NCBI RefSeq assembly: GCF_014681765.1
Contig: NZ_CP061501.1
Coordinates: 1-64,000 of the forward strand
Source of the DNA: Roseicitreum antarcticum
GTDB taxonomy: Bacteria; Pseudomonadota; Alphaproteobacteria; Rhodobacterales; Rhodobacteraceae
Length of the DNA: 64,000 nucleotides
Direction: 5' to 3'
The translations under genes were made by a program, and so were the position numbers. The notes under the pieces are model-generated. The model searched no databases, was not told the origin of the DNA, and saw only the letters and a program-made list of their open reading frames with translations. Below, in pieces: positions 1 through 64,000 of this stretch (the first letter of the stretch is position 1; every line of letters starts with the position of its first letter).

Positions 1-551
1 GGTGAGGGCACCGTCGTCACTCCCGGTGGAATGCCGATCTGCACTGACCTCTCAGAACATCAGGATGGTGGCGTGCTAAACCAAGCTTTCTTACATCCGG
101 GACAGTCGGCCTTCGTCATCCACAACGTCAAGTCTGCATCCTTCGCCAGTCCAGCGCCACAGGATTATGTTGTTGTCTACCACCGATGTCCCCTTGGCAA
201 AGCTTCGGATCAGAAGCCCCGCAAAGCCGTCAGTGATGAGACTGGCGGCAAAGTCCTGCGTCGGAACAGTTTGCTCATCGAGCATCCTTGCGCGCCAGCC
301 CGGATCAGCGAGTGTGCCTTTCGTCATGCCGTACTGAGCAACTGCGTCTGCGTCTCGGGTATCAAAAATAGGGCCAAGATCGGCAGCGTAGGACACAAGC
401 ATCGTGGGCTGCAGGCTTCCGACCTGGTTTGCTTCGCGCAACGCCGTGGTTGGATCGAGCGCGGTGTAGAGGGCCGGGGTGCCCTTCGCGTTGAATCGCC
501 CTCCATAGAGTTCAGCACCACGCCCGGAGAGAGGTTCACGCGCATAGACAG

Positions 552-559
552 GGTTGAGG
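552..559. repeat. Left target-site duplication of the IS256 copy
   Basis: GGTTGAGG is repeated exactly at 1891-1898 on the other side of the insertion sequence. Both copies belong to the RES reading frame (CCTCAACC on the coding strand). Confidence 0.85.
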
Positions 560-560
560 G

Positions 561-1890
561 GGAGTGTCATGAACTCTGTGTATCTGGCCCGGTCCATGCG
601 GGTTTCAGATACAGTCACGCGTTGAAGCGTTCGTCGAACATGATAGCGAATTGGTTTCGGGCCGCAAACCATTCCCGGACATTCCGCCCACCTTTCTCGA
701 AATTGCGGATCGCCAGATAGATCAGCTTGGTCGCAGCCTCCTCGGTCGGGAACGAACCACGGGTCTTGATCGATTTGCGGATCACACGGTTCAGGCTTTC
801 GATGGCGTTCGTGGTGTAGATGATCTTGCGGATCGCCGGATCGAAGGCAAAGAACGGGATCACCTCCTGCCATGCCCGCCGCCATGCCGGAGCGATGGAG
901 GCGTATTTCTCGGCCCATTTTTCCTCGAAAGCATCCAGTTCGGCGGCAGCCTGATCGGCGGTTGGAGCGCCGTAAATCAGGCGCAGATCGGCGGCGACTG
1001 CCTTGCGATCCTTCCAGGCGCAGAAATTCAGGGAATGGCGCACCAGATGAACGATGCACGTCTGGACTGTGGCATCGGGAAAGGCGGCGGTTGATCGCGT
1101 CCGGGAAGCATTTGAGGCCATCCACGACGGCAATCAGGATATCCTGGACACCCCGGTTCTTGAGTTCGTTCATCACCGACAGCCAGAATTTGGCCCTTCG
1201 TTCTGGCAATCCACAGGCCCAGAACCTCGCGAACACCGTCCCGTGAGACGCCCAGGGCAACATACACGGCCTTGTTCTTCACCATGCGGCTATCAGCATC
1301 GCGGATCTTCACCGGAGCGCGTCGAAAATGACGATGGGATACATTCGGTCCAGCGCCCGGGACTGCCATTCCCGGACCTCGTCCAGCACGGCGTCGGTGA
1401 CGCGGCTGATCAGGTCAGGCGAGACCTGAAGGCCATAGACGTCCTCGAGATGGGCGCGGATATCACGCACCGTCAGACCGGCGGCGTAGAGCCCGATGAT
1501 CTTGTCGTCCATCCCATCGATCCGGGTCTGGCCCTTCTTCACCAGTTCAGGCTCGAAGCTGCCGTCCCGGTCACGCGGCACGGCAATCGGCAGTTCGCCG
1601 TCTTGGCCTTTTAGTCTCTTGGCGGATGAGCCGTTGCGGCGGTTAACCTGATCGGGCGGCGCCTCCTTGCCGTCCTCATAGCCCAGGTGCGCGGTCAGTT
1701 CGGCGCCCAGCATCCGCTCCATCAGCTTGATCTTCAGCTCTTTCATCAAGCCGTTATTGCCAAGCAAATCTTCAGGCCGCTCGCAGCCCTTCAGAAGTTC
1801 GTCCAGCAGTTCCTTGGAAATCGTCATCGTCCTTGCTCCTCTCAGGAAGCATGGACCAGATCCCAGTTACACAGAAGATCGGACACTCTC
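561..1890 (-). mobile_element. IS256-family insertion sequence (about 1.33 kb)
   Basis: The ends are imperfect inverted repeats. The left end starts GGAGTGTC near 561 and the right end, read on the minus strand from 1890, starts GAGAGTGTCC; both then share TCTGTGTA and CTGG. The element is flanked by GGTTGAGG at 552-559 and 1891-1898, an 8-bp direct repeat of the size IS256 elements make. The exact first base is uncertain by one because of a G run. Its only gene is a Mutator-type transposase that is frameshifted. Confidence 0.88.
615..1827 (-). pseudogene. IS256-family (Mutator) transposase, three frameshifts
   Basis: The N-terminal part (1827 to about 1312) contains MTISKELLDELLKG and ends at FDALR. 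The continuation VKIRD...VKNKAVYVALGV is in the next frame to about 1190. AKFWLSVMNELKNRGVQDIL is in a third frame to about 1085, and the C-terminal half (TVQTCIVHLVRHS, TTNAIESLNR) is in a fourth segment ending at 615. Each switch needs only a one-base indel near 1312, 1190 and 1085. IS256 transposases are normally a single frame of about 400 residues, so this copy should be inactive unless another copy supplies transposase. Confidence 0.88.
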
Positions 1891-1898
1891 GGTTGAGG
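1891..1898. repeat. Right target-site duplication of the IS256 copy
   Basis: Exact partner of GGTTGAGG at 552-559. Removing one copy together with the insertion sequence restores the toxin frame. Confidence 0.85.
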
Positions 1899-1941
1899 GC
1901 GCAATAGAGAGGACCTGCATAGCGCCCAGCCGTAAGAGGCA

Positions 1942-2292
1942 TCAGGCGAAGACGCCTGCGTCGACCGCGTCTATGTATTCGAGAACTTGCTGCGCCTTGC
2001 CTTCCTGCACCAACTGCATCGCGGTTTGGCCGTCAAACCCGGGCAGGGGCTCTGAGCGATACCAGGCATAAGCCATCAATTCCGACCCGAACCGCGGCTC
2101 GACCTTATTGAGGACCTCAACAAGTTCGCGCAAACGGCGCTGTGTCTTGTCCGAGCTGATACGGCTCCGCCGCTGCATGGCATCCTTGCCAAGACCAACC
2201 GTCATTGCGATCTCCTCTGCCGAGGTGCGCAGCGCTGCTGCGATCTTGCGCGGTTCAAACTGTCCGCCTTCTGCGAAGTTCGTGATGTGCAT
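1942..2292 (-). CDS. Xre/MbcA/ParS-type antitoxin of the RES pair
   Basis: A 116-residue protein with the layout of RES antitoxins. A helix-turn-helix-like N-terminal half (EEIAMTVGLGKDAMQRRSR) is followed by the MbcA/ParS toxin-binding domain (LVEVLNKVEPRFGSELMAYAWY, then GFDGQTAMQLVQEGKAQQVL). The ATG at 2292 is preferred over one 14 codons upstream because GGAG lies 8 bases before it. The gene overlaps the toxin start by four bases, so the two were translationally coupled. It is intact although the toxin is not, which is tolerable for the host because a lone antitoxin is harmless. Confidence 0.85.
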   Translation of the reverse strand: MHITNFAEGGQFEPRKIAAALRTSAEEIAMTVGLGKDAMQRRSRISSDKTQRRLRELVEVLNKVEPRFGSELMAYAWYRSEPLPGFDGQTAMQLVQEGKAQQVLEYIDAVDAGVFA

Positions 2293-2340
2293 GACGTTAC
2301 TCCATACGGTGATTATGACGGTATATAGCGGCAATATTGC
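2293..2340 (-). promoter_or_regulatory. Control region of the RES/Xre operon with palindrome
   Basis: Upstream of the antitoxin lie the perfect 10-bp palindrome GCAATATTGC (2331-2340) and two copies of ACGGT separated by GATTATG near 2306-2322. Antitoxins of this family usually repress their own promoter, so these are candidate operators. The function is inferred. Confidence 0.45.
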
Positions 2341-2610
2341 TGAATATCAAGTCAACAGCAGTGAACTCCGCGTTTCTCCCAAGGAATTCATGTCCCGGTA
2401 ACACGCACATCTTGGAAAATGCCGCAGGTCTTGGTGCTTTGAGCACTGCCCGAGACGTATATTTGAAGAAGCTGCCAGCCCTGCCGGTTCTGCCCGCCAA
2501 AAAGAGAAAGTGTCCTTTGGGTTTTGTGACTGACGGATGAGGGCCTTTGGGGTTCCTCGGACGGGTCCGGGCCGGATTCCGGCCTGTCTTTCTTGACGAA
2601 GGGCAATCCG

Positions 2611-3081
2611 ATGCAAACAGGTGTCTTGCGCGTGCTGCGCGTAACCGCTGACTCATGGTGGCGGCACAAGGAACTGCGCTGAGCCGGTCAGGCGAGGCTG
2701 GCGCAGCGACTCGAACGCGGCACCGTCCTGCGTGACCTCGGCTATCTCAGGCAGGCGGCGACATTGCCGGACGCGCATGTGATCTGCGGACATGGCGGGA
2801 CGTTCATCCATCTCGGTTGGACCACCGTGTCCACGCTCGCGCCGATCGAGCGCTTTCCCTTGGCCGCTCTTGCGGTCGCACGAGGGACGCCCTTCATCGA
2901 TATCCGACCCGTCACCGATGTGATCGCCTTCGCGAACCTGCCCCGCGTGCCGCGGGACGGATCGATCGACCCTGAATCTTGGGGGCCCGGCAGGTCCGTC
3001 TCACTGACCACCTACATCGACATGGTCGAAAAGCTCGGTGCGAGGATCGCCAACGATCCGCGCACCCGTCGGTCAACCTGA
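2611..3081 (+). pseudogene. Unrecognised gene with an in-frame TGA
   Basis: One frame runs from ATG 2611 to 3081 and is interrupted only by TGA at 2680-2682. The text before the stop (VTADSWWRHKELR) and after it (QARLAQRLERGTVLRDLGYL) has the same strong GC-rich codon pattern, so the whole may be one 156-codon gene with a CGA-to-TGA-type nonsense change. Alternatively a shorter protein starts at TTG 2764 and ends ANDPRTRRST. I do not recognise the family. It lies just upstream of the antirestriction gene, in the same direction. Confidence 0.45.
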
Positions 3082-3121
3082 ATCCCATTCTCTCTCATCA
3101 ACACACGAAAGGACGCCAGCC

Positions 3122-4060
3122 ATGGCCCGATCCCGCACGCCCAAATTCGATGCCTCCGAGGTCATCACAAACGAAATCATCCGCATCATCGAGCGCGGCG
3201 TCCTGCCGTGGCGCAAGCCCTGGACCGCTGGCGGCAGCACAAAACCGCTGCGCGTGGGCGGCGAGGCCTATCAGGGCGTCAACAACTTCCTGCTGACCAT
3301 GCGGACGATGATGGCAGGCTACACTTCGCCCTTCTGGATGACCATCCCGCAGGCCAATGCGTTGGACGCAAAGGTCCGCAAGGGCGAAAAGTCCTCCGTC
3401 GTGGTGTATTATGGTCAAAGCCGGAAAGACGCCGACAGCGAGGATGACCGCAGCGATAGCGATGATCGCTCCGAGGAAGCCCGGATCTTCCGCTTCCAGA
3501 AATCCTACCGCGTGTTCAATGCCTGCCAGATCGAGGGTCTGCCCGACAGCTTCTACCCAGACCCGGAGCCAGCGCCCGAACATCCCCCTGCTGAGCCCAT
3601 CCCGTATATGCAGACATTCTTCGATGCGATCGACATCACCACGGTATTCGCGGGCGGCGAGGCCTACTATCTGCCGCCCGTCGATAAAGTTTTCATGCCT
3701 TCTATTGAGAGGTTCCAGGACCCGCGACATTTTTATGGAGTCTGGGCCCATGAGCTGGCCCATGCAACAAAGGCACCGCACCGGCTGAACCGCGATTATG
3801 GCCTCTCGCGGTTCGGCAATACTTCTTACGCCCGCGAAGAGATTGTGGCCGAGTTGACCTCCTGTTTCCTGGGACAGGAGCTTGGGTTCACGGCGCATAC
3901 GCTCGAGATGAATGCCGCTTACCTCTACAACTGGCTGCGCGTTTTGCGCTCGGACAAAACCGCGATCTTCAAGCACGCCGCGGATGCGCAGCGCGCCTGT
4001 GACTACCTGATCGCCAGCTCGGAGGCGGGCAGGGCAGGGGGCAGCGCCGAGGCTGCCTGA
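3122..4060 (+). CDS. ArdC-type antirestriction protein with zinc metallopeptidase domain
   Basis: A 312-residue protein. Residues about 1-140 match the ssDNA-binding N-terminal domain of ArdC proteins (ITNEIIRIIERGVLPWRKPW, then YQGVNNFLL). The C-terminal half is the polyvalent-protein metallopeptidase, with HELAH at about residue 210 and a downstream ARE-EIVAEL glutamate that completes zinc binding. ArdC proteins protect incoming plasmid DNA from host restriction during conjugative entry. An acidic insert (DADSEDDRSDSDDRSEE) separates the domains. The gene heads the block of plasmid-type genes that follows. Confidence 0.9.
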   Translation: MARSRTPKFDASEVITNEIIRIIERGVLPWRKPWTAGGSTKPLRVGGEAYQGVNNFLLTMRTMMAGYTSPFWMTIPQANALDAKVRKGEKSSVVVYYGQSRKDADSEDDRSDSDDRSEEARIFRFQKSYRVFNACQIEGLPDSFYPDPEPAPEHPPAEPIPYMQTFFDAIDITTVFAGGEAYYLPPVDKVFMPSIERFQDPRHFYGVWAHELAHATKAPHRLNRDYGLSRFGNTSYAREEIVAELTSCFLGQELGFTAHTLEMNAAYLYNWLRVLRSDKTAIFKHAADAQRACDYLIASSEAGRAGGSAEAA

Positions 4061-4085
4061 TAACACCCCACAAACGGAGATTCCC

Positions 4086-4295
4086 ATGTCACACAAGGAC
4101 CCAAAGACGCTGCGGGTCGCCTGTTTCCCTGGTGGTCGCCGCAGGATCATCACCTTCGAACGCGGTGCCTATTGGTGGAGCCAGTCCGAGGGTGCTTATC
4201 CGCTCTCGGCAGCGCTTGAGAGCATCACGGAAAAGGGCGGCTGGATCGAAACCATCCCCAACCCTAACTACAGACCCAGAGGGCTGTTCGGGTAG
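4086..4295 (+). CDS. Small conserved-looking protein, unknown function
   Basis: A 69-residue protein starting 25 bases after ardC, with CGGAG 7 bases before ATG. It is basic at the N-terminus and aromatic in the middle (FERGAYWWSQSEGAYPL). No membrane segment or signal peptide. Its position in the same direction between ardC and a DUF3768 gene suggests it belongs to the same operon-like block. I do not recognise a family. Confidence 0.6.
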   Translation: MSHKDPKTLRVACFPGGRRRIITFERGAYWWSQSEGAYPLSAALESITEKGGWIETIPNPNYRPRGLFG

Positions 4296-4382
4296 GGCAC
4301 CTTCGGCCTCGGTTCTTCCGCCACGTGGAAAAGAAAAAGCAGGCTTTGAGAGGGGTGTTTCAACTTCTCAAAGGAGAGCCCC

Positions 4383-4772
4383 ATGACCAGTACCGCTCAA
4401 TCCCAGACAGACCGCCCAGATCCGACCGTAATCGCCGCGCAAAACGACGCGTTCCGCCAGCTCGCCTGTCTCGGGATCCCGCCCGAGCAGCCCATCCAGG
4501 GCCGCATGCATGTCACCCGGCCTCTCATGGAGGCCGGGGACGGCGTCATGGCCGATGCGGTGAAGGCGACCGGTGAGTTTGCCACATTCGAGCCTGAGAA
4601 TGACCCCGAAGGCTGGCACGATTTCGGGGCGGTCGAGATCCGGGGTGAGACCGTGTTCTGGAAAATCGATCTCTACGAGGCTGACTCGGATTTCCGATAC
4701 GGGGCCGAGACCCCGGACAACCCCGCGACCACCATGCGCGTGCTGACCATCATGCTGGCGCGCGACTGGTAG
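4383..4772 (+). CDS. DUF3768 family protein
   Basis: A 129-residue protein matching my memory of DUF3768: AAQNDAFRQ near the N-terminus, a central FENDPEGWHDFGAVE stretch, and the ending TTMRVLTIMLARDW. Such proteins are small, cytosolic and common in Rhodobacterales and Rhizobiales plasmid blocks; their function is unknown. AGGAG precedes ATG. The near-palindrome AAAGCAGGCTTT lies 36 bases upstream, and an intrinsic terminator follows the gene. Confidence 0.8.
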   Translation: MTSTAQSQTDRPDPTVIAAQNDAFRQLACLGIPPEQPIQGRMHVTRPLMEAGDGVMADAVKATGEFATFEPENDPEGWHDFGAVEIRGETVFWKIDLYEADSDFRYGAETPDNPATTMRVLTIMLARDW

Positions 4773-4809
4773 GGCAGGGGGCAGCCTCAATCCTACACCT
4801 CCGACACTC

Positions 4810-4856
4810 AAGGCCCGCTGACCCTCAAAGGGCAAAGCGGGCCTTTTGTCGTTTTG
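4810..4856 (+). terminator. Rho-independent terminator after the DUF3768 gene
   Basis: AAGGCCCGCT at 4810-4819 pairs perfectly with AGCGGGCCTT at 4836-4845. An inner CCCT/AGGG pairing lies within, and TTTTGTCGTTTT follows. Confidence 0.8.
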
Positions 4857-4928
4857 ATCCCCGAACCCGGGGATTGGTCGCGCGGATGATCGCGCAGACC
4901 GTTTCATACCTATCGGAAAGGACATCCC

Positions 4929-6911
4929 ATGACCGCAAACTTTGCCCCTTTCACTGTCGCAATTGGCGAGCTAATTGCGCATCCCGCCAATGTGCGTAGC
5001 AAATCCCCGGAAACCTATGACCCCGAGAACATCGCGCATCTGAAAGCCAGCATCGCCGTGCTGGGCCTGCTCCAGCCGCTCCTGGTCCAGAAGATCGATG
5101 GTAAATACGCCGTGCTCGCCGGCGGCCGGCGTCACGCCGCGCTGAAGGAGCTGGTCGCTGACAAGGCTGCCAAGGGGTTCACCGCGAAGACCAAGGTGGA
5201 CTGCCGACTTGTTCCGGACGATTGCGACGTGACCACAGCCCTGTCGCTCGCTGAGAACGTCACCCAGGCACCGATGAACGCGATCGACGAGTTCGAGGCC
5301 TTCGCCCGGATGATGGAGGTCGACGGCCAGACGCCCGAGACGATCGCCAAAACATTCGGCACGACCGTCGCTGCCGTGAAAGGCCGGTTGCGCTACGGCC
5401 TGATCCACCCCGACATCCGCGCCGCGGCCCGGGCCAAGGTGATCACGCTCGACACGATGAAGGCTTTCGCCGAGCACCCGAGCCAGGAGGCGCAGCGCGA
5501 GGTCTTCGAGGCGCTCACGAAAGACGGCGGCTATCTGCAGGCCTATACCGTCCGTCAGTCGCTCAAATCCCGCGGGGTGCAGGTCAGCGACGATATCGGG
5601 GCCTTCGTGCGCGAAGACTACGTGGCACGAGGCGGCGCTGTCGCGGCTGATCTTCTGGAAGAGCATTCCGTGCTCGAGGATGCGGCGCTGGTAGAGACCA
5701 TCCTGCTCGAGAAGCTCGGTGCCGCCGCCGAGGACGCCCGTATGAGGCTGGGCTTTGCCTGGGCGGATGCGATGCTGCGCTATGATTACGCGACCATGGC
5801 CGACTTCGGTCGCGTCTATCCCGGCCCGATCGAGCCGGATGAGGCCGCCCAGAAGCGCATCGATGAGATCACCGCCAAGCTCGAGAAACTGCAGCTCGAG
5901 ATGGAGGACGAGGGGCTCGAGGAGGACGCCTACACTGCTCTCGACGACCGCGTGGACGCCCTGGAAGAGGAAGCCCGCGACCTGCAGGAGGCCTACAGCG
6001 CCGAGGACCTCGCGCGCTCTGGTGTGATTGCGTCGTGGTCGGGCGGTAAGGTCACGCTCCATGTGGGACTCGTGCGCCCCGAGGACACCGTGAAAGAGGA
6101 GGGCGCGTGCGGCTCCTCGAGTAACCAGACGGGGGAGGAGGCCCCGGACGCTGGCGAGATCAGCTACCCGGCCTCGCTGGCTGAGGATCTCAAGACAGAG
6201 CGGGCCATGGCCCTTGGCGCCGCGATGGCGCTGCATCCGGAGGCCACGCTTGACCTGACGCTCTTCAAGCTGGTGAGTGACGTTCTGTACAGCGGAATGG
6301 CCGTGACGCAGGCGATCAAGATCGAGGCCCGCAAAGAATACCGCAACCACGCCAAGATGGACGAGATCGACGAGACCTCGCTCGAGCAGGTGGCGGCAGC
6401 GCATGATGCGCTTGATCTGTCCTGGCTCGATGACGCCCGCGCGCCCGCCGATCAGTTCGCGGCGTTTCGCGCGCTCGATGCGGGTGAGAAGGCCAAGCTC
6501 GTGGCCTATGCCACGGCCAGCACCACGCAGTCCTGCTTCGCGCGGGATCCTAGGCGCGACAGCCTGATGCATGAGTTCGAGATCGAGGTCATGCCCGACA
6601 TTCGCGCACATTGGACGCCGAACGCGGCGCTGTTCAACCGCTTCAAGAAGGCCTGGCTCCTGAAGATCCTTGGCGAGGATCTGGGTCTCGCCCAGGAGGC
6701 GGTAACGCTGGCCTCGTCGAGCAAGAAGGAGATCGTCGCCTTCTGCGACAAGCTCTTTGCCGAGCCCTTCGCCACGCTCACGGACGCGCAGCGCGCTGCG
6801 GTGGCCGCCTGGTGCCCGCCCATGATGCAGACCGCCGGTGTCGCCTGTGATGAGACGGCGCCCATCGTGGAAACCCCGGAACCTGACGGCGAGGTCGCGC
6901 AGGCGGCCTGA
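4929..6911 (+). CDS. ParB/KorB-like DNA-binding protein
   Basis: A 660-residue protein. Residues about 1-110 form a ParB N-terminal domain with GGRRHAAL in place of the usual GERRxRA, then LSLAENVTQAPMNAIDEFEAF. Residues about 120-180 are the KorB/Spo0J-type helix-turn-helix (ETIAKTFGTTVAAVKGRLRYG). Residues about 300-365 are strongly charged and probably coiled coil. The C-terminal third is family-specific and unassigned. There is no ParA neighbour, so a regulatory (KorB-like) or CTP-switch nucleoid role is as likely as partition. It is twice the usual ParB length. A terminator separates it from the gene before, so it probably has its own promoter. Confidence 0.85.
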   Translation: MTANFAPFTVAIGELIAHPANVRSKSPETYDPENIAHLKASIAVLGLLQPLLVQKIDGKYAVLAGGRRHAALKELVADKAAKGFTAKTKVDCRLVPDDCDVTTALSLAENVTQAPMNAIDEFEAFARMMEVDGQTPETIAKTFGTTVAAVKGRLRYGLIHPDIRAAARAKVITLDTMKAFAEHPSQEAQREVFEALTKDGGYLQAYTVRQSLKSRGVQVSDDIGAFVREDYVARGGAVAADLLEEHSVLEDAALVETILLEKLGAAAEDARMRLGFAWADAMLRYDYATMADFGRVYPGPIEPDEAAQKRIDEITAKLEKLQLEMEDEGLEEDAYTALDDRVDALEEEARDLQEAYSAEDLARSGVIASWSGGKVTLHVGLVRPEDTVKEEGACGSSSNQTGEEAPDAGEISYPASLAEDLKTERAMALGAAMALHPEATLDLTLFKLVSDVLYSGMAVTQAIKIEARKEYRNHAKMDEIDETSLEQVAAAHDALDLSWLDDARAPADQFAAFRALDAGEKAKLVAYATASTTQSCFARDPRRDSLMHEFEIEVMPDIRAHWTPNAALFNRFKKAWLLKILGEDLGLAQEAVTLASSSKKEIVAFCDKLFAEPFATLTDAQRAAVAAWCPPMMQTAGVACDETAPIVETPEPDGEVAQAA

Positions 6912-6921
6912 CGCATCACGC

Positions 6922-6953
6922 GACCCGCGCGAAACATTCCGCCCGCGCGGGTC
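6922..6953. terminator. GC-rich hairpin after the ParB-like gene
   Basis: GACCCGCGCG at 6922-6931 and CGCGCGGGTC at 6944-6953 form a perfect 10-bp stem with a 12-base loop. No T-run follows, so it may be a weak terminator or an RNA-processing hairpin. Confidence 0.55.
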
Positions 6954-6985
6954 GACCCTCTCACACCCAACCGAAAGACATCCCC

Positions 6986-7579
6986 ATGGCTATTCTCAAG
7001 TTCTCTGCCTCAGCCGTCGCGGCGCAGATCGCCCATGCGCGCGCCTGCAAGACCTTCCTGCCCAACTGGAACGGGCCCATTGATCGCCCCGCCCTGATCC
7101 TCATCGTCGGCAATGGCGTGCATCTGCGCTCGAACGGCATCGATGGCACGACCACCCGCATCGTCACCACCGAGCAGGCCGATCCCTCCTTCGCCTTCGC
7201 CGATGGCATGAACCCGTTTCGCGATACGGATTGGATGGCGCAACGGCGCATCGCATTCCGCGATCTGACCGGCCAGTTCTACACCGACATCCTCGATGAT
7301 GTGCAGGTGCTCATAGACCGGGGGCAGGGGACGATCCGGCTCGCCACAGATGGCCACAGCATCCGTGTCTTCGTGCGCCGGGCCTCGGACTATCTCATCG
7401 GCGGGACCTACGAGGTGCCCTCGGGCCTTGGCGGCACCTTCCGGGTCATCCTCAAGGATGCCTGCGATACCTTCGCGATCGTGCAGAACTGCGGTAATTG
7501 CGAGGATTTCGACGCGATGCAGCCCTATCGCGTACCGCTCGATGCGCTGATGGAGATCGATGACCGGAGGGCGGCATAA
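6986..7579 (+). CDS. DUF3085-like protein
   Basis: A 197-residue protein that recalls DUF3085 proteins. The N-terminal helix AVAAQIAHARACK is followed by ALILIVGNGVHLRSNG, then FAFADGMNPFRDTDWMAQRR. The C-terminal half (VFVRRASDYLIGGTYEVPSG) is an extension I do not recognise. Biochemical function is unknown. It follows the ParB-like gene in the same direction and is followed by another plasmid-block DUF gene. Confidence 0.6.
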   Translation: MAILKFSASAVAAQIAHARACKTFLPNWNGPIDRPALILIVGNGVHLRSNGIDGTTTRIVTTEQADPSFAFADGMNPFRDTDWMAQRRIAFRDLTGQFYTDILDDVQVLIDRGQGTIRLATDGHSIRVFVRRASDYLIGGTYEVPSGLGGTFRVILKDACDTFAIVQNCGNCEDFDAMQPYRVPLDALMEIDDRRAA

Positions 7580-7601
7580 CGCGCCCTTTCTCAAACAAGC
7601 A

Positions 7602-7647
7602 TCGCCAATACCCTGCCGGGCCTGCGGCCCTCTCGGGACATTGGCGA
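7602..7647. other. Long intergenic hairpin
   Basis: TCGCCAAT (7602-7609) pairs with ATTGGCGA (7640-7647), with an inner GGGCC/GGCCC helix around a TGC loop. It sits in the 100-base gap before the DUF6927 gene and has no T-run, so it could be a transcript-stability element or a protein-binding site. Confidence 0.5.
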
Positions 7648-7682
7648 CAACAATTTTCCCCAATGAGAGAAAGGACTCTGAA

Positions 7683-8336
7683 ATGGGATGGCTCTTCTAC
7701 ACCGACCGCCGCGTCAAGACCTGCGCGGATGAGAAAGCGGAAATCGCTCGTCTTTGCAGCTTCGAGACCGACACGCGCAAGACCGAACTGGTGAAAGCCT
7801 GCAAGGTCGGCTCCACCTGGTATGCTGCGGCGCGGGTCACAAACATCGACGGAACCCCCATTGATGACGCGACCTATGTGACCGATGCAGACGGCTCCAT
7901 CACCTTCGGGGCGGTGTTCCTGACGCGTTACGACGACGGTTGCTGGGGCTACAAGGACATGGAGGAAAGCGCCGGCCCCGTTGAGTCCCGCGCGCCACTG
8001 TCTTTGCTCAACCTGCTCTCCGGTCTGAAAGACTTCGACAGCTACGCGCAGGCCTGGCGCCAGCGCTGCAGGGACTGGGCCGCGATCCCGGACTACCAGG
8101 AAGGCGACAGGATCAAGCTCGCCGCTCCCGTCAGCTTGAGTGATGGCAGTACCTGCCAGATCGTCACGGCCACCCACTACAGGCGGGGGTGGCAAAAGCG
8201 GCGGTGCTATCGCATCGAAGAAACTGGCGGCCTCGTGCGCCTCTCGAAAGCCTCGCTCGCCGGATCGGCTCTCCTCAGTTCCGCGAAAGGCGCGTCAAGC
8301 CCGGTGTTGGCGGAGTTTCTGGCCGGGCGAGATTAG
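7683..8336 (+). CDS. DUF6927-like protein
   Basis: A 217-residue protein starting MGWLFYTDRR. It has the pattern I associate with DUF6927: KAEIARLCSFE, VKACKVGSTWYAA, then GAVFLTRYDDGCWGYKDMEE and a cysteine-containing C-terminal part. ATG at 7683 follows GAGAAAGGA. The function is unknown; the family recurs with ArdC, ParB-like and DUF736 proteins on alphaproteobacterial mobile elements. The C-terminal basic segment (YRRGWQKRRCYRIEE) could bind nucleic acid. Confidence 0.7.
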   Translation: MGWLFYTDRRVKTCADEKAEIARLCSFETDTRKTELVKACKVGSTWYAAARVTNIDGTPIDDATYVTDADGSITFGAVFLTRYDDGCWGYKDMEESAGPVESRAPLSLLNLLSGLKDFDSYAQAWRQRCRDWAAIPDYQEGDRIKLAAPVSLSDGSTCQIVTATHYRRGWQKRRCYRIEETGGLVRLSKASLAGSALLSSAKGASSPVLAEFLAGRD

Positions 8337-8393
8337 GTCCTGCGTCGGACGGTTGATCGGCCGGTCCGGCGAGAGCAAATTCTGCGGCTTGTC

Positions 8394-8422
8394 TTGACAA
8401 GGCAATGCAAATGCATTACCTA
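8394..8422 (+). promoter_or_regulatory. Promoter and operator of the prlF-yhaV operon
   Basis: TTGACA at 8394-8399 is followed after 17 bases by TACCTA at 8417-8422. The palindrome AATGCATT (8410-8417) overlaps the spacer and -10 and is preceded by a half copy (AATGCA at 8404-8409). PrlF-type antitoxins autoregulate, so this is the probable operator. Confidence 0.6.
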
Positions 8423-8461
8423 ACGCAAGCAGTAAAGACCCCTTTCTTTCAGGAGATTGCC

Positions 8462-8788
8462 ATGACAGCGCTCGCACAAGATGTATCGAAACTCACGGAT
8501 CGGTATCAGACGACCGTGCCGGCGGGTGTGCGCAAGCAGCTCAAACTGGGCAAAGGCGACCAGATTCGCTACTGCACCGAGCCGAGTGGCAGGGTCTATA
8601 TCGAGCCCGTGCGCACCGACGAGGAAGATCCCGTGCTTGGCGCCTTTCTCGATTTTGTCGAGGCCGATATCAAGGCGCATCCGGACCGCATTCGGGCGTT
8701 CGATGGCGCTTTGCATGACCGTCTTGCATCACTGGTCAGAGACGTTGACGTCGATCTCGATGCCCCGCTTTCGCTCGAGGATGAATGA
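8462..8788 (+). CDS. prlF: PrlF-family antitoxin (AbrB/SpoVT fold)
   Basis: A 108-residue protein. An AbrB-type swapped-hairpin DNA-binding domain occupies the first 50 residues (LTDRYQTTVPAGVRKQLKLG), and an acidic C-terminal tail follows that in this family blocks the toxin (FVEADIKAHPDRIRAF, DVDLDAPLSLEDE). It neutralises the YhaV ribonuclease and represses the operon. ATG follows AGGAG. The stop overlaps the start of the toxin gene by four bases (ATGA), the standard antitoxin-first arrangement. Confidence 0.9.
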   Translation: MTALAQDVSKLTDRYQTTVPAGVRKQLKLGKGDQIRYCTEPSGRVYIEPVRTDEEDPVLGAFLDFVEADIKAHPDRIRAFDGALHDRLASLVRDVDVDLDAPLSLEDE

Positions 8789-9303
8789 CTGGCGATACCG
8801 TGCCCGCCCAAGCGCCACTCGTCGTAAATGGATGGTCGATTTATGCGCATCCGCTCTTTCTTGATCAGCTCGAAGGGCTGACCCTCGAGGCCGAGGCGCG
8901 AAGAACGCGCGATCCCAAGACCTGGCGCAAAAAGAACTGCACGAAACGGCTGGCCGCTATCTTCAAGCTGGTGACCGAGGCCATACCGGCGGATCCGGGT
9001 GCCGCGGCATTCCGGCAAGGCGGCACACTCGGCGATCATCGCAAGCACTGGTTCCGGGCGAAATTCTTCCAACAGTATAGGTTGTTCTACCGGTTCAACA
9101 GTGACGCGAAGGTCATCGTGGTGGCATGGGTGAACGACGACAAGACCCTGCGCGCCTACGGCAGCAAAACGGATGCCTATGCGACATTCAAAGGGATGTT
9201 GGAAGATGGCAATCCACCTGACAGTTTCGACGCGCTCATCAAAGAAGCCGCGACGGCAGAAAAGCGTTTCGAGAAGTCTCTTGAAGCGGCGCCTGGCCGT
9301 TGA
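8785..9303 (+). CDS. yhaV: YhaV-family ribosome-associated ribonuclease toxin
   Basis: A 172-residue protein with the YhaV hallmarks: WSIYAHPLFLDQLEGL near the start, a central KNCTKRLAAIFKLV helix, FRQGGTLGDHRKHWFRAKFF, RLFYRF, and VVAWVNDDKTLRAYGSKTDAYATF. Family knowledge says it cleaves mRNA in a translation-dependent way and inhibits growth until PrlF binds it. It looks full length with catalytic-region residues in place. It probably stabilises the surrounding element by post-segregational killing. Confidence 0.9.
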   Translation: MTGDTVPAQAPLVVNGWSIYAHPLFLDQLEGLTLEAEARRTRDPKTWRKKNCTKRLAAIFKLVTEAIPADPGAAAFRQGGTLGDHRKHWFRAKFFQQYRLFYRFNSDAKVIVVAWVNDDKTLRAYGSKTDAYATFKGMLEDGNPPDSFDALIKEAATAEKRFEKSLEAAPGR

Positions 9304-9601
9304 GATGGCTTTGGGAGCGCCCGCGACGCACAGGCAGCGCTATGGCTGTCAACCAAATGCCCGAACGCCTGTATCCGCGCGCGCCACCTGCCAGCCTGGC
9401 AAAAGGCAGAGGAAGACGTCAAATCATTGCTCAAAGAGAAGCGATTGCCAGCTCTCTAGCGGGCCTCTCTCAAGGCGGAACGCGCGCGAATTCGCATCGT
9501 GATAGGGCAGATTTCGGGGGAGTAATCGGCCAAGATATGGTTTTGCCTTGGGCAGAACCAAACTTTCTGCAATGCAATGATGTCAACCGAGGGGGATCAG
9601 G
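9304..9601. other. Intergenic gap, no gene seen
   Basis: About 300 bases between yhaV and the long unknown gene. Only short out-of-frame openings are present. The last 15 bases hold the ribosome-binding site (GAGGGGGA) of the next gene. Confidence 0.6.
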
Positions 9602-11701
9602 GTGGACGCGTTTCTTTCAAAGATGGTTCGGGCCGTGGAAGCGCCAAAGTTGCCGTTGCAGCAGTCAGAGCTTTTACGGCGGTGTGGCAAGGATCTTCTG
9701 ACGCGCCCGGACCTCTGCGCTGCGCTGATCCAAGAGGCCGCAAGTGGCCCATTGTCGGACGGCCAGATGGCGATGCTGGTCGCCGCACTGGATGAGGCCC
9801 GCATGGCCGATGAGAACGGGCAGCGCAAAGGGCGCACCTTCCTGGATGACATGCGCGATGTGGTGGCCTTGCTCGACGCCGACCTGACATCCCAAACGGC
9901 CTTGTCTCTCTCCAGCGCCTGGACGCGTGCGGGCCTGACCCCGCCACCATCGCTGGCCCATGCGGTCATCTCCGAAGACCCGGATGCCTTTGCTGACATC
10001 AACGGCATTCCCGACATCCCCGATGAGATGTTCGACGGCATCTTCAATGACATCGGCGAAGACTCGGTTTCGGCCATGCTGGCGATGCTGGACGAGATGC
10101 TGCCAACCTTGCCGCCAGAAGCGCGCTTTGCTTTCATTCGCAAACTCGCTACCCGACCAGAGTCCCTATGTGGAGATGCCGCCGCAGCGCTGCTTCTTGC
10201 GACAGACGCCTCGGTGAGCTCCGGCGCGCTAACCGGTCTCGCTCTGCGCCAGCAGGCGGGTGATCTGTCTCAAACCTTGTTATCGCGCATCACCTTGATC
10301 CGAAGCTGGCTACAAGACCCTGACACCTTGCGCGGTATGGATGAGATCATCCGATCCGCCCTCAAAACTGGGACGCCGGCAACTGACACGCGCTCAAAAC
10401 CCAAGATCCACCGCGTTGTATCCTCGATGGTCGATGGCAGCGGTGCGCAGAGCCTCTCTATGGCCATTCAATCGGGTGGCCGACGTGCTTTGGCGGTGGT
10501 GCTGCTCAAACAGGGGTTTGGCGTGAAAGACGCTTTTGTGCTTCCGTGCACCAGCGCCTCCGAGCAAAAACAGATGATCGCGCAGATTGCAAATGAGTCA
10601 GGCGCCTTGGAGGCAACAACAGATTATGCGTTCACCGCTCTGTCCTGGGCGCTTGCGGACGGTCAAGCGAACGGGACAATGCCCGCCGCGGGTCTGCTCG
10701 ATGTCGTCGAGACCGCAGGTTTTGCCGATCTGCGCCCGCGATCGGCAGATATTGCAGACATCGCGGCCATTGCTGACCCCGAAGGCGCCGTCTCCACTCT
10801 CTCCGTCCGCGCACGCGGCAGCCTGATCATGGCGAGTGAGCATTGGCCTGATCACTTCCCGATCTCGGACAGCTGGTTCGAGGACAGCGACGCATCGTCA
10901 GATGCCATCGAAAGTGCAACGACCCAAAATGCCATGACCCGCAAGCTTTGGCAGCATCTGGAGACCCGCCGCGACTTTTGGGCCATGATCTTTGCCCGCA
11001 ATGCCGCCTTGCTGGCGGCTGCAAAGAACCCCACAACGCCTGAGCTTGTCGCCGTGGCCCAGGCCATGTCCGAGGGCCGCGACCTGAAGAAGGCCCCGAT
11101 CATGCATTTCGTGCACGCCATGAGCTTTGAGGCGTGGGTTCATCAGGACGCGCCGCCGATGCCGTTCGGCGGTCTTGAGGTCACCGAAGAACGCGCGGCC
11201 CCGGGAACCTACGCCGAGGTCGCACCGTTCGGCACAAAGGAACAAAAGGCGCTGGATAAGCTTCTGCGTCCGGCCAAGATCACACCCGCCTGGATGGAAG
11301 GCTTTTTGACAGGTCTTTGCACCGCTCCCAAGTTCATCAAACCCTCCGAGTGGATCATCACGATTTTCAATGTCGTGGCAGAAGATATCGCCTCCGATGC
11401 GGACTTGCAAAAACTCCTCGACCTGATCGTAATAGCCTACAATCACCGTCTGTCCTTGCTGCGGGACGGCGCTCCGGCGGAGGCGCTGTTCCCGGCGGAC
11501 CCGGTCCTGTTTTCCATCTGGGCTGACGGCTATTTAACAGCATGGGAAGCGCATAAACCCCATTGGCCTAACAAATCCCTCGGCAAAGACGGCAAAGCCA
11601 TGCGCGCGCTCCTCGAACAGGCGGCGGATTTCAAAACCAAACCGGACCAAGCTCCCGCCTTGCACAAATGGCTGATCAAGCAATGTGACAAGCAGAAATG
11701 A
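9602..11701 (+). CDS. Large protein with UPF0149/YecA-like C-terminal region
   Basis: A 699-residue protein starting at GTG 9602 after GAGGGGGA. The first 500 residues are helical, acidic and low in cysteine, with repeated helices that suggest a solenoid; I do not recognise them. Residues about 550-660 look like the UPF0149 (YgfB/YecA) domain: AWMEGFLTGLCTAPKFIKPSEWI, then LIVIAYNHR, and DPVLFSIWADGYLTAWE. UPF0149 proteins are usually about 200 residues, so this is a large fusion. The gene stands alone between two toxin-antitoxin modules. Function unknown. Confidence 0.7.
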   Translation: MDAFLSKMVRAVEAPKLPLQQSELLRRCGKDLLTRPDLCAALIQEAASGPLSDGQMAMLVAALDEARMADENGQRKGRTFLDDMRDVVALLDADLTSQTALSLSSAWTRAGLTPPPSLAHAVISEDPDAFADINGIPDIPDEMFDGIFNDIGEDSVSAMLAMLDEMLPTLPPEARFAFIRKLATRPESLCGDAAAALLLATDASVSSGALTGLALRQQAGDLSQTLLSRITLIRSWLQDPDTLRGMDEIIRSALKTGTPATDTRSKPKIHRVVSSMVDGSGAQSLSMAIQSGGRRALAVVLLKQGFGVKDAFVLPCTSASEQKQMIAQIANESGALEATTDYAFTALSWALADGQANGTMPAAGLLDVVETAGFADLRPRSADIADIAAIADPEGAVSTLSVRARGSLIMASEHWPDHFPISDSWFEDSDASSDAIESATTQNAMTRKLWQHLETRRDFWAMIFARNAALLAAAKNPTTPELVAVAQAMSEGRDLKKAPIMHFVHAMSFEAWVHQDAPPMPFGGLEVTEERAAPGTYAEVAPFGTKEQKALDKLLRPAKITPAWMEGFLTGLCTAPKFIKPSEWIITIFNVVAEDIASDADLQKLLDLIVIAYNHRLSLLRDGAPAEALFPADPVLFSIWADGYLTAWEAHKPHWPNKSLGKDGKAMRALLEQAADFKTKPDQAPALHKWLIKQCDKQK

Positions 11702-11750
11702 TAGCTTTCTTGGGTGACTGTCAGGATAAGTCGCGGAAATCGGAAACTGC

Positions 11751-11833
11751 ATGCTTTGCACGCAAATCGGGGTAGAACCTGAATTCGACCAGAGCGCCGC
11801 CTATGTCGAAGGGTGGCTTGAGGCGATGAAAGA
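11751..11833 (+). pseudogene. Remnant of an ArdC-type antirestriction gene
   Basis: The 27 codons from MLCTQIGVEPEF to DQSAAYVEGWLEAMKE match the segment of ArdC metallopeptidases just after the catalytic site, usually FLCAELGI...DHAAYIASWL. The sequence before and after does not match, so only a scrap of a second, divergent ardC is left. The intact ardC is at 3122-4060. Confidence 0.55.
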
Positions 11834-12064
11834 GATAGAGATTTCAAGGCTCTTATCGTTCGGGAAACTTTGCTGTAACGTTGGATCAACACGTCAATGG
11901 GAGACCCGAGTTGAAACAGCCTTCAGATCGCAAACAGGCCTGCGACAAAGTCGACGGGTCCAAGGTCCAATCCCCCGACCGCCGGTCTCAGGTCGTTCTG
12001 AGCGTTACCGATATACCGAGTTACCTAGGCGAGCTTCTGGATAGGGGGCTCGACGACCATTTCC

Positions 12065-12211
12065 GTGACCGCTGAAACGAAGTCCCACGATGCCTGGTTT
12101 CGATCCAGGGTGCAGGAAGCGCTCAAAGACCCGCGCCCGCCGATATCGCACGCCCACGCGATGCATCAGTTGCAGACGTTGATTGACGAAAAGTGCCAGG
12201 AGCAAACTTGA
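12065..12211 (+). CDS. Orphan RelB/stability-determinant-like antitoxin
   Basis: A 48-residue frame from GTG 12065 to TGA 12209. Its text (HDAWFRSRVQEALKDPRPPISH) matches the C-terminal part of the small antitoxins often paired with ParE-type toxins in alphaproteobacteria. No ParE-like partner follows; the next genes are an AbrB-type antitoxin and Doc. It may be a remnant with a lost N-terminus, or a solitary antitoxin. Its stop codon lies inside the putative -35 of the next operon. Confidence 0.5.
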   Translation: MTAETKSHDAWFRSRVQEALKDPRPPISHAHAMHQLQTLIDEKCQEQT

Positions 12212-12245
12212 CCTAGTGCAGAGGTTGCGTATATACATATGTATA
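12208..12245 (+). promoter_or_regulatory. Promoter/operator of the AbrB-type/Doc operon
   Basis: TTGACC at 12208-12213 is followed after 16 bases by TATATA at 12230-12235. The perfect 14-bp palindrome TATACATATGTATA occupies 12232-12245, overlapping the -10. Antitoxins of this kind repress their own promoter, so this is the probable operator. Confidence 0.6.
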
Positions 12246-12262
12246 ACCACGGGAGGCCTACC

Positions 12263-12487
12263 ATGATCGAAGCAAAAATCCGCAAAGTCGGCAATTCCGC
12301 CGTTGTGACACTCAGCACCGAGATGCTCGCGCTTCTGGATGCCAAGGAGGGGGATACCCTCTATGCGGTGCGCACGGATGATGGCGGGCTGAAGCTGATG
12401 ACGGAAAACCCCGAGCTGCAGGCCGCACTTGCGGCAGCCGAGATCGTCATGGATGAGAACCGCGATCTGCTTCAAGCACTTGCATGA
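12263..12487 (+). CDS. AbrB/MazE-type antitoxin of a Doc toxin
   Basis: A 74-residue protein with an AbrB swapped-hairpin domain (MIEAKIRKVGNSAVVTLSTEML) and a C-terminal helix (ALAAAEIVMDENRDLLQAL) typical of the putative addiction-module antidotes paired with Doc. GGGAGG lies 6 bases before ATG 12263, so this start is preferred to an ATG at 12239. It should bind the toxin and the palindrome upstream. The stop overlaps the toxin start (ATGA). Confidence 0.88.
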   Translation: MIEAKIRKVGNSAVVTLSTEMLALLDAKEGDTLYAVRTDDGGLKLMTENPELQAALAAAEIVMDENRDLLQALA

Positions 12488-12879
12488 GCGATTGGGTCTG
12501 GGTTCCGATGGCGGCCTTGTATGTCGTCCATGATCGCCAGATCGCGCGCCACGGCGGTGCGCCGGGGACCCGTGATCCGGCTCTTCTGGAAATGGGATGC
12601 GCCCGGGCGTTGAACCGGGCGTCCTATGAGGACGCAGATGTCTTCGCGATCGCGGCGGCCTATGCCTATGGCATTGCAAAAGCACATGCCTTTGTCGATG
12701 GCAACAAGCGCACCGCTTTCGTGGCAGCCTTTACATTCTTGCGGCTCAATGGCGTGTATCTGCGACCCGATCCCGGAAAGGGTGTCCGGATGATGGAAGA
12801 CCTTGCCGCCGATCAGGTGAGTGAGGACGCATTTGCCACATGGCTGCGCGACCTATCCACGGAGACCGACGCAGTCTGA
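12484..12879 (+). CDS. doc: Doc-family (Fic fold) toxin
   Basis: A 131-residue Doc protein with the diagnostic motif HAFVDGNKRTA at about residues 67-77, the GGAPGTRDPALLEMG opening and a terminal ADQVSEDAFATWLRD helix. Doc kinases phosphorylate EF-Tu and stop translation; the motif here is complete, so the toxin should be active. Partner antitoxin is directly upstream with a four-base overlap. It probably serves as an addiction module for the element. Confidence 0.92.
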   Translation: MSDWVWVPMAALYVVHDRQIARHGGAPGTRDPALLEMGCARALNRASYEDADVFAIAAAYAYGIAKAHAFVDGNKRTAFVAAFTFLRLNGVYLRPDPGKGVRMMEDLAADQVSEDAFATWLRDLSTETDAV

Positions 12880-12954
12880 TCGCATTGGCGATCCTGTCTG
12901 GTCCTTTCTGATCTGACCCTGTTTTTGATTTCGGATACTCATCCGCAAAAGGGA

Positions 12955-12966
12955 AAAGTGGGCTTT
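12955..12966. promoter_or_regulatory. Copy of the block-wide near-palindrome
   Basis: AAAGTGGGCTTT, 42 bases before the strawberry-notch gene. Related copies: AAAGCAGGCTTT at 4336-4347, AAAGCGGGCCTT at 4834-4845, AAAGCGGGCTTC at 17278-17289 and AAAGCAGGCTTT at 18674-18685. It may be an operator; see findings. Confidence 0.4.
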
Positions 12967-13008
12967 TTGTCCTTTGGAACTCAGACCCTGATCCAAAGGA
13001 AAATCCCC

Positions 13009-16000
13009 ATGTCCAGGCCCAAACCGGCAAACCCGGCTCTCTCAATCTCCGACGCTGATCTCGTCTCTGCGCTGGCGCAAATCGGCGCGGAGATCGACAA
13101 CCAACCCCTGCGTAGTTCAGCGCTCGCGCGGATCATGCGCGAGACGTTTCATTGCAGCGATGCCGGGGGCGCATGGGACTGGCGCATGGCCTACGACCTG
13201 ATGCAGGCCGCGGCCATCCGGGTGCTGGTGTGTGGGGACACCGCGGCAGGTGACATTGCCGCTGCTAAACTCCTCGCCTCGCGGCTCCTGACGGAAACGC
13301 GTCGGTCAGAGCAGCAGATCCGGCTGCAGCAGTTTTCCACGCCACTGCCTTTTGCGGCCCTGGCGGTGCGGGCGGCAGCCATTCGCAAGGATGAGACCGT
13401 GCTGGAGCCCTCGGCTGGCACCGGTGCCCTCGCCGCTTTCGCCGCCCAGGCCGGTGCCACGCTTTTGCTCAACGAGATCGACCCCTTTCGCCAGCGCCTC
13501 CTGCGCGCCCTCTTCGGCGGCGAGGTCACAGGCCATGACGGCGAGCATATCGACGATCTGCTGCAGACGCCGGTTCTACCCGACGTCGTGGTGATGAATC
13601 CGCCCTTCGCCTCCTCGGTCGACCGCTCCCGGGACAAGCACATCGCTGCAAAACATCTCATCGCCGCAGCCAAGCGCCTCGCACCCGGCGGGCGGCTGGT
13701 GGCGATTATGCCACCCGGGTTCACACCCGAGCGTGATGCCGCGCATTGGTCTCGCGCCTGCGGCCTCCTCACGCCGCGCTTGGTTCTCACGATGCCGGGA
13801 CAGTTCTATCGCAAGCTCGGCACCTCTGTAGAAACCCAGCTGATGGTCTTCGACAAGGTGCAGAAGGACGGCGAGTTCATCCGCGTCCCTGTGCAGGATC
13901 TGGATGAAGCTTTTCCTCATGTCGACGCCGTGGCCGCGACCCGGTCGGAGGCGCGCTCTACCCAACGGGCGGCAGCAGTCCCCCCTGCGCGGCCGGTCGT
14001 TCCAGCATCTGTCGCGCGCAAGCACCCAGCTGATGTTGTCGCCGCCGCCAAGCCCCGCGCCAATGCCGCCATCCCGCTCACCTTCACAAGCCTTGAGGCC
14101 CCGCGCGACAACACGCCTGTCTCGGATATCTATGCGCGATACCGCCCGCAGCGAATCGAGATCGCGGGCGCGCAAGAACATCCCACGCCACTCGTCGAGA
14201 GCATCGCCATGGCCTCTGTCGCACCGCCCATGCCCTCAGGCGCGGCCAGTGCGGAATTGCGCCTGCCTGCCAAGCTGATCGAGGAGGGACACCTCTCCGA
14301 GGCGCAGCTCGAGACCATCATCATGGCACATGATGCCCACGGGCGTGACTTGCCGGGGCGGTTTACGATTGATGACGACCAGACCAAGCTGACGCGCGCC
14401 GATGATGATCCCAACGCAAGCGCCTATCGCCTCGCCTATTTCCTCGGGGACGGCACCGGCTGCGGCAAGGGACGCGAATGCGCCGGGCTGATCCTCGTGA
14501 ACTGGCTTGCCGGGCGCAGGAAGGCGATCTGGGTCTCCAAGTCCGCCACGCTCATCGAGGACGCCATTCGCGACTGGACCGATCTCGGTGGCTCGCCCGC
14601 CGACATTCAGCCGCTCTCCAAATGGAAACCGGACCAGCCCATCCCCATGGGCGATGGCATCCTCTTCGCGACCTACGCCACGCTGCGCTCTGCAGGCAAA
14701 TGCGGCACCACGCGGCTGACCCAGATCCTTGATTGGATGGGCGAGGGGTTCGACGGCGTGCTGGCTTTCGACGAGGCCCATGCCATGCAAAACGCTGCCG
14801 GGTCTGGTGAGGGCAGGGGGATCAAACCTTCCCAGCAGGGCCTTGCAGGGCTGCGGCTGCAACTGGCCGCGCCGCGTGCCCGCGTGTTCTACATCTCTGC
14901 CACGGGCGCCACCAGTGTTCACAACCTGGCCTACGCGGCGCGTCTCGGTCTCTGGGGGCAGGGCCCCGAATACCCCTTCCCGAGCCGCGAGAGCTTTGTC
15001 TCGGCGATGGAAGCGGGCGGCGTGGCGGCCATGGAGGTGGTCGCGCGCGATCTCAAGACGCTCGGGCTCTACACGGCGCGCGCCCTCAGCTTCGATGGCG
15101 TGGAATACGATGTGCTCGAGCATGCGCTGACCCCGGCGCAGACCGAGATCTACGACGCCTACGCCGGCGCGTTTCGGACGATCCATCAAAATCTCGAAGC
15201 GGCGCTGACAGCCACCGGCATCAACGACGCCTCTGGTGAAACCAATGCCTCGGCCGCACGCGCCTCTGCCAAATCGCGCTTCGAGAGCACGAAGCAGCGC
15301 TTCTTCAACCATCTCCTGATGGGCATGAAGGCGCCGACCATCATCCGCGCCATCGAGGACGATGTGGCGGCGGGCAACGCTTGCGTCATCCAGGTGGTCT
15401 CGACGGGTGAGAGCCTGCTGAAGCGGCGGCTCGAGACGATGGATCCGGAGGATGAACTCGTTGAGGGTGCCTTGACGCCGCGCGACTATGTTCTTGGCTA
15501 CCTCGAACAGGCCTTCCCGATTCATGCGCAAAAGCTCGTGGAGATTGACGGCAACATGGTGGCCGAGCCGCTCCGGGATGAGACCGGTGCGCTGGTCGTC
15601 TCGCGCGAAGCGCTCGCTTTACGTGACGCGGCGATGATGGAGCTGATGACGCTCGCCCCGATCCCTTCGGCGCTCGACCAGATCCTCTGGGCGTTCGGCG
15701 ACGAGGCCGTGGCAGAAGTCACGGGCCGATCGATCCGGCCATTGAAGGCCGAGGATGGTCATCTCTTCATCGAGAAGCGTGCCGCCAGCAGCAATTCGTC
15801 TGAGACCCAAGCCTTCATGGACGGCGAGAAGGATGTCCTGATCTTCTCCGATGCGGGCGGGACGGGCCGCTCCTATCATGCCTCGAGATCGGCGAAGAAC
15901 CAGAAGCGGCGGCGGCACTACCTGCTGGAGCCCGGCTGGCGCGCGGATGCGGCGATCCAGGGGCTCGGACGTACGCATCGCTCGGCCCAGGTCAGCGCGC

Positions 16001-17271
16001 CCTTCTTCCGGGTCTGCACCTCCGATGTGCATGGCGAGAAGCGCTTCACCTCGACGATCAGCAAGCGCCTCGACCAGCTGGGGGCTTTGACCAAGGGCCA
16101 GCGCGAGACCGGCTCGCAAGGCATGTTCCGCGAGGAGGATAATCTCGAAAGTCCGATCGCGCGGGCGGCGCTGCGCGGCTACTACGCCGATCTCGCCGCC
16201 GGGCGCGCCGAGGCGATGAGTTACGAGAGCTTCACCGACTGGACAGCCCTGCGACTGATCGACAAGGACGGGGTGCTGCTCGAAGAGCTTCCGCCGATCC
16301 AGCGGTTTCTGAACCGAGTGCTGGCGCTTCCCATCCACATGCAGAACGCGCTCTTTGCCGAGTTCATGAGGCGGATCGCCGATCAGACCGAACGGGCGCG
16401 CGCGGCGGGCACGCTCGATCTTGGCGTGGAAACCCTGCGTGGCGAAAGGATCGAGCAGGTGTCGACCGAAGATCTCTGGACCTGCCCGAAATCTGGCGCC
16501 GTGACGCGGATCATCGGTCTCGAGGTGACCGACCCGGTCCACGTCCTCGGCGCCGAAGAGGCCATGTCGCGCAATCCGGGTAAGCTGCCCATGGTCAATC
16601 GTGCCTCCGGCCGCGCGGCGCTCATCTCGGCGCGGCCCATGCAGATGTATGACGAGGATATCGTCACCCTGATGCGCAAGGCGGTGCGGCCGAACGGGTC
16701 GAGCTATCTCGAGGAGGCGCGCTTTGAAGCTTCCGCCTGGGAAGACATCGACAGACCCGAGTTCACCCGGCTTTGGGATGAAGAGGCCGCAGCTCTGCCC
16801 AAAACCACCACGACCAAGCTCTACCTGCTGACCGGACTGCTGCTGCCAATCTGGAAGGATATTCCGACCACGAATGAGCGTATCTACCGGGTCACGCCCG
16901 ACGGGGTGACCGCGATGATCGGGCGCACGCTGAGCGAGGAAGGGGCGGCAGCGCTGCGCGCCCGCTTCCTCGTCTCCAATCCACAGACGCCGCATGAGAT
17001 GCTCACCGCCGCCCTTGGCAGCAGCGCGCCGGTCGATCTGGGCCGGGGTCTGACCCTGACCCGTCGCCGCGTCGCGGGCGAGATGCGCCTCGAGCTGGGC
17101 GGCGCGGACAAGGGCATAATCGAAGGCCTCAAGGCCCTCGGCTGCTTCACGGAGATCATTGCTTTCCAGCTGCGGGTGTTCCTGCCGCATCGGGAGGGGG
17201 TCGATACAGCGGGCATTCTGGCCCGGATCGTGGGGCGGGGACCCGCCATGACGGCAGAACAAGCTGCCTGA
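13009..17271 (+). CDS. Strawberry-notch-family helicase with N-terminal methyltransferase-like domain
   Basis: A 1420-residue protein; ATG 13009 follows AAAGGAAA. Residues about 120-290 form a class I methyltransferase fold: EPSAGTGALAAFAA (about 133) and the motif IV text VVMNPPFASS (about 196). Residues about 475-600 hold the helicase: Walker A-like GDGTGCGKGRE (about 480) and FDEAHAMQNA (about 586). The C-terminal helicase lobe contains LIFSDAGGTGRSYHAS and AIQGLGRTHRSAQ (about 980). This is the architecture of bacterial strawberry-notch proteins, found on plasmids, phages and ICEs. Substrate unknown; N6-adenine methylation coupled to DNA translocation is plausible from NPPF but unproven. 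Confidence 0.9.
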   Translation: MSRPKPANPALSISDADLVSALAQIGAEIDNQPLRSSALARIMRETFHCSDAGGAWDWRMAYDLMQAAAIRVLVCGDTAAGDIAAAKLLASRLLTETRRSEQQIRLQQFSTPLPFAALAVRAAAIRKDETVLEPSAGTGALAAFAAQAGATLLLNEIDPFRQRLLRALFGGEVTGHDGEHIDDLLQTPVLPDVVVMNPPFASSVDRSRDKHIAAKHLIAAAKRLAPGGRLVAIMPPGFTPERDAAHWSRACGLLTPRLVLTMPGQFYRKLGTSVETQLMVFDKVQKDGEFIRVPVQDLDEAFPHVDAVAATRSEARSTQRAAAVPPARPVVPASVARKHPADVVAAAKPRANAAIPLTFTSLEAPRDNTPVSDIYARYRPQRIEIAGAQEHPTPLVESIAMASVAPPMPSGAASAELRLPAKLIEEGHLSEAQLETIIMAHDAHGRDLPGRFTIDDDQTKLTRADDDPNASAYRLAYFLGDGTGCGKGRECAGLILVNWLAGRRKAIWVSKSATLIEDAIRDWTDLGGSPADIQPLSKWKPDQPIPMGDGILFATYATLRSAGKCGTTRLTQILDWMGEGFDGVLAFDEAHAMQNAAGSGEGRGIKPSQQGLAGLRLQLAAPRARVFYISATGATSVHNLAYAARLGLWGQGPEYPFPSRESFVSAMEAGGVAAMEVVARDLKTLGLYTARALSFDGVEYDVLEHALTPAQTEIYDAYAGAFRTIHQNLEAALTATGINDASGETNASAARASAKSRFESTKQRFFNHLLMGMKAPTIIRAIEDDVAAGNACVIQVVSTGESLLKRRLETMDPEDELVEGALTPRDYVLGYLEQAFPIHAQKLVEIDGNMVAEPLRDETGALVVSREALALRDAAMMELMTLAPIPSALDQILWAFGDEAVAEVTGRSIRPLKAEDGHLFIEKRAASSNSSETQAFMDGEKDVLIFSDAGGTGRSYHASRSAKNQKRRRHYLLEPGWRADAAIQGLGRTHRSAQVSAPFFRVCTSDVHGEKRFTSTISKRLDQLGALTKGQRETGSQGMFREEDNLESPIARAALRGYYADLAAGRAEAMSYESFTDWTALRLIDKDGVLLEELPPIQRFLNRVLALPIHMQNALFAEFMRRIADQTERARAAGTLDLGVETLRGERIEQVSTEDLWTCPKSGAVTRIIGLEVTDPVHVLGAEEAMSRNPGKLPMVNRASGRAALISARPMQMYDEDIVTLMRKAVRPNGSSYLEEARFEASAWEDIDRPEFTRLWDEEAAALPKTTTTKLYLLTGLLLPIWKDIPTTNERIYRVTPDGVTAMIGRTLSEEGAAALRARFLVSNPQTPHEMLTAALGSSAPVDLGRGLTLTRRRVAGEMRLELGGADKGIIEGLKALGCFTEIIAFQLRVFLPHREGVDTAGILARIVGRGPAMTAEQAA

Positions 17272-17396
17272 AAAGTGAAAGCGGGCTTCGGGTCGGGCGT
17301 CGCGGATCGGGATTTGGCCGGTCTGCGCTTCCGGGGTGCGGGCAGACCAATGCCATGCCCGGCCCCGCCCCAAACTCCAGACAAGAGGACAGACCC

Positions 17397-17783
17397 ATGA
17401 CCAATCCCCAGATCGATTATGCCGCGTTGGCGGCTGAGTGGCGCGCGGAGCGCGAAACCTCCCTGAAGGCATCCAGAGAAGCGCTGGTCGCGCAATTGCG
17501 CACGCTCGGCATCAGCGAGGTCACCGCCGAATACGAAGGCTATGGCGACTCCGGCAATGTCGAGGATGTGACGGTGCAGCCTGTGGAGGTCAAATTGCCA
17601 GAGGCGCTTGCCACAGAGGTTGGCGACTTCGCCTGGTCGCTCGCTTATCACCATCACCCGGGGTTCGAGAACAACGAGGGCGGCTATGGCACCCTGACCT
17701 GGGACATCGCAGCCGACAGTATCACCCTCGATCACGCGGACCGTTTCGTGGACTGCTCGCACAGCTATGACGAGGGGCTTTGA
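17397..17783 (+). CDS. DUF6878 family protein
   Basis: A 128-residue acidic protein. The pattern ISEVTAEYEGYGDSGNVEDV, followed by a C-terminal NNEGGYGTLTWDI and DHADRFVDCSHSYDEGL, is what I associate with DUF6878. Function unknown. It starts after AGAGGAC and is followed one base after its stop by the next gene, so the two are one transcription unit. A copy of the block near-palindrome lies 107 bases upstream. Confidence 0.8.
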   Translation: MTNPQIDYAALAAEWRAERETSLKASREALVAQLRTLGISEVTAEYEGYGDSGNVEDVTVQPVEVKLPEALATEVGDFAWSLAYHHHPGFENNEGGYGTLTWDIAADSITLDHADRFVDCSHSYDEGL

Positions 17784-17784
17784 G

Positions 17785-18246
17785 ATGGCTCACCCGCTTC
17801 ATCATGCCGAAAGCTCAGCCCGGAAGTTCGGCGGGGTGCCGTCTGACTATCAGGCTGTGCACGACTGGTTCGACGCCTCGAAAGAGCACCTCGCGCTCTT
17901 CACGCACAGGGCGCTGCGCCACCATGCCCAAGGTCTGTTCGAGGCCGAACGTGTCTTCGGCCTGACCCTGACCAATAGCGCGGGACGAGACATCCCCGTG
18001 CGCTGGATTGGCGAACAACATGTCCGCGAAGACTGCCAGGGCCGCATCCCGAGCATGGCGGACTGGCTGCGACGGATCCAGCCAGAGCCATGGATGGCCA
18101 ATGGTCATATCGACGGCAATGTCGGCATCAACCCCTGCGGCGATCCAAGGGCTGCCTGGGTGTCCGAGGTCGCAGCCGGCAGAACGGTTCTTGGCCTCAA
18201 GGATTGGATGGCGGCGCGCGCGATGCAAACGGCGCAGAGCGCCTGA
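17785..18246 (+). CDS. DUF6915 family protein
   Basis: A 153-residue protein opening MAHPLHHAESSARKFGG, with HDWFDASKEH, then FTHRALRHHAQGLFEAE and the diagnostic IPVRWIGEQHVREDCQGRIPS and DWLRRIQPEPWM. Histidine-rich conserved positions suggest metal binding or an enzyme, but the activity is unknown. It lies directly behind the DUF6878 gene; such pairs are common in alphaproteobacterial mobile elements. Confidence 0.82.
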   Translation: MAHPLHHAESSARKFGGVPSDYQAVHDWFDASKEHLALFTHRALRHHAQGLFEAERVFGLTLTNSAGRDIPVRWIGEQHVREDCQGRIPSMADWLRRIQPEPWMANGHIDGNVGINPCGDPRAAWVSEVAAGRTVLGLKDWMAARAMQTAQSA

Positions 18247-18281
18247 CAGGTCTCGGCTCTTCGCCAAATGAATGCTGCGCG

Positions 18282-18307
18282 GAAGCCCGGTTTGAAGATC
18301 GGGCTTC
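18282..18307 (+). terminator. Terminator-like hairpin after the DUF6915 gene
   Basis: GAAGCCCG (18282-18289) pairs with CGGGCTTC (18300-18307). The loop is 10 bases and a short TTG follows, so termination may be weak. Confidence 0.55.
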
Positions 18308-18346
18308 TTGCGCCGTTTCCCCACCATATTTCTTTTGGAGGATCGC

Positions 18347-18652
18347 ATGACGATCGATGAAATCAAGGCCGCCGTCGATGCCGGCCAGACCGTGCATTGG
18401 GCCAATACCGGATACCGCGTGCACAAAGACCGGCTCGGTCAGTACCTGATCACCTATGTGCCGAACGGCAGCTGCATCGGTCTGACCGACCGGGGCGGGC
18501 AACGGTTGAACGGAGATGAGGCGGAGTTCTTCGTCGCGGGCCCGGAGGAGGACCACGAGGAAAACCCGGGTCATCGATCAAGAAAAGACGGGCAGGGGAG
18601 GGGCGCAGCACCCGGAGGCGCGGGAGCACTCCCACTCGGACGGCAGCTCTGA
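18347..18652 (+). CDS. Small hypothetical protein of the plasmid block
   Basis: A 101-residue protein starting at ATG 18347 after TGGAGGA. The first 65 residues (MTIDEIKAAVDAGQTVHWA, then YRVHKDRLGQYLITY and CIGLTDRGGQRLNGDEAEFF) look like a compact alpha/beta domain. The rest is low-complexity and charged. I do not recognise a named family, but the arrangement suggests a conserved accessory protein of the block. Confidence 0.7.
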   Translation: MTIDEIKAAVDAGQTVHWANTGYRVHKDRLGQYLITYVPNGSCIGLTDRGGQRLNGDEAEFFVAGPEEDHEENPGHRSRKDGQGRGAAPGGAGALPLGRQL

Positions 18653-18776
18653 CCCGCGGGCGGGGCTGAAAGGAAAGCAGGCTTTCTGGTTTGTGATCCC
18701 TCAAGGGGTCGAGAAAGCAATCCCGGATGCGCTGGCAAGGACGTCAGGCACCGGCCAATCCAGAAGGAACCATCCC

Positions 18777-19505
18777 ATGTTCGCAGGAACCCTCACCCGC
18801 AATGTCGAGACCGCGGCCGCCGAGTACTCCGGCATGATCCACGGGACGCGCTTTGACATCGCCATCCAGCTCGAGGCACGGGCCAAGATGTCCGCGCGCA
18901 GCCCGGACTACGACGTGACGGCGATCAACAAGTCGGGCCGCAAGGTGCGCATCGGCACGGCCTGGAACGAGACCGGCAATACCAGCGGCAACCCCTACAT
19001 CTCGATGCAGCTTGACGTGGGTCTTGGCCCGTTCCGGGTCAACGCGGTGCAGACGAAAGAGGCGCGCGCGGCCCAGAGCGGCGCGTTCGAGATCATCCCG
19101 CTGGTCTCGAACGGCCTGATGAAATCCGGGTCGATCTCGGGCGAGATGACTGCGATGGATGCCGACAATGCCTTCACCGGCTACATCGCCAACATGATGT
19201 TCGATCTGGAGTTCATGCTGATCGAGAACAGCTACAAAGCCGAGGAGACCCACCCCGATTACCGGATCGAGGTCAGCTCGCCGCGTGGCACGCCGATCCG
19301 CGTCGGCTCGGCCTGGATGGCGAAAAGCAGCCGCACCGGCAACGACTACCTGTCGCTGCTTATCAACACGCCCGATGGCGATCTGCGGGTCAACGCGGTG
19401 CAGAACGAAGAACAGCGCGGCGGGCAGACCTTCTCGATCATCCCGTTCATCGACAGCGGCGAGCAGCCGCAGGACGCGGGCGCGGGGCTGTCGCTGGTCG
19501 CGTGA
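18777..19505 (+). CDS. Tandem DUF736 protein
   Basis: A 242-residue protein that contains the DUF736 domain twice: residues about 30-110 (YDVTAINKSGRKVRIGTAW, YISMQLDVGLGPFRVNAVQ) and residues about 155-235 (YRIEVSSPRGTPIRVGSAW, YLSLLINTPDGDLRVNAVQ). DUF736 proteins are normally single-domain, about 100 residues. Their function is unknown, but they are almost always next to conjugation and plasmid genes in Rhizobiales and Rhodobacterales. A strong terminator follows, closing the operon-like block. Confidence 0.85.
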   Translation: MFAGTLTRNVETAAAEYSGMIHGTRFDIAIQLEARAKMSARSPDYDVTAINKSGRKVRIGTAWNETGNTSGNPYISMQLDVGLGPFRVNAVQTKEARAAQSGAFEIIPLVSNGLMKSGSISGEMTAMDADNAFTGYIANMMFDLEFMLIENSYKAEETHPDYRIEVSSPRGTPIRVGSAWMAKSSRTGNDYLSLLINTPDGDLRVNAVQNEEQRGGQTFSIIPFIDSGEQPQDAGAGLSLVA

Positions 19506-19535
19506 TCAGCGCACGAGAGGAGACGATCCGCACCC

Positions 19536-19569
19536 AAAGGGGAGCCGTGGGACCACGGTTCCCCTTTTT
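19536..19569 (+). terminator. Strong rho-independent terminator
   Basis: AAAGGGGAGCCGTGG (19536-19550) pairs with CCACGGTTCCCCTTT (19553-19567) with one mismatch and a two-base loop, followed by TTTTT-rich sequence. Confidence 0.88.
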
Positions 19570-19660
19570 CCATGTCTGGCTGCATCAAGGGCGTCAACCG
19601 CTTGCGATCTGGCGCAAATGCTATACGATAATATACTATCAAAGTATTAAGGGCGGGCGC

Positions 19661-20197
19661 GTGGCGACGAAATCGGGAACAGTTCCATGGTTCGAGAGCT
19701 TCGACGTTGAGGCAGAGGTTGCAGACCTCCTCGCTCATATCGAGCGCTGCACCGGATTTGCGCTACCCGCCCGAAAGCGCGCCGTCATCATGTCCCATGC
19801 GACGGCGAAGCTCGACAAGACCAGACAGGCATATCAGGAGGCCAAGGCGGCGGGAAAGCCGGTGTCCACATCGCGCCGCGCTTATTTGACCGACCTGCAG
19901 GACACGATCCTCATGGCGATCCCGGAGGAGAACCTCGCGCTGATGCCGCTGAGCGATCAGGTCCTGAACGACCCATCATTTTACGCGGACGCCATGCACC
20001 GTGCCGCCGCGATCAGCGAGGATGAGCTTTTCATGGTGATGTCCTCTTCGCTGAAAGACATGACGGTGCGGGAGGCCCGGGCGTTCGTATCGAAGCTCTG
20101 GCACGGCACGATCGACGACAATGCCCGCAAATACGCTGAAGCCTTGAAGCGCCCCGAGCGTGAAACCATGCCCCTGCGGCCTGGCAACGCTGTGTAA
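19661..20197 (+). CDS. Hypothetical protein, plasmid-block type
   Basis: A 178-residue mostly helical protein; the start is probably GTG 19661 (MATKSGTVPWFESFDVEAEV) because the upstream frame runs through a terminator. AT-rich TATACGATAATATACTATC at 19621-19640 just upstream looks like a promoter. Charged helices (ARKRAVIMSHATAKLDKTRQ) and a C-terminal tail are visible. No known domain; no membrane segment. It is the last gene before a change of context. Confidence 0.65.
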   Translation: MATKSGTVPWFESFDVEAEVADLLAHIERCTGFALPARKRAVIMSHATAKLDKTRQAYQEAKAAGKPVSTSRRAYLTDLQDTILMAIPEENLALMPLSDQVLNDPSFYADAMHRAAAISEDELFMVMSSSLKDMTVREARAFVSKLWHGTIDDNARKYAEALKRPERETMPLRPGNAV

Positions 20198-20636
20198 GAT
20201 CACGGTAAACCGGTTCCTGGTTCTGGTACTTCGTGAGTTGGTTCACCTGCCGAGTGGATGGGGTCAAAATCGTAAGTCAACGTAGATTTGCAGGCGGCGA
20301 CCGTGGGCAGGATGTGCGCTTTGCGGAACCAGTAGCCATCGTCTGCAGTCAGATCATGGACGGTACGGAGCAGCCATCCGAAGACTAGAGGTGCTGCTGC
20401 GGCGCAGCGTCCCAAATGAAACATCGGCGAGATGTGCACTAGGGGAAAGCCATACCATGCTTGCAGTGATACGGTGTACAGCAGCAGAGTCGACTACGGT
20501 GACAGACCATCACATCAGAAGTGAGTCTTGCACCTCACACGGGCCTGAAATCCGCATGGTCGAACCAACTTCGCCTAGGATCAAGCCTCAAGATGACCTA
20601 AGTGTAGTGGGCAGATCAGACCTTTGAAGCCAAAAC
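20198..20636. other. Gap without a convincing gene
   Basis: About 440 bases. A minus-strand opening of 79 codons (20439-20200, containing GWLLRTVHDLTADDGYWFRK) is protein-like in composition but has no recognisable family or good start; it may be a gene fragment. Nothing else stands out. Confidence 0.45.
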
Positions 20637-21896
20637 ATGTCCATCGCCGTCAATCCTGAAATCCTCATTTGGGCACGTCAATCCGCCGGATTTGACGTCG
20701 ACGATGCCGCGCGCAAATTGGGTTTTGGCGAGTCGCCCAAAAGCAGCGCTGTGGAGAAACTCGCCGCCATGGAAGCAGGCGAGAAGCAGCCTACCCGCAA
20801 TCAATTGACCAAGTTCGCAAACGTCTACAAACGGCCACTGATCACCTTCTATTTGGCCGAACCCCCGAAGACTGGACAGCGCGGCCAGGATTTTCGCCAG
20901 ACGCCGGATTCACGTGGTCAACGTGAAAACGGCATGTTGGACGCGCTTTTACGTGATGTGAAAGCCCGGCAAGAGCTGGTCCGAGATGTCCTTCTTGATG
21001 AGGAAGACTTCGAAGCCCCGAAGTTTGTTGGATCGGCAGACATTGGCCTTGGCGTCGGCAAGGTGGTCGAGATGATCTCAAATGCCTTGGCATTTGATCA
21101 CACCGACATTTCCTTGCGGAAGGGCGACGCAAATGCCTTGTTTGGACGGCTGCGCGCTGCAGCTGAAGACGCCGGTGTCTTCGTCTTAGTGCTTGGTGAC
21201 TTGGGCCACCACACGCTCTCGATTGGTGCCGATGTTTTTCGCGGGTTCGCTATTGCCGACCCCGTCGCACCCTTTGTTGTGATCAACGCAAAGGACGCGC
21301 GACCCGCGCGTGCGTTTACGCTGATCCACGAGCTTGCTCATATTCTCCTTGGGCAGTCCGGTGTTAGTGGCAGCGTCTCCACGGAGCAGCCGAAAACAGA
21401 TTCCGCCAGGATTGAGCGGTTCTGCAACGACGTGGCTGGCGAATTTCTTTTGCCAGAAGGTTATTTTCGCAAGGCCGGCGTCAAATTTGGCGCCAACGAC
21501 ACCGAAGCTGCACGCGCTTGCATCGATCTTGTCGCAAGCCGCTGGTCGGTCAGTGAACCAATGGTGGCCTATCGGTTTCAGCGCACTGGAGAATTGACCG
21601 ATGGGGCTTATCAATCGTTGCGCCAAGAATATCACCAAAGATGGCTGGCCAACGTTAAGAAAGAGAAGGCTAAGCAGAAAGAAAATGACAGTGGCCCTTC
21701 GGGCTATGTCATTAAGTACCACAATCTTGGCCATGCGTTGGTCGATGTCGTGCACCGCAATTTCAAAGAACGCAACCTGACCCACACTAATGCCGCGCGG
21801 CTGCTTGGGGCCAAAGCCATTTCGATTCCAGGATTTCTTAAATTCGTAGAGGGCGTCCGGCGGAGGAATGTGCAAGGCAATGGCCATGCCTCATGA
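20637..21896 (+). CDS. Xre-ImmA/IrrE-type regulator-metallopeptidase
   Basis: A 419-residue protein. Residues about 1-75 contain an Xre-type helix-turn-helix (DDAARKLGFGE, EKQPTRNQLTKFANVYKRP). Residues about 190-300 are the ImmA/IrrE zinc peptidase, with HELAHILLG at about 230 and FCNDVAGEFLLP downstream. The C-terminal region contains a second helical block. Such fused proteins act as antitoxin-like regulators that may degrade a partner or a repressor. The stop overlaps the start of the DUF4411 gene by four bases, so the two form one module. Confidence 0.88.
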   Translation: MSIAVNPEILIWARQSAGFDVDDAARKLGFGESPKSSAVEKLAAMEAGEKQPTRNQLTKFANVYKRPLITFYLAEPPKTGQRGQDFRQTPDSRGQRENGMLDALLRDVKARQELVRDVLLDEEDFEAPKFVGSADIGLGVGKVVEMISNALAFDHTDISLRKGDANALFGRLRAAAEDAGVFVLVLGDLGHHTLSIGADVFRGFAIADPVAPFVVINAKDARPARAFTLIHELAHILLGQSGVSGSVSTEQPKTDSARIERFCNDVAGEFLLPEGYFRKAGVKFGANDTEAARACIDLVASRWSVSEPMVAYRFQRTGELTDGAYQSLRQEYHQRWLANVKKEKAKQKENDSGPSGYVIKYHNLGHALVDVVHRNFKERNLTHTNAARLLGAKAISIPGFLKFVEGVRRRNVQGNGHAS

Positions 21897-22387
21897 TGTA
21901 TTTGCTCGACGCTAACACGCTGATTGAGGCCCATGATACCTTCTATCCGGTCGACCGAATGAAGCCGTTCTGGGATTGGGTGCAGGCTCAAGCGGAAGCC
22001 GGGTCGATCAAGATGCCTTGGGAGGTTCACGAAGAATTTACTGGCGATGGTCTTCACGTCCAATGGATCAATGAACCTGATGTGAAAGCTGCTCTGATCC
22101 TTGATGAGGAGGTCAATCCCGAGCTGATCCAACAAGTCATCAACGAAGGATATCAGGGAGCCGATCCAGCCTTCGATGACATTGAGCACACCAAGTATGG
22201 AAAGGACCCGTTTCTGGCTGCGTACGCACTCGTCGATCCAAATAACCGAACGGTGGTGACACGAGAGAGGTCAAAGCGGACGAAGCGTCTTGGATCAACT
22301 AAGTTGCCGGATGCATGTGACGATCTCGGGATCAATTGGGTGGATGACTTCCAACTCTATCGCGCGATGAATTTCACGGTGACCTAA
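21893..22387 (+). CDS. DUF4411 (PIN-like) putative toxin
   Basis: A 164-residue protein with a PIN-domain opening (MMYLLDANTLIEAHDTFYP), a middle acidic residue in PWEVHEEFTGDG, the segment DPFLAAYALVDPNNRTVVTRE and the terminal LPDACDDLGINWVDDFQLY, so the acidic active-site residues of a PIN nuclease are present. DUF4411 proteins occur beside Xre-ImmA proteins and are predicted RNase toxins. Codon use is less GC-rich than the plasmid block, pointing to separate acquisition. Confidence 0.85.
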   Translation: MMYLLDANTLIEAHDTFYPVDRMKPFWDWVQAQAEAGSIKMPWEVHEEFTGDGLHVQWINEPDVKAALILDEEVNPELIQQVINEGYQGADPAFDDIEHTKYGKDPFLAAYALVDPNNRTVVTRERSKRTKRLGSTKLPDACDDLGINWVDDFQLYRAMNFTVT

Positions 22388-23127
22388 GCATTCCTTCGAA
22401 GCGCGATGAATACCGTGCGCGGTGACTTTGAGCCTGGTTGAGCTTCGCGCCCAAAGTCTGCTTTTAAAAAGGACTGAAAGGCGCGCGGATCCGCAGCGAA
22501 GTTCTGCTTCTCGCCCATCATATCGAATGCTGGAGTAAGTCCTTCACATAGTCGGCAGCGTAGTCGCCTGCATCTCAACCTTGGTGCAAGCCTCTCGGCC
22601 TCCCCTGCTCGGCTTCGCGTGTCGCAGGGGAGAACGGCCCTTCGGTCCGTCGCGCATTCGGCCATGCGGCCTCACCGCGGCGTCGCACCCGGCATCCCGG
22701 TTTGCCCGCCTCGCGAGCACGTCTCTCCCCGGCCGCTCCGCCGGATTGCGCTCTGGTCTGTTTTGCGGGGCAAAACGATCCCGCCGCTCCATCCGTCTCC
22801 CGCGTCCGGTCGGGCCGTTTGCCTGCTCGGGCCGGGCAAACCTACCGTCAAAACACACACACATGAGCGTGGAAGCATATCCTCCGGATGGCCCCCGAAT
22901 CAGTCCGCGTCAAGGATCGCAAAACTTTTCGGCGAGGGGGGGCCTGTGGCGTGGGGCGGTCCCGTGCGTGAGGTCGCGCATGTGGCGGGTGCTGAGCGCG
23001 GAAAACTTTTGCGCCCGGCAAGCCGGCGGCTGCGCCGTCCCTGACCCGGGCAGATTCGGAAACCAGGCATTCGGCCATGCCCCCACACTCACGTGGTGGC
23101 TCTATAACCGAACACTGGAGACCAGAC
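22388..23127. other. GC-rich, hairpin-rich intergenic region
   Basis: About 740 bases with several overlapping open frames in different frames, none with convincing protein character. Notable structures are CCCCTGC...GCAGGGG around 22602-22632 and two near-inverted 15-mers, CGCAAAACTTTTCGG (about 22917) and CGGAAAACTTTTGCG (about 23000). It could hold a regulatory RNA, an origin of transfer or binding sites for the downstream DUF2493 gene. I cannot assign it. Confidence 0.45.
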
Positions 23128-24057
23128 ATGGCTTACGACAACGCGAACACCTACGAGACCATCGAGCTTTTCGGGCTGACGGAAAAAGACGCACAGCTCC
23201 CGATCCCGGAGGATCACGTCCTGACCGACCGCATCATCCGCGAGAGCTTCGAGACCCTGCTCGGTCAGCTGCGCGGGACCGGACTTGAGGCAGAAATCGA
23301 ACCGCTGGCCCATGGGCTCGCCACGATCCTGCAGCGCCGCAAGGTGGCGCTCGGCAAGGAGGTCGACCGCACCGCCGACAAGATCGGCGCACTGGCAAAA
23401 TCCCACGATGGATCAGAGATCGCCGAGACCGCGCTGGAAGAGGCGCAGGCGCGCTTCCTGCAGCTGCGCGAGATCGTCGGCGCCATCGAGGTGATGAGCG
23501 AGGCGGCGGCGGAATGCTACGAGATCGAGACGGGCCACGCCTTCATCCCGGCAGCCGGGTCGCGCGCGAGCGTCCGGGCACAGGAGACGGGTGCGGTCTT
23601 CGAGGCGCGGCAGCTCCTGGAACAGCACGACCGCGAAACCGCCGAGAAGTCGAAAGTCGAAGGGGTGCCCCTGATCGTCTCAGGCGCCACCGACTGGACC
23701 GATGTCGATGTGATCTTCAACACACTCGACAAGGTTCGGGAGCGGATCAAGCAGAACCGCAACCAAGAGATCTTCCTTTGCCACAAGGGTGGCAAGCATG
23801 GGGCGGAGATGATCGCGGCGCGGTGGGCCCGGGCGCGCGGGGTCGCGCAGGCGCGCTTCGATCCACGCTGGTCCGCACACGGGCGGGCGGCGCCGTTCAA
23901 GTGCAACGACGAGATGCTGGACGACAAGTTCGCGGCGACGGGGGTTGTGCTCTTCGGCGGCAACGGGGTCGCGCTGAACCTCGGGCAGAAGGCGGAGGCC
24001 AAAGGCCTGACGGTCATGCGGGTTGCGGACCTGGCGAAGAAGGCGTCACAGGACTGA
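23128..24057 (+). CDS. DUF2493 domain protein
   Basis: A 309-residue protein. Residues about 1-160 are helical (LGQLRGTGLEAEIEPLAHGL). Residues about 190-275 match the DUF2493 (YspA/SLOG-like nucleotide-binding) fold: VPLIVSGATDWTDVDVIF, EIFLCHKGGKHGAEMIAARW, ARFDPRWSAHGRAAPFKCND. SLOG proteins are thought to bind nucleotide signals. In alphaproteobacterial plasmids this gene keeps company with DUF736 and ArdC genes, as it does here. A hairpin terminator follows. Confidence 0.88.
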   Translation: MAYDNANTYETIELFGLTEKDAQLPIPEDHVLTDRIIRESFETLLGQLRGTGLEAEIEPLAHGLATILQRRKVALGKEVDRTADKIGALAKSHDGSEIAETALEEAQARFLQLREIVGAIEVMSEAAAECYEIETGHAFIPAAGSRASVRAQETGAVFEARQLLEQHDRETAEKSKVEGVPLIVSGATDWTDVDVIFNTLDKVRERIKQNRNQEIFLCHKGGKHGAEMIAARWARARGVAQARFDPRWSAHGRAAPFKCNDEMLDDKFAATGVVLFGGNGVALNLGQKAEAKGLTVMRVADLAKKASQD

Positions 24058-24065
24058 AGAGAGGG

Positions 24066-24087
24066 GGTCGCCTTCGGGCGGCCCTTT
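24066..24087 (+). terminator. Terminator after the DUF2493 gene
   Basis: GGTCGCC (24066-24072) and GGCGGCC (24077-24083) form a stem with a TTCG tetraloop and one G-U pair, followed by CTTT. Confidence 0.65.
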
Positions 24088-24526
24088 CGTCATGTCTCCC
24101 GGGGCGTGTGATTGGCAGGGGGCGGCGGCCAGCACCGGCGTCCCTTCCACCCGGTCCGTCAAAGCGCGGTCCATCCGCATCGGTTCGGGCTGGGGGCTGT
24201 GCGCGCCTCACGCGCATCGTCCGCAGCTCAAGACACGAGGGCGGGAGACGCAGCACTTGAGGCTGAAGACCAGCACGGCCCTGGGGTGGTGTTTTGGAAC
24301 ATCTGCCCACGCAATGGGCGTCGTCAGTACGCCGGCCAGGTTCGGCGGGACGGTGGCGCGATTGGTGGCGTCTGCGTGATTGCCGAGGTCATCCGGGTCT
24401 CTCCTTTTTGCTATGCATGTGGATCGCACGGGGTCGGCCCGTTCGTGCCCTCAGCTCACGCTTCGGCAAGCACAAATACGGCTTCCACGGCGGGGCCGCG
24501 GACCCTCCGCATTTGCGCTTGCGACC
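24088..24526. other. Gap before the IS5 element, no gene seen
   Basis: About 440 bases with no frame that reads like protein. The right edge is the inverted repeat of the IS5-family element. Confidence 0.5.
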
Positions 24527-25576
24527 GGCTTTGTTGCACAAATCCCATGAGGGATTCATCTTGCGAATCCAGTGTGGTAGCTGGGCTGCATGAGCAAACC
24601 CACATCTCCCGCCTACAAGACCAAGAACTGGCCCGCATACAATGAGGCGCTCAAGCGCCGTGGGTCGCTGACGATCTGGTTTGATCCCACCATGACGTGG
24701 GACGCAGCGCCGACTGGCAAGCGCGGCCGGCAGCCCGACTACAGTGATGCCGCGATCCAGACATGCCTGACGATGAAGGTGCTGTTTGGCATGGCGCTCA
24801 GGCAGACGACAGGATTTGTCGAGAGTCTGTTACGGCTAATCGACCTGGACTGGCCCGTGCCGAACTTCAGCACGCTGAGCCGCCGCCAGAAGACCCTGAA
24901 GGTGAACATCCCCTATCGCGGGTCCCAGGGCCCGCTCCACCTCCTGATCGACAGCACCGGGATCAAGGTCGAGGGCGAAGGCGAGTGGAACGCCCGCAAG
25001 CACGGAGGCACGAAGCGGCGCGTCTGGCGCAAGATCCACATCGGAATTGACGAGAAAACATTGGAAATCCGAGCTGCCGAGCTCACCACCAGCGACGTCG
25101 GAGATGCCCCGATGTTGCCCGAGCTTCTCGACCAGATCCCACAAGATCAGGAAATCGCCAGCGTCACTGCCGACGGTGCCTTCGACACCCGCAAGTGCCA
25201 TGAAGCCATCGCCGCACGCGGGGCCACAGCCATCATCCCGCCGCGCAAGAACGCCAAGCCATGGAAGCCCGACACTCCCGGCGCGATCGCGCGCAACGAG
25301 GCCTTGCGTGCATCCAAACGCTTCGGCCGGACGATCTGGCGACGATGGAGCGGCTACCACCGCCGAAGCCGCGTCGAAACCAAGATGCATTGTGTCAAAC
25401 TGCTGGGCCAGCGCTTGGCCGCGCGGGACTTTGATCGTCAGGTCGCGGAGTTCCAGGTCAGGGTCGCCGTCCTGAACGGCTTCACCGCCCTTGGCATACC
25501 CGTCACAGAGGTCATGGGATAAGTCTGTCCGGGGATAGGGGACGTCCGGCAATCAGGCGATTTGTGCAACAGAGCC
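24527..25576 (+). mobile_element. IS5-family insertion sequence (about 1.05 kb)
   Basis: The ends are GGCTTTGTTGCACAAATC at 24527-24544 and, on the minus strand from 25576, GGCTCTGTTGCACAAATC: 17 of 18 bases match. The single gene inside is an intact transposase. Flanking 9-mers (CTTGCGACC and CACCCTCGC) do not match, so no target duplication is visible. Confidence 0.88.
24590..25522 (+). CDS. IS5-family (IS903-group) transposase
   Basis: A 310-residue DDE transposase. The N-terminal part has KTKNWPAYNEALKRRGSLTIW. The catalytic DDE core has LIDSTGIK (first D), SVTADGAFDTRKCH (second D) and RRSRVETKMHCVKLLGQRL (Glu in a YREK-like motif). It catalyses cut-and-paste transposition. Start and length are normal, so the element looks functional. 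The same transposase type is abundant in Rhodobacterales genomes. Confidence 0.92.
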   Translation: MSKPTSPAYKTKNWPAYNEALKRRGSLTIWFDPTMTWDAAPTGKRGRQPDYSDAAIQTCLTMKVLFGMALRQTTGFVESLLRLIDLDWPVPNFSTLSRRQKTLKVNIPYRGSQGPLHLLIDSTGIKVEGEGEWNARKHGGTKRRVWRKIHIGIDEKTLEIRAAELTTSDVGDAPMLPELLDQIPQDQEIASVTADGAFDTRKCHEAIAARGATAIIPPRKNAKPWKPDTPGAIARNEALRASKRFGRTIWRRWSGYHRRSRVETKMHCVKLLGQRLAARDFDRQVAEFQVRVAVLNGFTALGIPVTEVMG

Positions 25577-25663
25577 CACCCTCGCTCATGATAAGAATCC
25601 CCACACCTACCAGATTACGACGAGTGGCCAGATTTCTAAAAGTTCCCATATGTTTAGGCTCAT

Positions 25664-26545
25664 TCAATCGTCCGCCAAAAATTTAAGAACCATCTGGGAG
25701 ATAACGTCAGGCTGTTCCTCTGGCATATAATGCCCGCATTGATCGATTACACCTCCAGAGAGATTCTCCGCCAACGGTTTCATCGCCTCAAAGAGGTCGG
25801 GTGACATGCCTTGTGCGCCACCAAGCGCTAATATTGGCGTTTTCACCTTCTGCGTGGCAAGAGCTTTGTTCTGCTCGATGTCGTCAAATACAGCCCGGTA
25901 GTAAGAGAGTGCTCCACGCAAATTTCCCGGTTGCTGGTAGGCATTCACATATACATCAATATCTTCCTGAGAAAACGTAGCTTTAGGATTATAGGTTTTA
26001 CGTTGAAAAAACCACTCAATGTATTCACGCTCGCGGCCAGTGATGAGAATTTCTGGCAGGTCTGAAACAGGGTGAAACAGAAAGTGCCAAGCCTTCCAGT
26101 TATCCCTTCCAACAGTAATCGTGTTTGAAAGTGTAACCCCCGGAATATTGGCGTCCAAGATGACTAGTTTGCGCACTTCATCACTGAACCTAGCAATATA
26201 AGGATAAGCAACCCAGGCTCCAATATCGTGTGCTAAAATACTGTACCTATTATTCCCCATTACCTGCATTAGCTTGTGAATACGGTCACCGGTCGTTCTT
26301 GTATCGTAACCATTAGCTGGTTTGTCAGAACTACCTTGGCCAGGCAAGTCAATCGCAATCACGTTATATTTTTCAGCGAGTAAAGGCATCATTCGCCTCC
26401 ATGCATACCAAGTTTGTGGGAACCCAGCGATCAGAAGAAGGGGCTCGCCCGTTCCCCCACTAACTGTATGAAATCGGATTCCTCCAGCATCGATCAATTT
26501 TTGATTAAACATATGCTTCCCAAGCTGAATCTGGTCCATTGTCAT
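25664..26545 (-). CDS. Alpha/beta hydrolase of the epoxide hydrolase/dehalogenase type
   Basis: A 293-residue protein with an oxyanion-hole motif GFPQTWYAWRR, LPGQGSSDKP, and the nucleophile elbow AHDIGAWVAYPY, where the Asp after His is the expected nucleophile. The catalytic His is in DQCGHYMPEEQPD. The motif set fits soluble epoxide hydrolases and haloacid or haloalkane dehalogenases; substrate cannot be told. No signal peptide. The gene is visibly AT-rich compared with its neighbours and sits between an IS5 element and the oxoprolinase gene, suggesting recent transfer. Confidence 0.85.
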   Translation of the reverse strand: MTMDQIQLGKHMFNQKLIDAGGIRFHTVSGGTGEPLLLIAGFPQTWYAWRRMMPLLAEKYNVIAIDLPGQGSSDKPANGYDTRTTGDRIHKLMQVMGNNRYSILAHDIGAWVAYPYIARFSDEVRKLVILDANIPGVTLSNTITVGRDNWKAWHFLFHPVSDLPEILITGREREYIEWFFQRKTYNPKATFSQEDIDVYVNAYQQPGNLRGALSYYRAVFDDIEQNKALATQKVKTPILALGGAQGMSPDLFEAMKPLAENLSGGVIDQCGHYMPEEQPDVISQMVLKFLADD

Positions 26546-26634
26546 TGGTGCATTTCTCCTTCTAAGGCAACGGTGGCAACTTAATTAGTGCTCGGCTTCT
26601 TAAATCCTTCTGTGTCCCATTTAAAGTGGGCCTA

Positions 26635-29600
26635 TCAATCAACCGGCTCCACGGCACCATATCCCCCGGCGGTCGGTGTGTAGATGACCACGCGCTCTCC
26701 CGGTTCGAGCCTTGTCTGGGCGCAGGCGGGCAGAACCTCCTCGCGGCCATCGTTGCGCCGGACGACCGTTCGGCCCACCTGCCCGTCGCCACCCCCCGCG
26801 ATGCCGCGCGGTGGCAAGGTGCGATGGGACGACAGAATGGCGCATTCCATCCGTTCCAGAAACCGGATGCGCCGCTCGGTCCCGTCGCCCGCAGCAAAGG
26901 CCCCCTTCCCGCCCGTGCCTGCGCGCAGGCCGAACGCCTCCAGCACCACGGGAAACCGCATCTCGAAAATCTCGGGGTCGGTCATCCGCGAATTTGTCAT
27001 ATGGACATGCACGCCGCTGGTGCCGGAAAATCCCTTGCCCGCATTGGTGCGCCCCGCCGGAGAGCCGGAGCAGATCGTCTCGTAATACTGATAGGTGTCA
27101 TTGCCAAAGGTCAGGTTGTTCATCGTGCCCTGACTGTTGGCGATCGCCCCAAGCGCGCCGAAAATGGCGTTTGTCACGTGCTGGCTGGTCTCCACATTTC
27201 CCGCCACGACCGCTCGGGGATAGGCGGGTTTCAGCATGGAGCCGTCGGGGATCACGATGTTGATCGGCCGCAGACAACCCGCATTCATCGGGATCGGCGC
27301 CTCCACCATCACGCGGAAGCAATAGAGAACCGCCGCCCGCGTGACCGGCTCGGGCGCGTTGAAGTTGTTGGCCATCGCGTCCGAGGTGCCGGTGAAATCC
27401 ACCGTCGCACAGCGATTTTCACGGTCCACCCGGATCGCCACGTTGATCACTTGGCCCGTGTCGGTTTCATAGGCGTAGGAGCAATCATCTAACCGGTCGA
27501 GCAGGCGCGCGACCTCTTCGGCCGCGTTGTCCTGCACATGGCCCATATAGGCCTGCACGACCTCCAGCCCGAAATCTGCGATCATCTTGCGCAATTCCGC
27601 AGCACCGCGTTCGTTGGCGGCGATCTGGGCTTTCAGGTCAGCAATATTCTCGGCCACGTTGCGCACCGGATAGGGGTGGTCGGTCAGGACAGTGCGCAAG
27701 TCCGCCTCGTGAAAGCCATCGGCGCTGGCCAGCAGGAGGTTGTCGATCAGCACGCCTTCCTCGTCCACGGTGGTGGCAAGCGGCGTCATTGAGCCGGGGG
27801 CGGTGCCGCCGACATCGGCATGATGCCCGCGCGACGCGACCCAGAACAGAACCTGCGCGCCCGCATCATCGAAGACGGGGGAGACAACGGTGATATCGGG
27901 CAGATGGGTGCCGCCATTATAGGGCGCGTTCAGGGCGAAGACGTCGCCGGGGCGGATCCGGCCCTCGTTCAGGCGGATGATCGTCTCGACGCTGCAGTCC
28001 ATCGAGCCCAGATGCACCGGCATGTGCGGCGCGTTGGCCACCAGCGCGCCGGAGGCATCAAACACGGCGCAGGAGAAATCGAGCCGTTCCTTGATATTGA
28101 CGGAATGGGCGGTGTTCTGCAGGGCGAGGCCCATCTGCTCGGCGATGTTCATGAAAAGGTTGTTGAACACCTCCAGCAGGATCGGGTCGGCCTGATCGGC
28201 CCCTGCCGCGCGCAGCCGGCTGGCCGCCTCGTGGCGGGTCAGCAGCAGGTGGTCGGCGGCGGTCAGGCGGGCGGTCCAGCCCGGCTCCACGATCACGGTC
28301 TGGTTCGGCTCGATGATCAGGGCGGGGCCCCGGACGGTATCGCCGGGCAACAGCCCTTCGCGGCGGAAGACCCCTGCGGTATGGGATGCGCCGCCGGAAT
28401 ATATCGGCACGGTCTGGTCGGTATGTGCGGTGCGGTCCAGCGGGGTTTCGGCCATGACCGCATCCACTTCCGGAATGTCCTCGAACCCCTCCACCTCGAC
28501 CGCTTCGACGGTGATCGGCTTGTCGGGACTGATGAAGCCGAACTGTGCCTTGTGCGCCACCTCGAAGGCGTTGCGTGCCGCATCCAGATCGCCGTCATAG
28601 GTGACCTGGATGGTCGAATCCGTGCCCTCATAACGCAGATGAAGCCGCGTGACCGTGGTGCCGCTCGTGACGCTTTGCTGCGCCAGCGCGCCCATGACCT
28701 CGGACGTCAGGTCACCCTCCAGACCGTTGATCGCCGCACTGTTTCCGGCCTCAAGGCGCTGCACCAGACCCTGCTGGCGGCTATCGGACACCATGGCCAG
28801 ACCGATGCCATAGGCCGACAGAAGCCCCGACAGCGGATGGATCAGCACGGCCTCCATGCCGAGCGCGTCGGCCACGAAACAGGCATGTTGCCCGCCTGCA
28901 CCACCGAACGAGTTCAGCAGATAGCGCGTCACGTCATAGCCGCGCTGGACGCTGATCTTCTTGACCGCGTTGGCCATGTTTTCCACGGCGATGGTCAGGA
29001 ACCCTTCGGCCACCGCCTCGGGCGACTTGCCTTCGCGCGCCGCGATCTCCGCAAATTGCGCGGCGACAACGTCGGCATCCAGCGCCTCGTCCTGATCGGG
29101 TCCGAAGACGCGCGGAAAGAACTCGGGCCGCAACTTGCCGAGCATCACGTTGGCGTCGGTGACGGTCAGCGGGCCACCGCGCCGGTAACAGGCGGGGCCG
29201 GGATTGGCCCCGGCACTGTCGGGCCCGACGCGAAAGCGCCCAGTGTCAGCATGCAGGATCGAGCCACCGCCGGCGGCGACCGTGTGGATGCGCATCATCG
29301 GTGCGCGGATGCGGACGCCCGCCACCTCGGTATCGAACGCGCGTTCATACTCGCCCGCGCTGTGGGCCACGTCGGTGGAGGTGCCGCCCATGTCGAACCC
29401 GATCACCCGGTCGAACCCGGCCTCCCGCGCGGTCTGGACCATGCCGACGACGCCGCCCGCCGGACCCGACAGGATCGCGTCCTTGCCCTGAAACTGCTCA
29501 GCCGCCGTCAACCCGCCCGAGGACATCATGAATTGCAACGTAGCACCCGCCTCGCCGGCAGGCGTGGCCCCGAGCGCGTCCGAGACCTGCGCCACATAGC

Positions 29601-30264
29601 GGCGAAGGATCGGGGAGAGGTAGGCATCGACTACAGTCGTATCGCCGCGCCCGATCAGCTTGACCAGCGGGCTGACCTCGTGGCTGACGGAGACCTGCGT
29701 AAAGCCCATGGCGCGCACCATGGCGGCGAGCGCCACCTCATGGACCGGGTTCTTCCAAGCATGCATCAGCACGATGGCGACCGCATGAATGCCGTCGGCC
29801 TTCACCTGCTCCAGCGCTGGACGCAGATCCTCGGCCATCAGGACCTGCTCAACAGATCCGTCCGCCAGCAGGCGTTCATCGACCTCGATCACCCGTTCAT
29901 AGAGCTGTTCGGGGAGGATGATTTCCTTGGCGAAAATGTCGGGGCGCGCCTGATAGGCGATGCGCAGCGCATCGCGGAAACCCTTGGTAATGAGCAGGAC
30001 CGTCCGGTCGCCCTTGCGCTCCAACAGGGCATTGGTGGCGACGGTGGTGCCCATCTTCACGGTGCCAATCAGGGCAGGGTCGATGGTGCCGCCCAACAGG
30101 CGGCGAATGCCTTCGATCGCAGCGTCGGCATAGGCCTCGGGGTTTTCGGACAGAAGCTTCAGGGGTTGCAGGTCGCCCCCCGGCGCGCGGCCCACGACAT
30201 CGGTGAATGTGCCGCCGCGGTCGATCCAGAAATCCCACACGCCTTGCGATGCGTCAGCAGCCAT
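26635..30264 (-). CDS. Fused 5-oxoprolinase/hydantoinase (A and B domains)
   Basis: A 1209-residue protein. The HyuA-like half starts [14 protein letters not shown] and has [20 protein letters not shown] and [15 protein letters not shown], the ATP-binding motifs of the actin-like fold. The HyuB-like half begins at about residue 690 ([19 protein letters not shown]) and ends at [10 protein letters not shown]. The ATG at 30264 follows GGGGAGACAG. Such fused enzymes hydrolyse 5-oxoproline (pyroglutamate) to glutamate with ATP; related ones act on hydantoins. It diverges from a TRAP transporter, which probably brings in its substrate. Confidence 0.9.
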
Positions 30265-30346
30265 GGCCCTGTCTCCCCTGTCGTGAACGCCCATATTTTG
30301 GGCCAGTGTCAGTCGGAGAATATTGCCCACCCCAACTTTGAATAGC

Positions 30347-30362
30347 AATTTGTTGACAAATT
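30347..30362. promoter_or_regulatory. Perfect 16-bp palindrome between divergent oxoprolinase and dctP genes
   Basis: AATTTGT-TG-ACAAATT, arms of 7 bases. It covers a TTGACA (30353-30358) that could be the -35 of the dctP direction. A regulator encoded at 33349-33876 in the same operon is the natural candidate to bind it. The function is inferred. Confidence 0.5.
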
Positions 30363-30444
30363 ATCAGCGATTGGTCAACCTCTGACTTACGCCGCGTCAA
30401 CAACCGGCACCCAGAACACGATTGTTCCAACAGGAGAGACTGCC

Positions 30445-31416
30445 ATGACCTTTTCAATCCGCATGACCGCAGCCGCTGCGGCGATGGCGCTTGCCACACC
30501 GCTGGCCGCCCAGACCGCGTGGGACATGCCCACACCCTATAGCGATGCGATCTTCCACACCGCCAACATCACGCAATTCGCCGATGATGTGCGCGCCGCC
30601 ACCAACGGCGATCTGGACATCACGGTTCACTCAGCGGGATCGCTGTTCGGTCATGCCGAGATCCGCGATTCCGTCCGCCGCGGTCTTGCCCCCATCGGCG
30701 AGATCCTGTTGTCGCGCCTATCGAACGAAAACCCACTCTTCGAGATCGATTCCATCCCGTTCCTCGCCGACAGCTATGCCGATGCTGAAGCTCTGTGGAC
30801 CGCATCGCGCCCTGCCGTCGAGGAGTTGCTGGCTGAGCAGGGCCTGACCCTGCTTTATGCCGTGCCATGGCCGGGCCAGTCGCTTTACCTGACCGAAGAC
30901 GTGACCGACCCCGCCGCCCTGCAGGGTGTCAGCTTCCGCGCCTACAACACCGCGACCGAGCGTCTGGCGCAGATCCTGGGCATGACCGCCACGCAGGTGG
31001 AATCGGGCGATATCCCGACCGCCTTCGCCACTGGCCGCGTATCGGCGATGATGACCTCGCCCTCCACCGGCGTCAGCAGCCAGGCCTGGGACTACACCTC
31101 GGTCTATGTCGATGTGCAGGCGTGGTTGCCCAAGAACGTCGTCTTCGTGAACACCGAGGCGTTCGAGGCACTTCCCGAGGATCAGCAGGCCGCCCTGCTG
31201 GCCGCCGCCGCCACCGCCGAGACCCGCGGCTGGGAGATGAGCGAAGCCGAGACCGCGACTCAGATCGCGGCGCTGGAAGCGGCGGGCATGACCGTCACCG
31301 CGCCGTCTGAGGCCCTTGCCGCCGCCTTGGCTGATGCAGGCGCGACGATGGAAGCCGAATGGCTGGCGCAGGCCGGCGATGCCGGAGCCGCAATCATCGC
31401 GGCCTACCGCCAGTAA
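30445..31416 (+). CDS. dctP: TRAP transporter substrate-binding protein (DctP type)
   Basis: A 323-residue periplasmic protein with signal peptide (MTFSIRMTAAAAAMALATPLAAQ, cleavage after AQ). Features of DctP: FAAD-like helix FADDVRAATNGDLDITVH, AGSLFGHAEIRDSVRRG, RAYNTATERLAQILGM and PTAFATGRVSAMMTSP. The specificity arginine is probably in SFRAYN. It captures an organic acid for the two membrane subunits encoded next. Ligand unknown; 5-oxoproline or a related cyclic amide is a reasonable guess from the divergent oxoprolinase. Confidence 0.92.
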   Translation: MTFSIRMTAAAAAMALATPLAAQTAWDMPTPYSDAIFHTANITQFADDVRAATNGDLDITVHSAGSLFGHAEIRDSVRRGLAPIGEILLSRLSNENPLFEIDSIPFLADSYADAEALWTASRPAVEELLAEQGLTLLYAVPWPGQSLYLTEDVTDPAALQGVSFRAYNTATERLAQILGMTATQVESGDIPTAFATGRVSAMMTSPSTGVSSQAWDYTSVYVDVQAWLPKNVVFVNTEAFEALPEDQQAALLAAAATAETRGWEMSEAETATQIAALEAAGMTVTAPSEALAAALADAGATMEAEWLAQAGDAGAAIIAAYRQ

Positions 31417-31482
31417 GCGCACTTTGGGGCCGAAGGGAAACCTCTGGCCCTTTTCCAATCCCGTATTGGTCGGAGACCCGTG

Positions 31483-32046
31483 ATGCGAAAACTGCTCGAT
31501 ACGCTCTACCAAACCGCGATGATTGCGGCGGTGGTGGCGATGGTGTCCATTGCGCTGTTGGTCTTCATCCAGATCTTGGGCCGCCTCACCGACCGCGTTC
31601 TGATGGGGTTCGGCGCCGACGCGATCGGCATCGCGATCCCTTCGCTGGCTGAAATCGGCGGGTTCCTGTTCGTCGCCTCCTCCTTTCTGGCGCTGCCCGC
31701 CACCTTGCGGGTCGGCGGTCATGTGCGGGTCACGATGGTATCGGGCAACCTGCCGCCCAGGGCTGCGCATGTGATGGCCTGCATCGTGCTGATCGCGGCC
31801 TTTGCGCTCGGGGTGTTCGCCGCGTGGCATGGGTGGCTTCAGGTGCTCGACAGCTGGCAATTCAACTCCGTCTCTTTCGGGATGATCCGCATTCCGCTGT
31901 GGATCCCGCAAGGGGCCATGGCGCTGGGGCTGGTGATCTTCGCCATCGCCCTGCTGGACGAACTGCTCTGCGCGCTGCGGGGCCATGACCCAGCCTACAG
32001 GCGCGCTGAAAAAGCCAAGGGCGCCGACGCGCTGGAAGGGCACTGA
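31483..32046 (+). CDS. dctQ: TRAP transporter small permease (DctQ type)
   Basis: A 187-residue membrane protein with four predicted transmembrane segments (MIAAVVAMVSIALLVFIQIL, FLFVASSFLALPATL, VMACIVLIAAFALGVFAAW, GAMALGLVIFAIALLDELL). ATG 31483 is favoured over GTG 31480 by the CGGAG spacing. It forms the TRAP membrane complex with the large permease, whose gene starts one base after its stop. Confidence 0.92.
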   Translation: MRKLLDTLYQTAMIAAVVAMVSIALLVFIQILGRLTDRVLMGFGADAIGIAIPSLAEIGGFLFVASSFLALPATLRVGGHVRVTMVSGNLPPRAAHVMACIVLIAAFALGVFAAWHGWLQVLDSWQFNSVSFGMIRIPLWIPQGAMALGLVIFAIALLDELLCALRGHDPAYRRAEKAKGADALEGH

Positions 32047-32047
32047 G

Positions 32048-33352
32048 ATGGAGCTTTACACCCTGTCGCTGATCCTCGTCGCGGTTCTCTTCGTCTGCCT
32101 CGCCCTCGGCCTTTGGGTCGGGTTCGCCCTGATGGCTGTGGGACTGGTCGCGATGGTGCTGGCGGCCCCTGCGCCGCCGGGTCCGGTCTTCGCCACCAAG
32201 GTCTGGGGTGCGCTGAATATCTGGGATCTGACCGCCCTGCCGATGTTCATCTGGATGGGCGAGTTGCTGTTCCGATCAAGGCTGTCGTCAGACATGTTCA
32301 AGGGGCTGGCCCCCTTTACCCGCCGCCTGCCGGGGGGATTGCTGCACGTCAACATCATCGGCTGTGCGCTTTTCGCCGCCGTCTCCGGCTCCTCTGCCGC
32401 CACCACGGCCACGGTTGGGCGCATGTCCCTGCCAGAGTTGAAGAAGCGCGGCTATGATGACCGCATGGCCATTGGCACGCTGGCGGGATCCGGGACCTTC
32501 GGGTTCCTGATTCCACCCTCCATCATCCTGATCGTCTACGGGGCCGCGACCGAACAATCGATCGCGCGGCTGTTTCTGGCGGGCGTTTTGCCGGGCTTGA
32601 TGCTTGCAGCCCTGTTCGCGGGCTATGTCATGCTATGGGCCACGCTCAACAAACACCGCATGCCACCGCTGGAGCCTGCCGCATCGTGGCGCGAAAAACT
32701 GCAAGGCGCGATGCTGCTGCTACCCACGGTCGGGCTGATCGTGGCGGTGATCGGATCGATCTATGGCGGCCTCGCCTCCCCGACCGAAGCGGCTGTGGTG
32801 GGAGTGGTAGGCGCGATGGTGATCTCTTGGGCGTCCGGCGGGCTGACCCGCGCCGGGGTGTGGGGCAGCGTGCAGGGGGCAGCCGTGACCACCTGCATGA
32901 TCGCGTTCATCCTTGCAGGTGCTGCCTTCCTGACCGGGGCGATGGGCTATACCGGCATCCCGCGCGCTCTGGCCGCCTGGATCGGAGAGCAGGGCCTGTC
33001 GCAATATGCTTTGCTGGCCGCACTCCTGCTGTTCTTCATCGTGCTCGGCTTCTTTCTCGACGGCATTTCCATCGTCGTGCTGACCACCTCCGTCATTCTG
33101 CCGATGGTGCTGGCGGCAGGCATCGATCCGATCTGGTTCGGCGTCTTTCTGGTGCTGGTGGTCGAGATGAGCCAGATCACGCCACCCGTGGGCTTCAACC
33201 TCTTCGTGCTGCAATCGATCACAGGGCGAGAGATCTTCACCATTGCGGCTTATGCTTTGCCATTCTTTCTCATCCTTGTGTTAGCCACCGTGATCTTAAC
33301 CGTCTTCCCCGAGATCGCGCTGTGGCTGCCGTCAACCATGATGTCACGATGA
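32048..33352 (+). CDS. dctM: TRAP transporter large permease (DctM type)
   Basis: A 434-residue membrane protein with about twelve hydrophobic segments. It shows the DctM signatures FIWMGELLFRS, NIIGCALFAAVSGSSAATTATVG, GSGTFGFLIPPSIILIVYG and QITPPVGFNLFVLQSITGRE. It is the ion-coupled translocation subunit. The stop overlaps the start of the next gene by four bases, so transport and regulation are coupled. Confidence 0.93.
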   Translation: MELYTLSLILVAVLFVCLALGLWVGFALMAVGLVAMVLAAPAPPGPVFATKVWGALNIWDLTALPMFIWMGELLFRSRLSSDMFKGLAPFTRRLPGGLLHVNIIGCALFAAVSGSSAATTATVGRMSLPELKKRGYDDRMAIGTLAGSGTFGFLIPPSIILIVYGAATEQSIARLFLAGVLPGLMLAALFAGYVMLWATLNKHRMPPLEPAASWREKLQGAMLLLPTVGLIVAVIGSIYGGLASPTEAAVVGVVGAMVISWASGGLTRAGVWGSVQGAAVTTCMIAFILAGAAFLTGAMGYTGIPRALAAWIGEQGLSQYALLAALLLFFIVLGFFLDGISIVVLTTSVILPMVLAAGIDPIWFGVFLVLVVEMSQITPPVGFNLFVLQSITGREIFTIAAYALPFFLILVLATVILTVFPEIALWLPSTMMSR

Positions 33353-33876
33353 GCGATATTCCCCTCAAATCCGGGGTCGGCCCGGTCGTGTCTTCAGCCC
33401 ATCTGGCCAACTCGTCGCTTCCCGCCCTCAGTGAGGTGGAGTTTGCCATCACCATGATGGGACAGGCCTTCCACCGCTGGATGACGCGCTGCATGATCGC
33501 TGCCGGCGGGCCCGCGATGTCGCCGCTGGAAGTGTTGATCGTGCATCTGGTCCACCACCGCGACCGACCCAAGACGCTGGCCGAGGTTTGTCTGATCCTG
33601 AACATCGAGGACACGCATCTGGCCAATTACGCGATCCGCAAACTGACTACGGCGAACCTTGTGCGGGCAGGACGGCAGGGCAAGGAAAAGACCATCGAGA
33701 TCACCGAGGACGGGGCAGCCCTTTGCCGTCGCTACGGAGAGGTGCGAGAGGCCCTGTTGGTCCAGTCGGCCAGCCAGCTTGGCTATGATCCCAGCGACCT
33801 GAGCAAGATGGCGTCACTGATGCGGACATTGTCAGGAAGCTACGATCAGGCGTCGCGCGCGGCGGCTGCCCTTTGA
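33349..33876 (+). CDS. Winged-helix (MarR-like) transcriptional regulator
   Basis: A 175-residue protein with a central winged helix: GPAMSPLEVLIVHLVHHR, KTLAEVCLILNIEDTHLANYAIRKLTTANLV and the wing GRQGKEKTIEITEDG. It lies last but one in the dctPQM operon with ATGA overlap to dctM. It probably senses the transported compound and acts on the divergent promoter region. The nearest familiar group is the winged-helix DNA-binding proteins found with TRAP/oxoprolinase loci. Confidence 0.82.
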   Translation: MSDIPLKSGVGPVVSSAHLANSSLPALSEVEFAITMMGQAFHRWMTRCMIAAGGPAMSPLEVLIVHLVHHRDRPKTLAEVCLILNIEDTHLANYAIRKLTTANLVRAGRQGKEKTIEITEDGAALCRRYGEVREALLVQSASQLGYDPSDLSKMASLMRTLSGSYDQASRAAAAL

Positions 33877-34799
33877 TGGACGCGCTTGCCGCGGCGATTG
33901 CCGCGCGGGGCCGCATGGCTCTGATCCTTGGCTTGGCCATAGGCCTTGGTCTGCCAAGGTTGGCAGAGACAATGCGCCCGGCGATCTGGCCCTTGGTGAT
34001 TACCCTGTTGTTCCTGAGCATCCTGCGGATCGGCCCCGACGCTCTGCGCCTGCCGCGCCGCAGCTTGGTGCCCATCGCGGGCCTTACCCTGACGCTGCAA
34101 GTGGCCTGCCCGCTCGCCGCGTTCGGGATCTTTGCCGCCCTCGGGTTGCAGGGCGCAATCTGGGCGCAGGCGCTTGTCCTGATCCTTGCCGCAGCCCCGA
34201 TCACCGGGGCGGCGCCGATCACGGCGCTGGCGGGTGGTGTGCCCGATCTGGCCCTGCGCCAAACCGTGTTCGGCACCCTCGTCCTGCCCCTGACCGCCTT
34301 GCCGGTGCTGGCCCTGATTCCCGCATTCGGCACTGTCGTCCAGATCGCCGGGGCCGCCGCAATGCTGCTTCTCGCCATTGGCTGTGCAGCGGCCGCGGCA
34401 CTGGTGTTGCGCCGCACGGGATGGGTCCAGCCGACACCGACCTCGCTCACCCGGATCGACGCGTTGACGGCGGTTGTGATGGGTCTGGTCGTGGTCGGCC
34501 TGATGTCCGCCGCTGCGGATGCGATCCGTGACACGCCCGGCCACTTCGTCCTGATCATGGCCCTGGTCTTTGCAGTCAATTTCGGCCTTCAGGCCACTGC
34601 ATGCCTGCTCTGGCCCGACGCCACGGAAAAGACGGCAGTCGCGGTCGCGGCAGGCAATCGCAACGCGGCGCTGTTTCTGGGGGTGCTGCCTGCGGGCTTC
34701 TCGCCCGAACTGCTTCTGGTGATCGGCTGCTATCAGGTGCCGATGTATCTGACGCCGTTCATCCTGCCATGGATACGCAACCGGACAACCGTGCATTGA
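33876..34799 (+). CDS. BASS-like integral membrane permease
   Basis: A 307-residue protein with about ten hydrophobic segments and a duplicated layout. Motifs like LILAAAPITGAAPITALAGGVP and AVAVAAGNRNAALFLGVLP resemble the bile acid:sodium symporter superfamily, in which these loops form the crossover substrate site. ATG 33876 shares one base with the upstream stop. It is probably a second transporter for the same pathway, either import or overflow export. Confidence 0.75.
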   Translation: MDALAAAIAARGRMALILGLAIGLGLPRLAETMRPAIWPLVITLLFLSILRIGPDALRLPRRSLVPIAGLTLTLQVACPLAAFGIFAALGLQGAIWAQALVLILAAAPITGAAPITALAGGVPDLALRQTVFGTLVLPLTALPVLALIPAFGTVVQIAGAAAMLLLAIGCAAAAALVLRRTGWVQPTPTSLTRIDALTAVVMGLVVVGLMSAAADAIRDTPGHFVLIMALVFAVNFGLQATACLLWPDATEKTAVAVAAGNRNAALFLGVLPAGFSPELLLVIGCYQVPMYLTPFILPWIRNRTTVH

Positions 34800-35003
34800 C
34801 AGTTGCATCAGCCAACGGGTCGTGTATTTGAGGTAAACGACCTTGAATTGGGTTGAGAGAAAGAGTTTCCGGCGATAGCGTCGCGGCCCTCCCCTCATCC
34901 AATCAATGCACCGACCTCTGGGGCAGTATCATTCCGGTCTTCTTCTGCTTTCGGCCGGTTGGCTTGTTCCACAGATGTCAAACGACCAACATTCGTAGGT
35001 ACG
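34800..35003. other. Intergenic, no gene
   Basis: Two hundred bases between the permease operon and a transposon end. No frame or structure worth annotating. Confidence 0.5.
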
Positions 35004-35150
35004 TGTCGCGTTCTCCTTAAATCTGACACGCGGCGCGTTGGGTGACGTTTGTTGCCCTTAAATGTGATATTTGACTGCCAGCAGCTTGTTGTTTTCCTTG
35101 GTTCGCAGCACGATCCGGTCAACTGCAGCAAGTAGACCGGGTTCCTTCTC
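35004..35150 (+). repeat. Transposon end, copy A (TGTCGCG-type, multi-repeat)
   Basis: Starts TGTCGCGTTCTCCTTAAATC and carries a second internal repeat TTGCCCTTAAATGTGA at about 35051-35066. About 65 of the first 77 bases match copy B at 40964, without gaps, and weaker similarity continues to about 35150. It then abuts an IS110 fragment, so only the left end is left here. Multiple spaced copies of one motif at a TGT end are typical of IS21-like and Tn7-like transposons. Confidence 0.65.
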
Positions 35151-35172
35151 ATATGCACGGAGCAAGGAGCCC

Positions 35173-35598
35173 CTGTCAACGGCGGTGACGGTCGTGTGCG
35201 AGGTTGGCGACATCCGCCGCTTTGCCAAACCACGGCAGCTGATGGCGCTTCTCGGCCTTGTGCCGGGGGAACGGTCCAGCGGAGAGACGCGCCGTCAAGG
35301 CGGGATCACAGAGGCGGGCAACGTGCTGGCGCGAGCGGTTCTGATCGAGGCGGCCTGGTCATACCGCACCCCGGCCAAAATCGGCGCGCAAATGATGTTG
35401 CGCCAGGAAGGCATCCCTCAGGCTGCGAAAGATATCGGATGGAAAGCCCAGGTCCGCCTGTGTGGCCGTTACCATCGCCTGATGGCGCGGGGCAAGAAGT
35501 CTGCGCTAGCGGTTACGGCAGTAGCGCGGGAACTTGTCGGCTTCATTTGGGCCATCGCTCATATCACCGAGCCGACTGGCGCCGAAGGTGCAGCGTGA
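35173..35598 (+). pseudogene. IS110-family transposase, C-terminal fragment
   Basis: About 140 codons matching the transposase IS116/IS110/IS902 domain: EVGDIRRFAKPRQLMALLGL, ERSSGETRRQGGITEAGN and VLIEAAWSYR. The N-terminal RuvC-like half, which supplies most catalytic residues, is missing; the sequence upstream belongs to the transposon end. No start codon of its own. Confidence 0.85.
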
Positions 35599-36137
35599 TT
35601 GTTATGTGCTTCCCCCGCCACGCCGCCGCCCGCCATAAATGGCGTGGCGGTCAGCGACGTGGCGGCTGCACAGCCTTTTAGAGGCAATGAAGAAGCACCA
35701 GAACCGAAAGGAAAACAAACCTGAACACAAACGATGCGATGGCCAGGGTGCCGGAGCAGGTCAGAGAAATCCCCCAAGGTGGTTAGAGAGCGGCGCTTGC
35801 CGTATTCACATGCGACAGAAACAGGGATCTCGCGACGTATGCCGGTATGCGCCTTTGACGCGCGGATAAGAGCTTGATCAGCCGTCGCTGTTAGCTCCGG
35901 CATCCTGCCCTTCGCATCCAAATTATATAAAGCGCCTGCCAAAGCAGGCGGCAGAAAAGTTGTGCACATCGGGATTGACTACGGTCATAAGAACCACCTT
36001 GGCCGGTGGGACTGCCCTCCAGACGGGCATGCCCGTCTTCCGTTCAGCCCCACCGGCCTGATCGATTTTCGGGGATAGGTGCTGGTCGCTGCGGGTTGGT
36101 AAGCTGGGTTTCTCTGCCATCAAACGGAGGATCCGGG
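35599..36137. other. Gap among IS scraps, no gene assigned
   Basis: About 540 bases. Openings on both strands (for example minus strand 35969-35559) have no familiar motifs. CGCCTGCCAAAGCAGGCG at 35933-35950 is a short perfect hairpin. Confidence 0.45.
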
Positions 36138-36618
36138 TTGGCCTACAAACCCATCACCGACCAGCAATTGAGATTATATATGACCGACCTTCAAAATCAC
36201 AGTCAGCGCACAGCGGCCGCCCGCGCCGGGTTCAGCGAACGGACCGCCCCCCATTTCGATTTTGGGCTTCGATGCCGACCCGACACCGCCCTCAAAGCGC
36301 AAGATCGCTCATGGCCGCACGGTGAGCGATCCTCTCAAACGCTATTGGGAGAACGACCTTCTCCCTCTTTTGGAAATGGACAGCGCGTTGCAGGCGGTCA
36401 CCCTGTTGCGCCACCTTCAAAGCGCACATCCGCTGGCGTTCCCCGACGACCGTATTCGGCGCACCCTGGAGCGGCGGGTGCGGCCGTGGCGGGCGCTGAG
36501 TGGCCCCGAGCGCGACATCATCTTCCGCCAGACGCCGGAGCCGGGATACATGGGCCGGTCAGACTTCACCCATGCTGACGAGCTGGGCGTGATGATCGCG
36601 GGTCAGCCATTCCCGTAG
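36138..36618 (+). pseudogene. istA: IS21-family IstA transposase, N-terminal fragment with frameshift
   Basis: Starts TTG 36138 with LAYKPITDQQLRLYMTDLQ and continues to AARAGFSERTA. After a frameshift near 36245 the text resumes as DPLKRYWENDLLPLLEMDS, ERRVRPWRALSGPERDIIFRQ and DFTHADELGVMIAGQP. These are consecutive parts of the IstA N-terminus. The rest of istA and istB are absent, so it is a dead scrap. Confidence 0.82.
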
Positions 36619-36778
36619 CCGCACGTGCAGCGCGGTAAGGATGTTCTCGCGGGGTGTTGGCATGGTTTTACTTGATCATGATCTTGCAAATGGTTTCGGC
36701 TCCATGCCCCGCGCATGGAACGGTCCTGTCGCAAGGTTCTGAGTTGCGGGTGCGCGGTTAGCAACGAAGACGATGACT

Positions 36779-37672
36779 TTATGTCAGCGATGCCTGCTGC
36801 TTTAGCCACGCAATGAAGATGCGCAGCGGGCGGCGAGGTTCAATGCCGTGCCGCGTAACAAGCCAATAGGCATGGTCCAACTCCACCGACACAGGAAATG
36901 GGCGCACGAGATTTCCGCTCTCCAACCAGCTTTCCGCCAGGCGCTCGCGAGCAAGGGCAACGCCTTGACCCATAGCCGCTGCGCGCAGGAGCAGGGACGA
37001 ACTGGCAAATCGGGCCCCCCGGTCAAATCGCTTTGCCATTGCAGGGGTCATCGCAATGCCAGCCTGTGACAGCCATTGGCTCCATTGCGCGTGCGGATCG
37101 TCATCGTGAAGGAGAGGTAACTTGTCGAGACTGTCAGGTTGGGTGAGCCTGGCGGCGATATCGGGTGTGCAAACTGGAAAAAGCCTGTCGCTCATGAACG
37201 CCTCCACATTTACACCCGGCCATTCCCCAAGGCCCATCCGGATGGCGAGGTCACAGCCGCCAGACCGGGGATTGACGATCTCTTTTCCTTCTTCCAGCCA
37301 GATTTCTATGTGCGAATGTTGCGATCGGAAATCCGACAGGCGCGGCATCAGCCACTCCGATGCGAAGGATGCCGTCGTGGTGATGCGCACAACGTTGTCG
37401 CTCACTTCCAGAAGTGCCTGTGTCCCATCATGGAGAAGGTCAAATGCCTGCCCGGCGATTTCCGCGAAAGCTGCGCCTGCATCGGTAACAACCAGTCGTC
37501 CGGTATCGCGCTGGAATAATGGACGCCCGATCCAGTCTTCCAGCTGCTGGATTTGGCGACTGATCGCTCCGTGAGTAACGCCTGTCTCAGCGGCTGCGCC
37601 GACTGTCGTGCCGCAGCGTACCGCGGCTTCGAAAGCCTTGACAGCATTGAGTGAAGGGAGCTTTCGAGGCAA
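36779..37672 (-). CDS. LysR-family regulator (GcvA type)
   Basis: A 297-residue protein, counting from TTG 37672 (LPRKLPSLNAVKAFEAA), which matches the usual start of GcvA-like regulators; GTG 37699 is an alternative. The winged helix is at residues about 5-65 (TVGAAAETGVTHGAISRQIQ), and the periplasmic-binding-like effector domain follows. It diverges from a nitroreductase gene with 100 bases between starts, the classic layout for a LysR protein controlling its neighbour. Confidence 0.88.
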   Translation of the reverse strand: MPRKLPSLNAVKAFEAAVRCGTTVGAAAETGVTHGAISRQIQQLEDWIGRPLFQRDTGRLVVTDAGAAFAEIAGQAFDLLHDGTQALLEVSDNVVRITTTASFASEWLMPRLSDFRSQHSHIEIWLEEGKEIVNPRSGGCDLAIRMGLGEWPGVNVEAFMSDRLFPVCTPDIAARLTQPDSLDKLPLLHDDDPHAQWSQWLSQAGIAMTPAMAKRFDRGARFASSSLLLRAAAMGQGVALARERLAESWLESGNLVRPFPVSVELDHAYWLVTRHGIEPRRPLRIFIAWLKQQASLT

Positions 37673-37772
37673 ACTGGATACCCTGTGAGTTTTTAGCACA
37701 CCACATCGAAAACTACGCGCTTTGGCTTGAATTGCAAGGGTGGCAATAGTTCCTGGAAAGGAGACACCCACC

Positions 37773-38363
37773 ATGCCAGAGAAAACTGCAAGAACGGATC
37801 ACCCGATCCACGCCATACTGGCTTCAAGATGGAGCCCGCGGGCTTTCTCATCCCAGCTTCTCGACAACGAGACCATCGCTTCGATGTTCGATGCGGCACG
37901 TTGGTCTCCATCCGCGAACAACCTACAGCCGTGGGCATTCGTCTATGCGGTCCGAGGCACGCAGGATTTCGATGTGCTTTGCGGATGTCTAAAGGAGTCG
38001 AATGCACTATGGGCCTGCAATGCCGCCATTTTGGTGCTTGCGCTTGAACATCCAGCAAAACCGGATGGCAGTCCGAATGCCCATGCCCGCTACGATCTCG
38101 GTCAGGCAGTTGCCCATATGACATTTCAGGCGTCTGCCCTGGGGCTCCACGTTCATCAGATGGCCGGCTTCGATCCTGCGCGCGCGTGTGCGTCACTCGG
38201 CATTCCGGCTGACCTTCTGGCGGTGACGATACTCGCTATCGGCCATCTCGGTGAACCATCGAGCTTGCCTGCAACATTGCAGGAGAAGGAACTTGCGACC
38301 CGCAGCAGAAACCCGGTCAGTGCATTTGTCCATACCGGTCGCTGGCCGAACCATGTGGTTTGA
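37773..38363 (+). CDS. Nitroreductase-family FMN oxidoreductase
   Basis: A 196-residue protein with the nitroreductase opening ASRWSPRAFSSQ, the FMN-binding DAARWSPSANNLQPWAFVYA, LGQAVAHMTFQASALGLHVHQM and the C-terminal VTILAIGHLGEP. ATG 37773 follows AAAGGAGA. It reduces nitro compounds or quinones with NAD(P)H; the substrate is unknown. It is probably controlled by the divergent LysR regulator. Confidence 0.9.
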   Translation: MPEKTARTDHPIHAILASRWSPRAFSSQLLDNETIASMFDAARWSPSANNLQPWAFVYAVRGTQDFDVLCGCLKESNALWACNAAILVLALEHPAKPDGSPNAHARYDLGQAVAHMTFQASALGLHVHQMAGFDPARACASLGIPADLLAVTILAIGHLGEPSSLPATLQEKELATRSRNPVSAFVHTGRWPNHVV

Positions 38364-38511
38364 GACCGTCTGGAAGCTGATCCGTCTTTGGGCAAACCGA
38401 CACACTCAGCGCAGAAAACTGGCTCGGATGGAAGCTCATCACCGGGAGGATATTGGCCGAACCCTTCCGGAAGTTCGTCGCGAGTGCAAGAAGTGGTTCT
38501 GGCAGAAATAG
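38353..38511 (+). CDS. DUF1127 family small protein
   Basis: A 52-residue basic protein: MWFETVWKLIRLWANR, then RRKLARMEAHHREDIGRTLPEVRRE and KKWFWQK. This is the DUF1127 (YjiS-like) pattern, whose arginine-rich C-terminal motif in related proteins binds RNA or other proteins. The start lies 11 bases before the nitroreductase stop in another frame, so the two genes are coupled. Confidence 0.75.
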   Translation: MWFETVWKLIRLWANRHTQRRKLARMEAHHREDIGRTLPEVRRECKKWFWQK

Positions 38512-38614
38512 TTTCACCTCTCGACGCATCTAACTCCCAAGTCTGAAGCGGTATTTTTTCTGCGACATCGCAAAATCAAAATGATGCAAGCCAGATGTGC
38601 AGTCTGCTGAGCAG

Positions 38615-38792
38615 TCATTTTCCAAGCTTCCGCTCCACCCAATTCGCCACGATCAGTCCCGGCACCGCGTCATGCGCCCGTTCCGCATCCCGCGCGAGAT
38701 CCAGCCGCTTCGGCAGCTTCACCTGCGGCACCAGCAGGAAGATCGGCACAGTGGTGCGCCCGCGACCGGTCTGTGAGCGTGGCCGCTTTGTT
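38615..38792 (-). pseudogene. C-terminal remnant of a phage DUF6441-type protein
   Basis: The minus-strand frame from a TAA near 38795 to TGA 38615 reads KRPRSQTGRGRTTVPIFLLV, then PQVKLPKRLDLARDAERAHD and LIVANWVERK. This matches my memory of the end of DUF6441 phage morphogenesis proteins. The N-terminal three quarters are missing. It is an outlier of the prophage remnant found at 41.3-44.1 kb. Confidence 0.6.
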
Positions 38793-38803
38793 TAGCTTAT
38801 GGA

Positions 38804-39199
38804 TCACGCTGCGGCAGTCGCCTTGATCTCGAACATCAAGCCCGGGATCGCGAGCCGGGTCACGCCAAGCAACGTCATCGGCGGGGCGCATTGGATCGGC
38901 CCAAATCGCATTCCAAGTAGATCAAAATTTCTCAACGCTTCATCCACATCGGTGGCATAGACGCCAAGCTGGACCACGTTGCTTAGACCCATGTTCGCGC
39001 CAGCCAGCACCGCCTCCAGATTATCCAGCGCCAGTCCGATTTGGCCGCGCATGTCGCCGGGATGTTGGGGGTTGCCGTCTCCGTCGACAGCAGTTTGGCC
39101 AGCGCATATCAACTGGCGAGAAGTGCCTTCGATAATTTCGGCCTGATTGTAGCCCAGCTTCAAGGACCAGTCCCAAGGGTTTACAGCGGTGCGTTGCAT
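38804..39199 (-). CDS. RidA/YjgF family protein
   Basis: A 131-residue protein with RidA features: RQLICAGQTAVDGDGN, GQIGLALDNLEAVLAGANM, VVQLGVYATDVDEA and PPMTLLGVTRLAIPGLMFEIKA. RidA proteins are trimeric imine/enamine deaminases that remove reactive 2-aminoacrylate. The conserved Arg in the VTRLAIPG stretch is present. It diverges from a YafY-type regulator, which probably controls it. Confidence 0.9.
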   Translation of the reverse strand: MQRTAVNPWDWSLKLGYNQAEIIEGTSRQLICAGQTAVDGDGNPQHPGDMRGQIGLALDNLEAVLAGANMGLSNVVQLGVYATDVDEALRNFDLLGMRFGPIQCAPPMTLLGVTRLAIPGLMFEIKATAAA

Positions 39200-39286
39200 T
39201 GTCGGATTCTCCTTACTGAGATGTATAGGAACTGCCTAATATGAAACGGTGCCATTTTTTGTCACCAAAAGTGCTATTGTCGAGAA

Positions 39287-40006
39287 ATGAATACTCGTCT
39301 CCGCCAGGACGCCATCGTGCGCAGCCTTCGCCGCAACGGAACTTCGACGGTCAATGACCTCGCGGAGCAGGTTGGAGCATCCCGACGTACGGTCCTGCGC
39401 GACATCGGCGCACTGCGCGATCAGGGCTTTGCCATCCATTCGGAGTCCGGGCGAGGAGGCGGTTTGCAGCTCGAACCGCAATCGGCGCAGGCCACGGCGC
39501 GACTTTCGGTAGCCGAGGTATTTGCGCTTCTCATCAGCGTTGCAGCAATGCGTACGGCCCACAGTCTGCCGTTTTCGGATCTTGCCGATACCGGGCTTGC
39601 CAAGATTGAGAAGTCTTTGCCACCAGACAAAGTGCGCGACCTGCGCAGGTTTCTCGATTGCCTGCACGTTGCAAAGCTCTCGCTGCAGCAAGACGTATCG
39701 GACATGGAGTCGATGGACCCCGCACTGTTGCCTGCGTTCGAGACGGCCTTTCTGGATCAACTACGTCTGCGGTTTCAGTACCGTGACGCAAGAGGATGCG
39801 AAACCAGTCGAGAAGTCGAACCGCAGGCTATGCTGATCCTGCCGCCACTTTGGTATTTGGTTGCTTGGGATCCCACACGCGAGGATTTCCGGCACTTTCG
39901 AATGGACCGGATCAGCAAACCAGAACACGTCGAAGGCGCAAAATTCCGACGACGCCATGTGTCATTTGACGATGACGTCTGCCCGTTCCAAGATTTGGGC
40001 CTCTAG
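39287..40006 (+). CDS. YafY-type regulator with HTH and WYL domains
   Basis: A 239-residue protein. N-terminal HTH_11: RLRQDAIVRSLRRNGTSTVN, then DLAEQVGASRRTVLRDIGAL, followed by the wing SESGRGGGLQL. The WYL domain is at residues about 150-220 (LRLRFQYRDARG, WYLVAWDPTREDFRHFRMDRI). WYL domains sense ligands, often nucleic acid or nucleotides. GGTGCCATTTTTTGTCACC at 39248-39266, with GGTG/CACC arms, lies in the divergent promoter region. Confidence 0.88.
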   Translation: MNTRLRQDAIVRSLRRNGTSTVNDLAEQVGASRRTVLRDIGALRDQGFAIHSESGRGGGLQLEPQSAQATARLSVAEVFALLISVAAMRTAHSLPFSDLADTGLAKIEKSLPPDKVRDLRRFLDCLHVAKLSLQQDVSDMESMDPALLPAFETAFLDQLRLRFQYRDARGCETSREVEPQAMLILPPLWYLVAWDPTREDFRHFRMDRISKPEHVEGAKFRRRHVSFDDDVCPFQDLGL

Positions 40007-40580
40007 TCGGGTTCAAAGTGGACCTGTCTGCATCCACATTACATTACCAAAATCGACCGTTTGTTCAACGGCTCCCCCAAAGCCAACATTGGTCTACATA
40101 CAGCGAACTCACACTTTTGGCGGATTCCGGACTTTCGCTGCAGCGCAATACGCTCGATCCGATTGAGGGAAAGCAGACCTTCCGGCTCTGGCATCGCAGT
40201 TGGCACCAGTCATCGACACTGACGGAAGGTAAATCGCTGAACGGCATCGAGATCGGACTGTGTCGTTGCGCGGGTGATGTGCATTCTTGCCTCGTTCTTC
40301 CGATTTTGAACCAAGGCCCGTCTTCACTTTGGCTAAGATTGACGGCTGAACGCAGGAGACGATCGACACGCCTGCGGGCCTCCTCTCGGTATGCCCAGAC
40401 GGATCGGCCGTCAGCGGGATGATGGGTGACTATGCGGTCATGCGGGAGCAGGCGCGGGTCTGTGCAAGGCGTGGTGGTGCAGACCATCTGAACGCAGCGC
40501 ATCGGCGTTTGGTGGGTGGTTTCAAAGTCGGTAGCGACGCTTGTTTCGATGTCCCCGACGTGTTGGCGCGGAACGCAGGC
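40007..40580. other. Gap without a convincing gene
   Basis: About 570 bases downstream of the WYL regulator. Openings on both strands lack familiar motifs. The right edge is the stop of the truncated UspA gene. Confidence 0.45.
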
Positions 40581-40963
40581 TCAATCGCGCACGACGTAGA
40601 CGGACTGCCGCCCGTGCCGCACGACGCGCGCGGCGTTCGGGCCGAGCAGATAGTCCTTCAACTCCGGTCGGTGCGACCCGATCACGATCAGGTCTGCGTC
40701 CAGTTTGTCGGCTGCGCGCAGTATCTCGTCATAGATTGAGCCGTGCAGGACATGCGGGCGCACGTTCACATCGTCGGGCACATGCGTGCCGACCCAGTCG
40801 CGCAGGGCGGTAGCATAGGCCAAAAGTGCGTCTTTCTCGTAATCCTTGCGGAAATAGCTGCCGACGAGGGGCATGCCGAAATCTGGCAGGACGCTGACGA
40901 CATGCAGCGTGGCCTCATGCAGGCGCACGAGGTCCAGTGCTGCGCGTAGCAGCGACGGCCAGC
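40581..40963 (-). pseudogene. Universal stress protein (UspA family), N-terminus lost to a transposon end
   Basis: The frame reads SWPSLLRAALDLVRLHEATL, then HVVSVLPDFGMPLVGSYFRK and ends with the ATP-binding loop region DADLIVIGSHRPELKDYLLG, NAARVVRHGRQSVYVVRD. UspA proteins start about 15 residues earlier with a beta strand ending in D. That piece is replaced by the transposon end at 40964. A GTG at 40928 could still give a 115-residue product, but it would lack the first strand. Confidence 0.8.
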
Positions 40964-41283
40964 TGTCGCGTTGCCCTTAAATCTGAGACGCGGCGCGTTC
41001 GGCTACATTTTTTGCCCTTAATAGTGAGATTCGACTGCCATCGGGCCTATGCTTCTTGCACGCCGTTGCGCGATGTGATCAACCGCAGCGAGAAAACGTT
41101 GCTCCTTCTCGAAGGTGCCTTCGCCATCTTTGTCCATCGATATTTACCGCACACGCCTGTGAACCCTGTCTCAGGTTTAAGGGCAAAAATATCGGAGTTA
41201 AAGGCAAAATCTCACATTTAAGGGCAAAGCACAGCCGTTGATTTCGTTGAATTTCTCATCTCACAATTAAGGGCTACGCGACA
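40964..41283. mobile_element. 320-bp end-only transposon relic, copy B
   Basis: The left end TGTCGCGTTGCCCTTAAATC (40964) and the right end, read on the minus strand from 41283 (TGTCGCGTAGCCCTTAATTG), are inverted repeats. Further copies of the motif TTGCCCTTAA lie inside: one more at the left (about 41012) and three more near the right end (about 41170-41224, minus orientation). There is no transposase. This is the end architecture of IS21-like or Tn7-like elements reduced to a MITE. Neighbouring 5-mers (CCAGC, TCTGG) are not a duplication. Confidence 0.75.
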
Positions 41284-41284
41284 T

Positions 41285-41971
41285 CTGGCGACGCTGGTGG
41301 GCGCCGAGGGTCCGCCAGGTACGGTTGGCCCCGAAGGCCCACAGGGTCCAGCCGGGGCGGACGGGGCTGATGGGGCACCCGGTGCCGATGGCATCAATGG
41401 TGCGGACGGGAGTGATGGAGCCGACGGTCTGTCCTTTGTCTGGCAGGGTCCGTGGGTCACCGCGACCGGTTATGCGCTGAACGATGTCGTCGAAAACGAT
41501 GGGTCGGTCTACATCTGCATCACCGTCCACACATCGGCCGCGTCAGACCAGCCGGGTGTTGGCGCAAGCTGGCTGACAAATTGGGACCTGTTCGCGTCGG
41601 GCGCCGACCTGTCCGCCCAGGGCACGCTTGGCTCCGGCCCTGTTGTCCTCTCGCGGCGCAGTATCAACGCGCAGGCCGCGTCGTATACGCTGGTGATCGC
41701 CGATGAAGGGGCGGCCATCCACATGACCAGCGCCTCGGCCGTCACGCTGACCGTGCCCGCCAACAGCGCGGTGGCCTTCCCGACCGGGGCCGAGATCGAG
41801 GTGGTTGCGCTGGGCGCGGGCGTGGTTTCAATCACCGCTGATACCGGCGTCTCGATCAATGGGGTCTCGGCTGGTTCCGTCGATATCGCAGCGCAGTGGC
41901 AGGGCGCGGTCCTGCGGAAATACGACACGGACGCCTGGCTTCTGATCGGTGCGGTGGGGAACGTCTTATGA
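41285..41971 (+). pseudogene. Collagen-like phage tail fibre protein, N-terminus missing
   Basis: About 228 codons beginning in frame at the transposon edge. A Gly-X-Y run (EGPPGTVGPEGPQGPAG, then GADGADGAPGADGINGADG) is followed by a carbohydrate-module-like FVWQGPWVTATGYALNDVVE and a beta-rich domain (AQAASYTLVIADEGAAIHMT) ending IGAVGNVL. GTG 41297 could start a shortened protein. Such fibres bind host surfaces. It overlaps the next tail gene by four bases. Confidence 0.78.
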
Positions 41972-42618
41972 GGTTGATGCTTCCTGCCGTCTGGAACGCG
42001 GCGCGATATCAGATGGATAATGCGGGCGGTGGGACTGGCGGCCCCTGGACTGACCCGTTCGACAATCCGTCCGGCACGGTCCTGTGGTCACGCTGGATCA
42101 ATGGGTCGACGGCGGGCACGGCAAAGGACAATTGCGCGCTCTGGTCCAACCGGGTCGGGTTCTCGGGCGCCACCAGCGCCTGCGAATGGCGCACCAACGC
42201 AGGCGCTGGCCGGGTCAATGTGGAACTGCTGAACTGGGAGGCGCTGACCGCTGGGCCGATGATCGTCCGCATGCGCTGCAAGGTGGAAACCCAGACCGTG
42301 CCAAAAGTCTGGCTGCTGCTGAACACGATCTTCGTCAACCCGCTCTGGGAACTCTGCGTCGACATCACCCCGGATGGAACCGCCCCGGCGGCCCGCATCG
42401 GCCATCACAGCACGCACTGGTCCGACGTCTGGGTCGAGGAACACCCGGCCTACCCCGGTTGGATGTTCATCAAGGCCCGACTGAACCTGACCGGCGCACC
42501 TGACGTTGATGGCTCCTTCACCGTGCACATGACCGACTCCAACGACGGTGATGAACTGTTTCCGCTCGACAATCTGACTGTGATCCGGGTGCAGGACCTC
42601 ACCATCGAACCCGTCTGA
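41968..42618 (+). CDS. Phage tail-associated protein, unknown fold
   Basis: A 216-residue protein (MRLMLPAVWNAARYQMDNAG), coupled by ATGA overlap to the collagen-like gene. It is tryptophan-rich and beta-strand-like (CALWSNRVGFSGATSACEWR, PMIVRMRCKVETQTVPKVWL), which suggests a lectin or carbohydrate-binding jelly roll at the tail tip. I do not recognise a named family. Confidence 0.7.
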   Translation: MRLMLPAVWNAARYQMDNAGGGTGGPWTDPFDNPSGTVLWSRWINGSTAGTAKDNCALWSNRVGFSGATSACEWRTNAGAGRVNVELLNWEALTAGPMIVRMRCKVETQTVPKVWLLLNTIFVNPLWELCVDITPDGTAPAARIGHHSTHWSDVWVEEHPAYPGWMFIKARLNLTGAPDVDGSFTVHMTDSNDGDELFPLDNLTVIRVQDLTIEPV

Positions 42619-42641
42619 CCTGACCACGCAAGGACCACCCC

Positions 42642-42932
42642 ATGACACCACCACGATCCGATGGCGACTTCGTGCGCATCCCCGACGCCGAATTCGAGGC
42701 CATGCTGGCGCGCGCCGCCGAAAAGGGCGCGAAACGCGCGCTCGCGGATGTCGGCCTCGATGGCAACGAAGCGGCGCTCGACATCCGCGATCTTCGCTCG
42801 CTGCTCATTTGCATCCGGGTCATCCGCCGCACCGCCATGCAGACCGCCGTCCGGATGATCACGACCGCGGCGATGCTGGCACTGCTGGCAGGCATCGCCA
42901 TCAAGCTGAAGATCTTTGGCGGCGGGCCGTAA
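42642..42932 (+). CDS. DUF6127 family membrane protein (holin-like position)
   Basis: A 96-residue protein. FEAMLARAAEKGAKRALADVGL and ALDIRDLRSLL are the DUF6127 pattern. One transmembrane segment, AVRMITTAAMLALLAGIAI, is followed by a short basic tail. It precedes the endolysin-like gene, the position where phages encode holins, but a holin role is only inferred. A terminator follows at once. Confidence 0.78.
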   Translation: MTPPRSDGDFVRIPDAEFEAMLARAAEKGAKRALADVGLDGNEAALDIRDLRSLLICIRVIRRTAMQTAVRMITTAAMLALLAGIAIKLKIFGGGP

Positions 42933-42967
42933 GCGCCGACCAGCACACCGCGAACGCCAACCCGCAC

Positions 42968-42990
42968 CCGCCCTCGAGGCGGCTTTTTTT
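42968..42990 (+). terminator. Intrinsic terminator before the endolysin-like gene
   Basis: CCGCC (42968-42972), loop CTCGA, GGCGG (42978-42982), then CTTTTTTT. The stem is short but GC-rich. Confidence 0.75.
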
Positions 42991-43006
42991 GTTCTCGGAG
43001 GACCCA

Positions 43007-43681
43007 ATGACAACAACTTTCCATCACCACTGGCGCGACGTGCCCAAAGCCACCTGGCGCTGGCGCAACTTTTCCCCGGCCGAGATCGCCTGCCGTGGCA
43101 CCGGCAAACTGCTGATCAACCCTGCCGCCCTCGACAAGCTGCAGGCCCTGCGCGACCGGCTCGGCAAGCCGCTGATCGTGCGCTCCGCCTATCGCAGTCC
43201 GGAGCACAACCGGGCGGTGGGCGGGGCGACGGCGTCGAAGCACATGAACGGCACGGCTTTCGACATTGCCATGGCGAACCACGATCCAGTGGCGTTCGAA
43301 GCTGCTGCACGCGCCATCGGCTTCCTCGGGTTTGGCTTCTACCCGCGTTCTGGCTTTATCCATGTCGATCTCGGACCGGCCCGGCAGTGGGGCGAGCGGT
43401 TCCCGGCACGCGCGGTACCCTTCGCGGCCGAAACGCCGCCCGCACGCGAAGTGCTGGCCGAAAGCCGCACCATGAAAGGCAGTGGCGCTGCTGGCGTGGC
43501 GACTATCGGCGCGGCCGGTGTCGAGGTGGCGCAAGAAATCCTGGCCGAAACCCAATCCGCCATCCTGCCGCTGGTGCCCTATCTCGATACCCTGCGCTGG
43601 GTGTTCATTGCTGTTGCGCTGATTGGCATCGCTATCGCCATTCACGCCCGGCTCGATGACTGGAAGCGGGGGCAGCGATGA
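43007..43681 (+). CDS. M15-family D,D-peptidase/endolysin with C-terminal membrane anchor
   Basis: A 224-residue protein. The peptidase M15 zinc motif is complete: SAYRSPEHNRAVGGATAS, SKHMNGTAFDIAM (His and Asp ligands) and the terminal FIHVDLG (third ligand). It cuts peptidoglycan cross-links at lysis. Residues about 195-212 form a transmembrane helix (VFIAVALIGIAIAIHA), unusual for a free endolysin and perhaps a signal-anchor-release type. GGAGG lies 8 bases upstream. The stop overlaps the next start (ATGA). Confidence 0.87.
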   Translation: MTTTFHHHWRDVPKATWRWRNFSPAEIACRGTGKLLINPAALDKLQALRDRLGKPLIVRSAYRSPEHNRAVGGATASKHMNGTAFDIAMANHDPVAFEAAARAIGFLGFGFYPRSGFIHVDLGPARQWGERFPARAVPFAAETPPAREVLAESRTMKGSGAAGVATIGAAGVEVAQEILAETQSAILPLVPYLDTLRWVFIAVALIGIAIAIHARLDDWKRGQR

Positions 43682-43932
43682 TCAGCTGGATTGCTGCGAT
43701 CCTCGCAAGTGGCCCGGCCGGCAAAGCGTTGAGCCTCTGGCTGGCTGTTGGCACCATCATCCTGTTTCTGCTCAACCTCCGCCGCGCTGGCGAACGCGCT
43801 GGGCGGCTAGCCGAGCGCTTTTCATCATCGGAGAAAACCCATGAAATCCAACGCCGGATGCTGGACGCCGCCAGCCGTCGCCCCGCTGATCGTGATGCTC
43901 TTGCTGAGCGGTTGCGCGATGGGCAGTTCTGA
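43678..43932 (+). CDS. Rz-like inner-membrane spanin candidate
   Basis: An 84-residue protein with one N-terminal transmembrane segment (LSLWLAVGTIILFLLNL) and a charged, coiled-coil-like periplasmic tail (ERAGRLAERFSSSEKTHEIQR). With the lipoprotein gene nested at its 3' end this is the Rz/Rz1 layout of phage spanins, which fuse inner and outer membranes at lysis. Identification rests on topology and context, not on sequence motifs. Confidence 0.65.
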   Translation: MISWIAAILASGPAGKALSLWLAVGTIILFLLNLRRAGERAGRLAERFSSSEKTHEIQRRMLDAASRRPADRDALAERLRDGQF

Positions 43933-44086
43933 CGCGCAGGCTATTTGTCCGCCCGTCGTGCAATACAGCACAGCCGATCAGATGCGGGCCGCCGCAGAGG
44001 TCGAAGCCTTGCCTGACGGTTCAGTGGTAGTGCAAATGCTCAGCGATTGTGCCGTCCTGCGGGATCAGGCGGGCACGTGCAGATAA
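43841..44086 (+). CDS. Rz1-like outer-membrane lipoprotein, nested in the Rz gene
   Basis: An 81-residue protein starting ATG 43841 inside the previous gene in another frame, overlapping it by 92 bases. A lipoprotein signal ends in LLLSGCAM, so the mature protein would begin at the Cys at about residue 25. The rest is short and has extra cysteines. Overlapping frames are diagnostic for Rz/Rz1 spanins. It closes the lysis cassette. Confidence 0.7.
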   Translation: MKSNAGCWTPPAVAPLIVMLLLSGCAMGSSDAQAICPPVVQYSTADQMRAAAEVEALPDGSVVVQMLSDCAVLRDQAGTCR

Positions 44087-44547
44087 AAACGGGCCGGGCA
44101 ACTGCCCTGCGGGAAGCACCATATGCCTCGACCGCAGCTGCAAGCCCGGCCCGTTTCACAGGTTCACGTTTTCAAAGAGCGGCACGGAGTCGTCGCATCA
44201 CGATAGTGGCATGCAGTGGCGCCGCCTGTCGCGGGTCCAAAAGGGCACAATTGTGCACACAGGTGAGGCAGGCGATCACAGCGAAGGGTGTGGATCATGG
44301 CGGCATGGCGGCTGGTGACGGAGTCGATCATGGCGTTTGGTGCGAATGGCTGGAGCGCAGGAAGCGGAATCTGTAAAGTTTGGTCCGTTTCCTGACAGCG
44401 GACCTCCATGCCGAATGCAGCGAGCGGCCGTTCAGAGCCCGAAGTGCTGAATGCTGCACCGAACACGATTGTCTGCATTTGTATGGTCGCCGTGATATGT
44501 TCCTATTTTTTTTCACACATCAGGTTTGCTGATGTTACAAATAGGCT
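44087..44547. other. Gap, no gene seen
   Basis: About 460 bases between the lysis genes and the acetyltransferase gene. Only out-of-frame scraps; the last 80 bases are AT-rich and probably contain the promoter of the next gene. Confidence 0.5.
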
Positions 44548-45360
44548 ATGATCGAATTTTCAAATGAGTTTTTTGGCCAGCCTGAACAGCAGGACCTGCA
44601 ACGCAGAGCGGACAGTATTTGGACCTTGGTCAGAAATGACCCGGTCTATTCCTGCCACGGCCGAGCGGTGGGTCTTAGCGCGCAGGACGACATCGATTTG
44701 GCGAAGCAAATCGCAATGGCGCGACTTCAGGGCGTTTGCATGGCCGAAGGAACGCCGATCGAAGTTGCCGACCTTCGGCGCGAAGGGCTTGAGCGGCATG
44801 GTCTGAAGACAGATCAGTTCGTCGACTGGCAAGGAGAAGCAGCATCGCTGGACGCCGCAGCCAAGGTTCTGGCTTCGCGCAACTTACCCGATGATCTCGA
44901 ACTCGTACATGTAGATGAGCAAACGCCAAGTGATGATTTGGCCAAATTGGATGCGCTCACAGAATCTTGCGGAGTCCTACTTCCTATGGGCTCGTTCATC
45001 CGCGGGCTGAGACGTCCGAGTGTATGCTTGTTCGCACGCGACCGTAGCGGAAATGTCGTCGCGGCGACTGCAGCGGTTGCGCAGTTTCATCCTGATCACC
45101 CGAAGGCCGACCAGGTATGGTGGGGGATGCTCGCGACGGATGAATCGCGGCGGGGCGGGGGGATTGCCCTGATCATGGGCGCAAATTCGATGCTTGCCAT
45201 GCGCGATCGCCATGGCTTTGGGTCTTTTTTCACCGGGGTGCGAGAAGGGAACACGCCTTCTGAATGCTTGTGTAGAAAATTGGGCTTGGCTCCAACTGAA
45301 TATGTACATCTCATGGCGATTGATCCGGGCGCATTCACAGCGGGTCGTTTGACCAAATAA
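44548..45360 (+). CDS. GNAT-like N-acetyltransferase
   Basis: A 270-residue protein. The C-terminal 150 residues look like a GNAT fold: VCLFARDRSGNVVAATAAVA, WWGMLATDESRRGGGIALIM with an acetyl-CoA loop-like RRGGGI, and CLCRKLGLAPTEYVHL. The N-terminal 120 residues are a separate helical part. Substrate unknown. No signal peptide. The codon pattern is less biased than in the plasmid block, so it may be a late arrival. Confidence 0.7.
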   Translation: MIEFSNEFFGQPEQQDLQRRADSIWTLVRNDPVYSCHGRAVGLSAQDDIDLAKQIAMARLQGVCMAEGTPIEVADLRREGLERHGLKTDQFVDWQGEAASLDAAAKVLASRNLPDDLELVHVDEQTPSDDLAKLDALTESCGVLLPMGSFIRGLRRPSVCLFARDRSGNVVAATAAVAQFHPDHPKADQVWWGMLATDESRRGGGIALIMGANSMLAMRDRHGFGSFFTGVREGNTPSECLCRKLGLAPTEYVHLMAIDPGAFTAGRLTK

Positions 45361-45748
45361 AGATTTCCTCGCGTTTTTGATAGTTGCGTCTGTTCCAAGT
45401 TGAGCGGCTTAAGCCGACATTCCCGAAGTTAATGCATACGGCAGCTCCGTCTAAGGTTTGTGGCTGCTGTCATCGCGAGATGCAGCGGCGACAAATCCGA
45501 CAAGGAGGAAAGCGCGGGCGGGTTTCGATATATTATGGGGATTGTGGGCTACGGCTGCGGTAACCGATGCGCGGGGCGACCGGTTGCATGACGACAGGCA
45601 GTTCGAATGTGTCGGTTCTCCCGGCCCGATTTGGCCAGTTGATCTCCCATCTCTCTGCCAAAAGCCTGATGCAGCTCAGATTTTAGCGAGGTGGCCGCAC
45701 CAACCGGTCCGGCGTCTGCGCAAGGAAGGGCCGGGTTTGCTCGATGTA
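45361..45748. other. Gap before the IS91 unit
   Basis: About 390 bases with no gene. The IS91 terminus probably lies here, but I could not define it; these elements have no inverted repeats. Confidence 0.45.
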
Positions 45749-46951
45749 TCATGCGGCGTCCTCCCATGGTGGCGCGCGGGACTTGGGTGTTTGTCCGCGT
45801 TTGAAGGTCTCTATGACGATCATGGCACCGCCGCACTTCGGGCAAGGCTGAGACTGGTCGCGCTCGTCAGTATCGACGGTCTGACCTTCATCGGCATTGT
45901 TATTGGCTTCCGCTTCAACTTCCAGCAACTTCCTGATCATCTTGATGCGTTCACGGCGAATGCCGTTTGCGAGGAAGCCTGTGTGGCGGATGCGATGGAA
46001 GCCGGAGGGCAAGACATGGGTCAGGAAGCGGCGGATGAACTCTGGCGTGCTCAGATGCATGATCCTCATCCGATCACCATGTTTGATACGGTAGTCTTTC
46101 CAGCGGAAAGCCACGGTGTCGGCATCGGCGCTGATCAGTCGATGATTTGAGATCGCCACGCGGTGCGTGTAACGGCTCAAGTATGCCAATACGGCCTCCG
46201 GTCCGCCGAAGGGTGGCTTGGCATAAACGACCCAGGCGGCTTTTCGCAGCGGGGCAAGGTGGGCCGCGAAGGTATCCGGGTCAGCCAACTTTGCCAGATC
46301 ACCGAAGAAGACCAGCTTGCCTGCCTTGTGCAACCGGATCAGACCTTCGAGGAACAAACGCCGAAACAGTCGCGACAGGACCTTCACCGGCAGGAAGAAC
46401 CCAGGTCTGCAGGCGGTCCAGCGGGCGCCGTCCGGCGATAGCCCACCGCCCGGCACAATGACATGGACATGGGGGTGATGGGTCATCGCAGACCCCCATG
46501 TGTGCAGCACGCTGGTCATGCCAATCTTTGCGCCAAGGTGTCTTGGATCAGCTGCGATGGTCAGCAGCGTCTGTGACGACGCCTTGAACAGCAGACCATA
46601 GACCGCTGCCTTGTTCTGATAGGCAATATCGGCGATCTGGGCTGGCAAGGTGAAGACCACATGGAAGTATTCGGCCGGTAACAGGTCTTCCATCCGCGCC
46701 TGCATCCAGCCCTGGGCTGCCGCGCCCTGACACTTTGGACAATGCCGGTTGCGACAGGAGTTATAGGCAACATGCTGATGATCGCATTTGGTACAGGCAG
46801 CGACATGCCCGCCAAGCGCTGCGGTCCGGCAAGCCTCGATAGCAGACATCACCTTCAACTGCGGCAGGTTAAGGTGTCCGGCGTGGTCCCGGCGATAGGC
46901 AGCACCATGGGCGCGGAAGATATCCGCGACCTCCAGTTTGGGGCGGGGCAT
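45749..46951 (-). CDS. IS91-family HUH transposase
   Basis: A 400-residue protein. N-terminal zinc-binding region: HVAACTKCDHQHVAYNSCRN, RHCPKCQG. The HUH motif is in MTHHPHVHVIVPGGG, and the catalytic tyrosine region is AVLAYLSRYTHRVAISNHRL. A second zinc knuckle (QPCPKCGGAMIVIE) is near the end. It nicks one strand and transposes by rolling circle, often carrying flanking genes. It seems complete. Confidence 0.92.
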   Translation of the reverse strand: MPRPKLEVADIFRAHGAAYRRDHAGHLNLPQLKVMSAIEACRTAALGGHVAACTKCDHQHVAYNSCRNRHCPKCQGAAAQGWMQARMEDLLPAEYFHVVFTLPAQIADIAYQNKAAVYGLLFKASSQTLLTIAADPRHLGAKIGMTSVLHTWGSAMTHHPHVHVIVPGGGLSPDGARWTACRPGFFLPVKVLSRLFRRLFLEGLIRLHKAGKLVFFGDLAKLADPDTFAAHLAPLRKAAWVVYAKPPFGGPEAVLAYLSRYTHRVAISNHRLISADADTVAFRWKDYRIKHGDRMRIMHLSTPEFIRRFLTHVLPSGFHRIRHTGFLANGIRRERIKMIRKLLEVEAEANNNADEGQTVDTDERDQSQPCPKCGGAMIVIETFKRGQTPKSRAPPWEDAA

Positions 46952-46963
46952 CGGAGCCGAGGT

Positions 46964-47836
46964 TTATCCGGCCCCAGCTTCCCTGCGCACCAGCAGATCA
47001 AGCGGGCTGGTGACGTCGCGGATCGTCTTGGTGGCCACCTGTGTGTAGATCGTCGTCGTTTCCAACTTGGCGTGCCCCAGCAGAACCTGAATGACCCGAA
47101 TGTCGGTTCCGCCCTCAAGCAGATGTGTGGCAAAGCTGTGCCGGAGCGTGTGAGGTGACACAGCCTTCTTGATCTCGGCAAAGTCGCAGGCTACCCCGAA
47201 AGCCCGATTGAACTGCCGCGTCGAGATCGGGTCGATGCGATTGCGACCCGGGAACATCCAGCCCCCTGGACGCGCTTCGCGGTAATAGTCGCGCAGAAGA
47301 TCCAACAGGCTTGGTGACAACATCACATGGCGGTCCTTGCCGCCCTTGCCCTGGTCCACCCGGATCAACATGCGGTCGCTGTCGATATCGCCAACCTTCA
47401 AATGCGTGACTTCACTCGCCCGCAACCCGCCACCATAGGCCACGCTGAACGCTGCCCGATACCTCAGCCCTGGTCCGGGCGCGGCTTCAAGAATACGCGC
47501 GACCTCTTCGGCGCTCAGCACCACCGGGATCTTCTTGGCGGCACGCTGATATCGCATATGCCGCTTCATCTCGGGGCGCGGACACGTCGTTGCAAAGAAG
47601 AAACTCAACACTGTCAGCCGGTTGTTGAAGGTCGGCGCACCAACTCCGCGTTCCTTCATATCCAGTTGAAACGCCCGCAATTCTTCTGGCGTGGCGCTAT
47701 CCGGCGCGTGCCCCAAGAAGAGGGTGAAATCGCGCATCCCTCGCAAATACATCGTCTGCGTCTTCGACTGCAGCCCTTTGATCCGCATGTCTTCGAGAAA
47801 CCGCTGGCGCAGCGCCGGTACATACTGGTCTGACAT
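46964..47836 (-). CDS. Tyrosine recombinase of the IS91-type unit
   Basis: A 290-residue XerC/D-like recombinase. N-terminal SAM-like domain with MRIKGLQSKTQTMYLRGMRD; catalytic Arg in AYGGGLRASEVTHL; the HxxR box in SPHTLRHSFATHLLEG; the distal His in LLGHAKLETT and Tyr in TIYTQV. It lies upstream of, and probably co-transcribed with, the HUH transposase. Its role may be to resolve circular intermediates. Confidence 0.92.
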   Translation of the reverse strand: MSDQYVPALRQRFLEDMRIKGLQSKTQTMYLRGMRDFTLFLGHAPDSATPEELRAFQLDMKERGVGAPTFNNRLTVLSFFFATTCPRPEMKRHMRYQRAAKKIPVVLSAEEVARILEAAPGPGLRYRAAFSVAYGGGLRASEVTHLKVGDIDSDRMLIRVDQGKGGKDRHVMLSPSLLDLLRDYYREARPGGWMFPGRNRIDPISTRQFNRAFGVACDFAEIKKAVSPHTLRHSFATHLLEGGTDIRVIQVLLGHAKLETTTIYTQVATKTIRDVTSPLDLLVRREAGAG

Positions 47837-48140
47837 TGAAACCTCCTATCGTCAGATTGAGAAGGTCCCAATCGTCCGACAGGTGCGTCAGTTCACCAAA
47901 TCGCTACGCTCCCATCAGCGCGCATCACCCGCCACAAGCGCCAATACCGCGAGAGCGGTTTCGTCCTTGTCGGCGAAGCAGACTTTCACTTCACTCCAAC
48001 CAATGGCCGCTTCTATGGTGTCGGTATGAATGGCCGTTCGGTCGACAAACACGCCCTCACTTGGATTGGGAATATACCTCGACTAACTTATGGGTGCTCA
48101 TTAACATTTGGTGGGGCATGACTTGATTGGAGATAGACAC
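47837..48140. other. Gap with an unrecognised coding scrap
   Basis: About 300 bases. A plus-strand frame ending at TGA 48119 reads RESGFVLVGEADFHFTPTNG and GRFYGVGMNGRSVDKHALTW, which looks like protein but has no start except ATG 48026. It may be the tail of a gene cut by the IS91 unit. Confidence 0.4.
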
Positions 48141-49541
48141 GTGTCGAGCAATGAGAAACGGCCGCTTAGTGACGACGACCGCATGGCTATGGTGGCAGCC
48201 GCGCAAGAGGCCGTGGCATATCGTGCTGGCCTCAACTCATCTACGGTCAAGCCGGAGTTGAGGCCTGCCGCTTTCGCATCACAGTTCGACACAACCCTTC
48301 CCCAACAAGGCGCATCTGCATCATCTGTGATCGACAACTTGATTGCCACTGCTGGCAAGGGTCTCCAAGGTCATGCATCCCCACGGTTTTTCGGCTATGT
48401 TTGTGGTGGATCTATGCCCGTTGGGGCGGCAGCGGATTTCCTTGTGACGTCGTGGGGACAGAACGCGGCTTCTTCATGGGAAAGTCCGTCTGCAGCTGTC
48501 ATCGAACAGACGGTGTGCCAATGGTGTCTAGAGCTTCTTGGCTTGCCTTTGGAGAGTGGGGTCGGAATTGTCTCAGGGGCCACGGTGGCAAATACCCAAG
48601 GTATAATTGCCGCGCGGGACACATTGCTGAAACGACAGGGGTGGGACGTTTATGAAAATGGTCTCTTCGGTGCGCCTGACGTTCCTGTCTTCTTAGGTGA
48701 TGCGGCCCATTCTGCGCCAATGGCTGGCGTACGCTACGCTGGGCTCGGGCTTGGTCGCGCGACACGCCTTGCAACAGATGATCAGGGCCGTATTCTCATC
48801 GACGCGCTTCGGTCAGCGCTGGCGACCTGCAAAAATCCTCCTTTAGTTATTCTTCAGGCGGGGCAGATCAACACCGGTGCTTTCGACCCGTTCGCGGAGG
48901 CTATTCCGTTGATCCACGAGGCAGGTGGCTGGGTGCATGTCGACGGTGCGTTCGGACTGTGGGCACATGCTGTGCCCGAATTGCGGGATCGTCTGGCAGG
49001 TGTAGATCGCGCAGACAGCTGGGCCGTCGATCTGCATAAATGGCTTAACGCTCCTTATGACGCAGGGCTTTGCATCGTGCGCGACCGCGCTGACCTCGTC
49101 TCCGCGATGAGCGCGCGCGGAGACTATTTGCCGGAGATCGGAGAAACCTGGGAGCCAAGTGAATCAACGCTCGAGCTAAGCCGCCGCGCGCGAGGCATTC
49201 CAAGTTATGCCATCATTAAACATCTGGGCGCCAAAGGTGTTCGCGCGATGATCGCGCATCATTGTGCATTGGCGACATATCTGGCGGATCGATTGGCCGC
49301 TGAGGCCGCCATCACGATCATGAATGACGTTGTGCTCAATCAGGTGGCCATAGCCTGCGAGACCGACGAAAAGACGACGACGGTGTTAAAGAGGATTCAA
49401 GAGAAGGCAATGGTTTATCCCAGTCATGGTGTTTGGCTGGGCCGTCAGATTATCCGTGTTTCGATCATCAACCATGCAACAGATTTCGCCGATATCGACA
49501 TTCTAATCGATGAAATTTTGGAGGCGTCTAGAGGCGTTTGA
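48141..49541 (+). CDS. Group II PLP-dependent decarboxylase
   Basis: A 466-residue aspartate-aminotransferase-fold enzyme. GTG 48141 (MSSNEKRPLSDDDR) is the likely start. Motifs: PRFFGYVCGGSMPVGAAADF, GIVSGATVANTQGIIAARD, VHVDGAFGLWAHA (Asp contacting the PLP nitrogen) and the Schiff-base lysine in WAVDLHKWLNAPYDAG. It is related to aromatic amino acid and glutamate decarboxylases; substrate cannot be decided. No linked transporter or regulator is visible. Confidence 0.88.
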   Translation: MSSNEKRPLSDDDRMAMVAAAQEAVAYRAGLNSSTVKPELRPAAFASQFDTTLPQQGASASSVIDNLIATAGKGLQGHASPRFFGYVCGGSMPVGAAADFLVTSWGQNAASSWESPSAAVIEQTVCQWCLELLGLPLESGVGIVSGATVANTQGIIAARDTLLKRQGWDVYENGLFGAPDVPVFLGDAAHSAPMAGVRYAGLGLGRATRLATDDQGRILIDALRSALATCKNPPLVILQAGQINTGAFDPFAEAIPLIHEAGGWVHVDGAFGLWAHAVPELRDRLAGVDRADSWAVDLHKWLNAPYDAGLCIVRDRADLVSAMSARGDYLPEIGETWEPSESTLELSRRARGIPSYAIIKHLGAKGVRAMIAHHCALATYLADRLAAEAAITIMNDVVLNQVAIACETDEKTTTVLKRIQEKAMVYPSHGVWLGRQIIRVSIINHATDFADIDILIDEILEASRGV

Positions 49542-49760
49542 TGATCGTCCAAACCAAGAAGAGTCGTTTTCAGGACCACGACAATAACTCAGGCACCCAA
49601 CGCAAAAACTAAGGCCAAACTGCATGAGTTTCCTGAAGCGGCCATTCGTGCAAGCTGCAAAATCCTGCAATGAGGGCTCTCCCGACACCTTCGCTGCGTT
49701 GGTCGGCGATGACCGGTTCGGAAAGGCCTGTCTCATTCGCGGCGGCTACACCAAGATCAG

Positions 49761-50570
49761 TTATGGTGCCCCGCTCGATCCCAACAGGGGCGTGCCGTCC
49801 AATGCCTGCCCAAAGGTAACCCAGACGATAGTCAGCCCCACGATTGCAGCAATCCAGACAGGGCCCCTCGCAAAAGAGGGCGTGACACGGTCGGAGAGCC
49901 ACCCAATGAAGGGAAGTGTCTGAATCAAGTGGGTTGCAAAGAAATGTGGGGCCCTCAAGTCGCCGCCAGTCGTCGACCAACCCACAATCGGCAATCCTGT
50001 GGCGTCCGTCAGATCGCCGCCCACCCAATGTCCGGTCGGGGTCAGTTGCATGCTGGACATCGCGCCAGCTGTAACAAGAGTGGCAAGCGTTCCTAGGGTT
50101 GCCCCAAGAACCACCCCCGTCCGCAGGCCCGGCCCGATCTCACTGCGGGCTCCACGCCAAATCGCGACGCCAATGATCACCGTTCCAATCATGACAACGA
50201 AAACGGCAGCCCCCATACCGTAGTAAGCGAATTCCTCCCAACGTGTGTCGCGGTTGAAATGGGAGGCGCGTCCCCGTGCCGCCTGCAGGGCGATGTAAAA
50301 CAGTTCCAGCAGAACGGCCGCACAGGTGACCGAAAGCGTCCAACGGATCGTGCGGCTTTTTTGAATGTCCGCTCGCAAGAAAGATATGAAAATCAATAGA
50401 GTCACGACATGGAGTGCGAAAGACACGTTGAACTTTGTAGGTTTGGTCCAGACCGATATGCCGTTAAGCGTCCTGCCATCGAAAATGCCAGCATTCAGAG
50501 TAAGGAACGTCATTGCCAAAAGAATAATGACAGTTAGTCGACCAAAGGAAGATGCTTTGGTTGTCTCCAT
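49761..50570 (-). CDS. Polytopic membrane protein, unknown family
   Basis: About 269 residues from ATG 50570 (METTKASSFGRLT); an upstream ATG at 50591 is possible. About six or seven hydrophobic segments, for example LTVIILLAMTFLTLNAG, ALHVVTLLIFISFL and VFVVMIGTVIIGVAIW. The conserved-looking loop GHWVGGDLTDATGLPIVGWS is followed by GGDLRAPHFFATH. It resembles a family of unassigned rhizobial and rhodobacterial membrane proteins. No transport or enzyme motif is seen. Confidence 0.65.
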   Translation of the reverse strand: METTKASSFGRLTVIILLAMTFLTLNAGIFDGRTLNGISVWTKPTKFNVSFALHVVTLLIFISFLRADIQKSRTIRWTLSVTCAAVLLELFYIALQAARGRASHFNRDTRWEEFAYYGMGAAVFVVMIGTVIIGVAIWRGARSEIGPGLRTGVVLGATLGTLATLVTAGAMSSMQLTPTGHWVGGDLTDATGLPIVGWSTTGGDLRAPHFFATHLIQTLPFIGWLSDRVTPSFARGPVWIAAIVGLTIVWVTFGQALDGTPLLGSSGAP

Positions 50571-50782
50571 ACGACGATTACTCCGGCTCAAATTCGACGG
50601 TCAAAACCCAATTTGATTCTATGTCCTGAACGCTTCGTAAAGCAAGCCTAAGCCCGGCCACTTCCCATCTGCGACACAAAAAGCGACCGTTCATAAATGG
50701 CGCAGCATCTGTCACTTCGGGCTCGTTCCTGCCGTTAGCTGCGCGACGCATGAACGTCAGCTATACGAGTCTCGTGCTGTTT

Positions 50783-51589
50783 TCACTGCACTGATACGGG
50801 CCGCAACATGTCATCGGTGTCCAATTTCAGGGCGCTGCGCCACAGGGGCGTCTTGAAGACGTGATGCACATGTTTGCCTTCGCGCTCTTCACGGGTCTGG
50901 ACAAGCAGCCCTGCCCATTCAAGTGGGTGCAAGACGCAAGATGAGAAGGTGGCCATTTCGCGCCATCCCGCAATGTCCCAATCATGTTCCTCGCCATAGA
51001 ACGCCGCGAACAACGCGCCTTCGGTTGTCCCGTGATCTGCCTCGACGTTGATCACGTTCATCCAGACATCCCACTTGCCGAATGGACGATCCTCAAAGCG
51101 CGCATAGGACGCGTGATCGATCTGGAGAATGAAGAAGGGGACCAGTTCAGCGAATAGCTTCCCCGGTGTCTGTGCCAGTTCCGTACCGCGCTTGGTCAGC
51201 CGGAATTCATCTTTGAAGTGCCGCCCCAAGCGCAAGGTGATTAAGAGGAAATGCAGGAGCTCGAGCGGCGGGAACTCGTATTCGTTAATGACTTTGTTGT
51301 AGCGGAACATCTCCTCCGCGCTGCTGCCGGGCCAGTCAAAATGCTCAACCGCCCAATGCACGAAGACGCGCTTGAACGCCTTGGTCTTTGTCAAACCAAT
51401 GGCCTCGTGCTCCTGCGCGTACTGCAGCGTTAACAGCGCCGCCCGCAGCAACGGCGAGTGCTTTAGGTCAGGGTGGTCATTAGAGAGAGTGCGGAATTTG
51501 ATCATGACGGAATGCTGCCACAAGGTTTTCGGGCAGGCCAGATCCAAAAAGGCCACCTGTTTGAGGGGGGACTCGTCAAACGTTGACAA
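50783..51589 (-). CDS. Hypothetical cytosolic protein beside the tRNA-fMet site
   Basis: A 268-residue protein (or 240 from the internal ATG 51505, MIKFRTLSNDHPD). Helix-rich with AALLTLQYAQEHEAIGLTKT, KRVFVHWAVEHFDWPGSSAEEM and HPLEWAGLLVQTREEREGKH; it could contain a winged helix. I do not recognise it. It lies on the host side of the island junction. Confidence 0.65.
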   Translation of the reverse strand: MSTFDESPLKQVAFLDLACPKTLWQHSVMIKFRTLSNDHPDLKHSPLLRAALLTLQYAQEHEAIGLTKTKAFKRVFVHWAVEHFDWPGSSAEEMFRYNKVINEYEFPPLELLHFLLITLRLGRHFKDEFRLTKRGTELAQTPGKLFAELVPFFILQIDHASYARFEDRPFGKWDVWMNVINVEADHGTTEGALFAAFYGEEHDWDIAGWREMATFSSCVLHPLEWAGLLVQTREEREGKHVHHVFKTPLWRSALKLDTDDMLRPVSVQ

Positions 51590-51614
51590 GGCGTTGACAA
51601 GTACCGCGCAAGCA

Positions 51615-51641
51615 AAAGCCCGACTGATTAGGTCGGGCTTT
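51615..51641 (-). terminator. Intrinsic terminator downstream of the tRNA-fMet 3' piece
   Basis: AAAGCCCGAC (51615-51624) pairs perfectly with GTCGGGCTTT (51632-51641), loop of 7. It lies 25 bases beyond the tRNA 3' end, where the original tRNA transcript would terminate. Confidence 0.8.
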
Positions 51642-51666
51642 AAGCGTTTGATTTAGCGTTGTTTTT

Positions 51667-51713
51667 TGGTTGCGGGAGTAGGATTTGAACCTACGACCTT
51701 CAGGTTATGAGCC
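51667..51713 (-). other. att core: 3' part of a tRNA-fMet gene (47 bp)
   Basis: Read on the minus strand from 51713, GGCTCATAACCTGAAGGTCG continues through TAGGTTCAAATCCTA to CTCCCGCAACCA. This is the anticodon loop (CAU), variable loop, T arm, acceptor strand and CCA of an initiator tRNA. The 5' half is absent: beyond 51713 the sequence is unrelated. A lone tRNA 3' half next to a tyrosine integrase is the usual scar of island integration. The orientation says the island lies to the right. Confidence 0.88.
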
Positions 51714-52122
51714 TATGGACCCAGATTTTCACTAATCTTTTCAATTCAGTAGCTTAGCCTACAAGCCTTTGAAATCGCAAAACCTGATGGTCGTCGTTCG
51801 ATGGAGATGCACGGATTTCGAAGGATTGTCGCGGGTTGGAGCGGACCAAAACTGCATACATGGGTTGAGGTGGCGTTGAGGTGGACAGGACGATTCTGAT
51901 CTAAGCATAATCATACAGCATGCTGCCGCAGCGCATTTGACCCTCGTCTTTCCCTCGGGCGATTGAACGGACGGAGGCACCGTCAAATCCTTCACATTCG
52001 AGTGGTCTTACGTACTCAGACTTTGAGAGACCGCCCCGATCAGACCCGGTAGGCAGCCGCGTGGCTTCTTGCTCAAGTTGTGCTTTTTCCTATACACTTG
52101 CACAGAAATGAGGAGACCGCTT
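51714..52122. other. Island left-end non-coding segment
   Basis: About 410 bases between the att core and the SIR2 gene. No convincing gene. Moderately AT-rich, unlike the host side. Confidence 0.5.
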
Positions 52123-53691
52123 GTGACAGACATCACCGAACAGTTGACAAAACTCTTAGGCGACAACGCAGGTGCTCCATTCTTGTTTGTCGGATCGGGT
52201 TTTTCGCGCAGATACATCGGTCTTCCTCAGTGGGACGAGCTCCTTGCGAGCTTCTGTGGCGAAATTCGTGAATTCGGTTATTATGCGTCACAAGCCAACA
52301 ACGACCTTCCAAGCGCCGCAAGCCTCATGGCGAAGGATTTTAACGAGGTTTGGTGGAATTCAGAAAACTATGCAGCCTCCAGAGCGAGCAATAAGGCAAT
52401 CGTTCGCGAATATGCTTCCGCTCTGAAAGTTGAAATCGCAGCATACCTGACCCGTCAATCTTACACACGCGTCCCTGATGAATCTCTCGCAAGGGAGCTT
52501 GCAGCAATACCGCGACTGAACGTTGACGGAATAATAACCACAAATTGGGATATATTTCTTGAGGAGCTTTTCCCCGACTATAAGGTGTTTATTGGCCAAG
52601 AGGAATTGCTATTCTCTAATCCGCAATCTGTAGCGGAGATTTATAAGATTCATGGTTGCGCAAGCCAACCAAATAGCCTTGTGCTGACCCAAGAAGATTA
52701 TGATAGGTTTGAAGCAAAGAATGCATACCTTGCAGCCAAGTTGATCACTATATTTATTGAGCACCCGGTCATCTTCATGGGATACAGCTTAGGTGACAAG
52801 AATATTCAAAGCATAATCTCGTCAATTGTAAGCTGCTTGAGCCAAGACAAACTCGACAAGTTTGGCAGAAATCTTATTTTTCTGCAGCGGTGCAGTCAAA
52901 ATGAGCCGGGAGGCTTTCAACCATCGATGATGGCCATTGGCGAGACCAATCTGAACATTACCGTGATTAAGACAAATGATTTCACGGAAGTGTTTGATGC
53001 GATTGAAACAACTAAAAGGAAAATTCCTTCGCGGATCCTGCGCTACTGTAAAGAGCAAATGTACGACTTAGTTCGCGACACGGAATCTCATGGAAAGCTG
53101 GCGGTTGTCGATATTGATCAGATTGAGAATAAAGACGATATTGAATTTGTCGTTGGAGTTGGAGTCGCCGGCCTTCACGAGAAGATTACACAAAAGGGAT
53201 ATCAGGGAATTTCCTTGGATGAAGTGTTTGATGATATTTTAGCACCTTCTTCTAAGTTCAATTCCGACGATCTTCTGAGTGGCGTGTATCCATCACTTCT
53301 CAGACGCCCAAATAAATACATACCTGTTTATCGATACCTCCGCCAATCTGGTATTGACAGTATTACGGCCCTGAAATCATCGAAGCACGGCTCTATTGAG
53401 GGTCTTATTCGGCGCTCCCAATCTGGACGATTGGCGGGATACCAGGGGCAATATGACAGGATTTGCGTAGGAAAATCCACGCAGGAGATCATTGATCTGG
53501 TTACGCCACAAAAGGCGTCAATCCTTCTCCAGTTTCAAAATGACGACCAGATTGACATGGATGCGCTCCACACATTTTTGATTGCAAATCGAGAGAAGTT
53601 CAACTCCGAGAACTCAACCTACTCAAGTTATTTCAGAAAGCTGGCCTGCCTGTTTGATCGGCTGAAGTTTGGATTCCCCCTAACCGAGTGA
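52123..53691 (+). CDS. SIR2-family NAD-binding protein, probable anti-phage effector
   Basis: A 522-residue protein. GTG 52123 is the best start, with GAGGAG 7 bases upstream. The SIR2_2-type domain spans about 1-270: FLFVGSGFSRRY (NAD loop, about 24), IITTNWDIFLEELFPDY (about 140), EIYKIHGCASQP (about 175) and HPVIFMGYSLGDKNI. The C-terminal 250 residues are helical and unassigned. SIR2 proteins of this sort deplete NAD+ when phage infects. The gene is strikingly AT-rich compared with its neighbours and is the first gene inside the island. No HerA or other partner is present. Confidence 0.85.
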   Translation: MTDITEQLTKLLGDNAGAPFLFVGSGFSRRYIGLPQWDELLASFCGEIREFGYYASQANNDLPSAASLMAKDFNEVWWNSENYAASRASNKAIVREYASALKVEIAAYLTRQSYTRVPDESLARELAAIPRLNVDGIITTNWDIFLEELFPDYKVFIGQEELLFSNPQSVAEIYKIHGCASQPNSLVLTQEDYDRFEAKNAYLAAKLITIFIEHPVIFMGYSLGDKNIQSIISSIVSCLSQDKLDKFGRNLIFLQRCSQNEPGGFQPSMMAIGETNLNITVIKTNDFTEVFDAIETTKRKIPSRILRYCKEQMYDLVRDTESHGKLAVVDIDQIENKDDIEFVVGVGVAGLHEKITQKGYQGISLDEVFDDILAPSSKFNSDDLLSGVYPSLLRRPNKYIPVYRYLRQSGIDSITALKSSKHGSIEGLIRRSQSGRLAGYQGQYDRICVGKSTQEIIDLVTPQKASILLQFQNDDQIDMDALHTFLIANREKFNSENSTYSSYFRKLACLFDRLKFGFPLTE

Positions 53692-53800
53692 CTGCGTGTT
53701 CGGCGGTTGGGGCCAACATTTGATTTTGGGTACGCTGCACAGCTGCCTGTTCCGCGCCTAGGGAAGCGAGCTCTCGCCACCGGAACGCCCAACCCCTCCC

Positions 53801-53827
53801 CAATTCCGGTCTCCGCCTGCATTCCGG
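53801..53827. repeat. 27-bp direct repeat, copy 1 (upstream of integrase)
   Basis: Begins CAATTCCGGTCTCCGCCT and ends TTCCGG. Copy 2 at 57260-57286 matches 23 of 27 bases. Each copy lies within about 100 bases upstream of a recombination gene (integrase and excisionase-like). Confidence 0.6.
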
Positions 53828-53901
53828 CCCTGTCGCCATGCTTAGCTTGATATGGGCGCGAATCTACGCCTCATGTCGGACGGGCAGATGGGGAGCAATC
53901 C

Positions 53902-55158
53902 ATGGTCAACAGGCTGAAACTGAATGAGAAAACCGTCCGGGAGGCCGAAAACCTGGGGCGGGATTACCAGATCTTCGACACCGACGTACGTGGGTTCTCG
54001 ATCACCATCTACCCCTCGGGCAACCGGGCCTTTACGCTGGACTACCGGATCGCGGGACGGCAGCGACGGATGACCATCGGGCGCTGGCCGGAGTGGAACG
54101 CGGTCGCGGCGCGCGAACGGGCCAAGGAACTGCGGCGCGACATCGATGAGGGGATCGATCCCCTCAGTCTGCGGGAGACGTCGCGCGAGGCACCGCGGGT
54201 CAACGACATGATCGCGCGGTATCTGGCGGAACACACACCGCACCTTGCCGCCCGCAATGCAGCCGATCAACACACGATCATGCACAAGCTGGTAGCGCCC
54301 GACTGGGGCAAGAAGCTGGTTACCGAGATCACAAAGGCCGATGTGGAAAAGCTGCTGACCAAGATCGCCGCTGGCCGCGCCCGGCCCTCGAAGGCCAAGC
54401 CGAACAATCGGGCGCGCAAGCTGCAGGGGCCTAAGCCCACGCCGGTGCGCGCCAACCGGGTGGGTGAGGTGCTGCGCAAAATGTTCACGCTGGCCATCGA
54501 CTGGGGCATGCGCGCCGACAATCCCGCCAGCGGCTTCCGCCGCCGGATCGAAGATGAACGCGAGCGGTTCCTGACGCCGGAAGAAATCGGGCGGCTGGCC
54601 AAGGCACTGGATGCGGCCAAGGATCAGCGTGCGGCGGGGATTATCCGGCTCTGCATGCTGACCGGCGCGCGGTCGGGCGAGGTGCGTCAGGCGCGGTTTG
54701 AACAGTTCAACCTTGACCTCGGCAGCTGGTCAAAACCTGCCGCGACCACCAAGCAGCGCAAGATCCACCGTATTCCGATCTCGGGCGATGTGGCGGCCAT
54801 CGTGCGCGAGCGGTCACTGCTGGTGCCGCGCGGCAATCCGTGGCTCTTTCCCGGCGACACGCCCGGCCAGCCGGTCAAGGAAATCCGCCGGTTCTGGATC
54901 GGAATCCAGACCGAGGCCAATCTGCCCGACGTCCGGATCCACGACTTGCGCCACACCTTTGCATCGCTGTTGGTCAGCGGCGGGGCCTCGTTGGAAATGA
55001 TCGGCAAGCTGCTGGGCCATACGCAGATGCAAACGACCCAGCGCTATGCCCATCTGATGGACTCGCCCCTGCGCGACGGGGTCAATGCCGTTGCCAGCAT
55101 CTTCCGGCCCCGGCCGCAGTTGGTGCATGACGCCGATCAGGACCACAAAAGCGCCTGA
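53902..55158 (+). CDS. int: Tyrosine integrase of the island
   Basis: A 418-residue phage-type integrase. The N-terminal arm-binding domain (YQIFDTDVRGFSITIYPSGN, MTIGRWPEWNAVAARERAKE) is the DUF4102-like form typical of tRNA-targeting islands. Catalytic residues: Arg in LTGARSGEVRQ, HxxR in IHDLRHTFASLL, His in LLGHTQMQTT and Tyr in QRYAHLM. It should recombine the attP with the tRNA-fMet att core at 51667. It lies about 2.2 kb inside the element. Confidence 0.93.
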   Translation: MVNRLKLNEKTVREAENLGRDYQIFDTDVRGFSITIYPSGNRAFTLDYRIAGRQRRMTIGRWPEWNAVAARERAKELRRDIDEGIDPLSLRETSREAPRVNDMIARYLAEHTPHLAARNAADQHTIMHKLVAPDWGKKLVTEITKADVEKLLTKIAAGRARPSKAKPNNRARKLQGPKPTPVRANRVGEVLRKMFTLAIDWGMRADNPASGFRRRIEDERERFLTPEEIGRLAKALDAAKDQRAAGIIRLCMLTGARSGEVRQARFEQFNLDLGSWSKPAATTKQRKIHRIPISGDVAAIVRERSLLVPRGNPWLFPGDTPGQPVKEIRRFWIGIQTEANLPDVRIHDLRHTFASLLVSGGASLEMIGKLLGHTQMQTTQRYAHLMDSPLRDGVNAVASIFRPRPQLVHDADQDHKSA

Positions 55159-55177
55159 TCGGGTCAAACTTGTCGCC

Positions 55178-55774
55178 TCATTCCTTTTCGCGCAGCGCGC
55201 GCCAGATCGGCGCGATCTTCTTGCGCGTCGTACTTTCCTCCGGAATCTCGCCCGTGGGCGAGTTCTGGGCAAACCAGTCCTGCACCTCGGCGATCAGATC
55301 GGCCTGCGTTGCAGGCACGCCATGGTCGTTGATGCGGCGGAACAGCATGATGTTCATGCCCTCCCAATCGTAACGCGGGGCCGAGCCAGGCGACACGAAG
55401 TGGCGGCGCAGCAAATCGCGCTCGTCCTCGAACTTCTGCACCTCCTCGGCCAGCAGCATCAGATCGGTGATCTTGATCAATACGCCATCCGCCGGTTCGG
55501 TGATGTATTGCCATTCCGTACTGCCCTGCGGCCGGATCCGGAACACCCGGCATTCCTCGTCGCTCGGGCCATGACGGCGGAACATCCGCATCATGTCGGC
55601 GGCGGTAACCACCACGATCCCGGCCACCGGCTGCTTGCCACAGATCACCGAGGCGATGCTGGTGACAAGGGTCAGATGGTCGGTCGCCGCCCATCCTGCC
55701 AGATCGGCAGCGGCACAACCCCAACGGGCGGATGTTTCGGTAAGGGAATAGAAGGCTCTTGGTGGCAGGGTCAT
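55178..55774 (-). CDS. Hypothetical protein of integrative elements
   Basis: A 198-residue protein (MTLPPRAFYSLTETSARWGC), the only minus-strand gene in this part. An N-terminal helix-turn-helix-like segment (AFYSLTETSARWGCAAADLA) suggests DNA binding. The middle is mixed alpha/beta (EWQYITEPADGVLIKITDLM) and the C-terminus helical (ATQADLIAEVQDWFAQNSPT). I have seen similar genes next to integrases in Rhodobacterales, but no function is known. Confidence 0.7.
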   Translation of the reverse strand: MTLPPRAFYSLTETSARWGCAAADLAGWAATDHLTLVTSIASVICGKQPVAGIVVVTAADMMRMFRRHGPSDEECRVFRIRPQGSTEWQYITEPADGVLIKITDLMLLAEEVQKFEDERDLLRRHFVSPGSAPRYDWEGMNIMLFRRINDHGVPATQADLIAEVQDWFAQNSPTGEIPEESTTRKKIAPIWRALREKE

Positions 55775-56018
55775 GGCTGGTACGTCCTTTCTTCATTCAG
55801 CAATACCCGGGCCAGTACCGGGCATGGCAGGGATCGCGTTCCCGACCAGCGGCTTGCCAACCTGCTCGCCATCCAGAAACACGCCTCAAGGTGTCTTCAA
55901 TCGGCCATGTCTGGAGAACCGGGTGAAATGCACCTCGTTTATCTGAAACACGCACAGGTAGAATCGGCTTGAGCTGACCAAGACAGCTATTCTTGTTTTA
56001 GGCGAATTGTCGTTAACA

Positions 56019-56043
56019 TCCCTGTCAGGTTCGGTCAGGGATT
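56019..56043. promoter_or_regulatory. Inverted repeat at the start of the WYL gene
   Basis: ATCCCTG (56019-56025) and CAGGGAT (56037-56043) flank an 11-base spacer. The right arm contains the ribosome-binding AGGGA of the gene at 56048, so a protein bound here would block both transcription and translation. Autoregulation by the WYL protein is inferred. Confidence 0.5.
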
Positions 56044-56047
56044 GAAG

Positions 56048-57046
56048 ATGGATAACAAAAGGCTGGGCAAGGCCCTCGACATCATGCGTCTGGCGGAAGA
56101 GGCCGCGGCACGGCCCGGTGGCATCAGCCTGGTGCAGATCGTGGAGACCTTCGGCGTGACCCTGCGCACGGCGCAGCGCATGTCACGCGCGCTGGAGGTC
56201 GCCTTCCCGATGGTCCAAACCCGGACCGACCAAGCCCGGCGCAAGTGGTGGCAGTTGCCTGACAGCCGCCTGCTGCACATGCAGGGTATCCGCGACAGCG
56301 AGCTGTCGGCGCTTGAAATGGGCATCCGGCGCGCGGAACGCGACGGGGCAGCGACAGAGGTCACGGCACTGACATCGCTGCGCAACCGCCTGCTGGCGAC
56401 GATGCCGCCGACCTTTGCCCGGCGTGCCGAGGTGGATGCCGAGGCGGTGCTGGAAGCACGGGGCCACGCCTGCCGCCCCGGACCCCGCGCGCAGTATTCT
56501 GCCCATGTTCTGGGCGTGATCGACGCTGCGCTGAAAGGCCCCTTCACCATGCAAATCGACTATGCAGCGGCGCAGGATACCGCGCCACGGTCGCGGCCGA
56601 TCGAACCTTATGGCGTGCTGTTCGGCATGCGTGGATATCTGATTGCCCGCGAAATCGGTAACAGCAAGTATCGCCATTACCGTCTGGATCGGATTGCAAG
56701 TGCCAGCCTGCTGCAGAATTCCTTCCTGCGCGATCCCGACTTCGATCTTGGCAAACACGCGGCCCGGGCGTTCGGGTCATTCCATTCCGATGCAGAATAT
56801 GGGCCAGTGGAATGGCGATTTGCGCCTTCAGCGGCCGGGGTCGCGCGGACCTTCATCTTCCATCCTGACCAGCACATGCAGGATGAGGCCGACGGCAGCC
56901 TGACCGTCCGGTTCAGCGCTGGGGGCTGGCTGGAAATGGCCTGGCACCTCTATCAATGGGGCGATGCTGTCGAGGTGATCTCCCCGCCTGAAGTGCGCAG
57001 CCTCGTCGATGCTTACCGCCGCAGCGATTTTCCCGCCTTGCCCTGA
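56048..57046 (+). CDS. WYL-domain regulator of the island
   Basis: A 332-residue protein. N-terminal winged helix: RLAEEAAARPGGISLVQIVE, TFGVTLRTAQRMSRALEVAF. The WYL domain is at about residues 170-240 (GPFTMQIDYAAAQ, PIEPYGVLFGMRGYLIAREI, SKYRHYRLDRIASASLL), followed by a WCX-like tail. WYL regulators of the BrxR/CapW kind repress defence operons and respond to nucleic-acid signals; here it may set the switch between maintenance and excision or defence. ATG 56048 is 7 bases after AGGGA. Confidence 0.85.
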   Translation: MDNKRLGKALDIMRLAEEAAARPGGISLVQIVETFGVTLRTAQRMSRALEVAFPMVQTRTDQARRKWWQLPDSRLLHMQGIRDSELSALEMGIRRAERDGAATEVTALTSLRNRLLATMPPTFARRAEVDAEAVLEARGHACRPGPRAQYSAHVLGVIDAALKGPFTMQIDYAAAQDTAPRSRPIEPYGVLFGMRGYLIAREIGNSKYRHYRLDRIASASLLQNSFLRDPDFDLGKHAARAFGSFHSDAEYGPVEWRFAPSAAGVARTFIFHPDQHMQDEADGSLTVRFSAGGWLEMAWHLYQWGDAVEVISPPEVRSLVDAYRRSDFPALP

Positions 57047-57350
57047 CGCCGGAACGGGTGTTTTACCCCGCGCCACCCGGTTGGCGTCGCGCCCTGCCGA
57101 TGAAATCCAGCTTGCAGCGTTACGCGCCTCGATCAGCAGGGCTGATCTGCCACAGATGACCGGAAATGTCGGAATGGCGCTGGGCGGCGTTTCCGATTCG
57201 CATTCCGGGTCAGCAGCACAAACCCAATAAAACAAGGACCGGAATTGTCTCCGGCCTTTCAATTCCGGTCTCTGCCTAGGTTCCGGTCCTTCTCGTCTGC
57301 TTCCCTCGCCCCGTCTCCGGCATCTGCCGGGATCTGGATAGGAGACCGAA
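57047..57350. promoter_or_regulatory. Control region upstream of the excisionase-like gene
   Basis: Three hundred bases without a gene. It contains a perfect 11-bp inverted repeat, AAGGACCGGAA (57234-57244) and TTCCGGTCCTT (57281-57291), with a nested GGAATTG/CAATTCC pair (57241-57247, 57260-57266). The second copy of the 27-bp direct repeat is here (57260-57286). Such nested sites fit repressor or excisionase binding. Confidence 0.6.
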
Positions 57351-57599
57351 ATGCAGACCATAGCCCCTGCCACGCAGGACCAACCCCTCAACTTGCTGGC
57401 CGACTGGATCAGCCGCGAACAGCTGGCCGGTGAACTCGGCATTGCCTGCGACACGCTGGCCCGCTGGGAGGCCCGCCAGCTTGGCCCGCCCTGCACGCGG
57501 ATCGGACGCAAGGTGCTGTATCGGCGCACGACAGTGGAGAACTGGATCAACGCGCAGGAACAGACCCGCCCGGCGCGGACACGGCGGGGGCGGAAATGA
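57351..57599 (+). CDS. Excisionase-like helix-turn-helix protein
   Basis: An 82-residue protein with a MerR/AlpA-type winged helix: DWISREQLAGELGIACDTLA, RWEARQLGPPCTRIGRKVLY, RRTTVENWI. The R-x-S-R-like wing binds DNA in excisionases. GGAGA lies before ATG. It opens a chain of six genes that overlap by four bases each (ATGA or GTGA), which suggests one polycistronic message. Confidence 0.8.
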   Translation: MQTIAPATQDQPLNLLADWISREQLAGELGIACDTLARWEARQLGPPCTRIGRKVLYRRTTVENWINAQEQTRPARTRRGRK

Positions 57600-57862
57600 A
57601 CCACCCCTTGTCCCACTCTCCTGTAATCCCGCCGTCCACCACTGGCGACTGGATGCACGACCGCCTGACCGAGGCGCGCGGCGTCCTCGCTGACACCACC
57701 CAGCATCCGGACTCGCTGGTCATCCTCGCGGCACGGGTTGTCATCGGTCAGACCAACGATGCCGTTGAGTGTGGCGATGCGCTGGAGCTGCTGCGCCTAC
57801 TGGATCGGCGGCCGCTGCACGCCATCGCGGCAGCCGCTTTTCCGAAAGGAGGTGCCGCATGA
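57596..57862 (+). CDS. Small protein of the replication cassette, unknown
   Basis: An 88-residue protein (MNHPLSHSPVIPPSTTGDWM) that overlaps the genes on both sides by four bases. The C-terminal two thirds are helical (RVVIGQTNDAVECGDALELL). No motif is recognised. Its place between an excisionase-like gene and a VRR-NUC gene suggests a phage accessory role. Confidence 0.65.
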   Translation: MNHPLSHSPVIPPSTTGDWMHDRLTEARGVLADTTQHPDSLVILAARVVIGQTNDAVECGDALELLRLLDRRPLHAIAAAAFPKGGAA

Positions 57863-58254
57863 ACCGGCGCAGCACACCCGAAGCCGATGCCCAGCGCGCC
57901 ATCGTGCAGGCACTGCGGTTCGCCCTGCCGCGCGATGCCATCGTTCATCACTGCGTCAACGAAGTGACTGAGGCCGGACCCCGCGGTGCCAAGCGCCAGT
58001 CGATCCTTGTCGGCATGGGCGTCCATGCCGGATTTGCCGATCTGATCGTGATCTGTGGCGGCTGCGTGCTGTTTCTGGAGGTCAAAAGCGCCACCGGCCG
58101 ATTGCGCAAATCGCAGGAGGTGTTTCGCGACACGGTCTGCGCCCAAGGCTTCGGCTGGGCGCTGGTGCGGTCGGTCGACGATGCGCTGGGCGCGCTGGCC
58201 GACCATGGCTTCACCAGTCGCGCGCAACTTCCAGTTCGGAGGGTCGCGCCATGA
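57859..58254 (+). CDS. VRR-NUC domain nuclease
   Basis: A 131-residue stand-alone VRR-NUC domain of the PD-(D/E)xK superfamily. E-rich first helix (STPEADAQRAIVQALRFALP), then AGFADLIVICGGCVLFLEVK, where the Asp and the ExK pair form the metal site, and the helix LRKSQEVFRDTV. Phage VRR-NUC proteins cleave branched DNA or act with replication proteins. It is coupled by overlaps to the genes before and after. Confidence 0.88.
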   Translation: MNRRSTPEADAQRAIVQALRFALPRDAIVHHCVNEVTEAGPRGAKRQSILVGMGVHAGFADLIVICGGCVLFLEVKSATGRLRKSQEVFRDTVCAQGFGWALVRSVDDALGALADHGFTSRAQLPVRRVAP

Positions 58255-59210
58255 GCCACAAGGCGACCGTCTGGGCCATCCAGCAACGCGGGCTGAAACC
58301 TGCCACCAAGATCGTGCTTTGGTTTCTCTGCGACCGGCACAATCCGGATTTCGGCTGCTTTCCGACGCAGGCGCGGCTGGCCGACGACGCAGAGATGTCG
58401 ATCTCGGCGCTGAACGACCACCTCACCAAGCTGGAAGAGCTGCGTCTGATCCACCGCGTCCGCATCCATGATCCGCGCACCCACAAGCGTCAGGCCACCC
58501 GCTACATCCTGGGGTTTGAAGAGGGGTTTCCACAAGAGCCAACTCCGGAAACCGGAGACGGCTTTTGCGGAACGGAGGAAGAACAGCACACCGACCCAAC
58601 TCCGGATTCCGGACATGGGGCCATCTCCGGGTTTTCGCCAATCCCATCTCCGGATTTTACCCAAAGCCATCTCCGGAATCCGGAGACTAACCTTGTAAGA
58701 GAACCCTTAAGTAAACCTGTAAAGGAGGAGGAGGACGCACGCGCGAAAGTTTCGGATGATTTTTTTGCAGAGCTGCTCACAGCACTGGGCCTCAAAGCCA
58801 ACGCCACGCTGCCCGCCTGGTGGCAGGGCTGGCCCGCCAAGCTGCACGTCCAGCGCTGGATCGATGATCTCGGGCTGACCGAGGATCGGATCATCGAGGT
58901 GGCGACCGAGAGCCGGGGCGATCATCCCAATCCGCCAGATGGCCCCAAGGCCCTCGATAGGTTCATGGAACGCGCGGCCCAGCGCGATGCACAAGCTGCC
59001 GCAAGTGGCAGTGGCCGCAACGCCAAGCGCAGCCGCAAGCCCCAAGTCAAGCCGGTGCTTAACCCGGATGAACTGGCAAAATTCTATGCGGACATCGTCA
59101 ACTCGGACAAGTTTCTGCCTCCCAGCATGATCAGCAACGCCATGTGCGGGGCGATGCTGACGCGAAGACTGGTGACCACGGAACGGTTGCGCCAGCGAGG
59201 GGTGCTGTGA
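58251..59210 (+). CDS. Lambda O-like replication initiation protein
   Basis: A 319-residue protein. The N-terminal winged helix (MSHKATVWAIQQRGLKPATK, CFPTQARLADDAEMSISALN, DHLTKLEELRLIHRVR) is of the kind found in phage and plasmid replication initiators. A low-complexity linker, residues about 95-150, is encoded by the iteron region at 58541-58690. The C-terminal part (HVQRWIDDLGLTEDRIIEVA) may recruit the helicase or loader. The layout, with the origin inside the initiator gene, is that of lambda O. It is coupled to the VRR-NUC gene and to the methyltransferase gene. Confidence 0.78.
   Translation: MSHKATVWAIQQRGLKPATKIVLWFLCDRHNPDFGCFPTQARLADDAEMSISALNDHLTKLEELRLIHRVRIHDPRTHKRQATRYILGFEEGFPQEPTPETGDGFCGTEEEQHTDPTPDSGHGAISGFSPIPSPDFTQSHLRNPETNLVREPLSKPVKEEEDARAKVSDDFFAELLTALGLKANATLPAWWQGWPAKLHVQRWIDDLGLTEDRIIEVATESRGDHPNPPDGPKALDRFMERAAQRDAQAAASGSGRNAKRSRKPQVKPVLNPDELAKFYADIVNSDKFLPPSMISNAMCGAMLTRRLVTTERLRQRGVL
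58541..58690. repeat. Iteron array inside the replication gene (candidate origin)
   Basis: Five CTCCGG-centred repeats at about 58543, 58600, 58625, 58648 and 58671; the last four are spaced 23-25 bases, about two helical turns. Three contain the fuller form CTCCGGAWWCCGGA. An AT-rich stretch follows at 58687-58720 (CTAACCTTGTAAG, CCCTTAAGTAAACC) and could be the unwinding region. The repeats encode the linker of the initiator. Confidence 0.7.
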
Positions 59211-60460
59211 ATGGCATGGTGCTTCGTCCCCGGCACGGATTGTCCCTCTGCGCAGGTGGCGGAGGCCTTGATCTGGGCCTCATGCTCACTGAGCCCGGCT
59301 ATCACACCCGAGCCTTTGTCGAGTGGGAGGACTGGCCGCGAACTGTGCTCATCGCCGCCCAGCGCGCAGGCTATTTCGCCCCGGCGCCGATCTGGGATGA
59401 TCTCCGCAGTTTCGATGCTCGGGTCTTTCACGGCGCCTTCGACATCGTCCTCGCCGGATATCCCTGCCAGCCCTTCAGCGCCGCTGGCAAGCGCGAAGGG
59501 ACCAACGACCCCCGCCACCTCTGGCCCGATGTCGCCCGCATCACCCGAGAATGCCGCCCCGCATGGGTCTTCCTCGAAAATGTCCCCGGTCACGTCACCC
59601 TCGGGCTTGAGACCGTGCTGCGAGAACTTTGGGACATGGGCTACACGCCTGCGGCGAGTCTGTTCTCGGCGGCAGAAGTCGGCGCGCCGCATCAGCGGCT
59701 GCGCATCTTCATCCTGGCCCACACCGTTGAGCCTGCATCCCGGCACGGATCGGTACAATCCGGCGGGGAACAGCGATTTCACCCGCAAGGCCGAAGCGCT
59801 GGCGCTGGGCATCACCAACAATTGGTCGACACCCAAGGCTACGGACGGCGCGAAGGGTGGGCCGGGCCAGAGCTATGGCTCGGGCGGGGTGCCGCCCCTG
59901 CCAGCGCAGGCGGCGCAATGGCAAACGCCGGTGGCGGACGATCAGATGGACCGGCTGCGCGGCAAGATCAACAGCCGGGGCGAGCCGAAGCTGTCGGCGC
60001 AAGCGCTGCAATGGCCGACCCCGGCGGCGCAGAACTGGAAGGGATCGAGCGAGACCAGCGTCATACGGGCCGATGGCAAAAGTCGGATGGATATTCTGCA
60101 TTACCGAGCGGAGCAGGGCTTCACCCACCCGGTCCCGGCGATCATGCCGGATGGGCGGCAGTGCTCCCATCACGCCCCGATCTCGCGCCCGCTCTGGGCT
60201 TCAATGATTGCATCGCATGGGCGCGCCGCATGTCGGCGGATCCTGAAGGGCCGGTCGCGGCGACGGCTGAACCCGCTCTTCGTCGGATGGCTGATGGGCT
60301 GGCCCATCGGGCACGCGCTTTGCGCCTGCTCGGCAACGGAGTTCATCCTCTGGCAGCAGCACATGCGTGGCGCTCTCTCGCGGCTGCCCATGGCCTCGGG
60401 CCCGTGGATTTGGCAACCGACTACCGGGACGGAAGGCCCAACGCAGATGAGCCTGTTTGA
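59207..60460 (+). CDS. C5-cytosine DNA methyltransferase (phage Dcm-like)
   Basis: A 417-residue protein starting GTG 59207, overlapping the previous stop. Motif I: LSLCAGGGGLDLGLML; motif IV with the catalytic Cys: LAGYPCQPFSAAGKRE; motif VI: WVFLENVPGH; motif VIII: GAPHQRLRIFILA; and a motif X-like end LRLLGNGVHPLAAAHAWRSL. The target-recognition region, about 180-330, is low-complexity and Gly/Ala-rich. The same DNA from 59727 on is also open in the +1 frame with a family-like sequence. Phage Dcm enzymes protect DNA from restriction. Confidence 0.8.
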   Translation: MNGMVLRPRHGLSLCAGGGGLDLGLMLTEPGYHTRAFVEWEDWPRTVLIAAQRAGYFAPAPIWDDLRSFDARVFHGAFDIVLAGYPCQPFSAAGKREGTNDPRHLWPDVARITRECRPAWVFLENVPGHVTLGLETVLRELWDMGYTPAASLFSAAEVGAPHQRLRIFILAHTVEPASRHGSVQSGGEQRFHPQGRSAGAGHHQQLVDTQGYGRREGWAGPELWLGRGAAPASAGGAMANAGGGRSDGPAARQDQQPGRAEAVGASAAMADPGGAELEGIERDQRHTGRWQKSDGYSALPSGAGLHPPGPGDHAGWAAVLPSRPDLAPALGFNDCIAWARRMSADPEGPVAATAEPALRRMADGLAHRARALRLLGNGVHPLAAAHAWRSLAAAHGLGPVDLATDYRDGRPNADEPV

Positions 60461-60476
60461 CGGATTGCAGCCATGA
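59727..60476 (+). CDS. Overlapping +1-frame reading of the methyltransferase 3' half
   Basis: From TTG 59727 this frame encodes about 249 residues and reads like a real phage protein: LHPGTDRYNPAGNSDFTRKA, ITNNWSTPKATDGAKGGP, LQWPTPAAQNWKGSSETSVI, DGKSRMDILHYRAEQ and RRLNPLFVGWLMGWPIGHAL, ending MSLFDGLQP. I recall this text from C-terminal parts of Dcm-like proteins in other alphaproteobacteria. Its stop overlaps the next gene by four bases (ATGA), as with every other gene of the cassette. It may be the original C-terminus displaced by a one-base indel near 59738, a separate product, or the product of frameshifting. Confidence 0.6.
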   Translation: MSLHPGTDRYNPAGNSDFTRKAEALALGITNNWSTPKATDGAKGGPGQSYGSGGVPPLPAQAAQWQTPVADDQMDRLRGKINSRGEPKLSAQALQWPTPAAQNWKGSSETSVIRADGKSRMDILHYRAEQGFTHPVPAIMPDGRQCSHHAPISRPLWASMIASHGRAACRRILKGRSRRRLNPLFVGWLMGWPIGHALCACSATEFILWQQHMRGALSRLPMASGPWIWQPTTGTEGPTQMSLFDGLQP

Positions 60477-61165
60477 GCGCCCAAGGCAGGATCGGCCGCG
60501 CGGGTGGTGCAAAAGTCAAACGCTCGCTGGGTGTCCAGGCGGCGCTGGAATGGGCGTTTCGGGTCGAGCGGGCGCAGCTGGAATTGCCGCCGCCAAAAGA
60601 CGTGACGGAGGAAGGGTTTGGCTTTGGCCTCGAATACGTCCTCCTCCAGCGTGCCATACTTGGCTGCAAAGTGGACGGCGGGCAGCACAAAATGGGCAGT
60701 TACACCCACCCAGACGCAGAGGTGATCGCCGCCACCGTTGCCGGGATCCCTGACAGCCTCGGCGGTATCCGCATGGCGATCCGTATGGCCGAACTGGCAA
60801 GGGCCGGGATGACCCCGGACTGGATGCCCGGCGTCGTGCCGCGCTGCGTGCCGGTGGAAATCAAACGCAATCAGCACGGCGAGCGGTCGACGACGGTGGT
60901 GGTTGGCACTGAACGGGTGCTGACCCGGGGCAAATGGCGCACCATTGAGGTCTTGGCCTGTCCGGTCACCTGGCGGCCGCATCCGGAACAGATCGCCTCC
61001 GTTCGGCGCGGCTATGAGGATTGGTGGCAGGCGCTGGATTGGTTGCGCGATGGGCTTTTGGCAGGGCGCATGTTGCGGGATATGGAGGTGACAACGGCGA
61101 TGCCGAAGGTTCGGCCATGGCAGCATCAACGCATCGATCCAGTCGTGCAACCTATGCAAATTTGA
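60473..61165 (+). CDS. Phage-type hypothetical protein
   Basis: A 230-residue protein (MSAQGRIGRAGGAKVKRSLG). The N-terminal helix LGVQAALEWAFRVERAQLEL, the segment YTHPDAEVIAATVAGIPDSL, and LACPVTWRPHPEQIASVRRG are recognisable as a family seen in alphaproteobacterial prophages, between methyltransferase and terminase-side genes; no function is known. It is the last of the coupled cassette and overlaps the 3' end of the convergent DUF262 gene by 14 bases. Confidence 0.75.
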   Translation: MSAQGRIGRAGGAKVKRSLGVQAALEWAFRVERAQLELPPPKDVTEEGFGFGLEYVLLQRAILGCKVDGGQHKMGSYTHPDAEVIAATVAGIPDSLGGIRMAIRMAELARAGMTPDWMPGVVPRCVPVEIKRNQHGERSTTVVVGTERVLTRGKWRTIEVLACPVTWRPHPEQIASVRRGYEDWWQALDWLRDGLLAGRMLRDMEVTTAMPKVRPWQHQRIDPVVQPMQI

Positions 61166-63209
61166 TGAAAAGCTCCTCTTCCATGCCCAGTTCAGTCAAC
61201 GCTAATTTGAGGCGCTCAAACTTGTTGGTTGAGTCAATATTGCCCTCAATGAAATAGCCTTCCGCGATCTTGACCGCCTGACGCAGTGTGTCGGGTTCGG
61301 ACGTCAGCTGTATTCTCTCTCCCAGCTTTGTACCTTGGAATGACTCTGGCTGCAGGACCAGTAGCTGCTCAAAAACCTCGACATAGAGTTTGGCGACCTG
61401 TGTTACATGTAAACGTGTGCCAAGGAAAACCGCATAGTCCAGGCGCTTGAAGCGGGGCTCCTCCGAGTCGAAAATGTTGACTTCATCGCCATTCGGTTCC
61501 GCGAGAACGTCGATCGAAGGTGCTGGCCAGACTTCCAGAAAGCGATTTGCGATACGATCAGCCCGGGCTTCAACCTGCTGGACTCCCCATTCATCAAGGG
61601 TCTGAAGATCACGGTTGAGCCATAGGCGGCTGAAGCGATACCCCTGCTCGCCGCCATCTTCGTTCATGTCACGCTTGTCGACGAAAACCTTGTTCCCCAA
61701 CCGACCGTTGTTTCCGGAAAGAGTGAGGTTCCCAACTGTGTTGAGGTATTGCTCCCCGAGCAAAGCATACTCGTCAGCTGCCAGCTCACTCCGCCAACCT
61801 GCTTCCGGATTTTGAGGGAAAATGTGTTCCACCGTTATGCCCGGCACTGTGACATCCACCACTTCCCTGTTTTTGTGGTTTTCCAAGCGGTCGAAGAAAT
61901 ATGTCCGCGTCCGGCTTTTGGTGCTGTAGATATCCTTCTCCCGCAACATCGCCATAACCTCTGCATCCCGCGGGAAACGCTGGCTCCCACCGCGCTGCAT
62001 CAAGGCACGCTCGATCGACACCAGATACTCTGCGGGTTCGACTCGGTCGTAAAGGCTCATGAAAATCTTGTTCAAGGCATTTGTAGGAAGGCTTAGGATA
62101 AACCGGCGCCAGACGTAGCTCTGCACAAGTCGCAGAACGGACGCGAATACGTCGCTAGAAATGGTCCCGGCCGTGAAATCCCGATAGACCGGCATGAGGA
62201 AAGGAAAGGCCACATTTACTTCTAGCATCCGGATGTAACCCACCTCGCGCCGGATCATAGGGTCGTTTTCCAGGTTGGGGTTCAGAAGGCGCGCATAAAC
62301 GTTGGAAAATTCGCGCAACTCTTCAAGGGCATCCATTAAGTCGGAAGAGTTAGGAGCCGGATAACGCTCTTTAAACTTTTCATAGACCGCACCCTTATTG
62401 GGAATGTCTTTCTGTTTCAGCGTTAGAAAATCTCGAATGAAATCCGACACTCGGCTTTCGTTCACCTCAAGGTTTCTGGCATTTGCCTCGATAGGCTCCC
62501 AAAACTTCCGGAAAACTTGTTCCTGCTCTTTCCGTGGCAGCCCCATCAAGATGTAATTCCGAATCAGGTCAGCCTGCGAAAGCTCTAGGCCCGTCGAATT
62601 CAAGCTCTCGAAAATCCGCTGGGGGTTGTCCTTCTGTCGATCGAGGGCAATATCGACAAAGATCAGTTTTGGCAGACCGCGCTGAACAACATCAAAGTTG
62701 GTTTCCGTGATGCGCGTTTGGAAGAAACGGAAGTTCTCGATCAGCCGCGAATAGCCGCTGGCCTTCACGGCTTCCTTGGGGTCCATGATTTGTGCCAAGG
62801 CCACCTTATTGTTGTCCGTCGGCTTCAGCTTCAGCTTTTCGGTATCTTCAGCGAACTCGTTGATAAGATAGGTCTTATAGATGCGCTGGGCTTGCTGATC
62901 TTTCCCCGTGGCGATGGCATGCCGGTAAAGCGCGATGAAGATCAAAGTCAGCGTGGTCAGCCGTTGCTGCCCGTCAATGATCGTCAGCTCGCGCAAGCCC
63001 GACGCCGTGTAGACATCGTCATGGACGTAGACGATGCTGCCGATGAAGTGCCCCGACTGGCTCTCGTCAGCGCCGATGGCTAGGATATCATTGAATAACT
63101 GCTGGCACTGAACCCGGGTCCAGTCATAGTTTCGCTGGTAAACCGGAATGGCGAAAGCCGTCTCACTGCTGGCCAAGAATCGGTCGACGCGGGTTTCGGC
63201 AGCTTTCAT
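61152..63209 (-). CDS. DUF262/DUF1524 protein, GmrSD-like restriction enzyme
   Basis: A 685-residue single-chain protein. N-terminal DUF262 (ParB-like NTPase): IPVYQRNYDWTRVQCQQLFN, then TIIDGQQRLTTLTLIFIAL at about 76-94. The middle is helical. The C-terminal DUF1524 is an HNH-type nuclease: VPGITVEHIFPQNPE at about 460 and YLNTVGNLTLSGNNGRLGNK. This is the fused form of GmrS and GmrD, which restricts modified (for example glucosylated) phage DNA. It faces the phage-like cassette and diverges from the next defence gene. Confidence 0.9.
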   Translation of the reverse strand: MKAAETRVDRFLASSETAFAIPVYQRNYDWTRVQCQQLFNDILAIGADESQSGHFIGSIVYVHDDVYTASGLRELTIIDGQQRLTTLTLIFIALYRHAIATGKDQQAQRIYKTYLINEFAEDTEKLKLKPTDNNKVALAQIMDPKEAVKASGYSRLIENFRFFQTRITETNFDVVQRGLPKLIFVDIALDRQKDNPQRIFESLNSTGLELSQADLIRNYILMGLPRKEQEQVFRKFWEPIEANARNLEVNESRVSDFIRDFLTLKQKDIPNKGAVYEKFKERYPAPNSSDLMDALEELREFSNVYARLLNPNLENDPMIRREVGYIRMLEVNVAFPFLMPVYRDFTAGTISSDVFASVLRLVQSYVWRRFILSLPTNALNKIFMSLYDRVEPAEYLVSIERALMQRGGSQRFPRDAEVMAMLREKDIYSTKSRTRTYFFDRLENHKNREVVDVTVPGITVEHIFPQNPEAGWRSELAADEYALLGEQYLNTVGNLTLSGNNGRLGNKVFVDKRDMNEDGGEQGYRFSRLWLNRDLQTLDEWGVQQVEARADRIANRFLEVWPAPSIDVLAEPNGDEVNIFDSEEPRFKRLDYAVFLGTRLHVTQVAKLYVEVFEQLLVLQPESFQGTKLGERIQLTSEPDTLRQAVKIAEGYFIEGNIDSTNKFERLKLALTELGMEEELFIKFA

Positions 63210-63449
63210 GCAATGGCTCCAGATTGCTCATGTTTTCGGGAACCTATGTGATTGCTTGTGGTGAGTCATCAGCTCCAGTGCTCCTGACCCAGTGGCCAAC
63301 ATGGTTTCAGACAAATCCGGCAACCCAGGACCGGATCATTTCACTTCAACGGAAGTGCTAAGCCTGCGTCTAGCTTCTAGTGCATCGATTTGTGGTCGCA
63401 GGGAGCGATCTTCATCGCTAAGCTGATGAAAAATCAGTTAGGGGCACTT
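63210..63449. promoter_or_regulatory. Divergent promoter region of two restriction genes
   Basis: About 240 bases between the starts of the DUF262 gene and the nuclease/helicase gene. No gene. GCGATCTTCATCGC at 63405-63418 is a small hairpin; AGGGG before ATG 63450 is the ribosome-binding site. I cannot name promoters with confidence. Confidence 0.45.
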
Positions 63450-64000
63450 ATGACTGCCATCGACCGAATCCTTCAATCTTACCGCGATGCTGCAGTCACC
63501 GAGCGCGAAAAAGGCACCTATTTCGAACGTCTCGGTTTGGCGTTTTTCCTGAATGACCCGGTTCAGTCAGAAGAATACGAAGCTGTGTGGACATGGTCGG
63601 ACTGGGCCAAAGCAAATGATCGCGACGGTAAGGATGTGGGCATCGATCTGGTCGCCAAGCTGCGCAACGAGGATGGGTTTGCCGCCATTCAGGCAAAATT
63701 CTACGCCGCCGACACCCGGATTCAGAAAGCCCACATCGACAGCTTCATCTCTGCCTCCGGCAAGGAGCCCTTCCGCAGGAGGGTCGTCCTCGACACGACG
63801 GAGCAAGAGTGGGGCGCGAACGCAGAGGAGATGATCCGAGGTCAGGCTATTCCGGTTGTGCGGATTGGGCTGAGCGATCTTCGGGAAAGCCGGATCGACT
63901 GGACGATCTTCGAGGCTCGCGGCGAAATCGTGCTCGCCGCCAAGAAAACCTTGATGCCGCATCAGCGTGACGCGTTGGCTGACGTCAGCAGCGGCCTCAC
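63450..64000 (+). CDS. Type ISP-like restriction nuclease/helicase, N-terminal part
   Basis: The gene starts at ATG 63450 and runs off the window; 183 codons are visible. The opening (TAIDRILQSYRDAAVTEREK, GTYFERLGLAFFLND) and the Mrr-like nuclease core (GIDLVAKLRNEDGFAAIQAKFY, with Asp at about 65 and the QxK pair near 80) match the N-terminus of Type ISP or related nuclease-helicase proteins. IDSFISASGKEPF and RRVVLDTTEQEW follow. The last visible part, LMPHQRDALADVSSG, is the Q-motif approach of the helicase domain. The missing rest should carry helicase motifs and perhaps a methyltransferase. Confidence 0.8.
   Translation, partial: MTAIDRILQSYRDAAVTEREKGTYFERLGLAFFLNDPVQSEEYEAVWTWSDWAKANDRDGKDVGIDLVAKLRNEDGFAAIQAKFYAADTRIQKAHIDSFISASGKEPFRRRVVLDTTEQEWGANAEEMIRGQAIPVVRIGLSDLRESRIDWTIFEARGEIVLAAKKTLMPHQRDALADVSSGL

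Follow-up and report, generated by a model that had tools for sequence, protein, structure and literature searches.

A gene-less TniABQ-type transposon derivative between uspA and a phage tail-fibre frame in Roseicitreum antarcticum

Introduction

How does a piece of DNA that consists of two transposon ends and no gene come to join the interior of a uspA gene to a phage tail-fibre frame? The question is raised by a 320-bp element in the window analysed here, a stretch of 64,000 nucleotides from Roseicitreum antarcticum (contig NZ_CP061501.1, positions 1 to 64,000; assembly GCF_014681765.1). The host contig comprises 103,727 bases and carries a RepC gene, so that it looks like a RepABC-type plasmid. 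An initial annotation, made from the sequence alone, had taken the element for either a miniature inverted-repeat element (MITE) or the scar of a larger transposon, had compared its ends with those of IS21 or Tn7, and had read it as the mark of a deletion or rearrangement.

Results

Ends, repeats and edges of the element

The tips TGTCGCG on the left and CGCGACA on the right set the edges of the element exactly at 40964-41283 of the window; its first letters are TGTCGCGTTGCCCTTAAATCTGAGA and its last letters TCTCACAATTAAGGGCTACGCGACA. The inverted arms are 31 nt long and 87% complementary, six flanking bases per side being counted in. An end repeat, TCTCANNNTTAAGGGCAA, is present in two left copies in one orientation and four right copies in the other, one of them degenerate. 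With up to two mismatches allowed, TCTCANNNTTAAGGGCAA was found at six sites in the window (five of them inside the element, the other in a relic at 35052), compared to 0.11 in shuffled sequences, and the degenerate copy at 41189-41210 is not among these six. When a looser form of the pattern was searched with one mismatch throughout the R. antarcticum genome, six of the eight sites fell in the element and the relic; the reversed control pattern gave three. The features are collected in Table 1.

No intact gene lies inside the element, which retains a 3' remnant of tniQ besides the initial 19 nt of tniA, and no target duplication is present, CCAGC standing on one side and TCTGG on the other. 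The initial annotation had described TGTCGCG ends, two left and four right repeats, an interior free of genes and the absence of a target duplication, and our analysis agrees with it on each of these points. A simple scan detected no sigma-70-like promoter inside the element or next to it, and no match to it was found among phage records. In the genome itself (4.25 Mb, five contigs), the 320 bases matched only themselves and positions 35004-35080, at 84% identity, and there is no second complete copy.

The relic at 35004-35150 is a second left end of this transposon type, diverged (84% over 77 bp) and without a remaining right end. Its partner fragment reads like an IS110-type transposase.

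Table 1. Features at and around the 320-bp element, in window coordinates.
Feature	Coordinates	Strand	Basis
Older relic, second left end, joined to IS110-like fragment	35004..35150	+	
uspA lacking about 15 N-terminal residues	40581..40964	-	Comparison with a relative
Left flank CCAGC, NCNGN-type	40959..40963	+	Flank reading
Gutted TniABQ-type transposon of 320 bp, whole	40964..41283	.	Ends and lengths
Left (tniQ-side) end, nt 1-155	40964..41118	.	77-85% identity to left ends of full elements
End repeat, left copy 1	40971..40988	-	Repeat pattern
End repeat, left copy 2	41012..41029	-	Repeat pattern
tniQ 3' scrap	41018..41118	-	Position transferred from annotated gene in locus L013
Right (tniA-side) end, nt 156-320	41119..41283	.	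91.5-93.3% identity to right ends of full elements
tniA initial 19 nt, start codon 41135-41137	41119..41137	-	Position transferred from L013
End repeat, right copy 1	41169..41186	+	Repeat pattern
End repeat, right copy 2, degenerate (68%)	41189..41210	+	Repeat comparison
End repeat, right copy 3	41210..41227	+	Repeat pattern
End repeat, right copy 4, terminal	41259..41276	+	Repeat pattern
Right flank TCTGG, NCNGN-type, unlike the left flank	41284..41288	+	Flank reading
Collagen-like phage tail-fibre frame, open to the element	41285..41971	+	Pfam Collagen

The parent transposon

A search of PLSDB returned 92 plasmid records matching the 320-bp element, mostly from the Roseobacter group and other Rhodobacterales. 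Where the matching element is full, the right half of the query falls on the beginning of a Mu-type transposase gene and its left half on the terminal part of a TniQ gene. BLAST against the elements in loci L013-L017 aligned nt 1-155 with their left ends at 77-85% identity and nt 156-320 with their right ends at 91.5-93.3%. Full elements measure 3,501-3,506 bp, except for two that are longer and contain IS21 genes. Since the halves map to the two ends of full elements, the window element equals a full transposon less about 3.19 kb, and the joint of this internal deletion falls at 41118/41119.

In full elements tniA, tniB and tniQ are annotated in this order (the TniQ gene in L015 and the transposase gene in L017 are not so labelled), and Pfam recognised rve and Mu-transpos_C, TniB and TniQ, respectively, in the three proteins of L013. 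Identity to the proteins of Tn402 of R751 is 39.7% over 506 aa for TniA, 36% over 260 aa for TniB and 29% over 125 aa for TniQ. No resolvase gene was seen in the annotated full elements, where tniA, tniB and tniQ are the only genes annotated in about 3.5 kb, and a search of the R. antarcticum genome for a TniA gene, run without a positive control, found none. Judged by these sequence comparisons, the 320-bp element is an internally deleted TniABQ transposon with both ends intact, distantly related to Tn402.

An origin of the ends from an IS21- or Tn7-family element, as initially suggested, would fit the presence of several short end repeats and the protein comparisons, in which the nearest solved structures for the full-element TniA are TnsB proteins and models of IS481, IS630, IS3 and IS21 match below the cut-off. 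However, full elements with these ends carry neither IstA/IstB nor a TnsABCDE set. Because the gene content of the full-length relatives is TniA, TniB and TniQ, with TniA a distant relative of TnsB, we rejected this identity as hardly conceivable.

Two further occurrences of these ends were observed. A metagenomic viral contig, IMGVR_UViG_3300041584_000160 (L131 11937-11965), has a right end and a long frame where tniA would be. Sulfitobacter pontiacus pDSM110277_d has an extra 148-bp left end directly beside, and in tandem with, the left end of a full element (L014 10517-10664).

Other short forms

At least 30 of 394 genomes of the family match the element, a lower bound obtained with at most two candidates scored per genome, and a full-length short form was found in four of them, R. 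antarcticum included. A 347-bp form exists as five mutually identical copies in four genomes, namely three of the family and the Sagittula plasmid p6; its hosts include Primorskyibacter aestuariivivens OITF-36 (two copies) and Thalassococcus halodurans DSM 26915 (joint-specific pattern). One of the 347-bp copies is separated from a recombinase gene by 110 bp. A 239-bp form is present as two identical copies on Marinibacterium anthonyi pLA6_006. The 320-bp form was found once, in the window, and its exact joint was found in no stretch of the GTDB contigs, a set from which the R. antarcticum genome may itself be absent. The internal joints of the three forms are all different, which argues that gutting occurred more than once.

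The 320-bp element has the features of a MITE, being short, gene-less and bounded by inverted termini, and its parent is identified. The initial choice between a MITE and the scar of a larger transposon is thereby settled as an internal-deletion derivative, whose near relatives are the multicopy miniatures of 347 and 239 bp. No report of tni-derived miniature elements in the Roseobacter group came up in the literature listings searched, although one may exist. An apparent further short form of about 240 bp was noticed at L056 2414-2650, in a genome with a 347-bp copy.

Genes on either side

On the left, the uspA frame of the window enters exactly at the element edge with SW, the residues that follow MAKTILLPVDLADEK in a relative (about codon 15), in accord with the claim of the initial annotation that UspA had lost its first residues. 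A TRAP-transporter permease precedes uspA in all three relatives inspected (in two of them it was recognised by eye). No such permease lies beside uspA in the window; the best match in the R. antarcticum genome is 43% identical and no close one was found.

On the right, relatives of the fibre share just the 3' half or short stretches of the window frame, and an intact fibre with a like collagen region was not found. A collagen-like frame open to the element is there, and it may have lost its start, as the initial annotation had it, but the relatives share too little of the frame to prove such a loss or to give its extent. Six other genomes have a fibre relative. In four of these a place matching uspA was listed, each time on a contig different from that of the fibre match, and for the other two no such place was listed, so that the adjacent and intact uspA and fibre genes which the initial annotation had proposed to look for were encountered in none of the six.

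The fibre frame belongs to what looks like a prophage remnant at 41284-44086, which also encodes a small DUF6127 protein, has an endolysin-like gene of the peptidase M15 type and contains more small frames; nothing else recognisable as a phage gene adjoins it. Besides the window itself, the 394 family genomes gave only short, chance-like matches to this prophage-side DNA.

Flanking pentamers and the origin of the junction

The pentamer adjacent to the ends fitted NCNGN in 10 of 27 unique left flanks and 16 of 28 unique right flanks (17 and 12, respectively, did not fit), compared to 8.6% of neighbouring pentamers; the window flanks were excluded from these sets, and the motif was first noticed in part of the same data. 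In loci outside the discovery set, 13 of 24 flanks fitted (27 typed flanks less three already used). The window flanks, CCAGC and TCTGG, differ from each other and both fit, for which the chance is about 0.7%. Such a pair of differing NCNGN flanks is what a replicative deletion should leave, each flank then carrying half of a separate duplication, that of the first insertion and that of the new target. Had the DNA broken at random next to the element, one flank would probably not fit.

We favour, with a probability of roughly 0.7, the reading that the 320-bp element is a non-autonomous, resolvase-less TniABQ derivative (a miniature inverted-repeat element) and the product of a replicative intramolecular deletion. 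A TniABQ set acting in trans, which is not found in the genome now, would have linked the two ends to a second target within the same molecule. Without resolution, such an event would delete whatever lies between the original insertion and the second target, here the uspA 5' end, the usual upstream TRAP-transporter gene and the DNA preceding the fibre frame, and a single copy would be left, bordered by CCAGC and TCTGG as halves of two different duplications. Replicative deletion of neighbouring plasmid DNA would explain an element that joins two broken genes, and it is supported by the uspA cut exactly at the edge and by the usual TRAP permease not adjoining. No pre-deletion relative and no partner copy or other half of the rearrangement was found. 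We infer a deletion at this junction; of the initial statement that the element marks a deletion or rearrangement, the absence of a duplication upholds the rearrangement, and does not single out a deletion among other replicative or recombinational events.

Alternatively, a full transposon could have inserted simply and been gutted in place later, with an unrelated deletion or truncation taking one flank. This would agree with internal joints that vary from one short form to another and with a 320-bp form not found elsewhere, but it leaves to coincidence that neither end lacks a single base and that both flanks are of the NCNGN type, and we regard it as quite improbable.

Split duplications and empty sites

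Both flanks of 31 elements were compared, 23 with transposon genes and eight short, the window copy counted. Only one of the 31 (W07b) has a 5-bp duplication of its own. In 3 of 36 ordered pairs on the same record, a 5-bp duplication was divided between two copies; permutation of the right flanks gave a mean of 0.51 (P about 0.01), and pairs from different records gave 5 of 894. The split duplications are CCTGG on S. pontiacus pDSM110277_d, TCAGG on Salipiger abyssi pPABY3 and ACGGC in the 239-bp pair on M. anthonyi pLA6_006. On pDSM110277_d, two copies in the same orientation enclose 13.7 kb and are placed between repC and the next gene, an arrangement that has the shape of an unresolved cointegrate or composite transposon. 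The two 239-bp copies on pLA6_006 are inverted relative to each other, which has the shape of a replicative inversion by a gene-less copy.

For the empty-site test, the outer flanks of each pair were joined minus one duplication and searched against plasmids. The rejoined targets of all three split pairs were found whole: an ISRhba5 transposase gene (IS5-type; 100% over 200 bp), DNA beside repC (99%, Dinoroseobacter) and a conjugation coupling-protein gene (98%). A 6-bp split match on pDY25-B gave no empty site, as none of 77 matching records covered 80% of the query, and this pair was left uncounted. Taken together, the split duplications and the whole rejoined targets argue that these elements fuse and invert DNA via replicative transposition.

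Several copies share one flank and differ at the other. The 347-bp copies L018 and L020 have the same left 1,400 bp with one mismatch and different right flanks, and one-sided sharing was also found at the left for W11a/W11b and W13b/W09c and at the right for W13a/W07a. Such sharing is in line with homologous recombination, and the window junction could have arisen in this way if two copies of the element, one of them for example on a since-lost plasmid, had exchanged flanks, with no replicative deletion. Recombination between two normal insertions also leaves two good NCNGN halves and is therefore the main rival to replicative deletion. We nevertheless hold it unlikely, as 320 bp is a short track for homologous recombination and the R. 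antarcticum genome has only the diverged left-end relic and no second complete copy.

Two full elements in opposite orientation were observed on Sulfitobacter sp. THAF37 pTHAF37_a (L090, L091), with an identical 190-bp left flank and different right flanks.

Discussion

Comparison with known systems

The closest known counterparts are Tn402/Tn5053 elements (tniABQR). Tn402 of R751 has homologues of TniA, TniB and TniQ in the same order and TGTC termini, and, by eye, several short repeats per end in the same 2 + 4 arrangement. The 5-bp duplications of this family recur in the relatives described here (one own and three split), with none at the window copy, and a replicative mechanism, described for the family in PMC7765201, is common to both. 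In contrast, the proteins are merely 29-40% identical, TniQ has 263 aa against 405 aa in Tn402, the TniR resolvase gene is missing from the full relatives, and the window copy has no gene at all. As to the insertion into resolvase sites that is typical of the family, the targets resolved here (the IS5-type transposase gene, the repC-side DNA and the coupling-protein gene) do not appear to be such sites, and one 347-bp copy has a recombinase gene nearby. Since the genes, ends and duplications of the family are found in the full relatives and the resolvase is not, we consider the window element a gutted relative rather than a standard member.

According to PMC7765201, Tn5053-type elements form replicative cointegrates that TniR resolves and that are long-lived where resolution fails, and some Tn502/Tn512 insertions lack repeats, possibly deleted by later transposon activity. 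The defective Tn6606-type elements treated there are also tni-less, keep both ends and are taken to depend for their movement on tni functions supplied in trans, but they are large mosaics near resolvase sites, whereas the window element consists of ends alone. In PMC4133298, the Tn3-derived TIMEs are described as gene-less derivatives of replicative transposons, moved in trans and making 5-bp duplications as here, with pairs that mobilise the intervening DNA and shuffle plasmid modules; they belong to another transposase family, and their ends are unrelated to those of our element. A 439-bp MITE beside Tn402-like integrons in Acinetobacter is likewise gene-less, of similar size and flanked by 5-bp duplications, and its pairs mobilise DNA; its ends match no known transposon according to PMC3934969, unlike the element here, for which a parent is identified.

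Implications

The comparison points to replicative rearrangements made by copies of a tni-type transposon that have no genes of their own, and it offers an explanation for an end-only junction of two genes. The pattern of fusion or inversion rather than simple insertion in the Roseobacter-group plasmid pool rests on three verified pairs. Tentatively, and at somewhat less than even odds, resolvase-less TniABQ transposons and their gutted miniatures may form a module-shuffling system of Roseobacter-group RepABC plasmids that marks module borders and rarely makes simple insertions. In such a system the products could not be resolved, so that most jumps would leave a fusion, an inversion or a deletion. 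The footprint is readable, comprising TGTCGCG ends, NCNGN flanks and 5-bp duplications split between copies, and can be used to trace fusion, inversion and DNA loss in these plasmids.

An IS91-type transposase and a tyrosine integrase were also noted at 45749-47836 of the window, about 4.5 kb from the 320-bp element. On Sagittula p6, the 347-bp copy has a pair annotated as site-specific integrase and IS91 family transposase (L012 1-2010) at a distance of about 3 kb.

Follow-up and report, generated by a model that had tools for sequence, protein, structure and literature searches.

In the attP of phage lambda, the core on which the tyrosine integrase acts lies between IHF sites and arm-type repeats, which are present on both sides. 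The locus described here resembles this arrangement, its core being flanked on both sides by IHF-like sites and putative arm repeats, but differs from it in that the arm repeats are pairs with an 11-bp period whose letters vary among prophages. Among described phages, the Roseobacter phage CRP-3 integrates into tRNA-Met (CAT), as verified by sequencing and PCR (PMC6918029). Its core likewise overlaps the 3' end of tRNA-Met(CAT) in an alphaproteobacterial host (PMC6918029), but CRP-3 is a member of the HMO-2011-type group and is likened here by description and not by sequence. A putative tRNA-Met target has also been proposed for prophage phiPam-6 of Paracoccus aminophilus, which belongs to the same bacterial order; the part of that report used here leaves unspecified which tRNA-Met is meant (PMC3925955). 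With regard to gene content, the closest terminase among deposited phages is that of the Rhodobacter capsulatus RcC cluster (e.g., RcBaka, RcOceanus), with 62% identity over 88% (PMC8601537). These phages are siphoviruses with a matching terminase, portal and capsid/protease gene order (PMC8601537), although RcBaka has no annotated integrase. Literature searches on tRNA-fMet prophage hotspots yielded little.

A tRNA-fMet 3' half on a putative repABC plasmid

The window analysed here covers the initial 64 kb of contig C4 (103,727 bp), which is part of a five-contig genome; coordinates without a contig prefix are those of C4. At 51667-51713, on the minus strand, it contains a 47-bp attachment core that corresponds to the 3' half of a tRNA-fMet, from the anticodon stem to the CCA, and has the termini GGCTCATAACC...CGCAACCA on that strand. 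The initiator tRNA half reported at this position by the first-pass annotation is real, matching the 3' half of chromosomal tRNA-fMet copy 1 (C1:3441461-3441505) at 47/47 positions. The core occurs once in the window, where shuffled sequences lead to an expectation of 0, and the window holds no complete tRNA. A second core, searched for at up to 16/47 mismatches, was found nowhere on C4. An opposite-strand partial near-copy at ~51781-51796 (14/16) is absent from other distal prophage ends and was dropped as a chance match. The two intact tRNA-fMet genes of the genome are both chromosomal and located at the ends of rRNA operons. Copy 2 (C1:1991454-1991498, rRNA operon 2) shows two compensating T-stem base differences (GTTGG/CCAAC), and the 3' half of this copy of the essential initiator tRNA was probably supplied by a prophage.

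Because repA, repB and repC are present at 85841-89506, C4 is read as a putative repABC plasmid. No overlap between the contig ends was found, and when an ORF across the end join was sought as proof of circularity, the sole long frame was unconvincing. Plasmid backbone homology extends from 83728 (the query start), inside a recombinase gene that precedes repABC. The same recombinase precedes repABC in pPAN1 of Paracoccus pantotrophus and in Neotabrizicola shimadae, where no adjoining phage gene is annotated, and the repABC backbone is common to phage-free plasmid regions.

Prophage family and the anatomy of its ends

The first-pass annotation had linked the core to a DUF4102-type integrase 2.2 kb away, and this link is well founded. 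The gene concerned (53902-55158, plus strand) has an open frame and encodes a tyrosine integrase identified by domain search, with an Arm-DNA-bind_3 domain, which we take to be the former DUF4102, and a Phage_integrase domain; a 94% identical relative is found in genome G121. Among 20 loci with close integrase relatives, taken both from the genome of the window and from others in the bacterial family, 15 have this tRNA-fMet 3' half close to the integrase and none of these has a complete tRNA beside it; two of the five loci without the core are contigs of less than 4 kb. The core-integrase linkage is conserved across genera. The gene order is also conserved and consists of integrase, regulators, methylases, terminase gpA, portal, S49 protease and capsid E, which in the chromosomal copies is followed by an M15 endolysin towards the tRNA. 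The elements of this family are read as temperate prophages of ~40-70 kb that use tRNA-fMet, and prophage-sized core spacings in single-contig arrays are mostly ~40-73 kb. What had been described as an island junction holds as an integration core at tRNA-fMet, while the element itself belongs to this prophage family and is not a generic island.

The initiator tRNA had also been considered a less common target, whereas in this bacterial family it is a common one: a hand count found more 3' halves than intact tRNA-fMet genes in ~77/297 genomes, a number that draft contig breaks can inflate. In IMG/VR, at least 120 stretches carry the core. In one genome, three prophage-sized elements stand in tandem at a single tRNA-fMet, with cores ~49-59 kb apart (G289:C4:266882-426427). 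Neither chromosomal prophage of the genome studied here was found to have a distal core beside it. Between the integrase near rrn copy 2 and the endolysin that comes next, there are 2.5 kb of sequence with transposase-like ORFs; the corresponding place near rrn copy 1 is occupied by a stretch 99% identical to it. tRNA-fMet copy 2 adjoins a prophage end. Directly after the proximal prophage end, both chromosomal tRNA-fMets are accompanied by a ParD/ParE-like toxin-antitoxin pair, recognized by eye, that is absent from C4.

Comparison of the ends of these prophages reveals a recurrent layout. Read on the tRNA strand, the core is preceded in most distal ends by an 11-bp repeat pair at ~161 bp and by an IHF-like site at 63 bp, while proximal ends carry an IHF-like site 13 bp after the CCA, then a terminator, and then a repeat pair at ~66 bp. 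True host junctions lack the proximal IHF-like and arm sites and share their terminator with the unoccupied rrn copy. In genome G276, the 547 bp after the last core are 100% identical to the unoccupied second rRNA operon, and in G200 the host side is 82% identical over 216 bp to the unoccupied rrn copy. The terminator and the repeats at proximal ends are therefore prophage DNA. From their position and the known attP architecture, the repeat pairs would be integrase arm sites and the IHF-like sites would be bound by IHF.

On C4, this layout is present on both sides of the core, all sites being on the minus strand. To the left, 13 bp after the CCA, lies the IHF-like site AATCAAACGCTTA (51641-51653), which matches WATCAANNNNTTR at 13/13 positions, a score reached by ~0.1% of random 64-bp C4 windows, and which occupies the position common to other prophage ends. 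It is followed by a terminator palindrome, AAAGCCCGAC...GTCGGGCTTT (51615-51641), that a generic terminator scan missed and that resembles the terminators of other proximal ends, and by a direct repeat of type TTG with period 11, CTTGTCAACGCCTTGTCAACG (51581-51601), which recurs letter for letter as the arm next to chromosomal rrn copy 1. To the right, the distal IHF-like site TTTCAAAGGCTTG (51762-51774; 12/13) lies 63 bp before the core, as in most related distal ends, and is accompanied by a direct repeat of type ACC, again with period 11, CCACCTCAACGCCACCTCAAC (51864-51884). The core thus combines identity to a tRNA 3' end, an adjacent integrase, and predicted arm and IHF sites on both sides. 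Since the full set of sites is found on both sides, the left side of the C4 core is a prophage end. The left side had previously been assigned to the host and the terminator to the host tRNA; both turn out to be part of a prophage end.

Phage genes and arm types on C4

Phage DNA extends to the right of the core from 51714 to ~83625 and to the left over ~42.7-51.7 kb; relative to the core, its genes stand in circularly permuted order. Between core and integrase, the right part encodes a SIR2-domain protein (52069-53691, plus strand), a candidate defence gene by domain content and PADLOC (PDC-S25), in a stretch that is unmatched in the compared prophages. The early genes (55164-61165) form a block that is homologous in related prophages and includes a WYL/WCX regulator (56042-57046) and an HTH_36 protein (58251-59210). 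They are followed by a GmrSD-type restriction protein (61152-63209, minus strand), a variable cargo gene absent from the compared prophages. Adjoining it in the phage part, a 1650-aa type ISP/IIG restriction-modification enzyme is encoded at C4:63390-68342. At its other extreme, the head-gene end abuts the plasmid recombinase-repABC module. The left, proximal part includes an M15 peptidase (42809-43681, plus strand), a likely endolysin, which is 76-79% identical to genes located in the same orientation downstream of both chromosomal tRNA-fMets. An IS91-type transposase (45749-46951) and a second tyrosine recombinase (46964-47836), both on the minus strand, have been inserted here, and a decarboxylase and other cargo are also present. 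IS elements obscure the left limit of the phage DNA, as does a phage-flanked 2.2-kb block (36616-38772) in inverted orientation, which shares 97% identity with chromosomal prophage 1.

The prophage block is found again in relatives on the chromosome and in other genomes, and comparison with them shows that the tail region is missing from C4. Homology over the tail region was seen only between the chromosomal copies, in which the tail genes are not individually annotated. Because this region is missing, the C4 prophage copy is defective.

The arm letters of C4 differ between the two sides, being TTG on the left and ACC on the right. By arm types assigned by eye prior to the count, left and right letters agree in 10 of the 11 prophages with both ends readable (shuffle p ~2e-5), the exception being a 110-kb element (G237 e2), while at tandem junctions they agree in one case out of eight. 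Because the arms differ on C4 and agree within single prophages, two different prophages most likely meet at the C4 core, as judged from these sequence comparisons, although drift or an exchange of ends in one phage could also give a mismatch. The ACC type on the right matches the distal arms of the 94% identical integrase relative in G121. Integrase arm domains group by arm type: integrases that share distal letters stand out as more alike in the arm domain (0.80 versus 0.63) than elsewhere (0.84 versus 0.76), although shared ancestry contributes. At C1:16910-17015 there is another proximal end, of ACC type, that retains no more than the final 21 bases of the core, and neither intact tRNA-fMet of the genome has ACC-type proximal arms. 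The mixed arm types and the stray ACC end are taken to mean that several related prophages have exchanged sequence within the same cell. Past the stray end there is an RTX-like coding sequence and then, 6 kb on, an endolysin gene (23-24 kb).

Origin of the C4 junction

In related prophages, the integrase would recombine the core with the tRNA-fMet 3' half that closes an rRNA operon. A new 3' half and terminator would come from the prophage, leaving the tRNA intact, and the old half would mark the far end of the prophage. The C4 core would then join the distal end of one prophage on the right, with SIR2, integrase, regulators, methylases, terminase, portal and capsid, to the proximal end of another on the left, with terminator, arms and endolysin. 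The core is thus probably an attP-type junction of two prophages, formed in tandem or by recombination, that was captured by a repABC plasmid and later degraded; the order of these events is deduced from the present arrangement.

In a special case of this two-prophage junction, which differs only in the place where the junction formed, the plasmid itself once bore tandem prophages in a whole rRNA operon with a terminal tRNA-fMet, and deletion of the operon and of the outer prophage parts left only the internal junction. A tandem junction yields an identical layout, tRNA-fMet is present on several Rhodobacterales plasmids, and tRNAs of Sulfitobacter plasmids co-localise with rrn operons (PMC13386836). 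Such an origin is nevertheless unlikely for C4, which shows neither an rRNA operon nor a remnant of one (no Rfam rRNA match in the 64-kb window and no N-masked stretch on C4), and whose phage part abuts a plasmid recombinase that in relatives adjoins unrelated DNA.

It is rather unlikely that a single temperate phage, now a phage-plasmid or carried intact by the plasmid, has its true attP at this core and is still able to integrate into chromosomal tRNA-fMet. The presence of one core flanked on either side by arms and IHF-like sites, the open integrase frame and a gene order permuted as in a circular phage agree with this. So do several viral contigs whose cores have matching arms left and right, as a free attP should: among 15 IMG/VR cores with repeats readable on both sides, ~7 agree, and the rest differ in the way that tandem junctions should. 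However, a single functional attP would have one arm type on both sides, whereas those of C4 are of different type; C4 also lacks the tail genes, and C1 carries another proximal end of ACC type next to a truncated core. C4 could also be a living phage-plasmid hybrid, its two-type attP letting it shuttle between an independent repABC plasmid and the initiator-tRNA genes and serve as a dock at which prophages of differing arm specificity are fused, which is quite improbable. A phage-plasmid combines replication genes with a complete phage set; on C4, repABC is present and the tail region absent.

The first-pass reading, with the host to the left, an island to the right and the intact tRNA-fMet beyond position 64000 at the far right end, is very improbable: tRNA polarity, a terminator on the expected side and a nearby integrase speak for it, but the left side has a prophage-type IHF-like site and arms, the intact tRNA-fMets lack ACC-type proximal arms, and C4 ends 39.7 kb past the window without the second core that would form the flanking direct repeat of a genomic island beside an intact tRNA, the very absence to the right that this annotation had named as evidence against itself.

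Since a phage brings along its own tRNA half and terminator, finding these two beside an integrase cannot fix the host side. Prophage ends are distinguished from host junctions by arm repeats and IHF-like sites, and the same marks separate single prophages, tandem junctions and attP sites in raw sequence. The link of arm letters to residues of the integrase arm domain makes arm-site specificity testable. Phages in these bacteria repeatedly swap more than half of an essential initiator tRNA gene for their own version, and the C4 site is ordinary biology of tRNA-targeting phages with an unusually legible anatomy.

A tandem array in another genome contains a ~1.4 kb element between cores with its own matched repeats, TGGTGCTAC (G093:C1:1016344-1017828; L109). 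On C4 itself, a 1448-aa Strawberry-notch-like helicase/methyltransferase is encoded at 12925-17271, near genes for an ArdC anti-restriction protein (3038-4060) and a ParB-like protein (4929-6911), a gene content that resembles a plasmid leading region.
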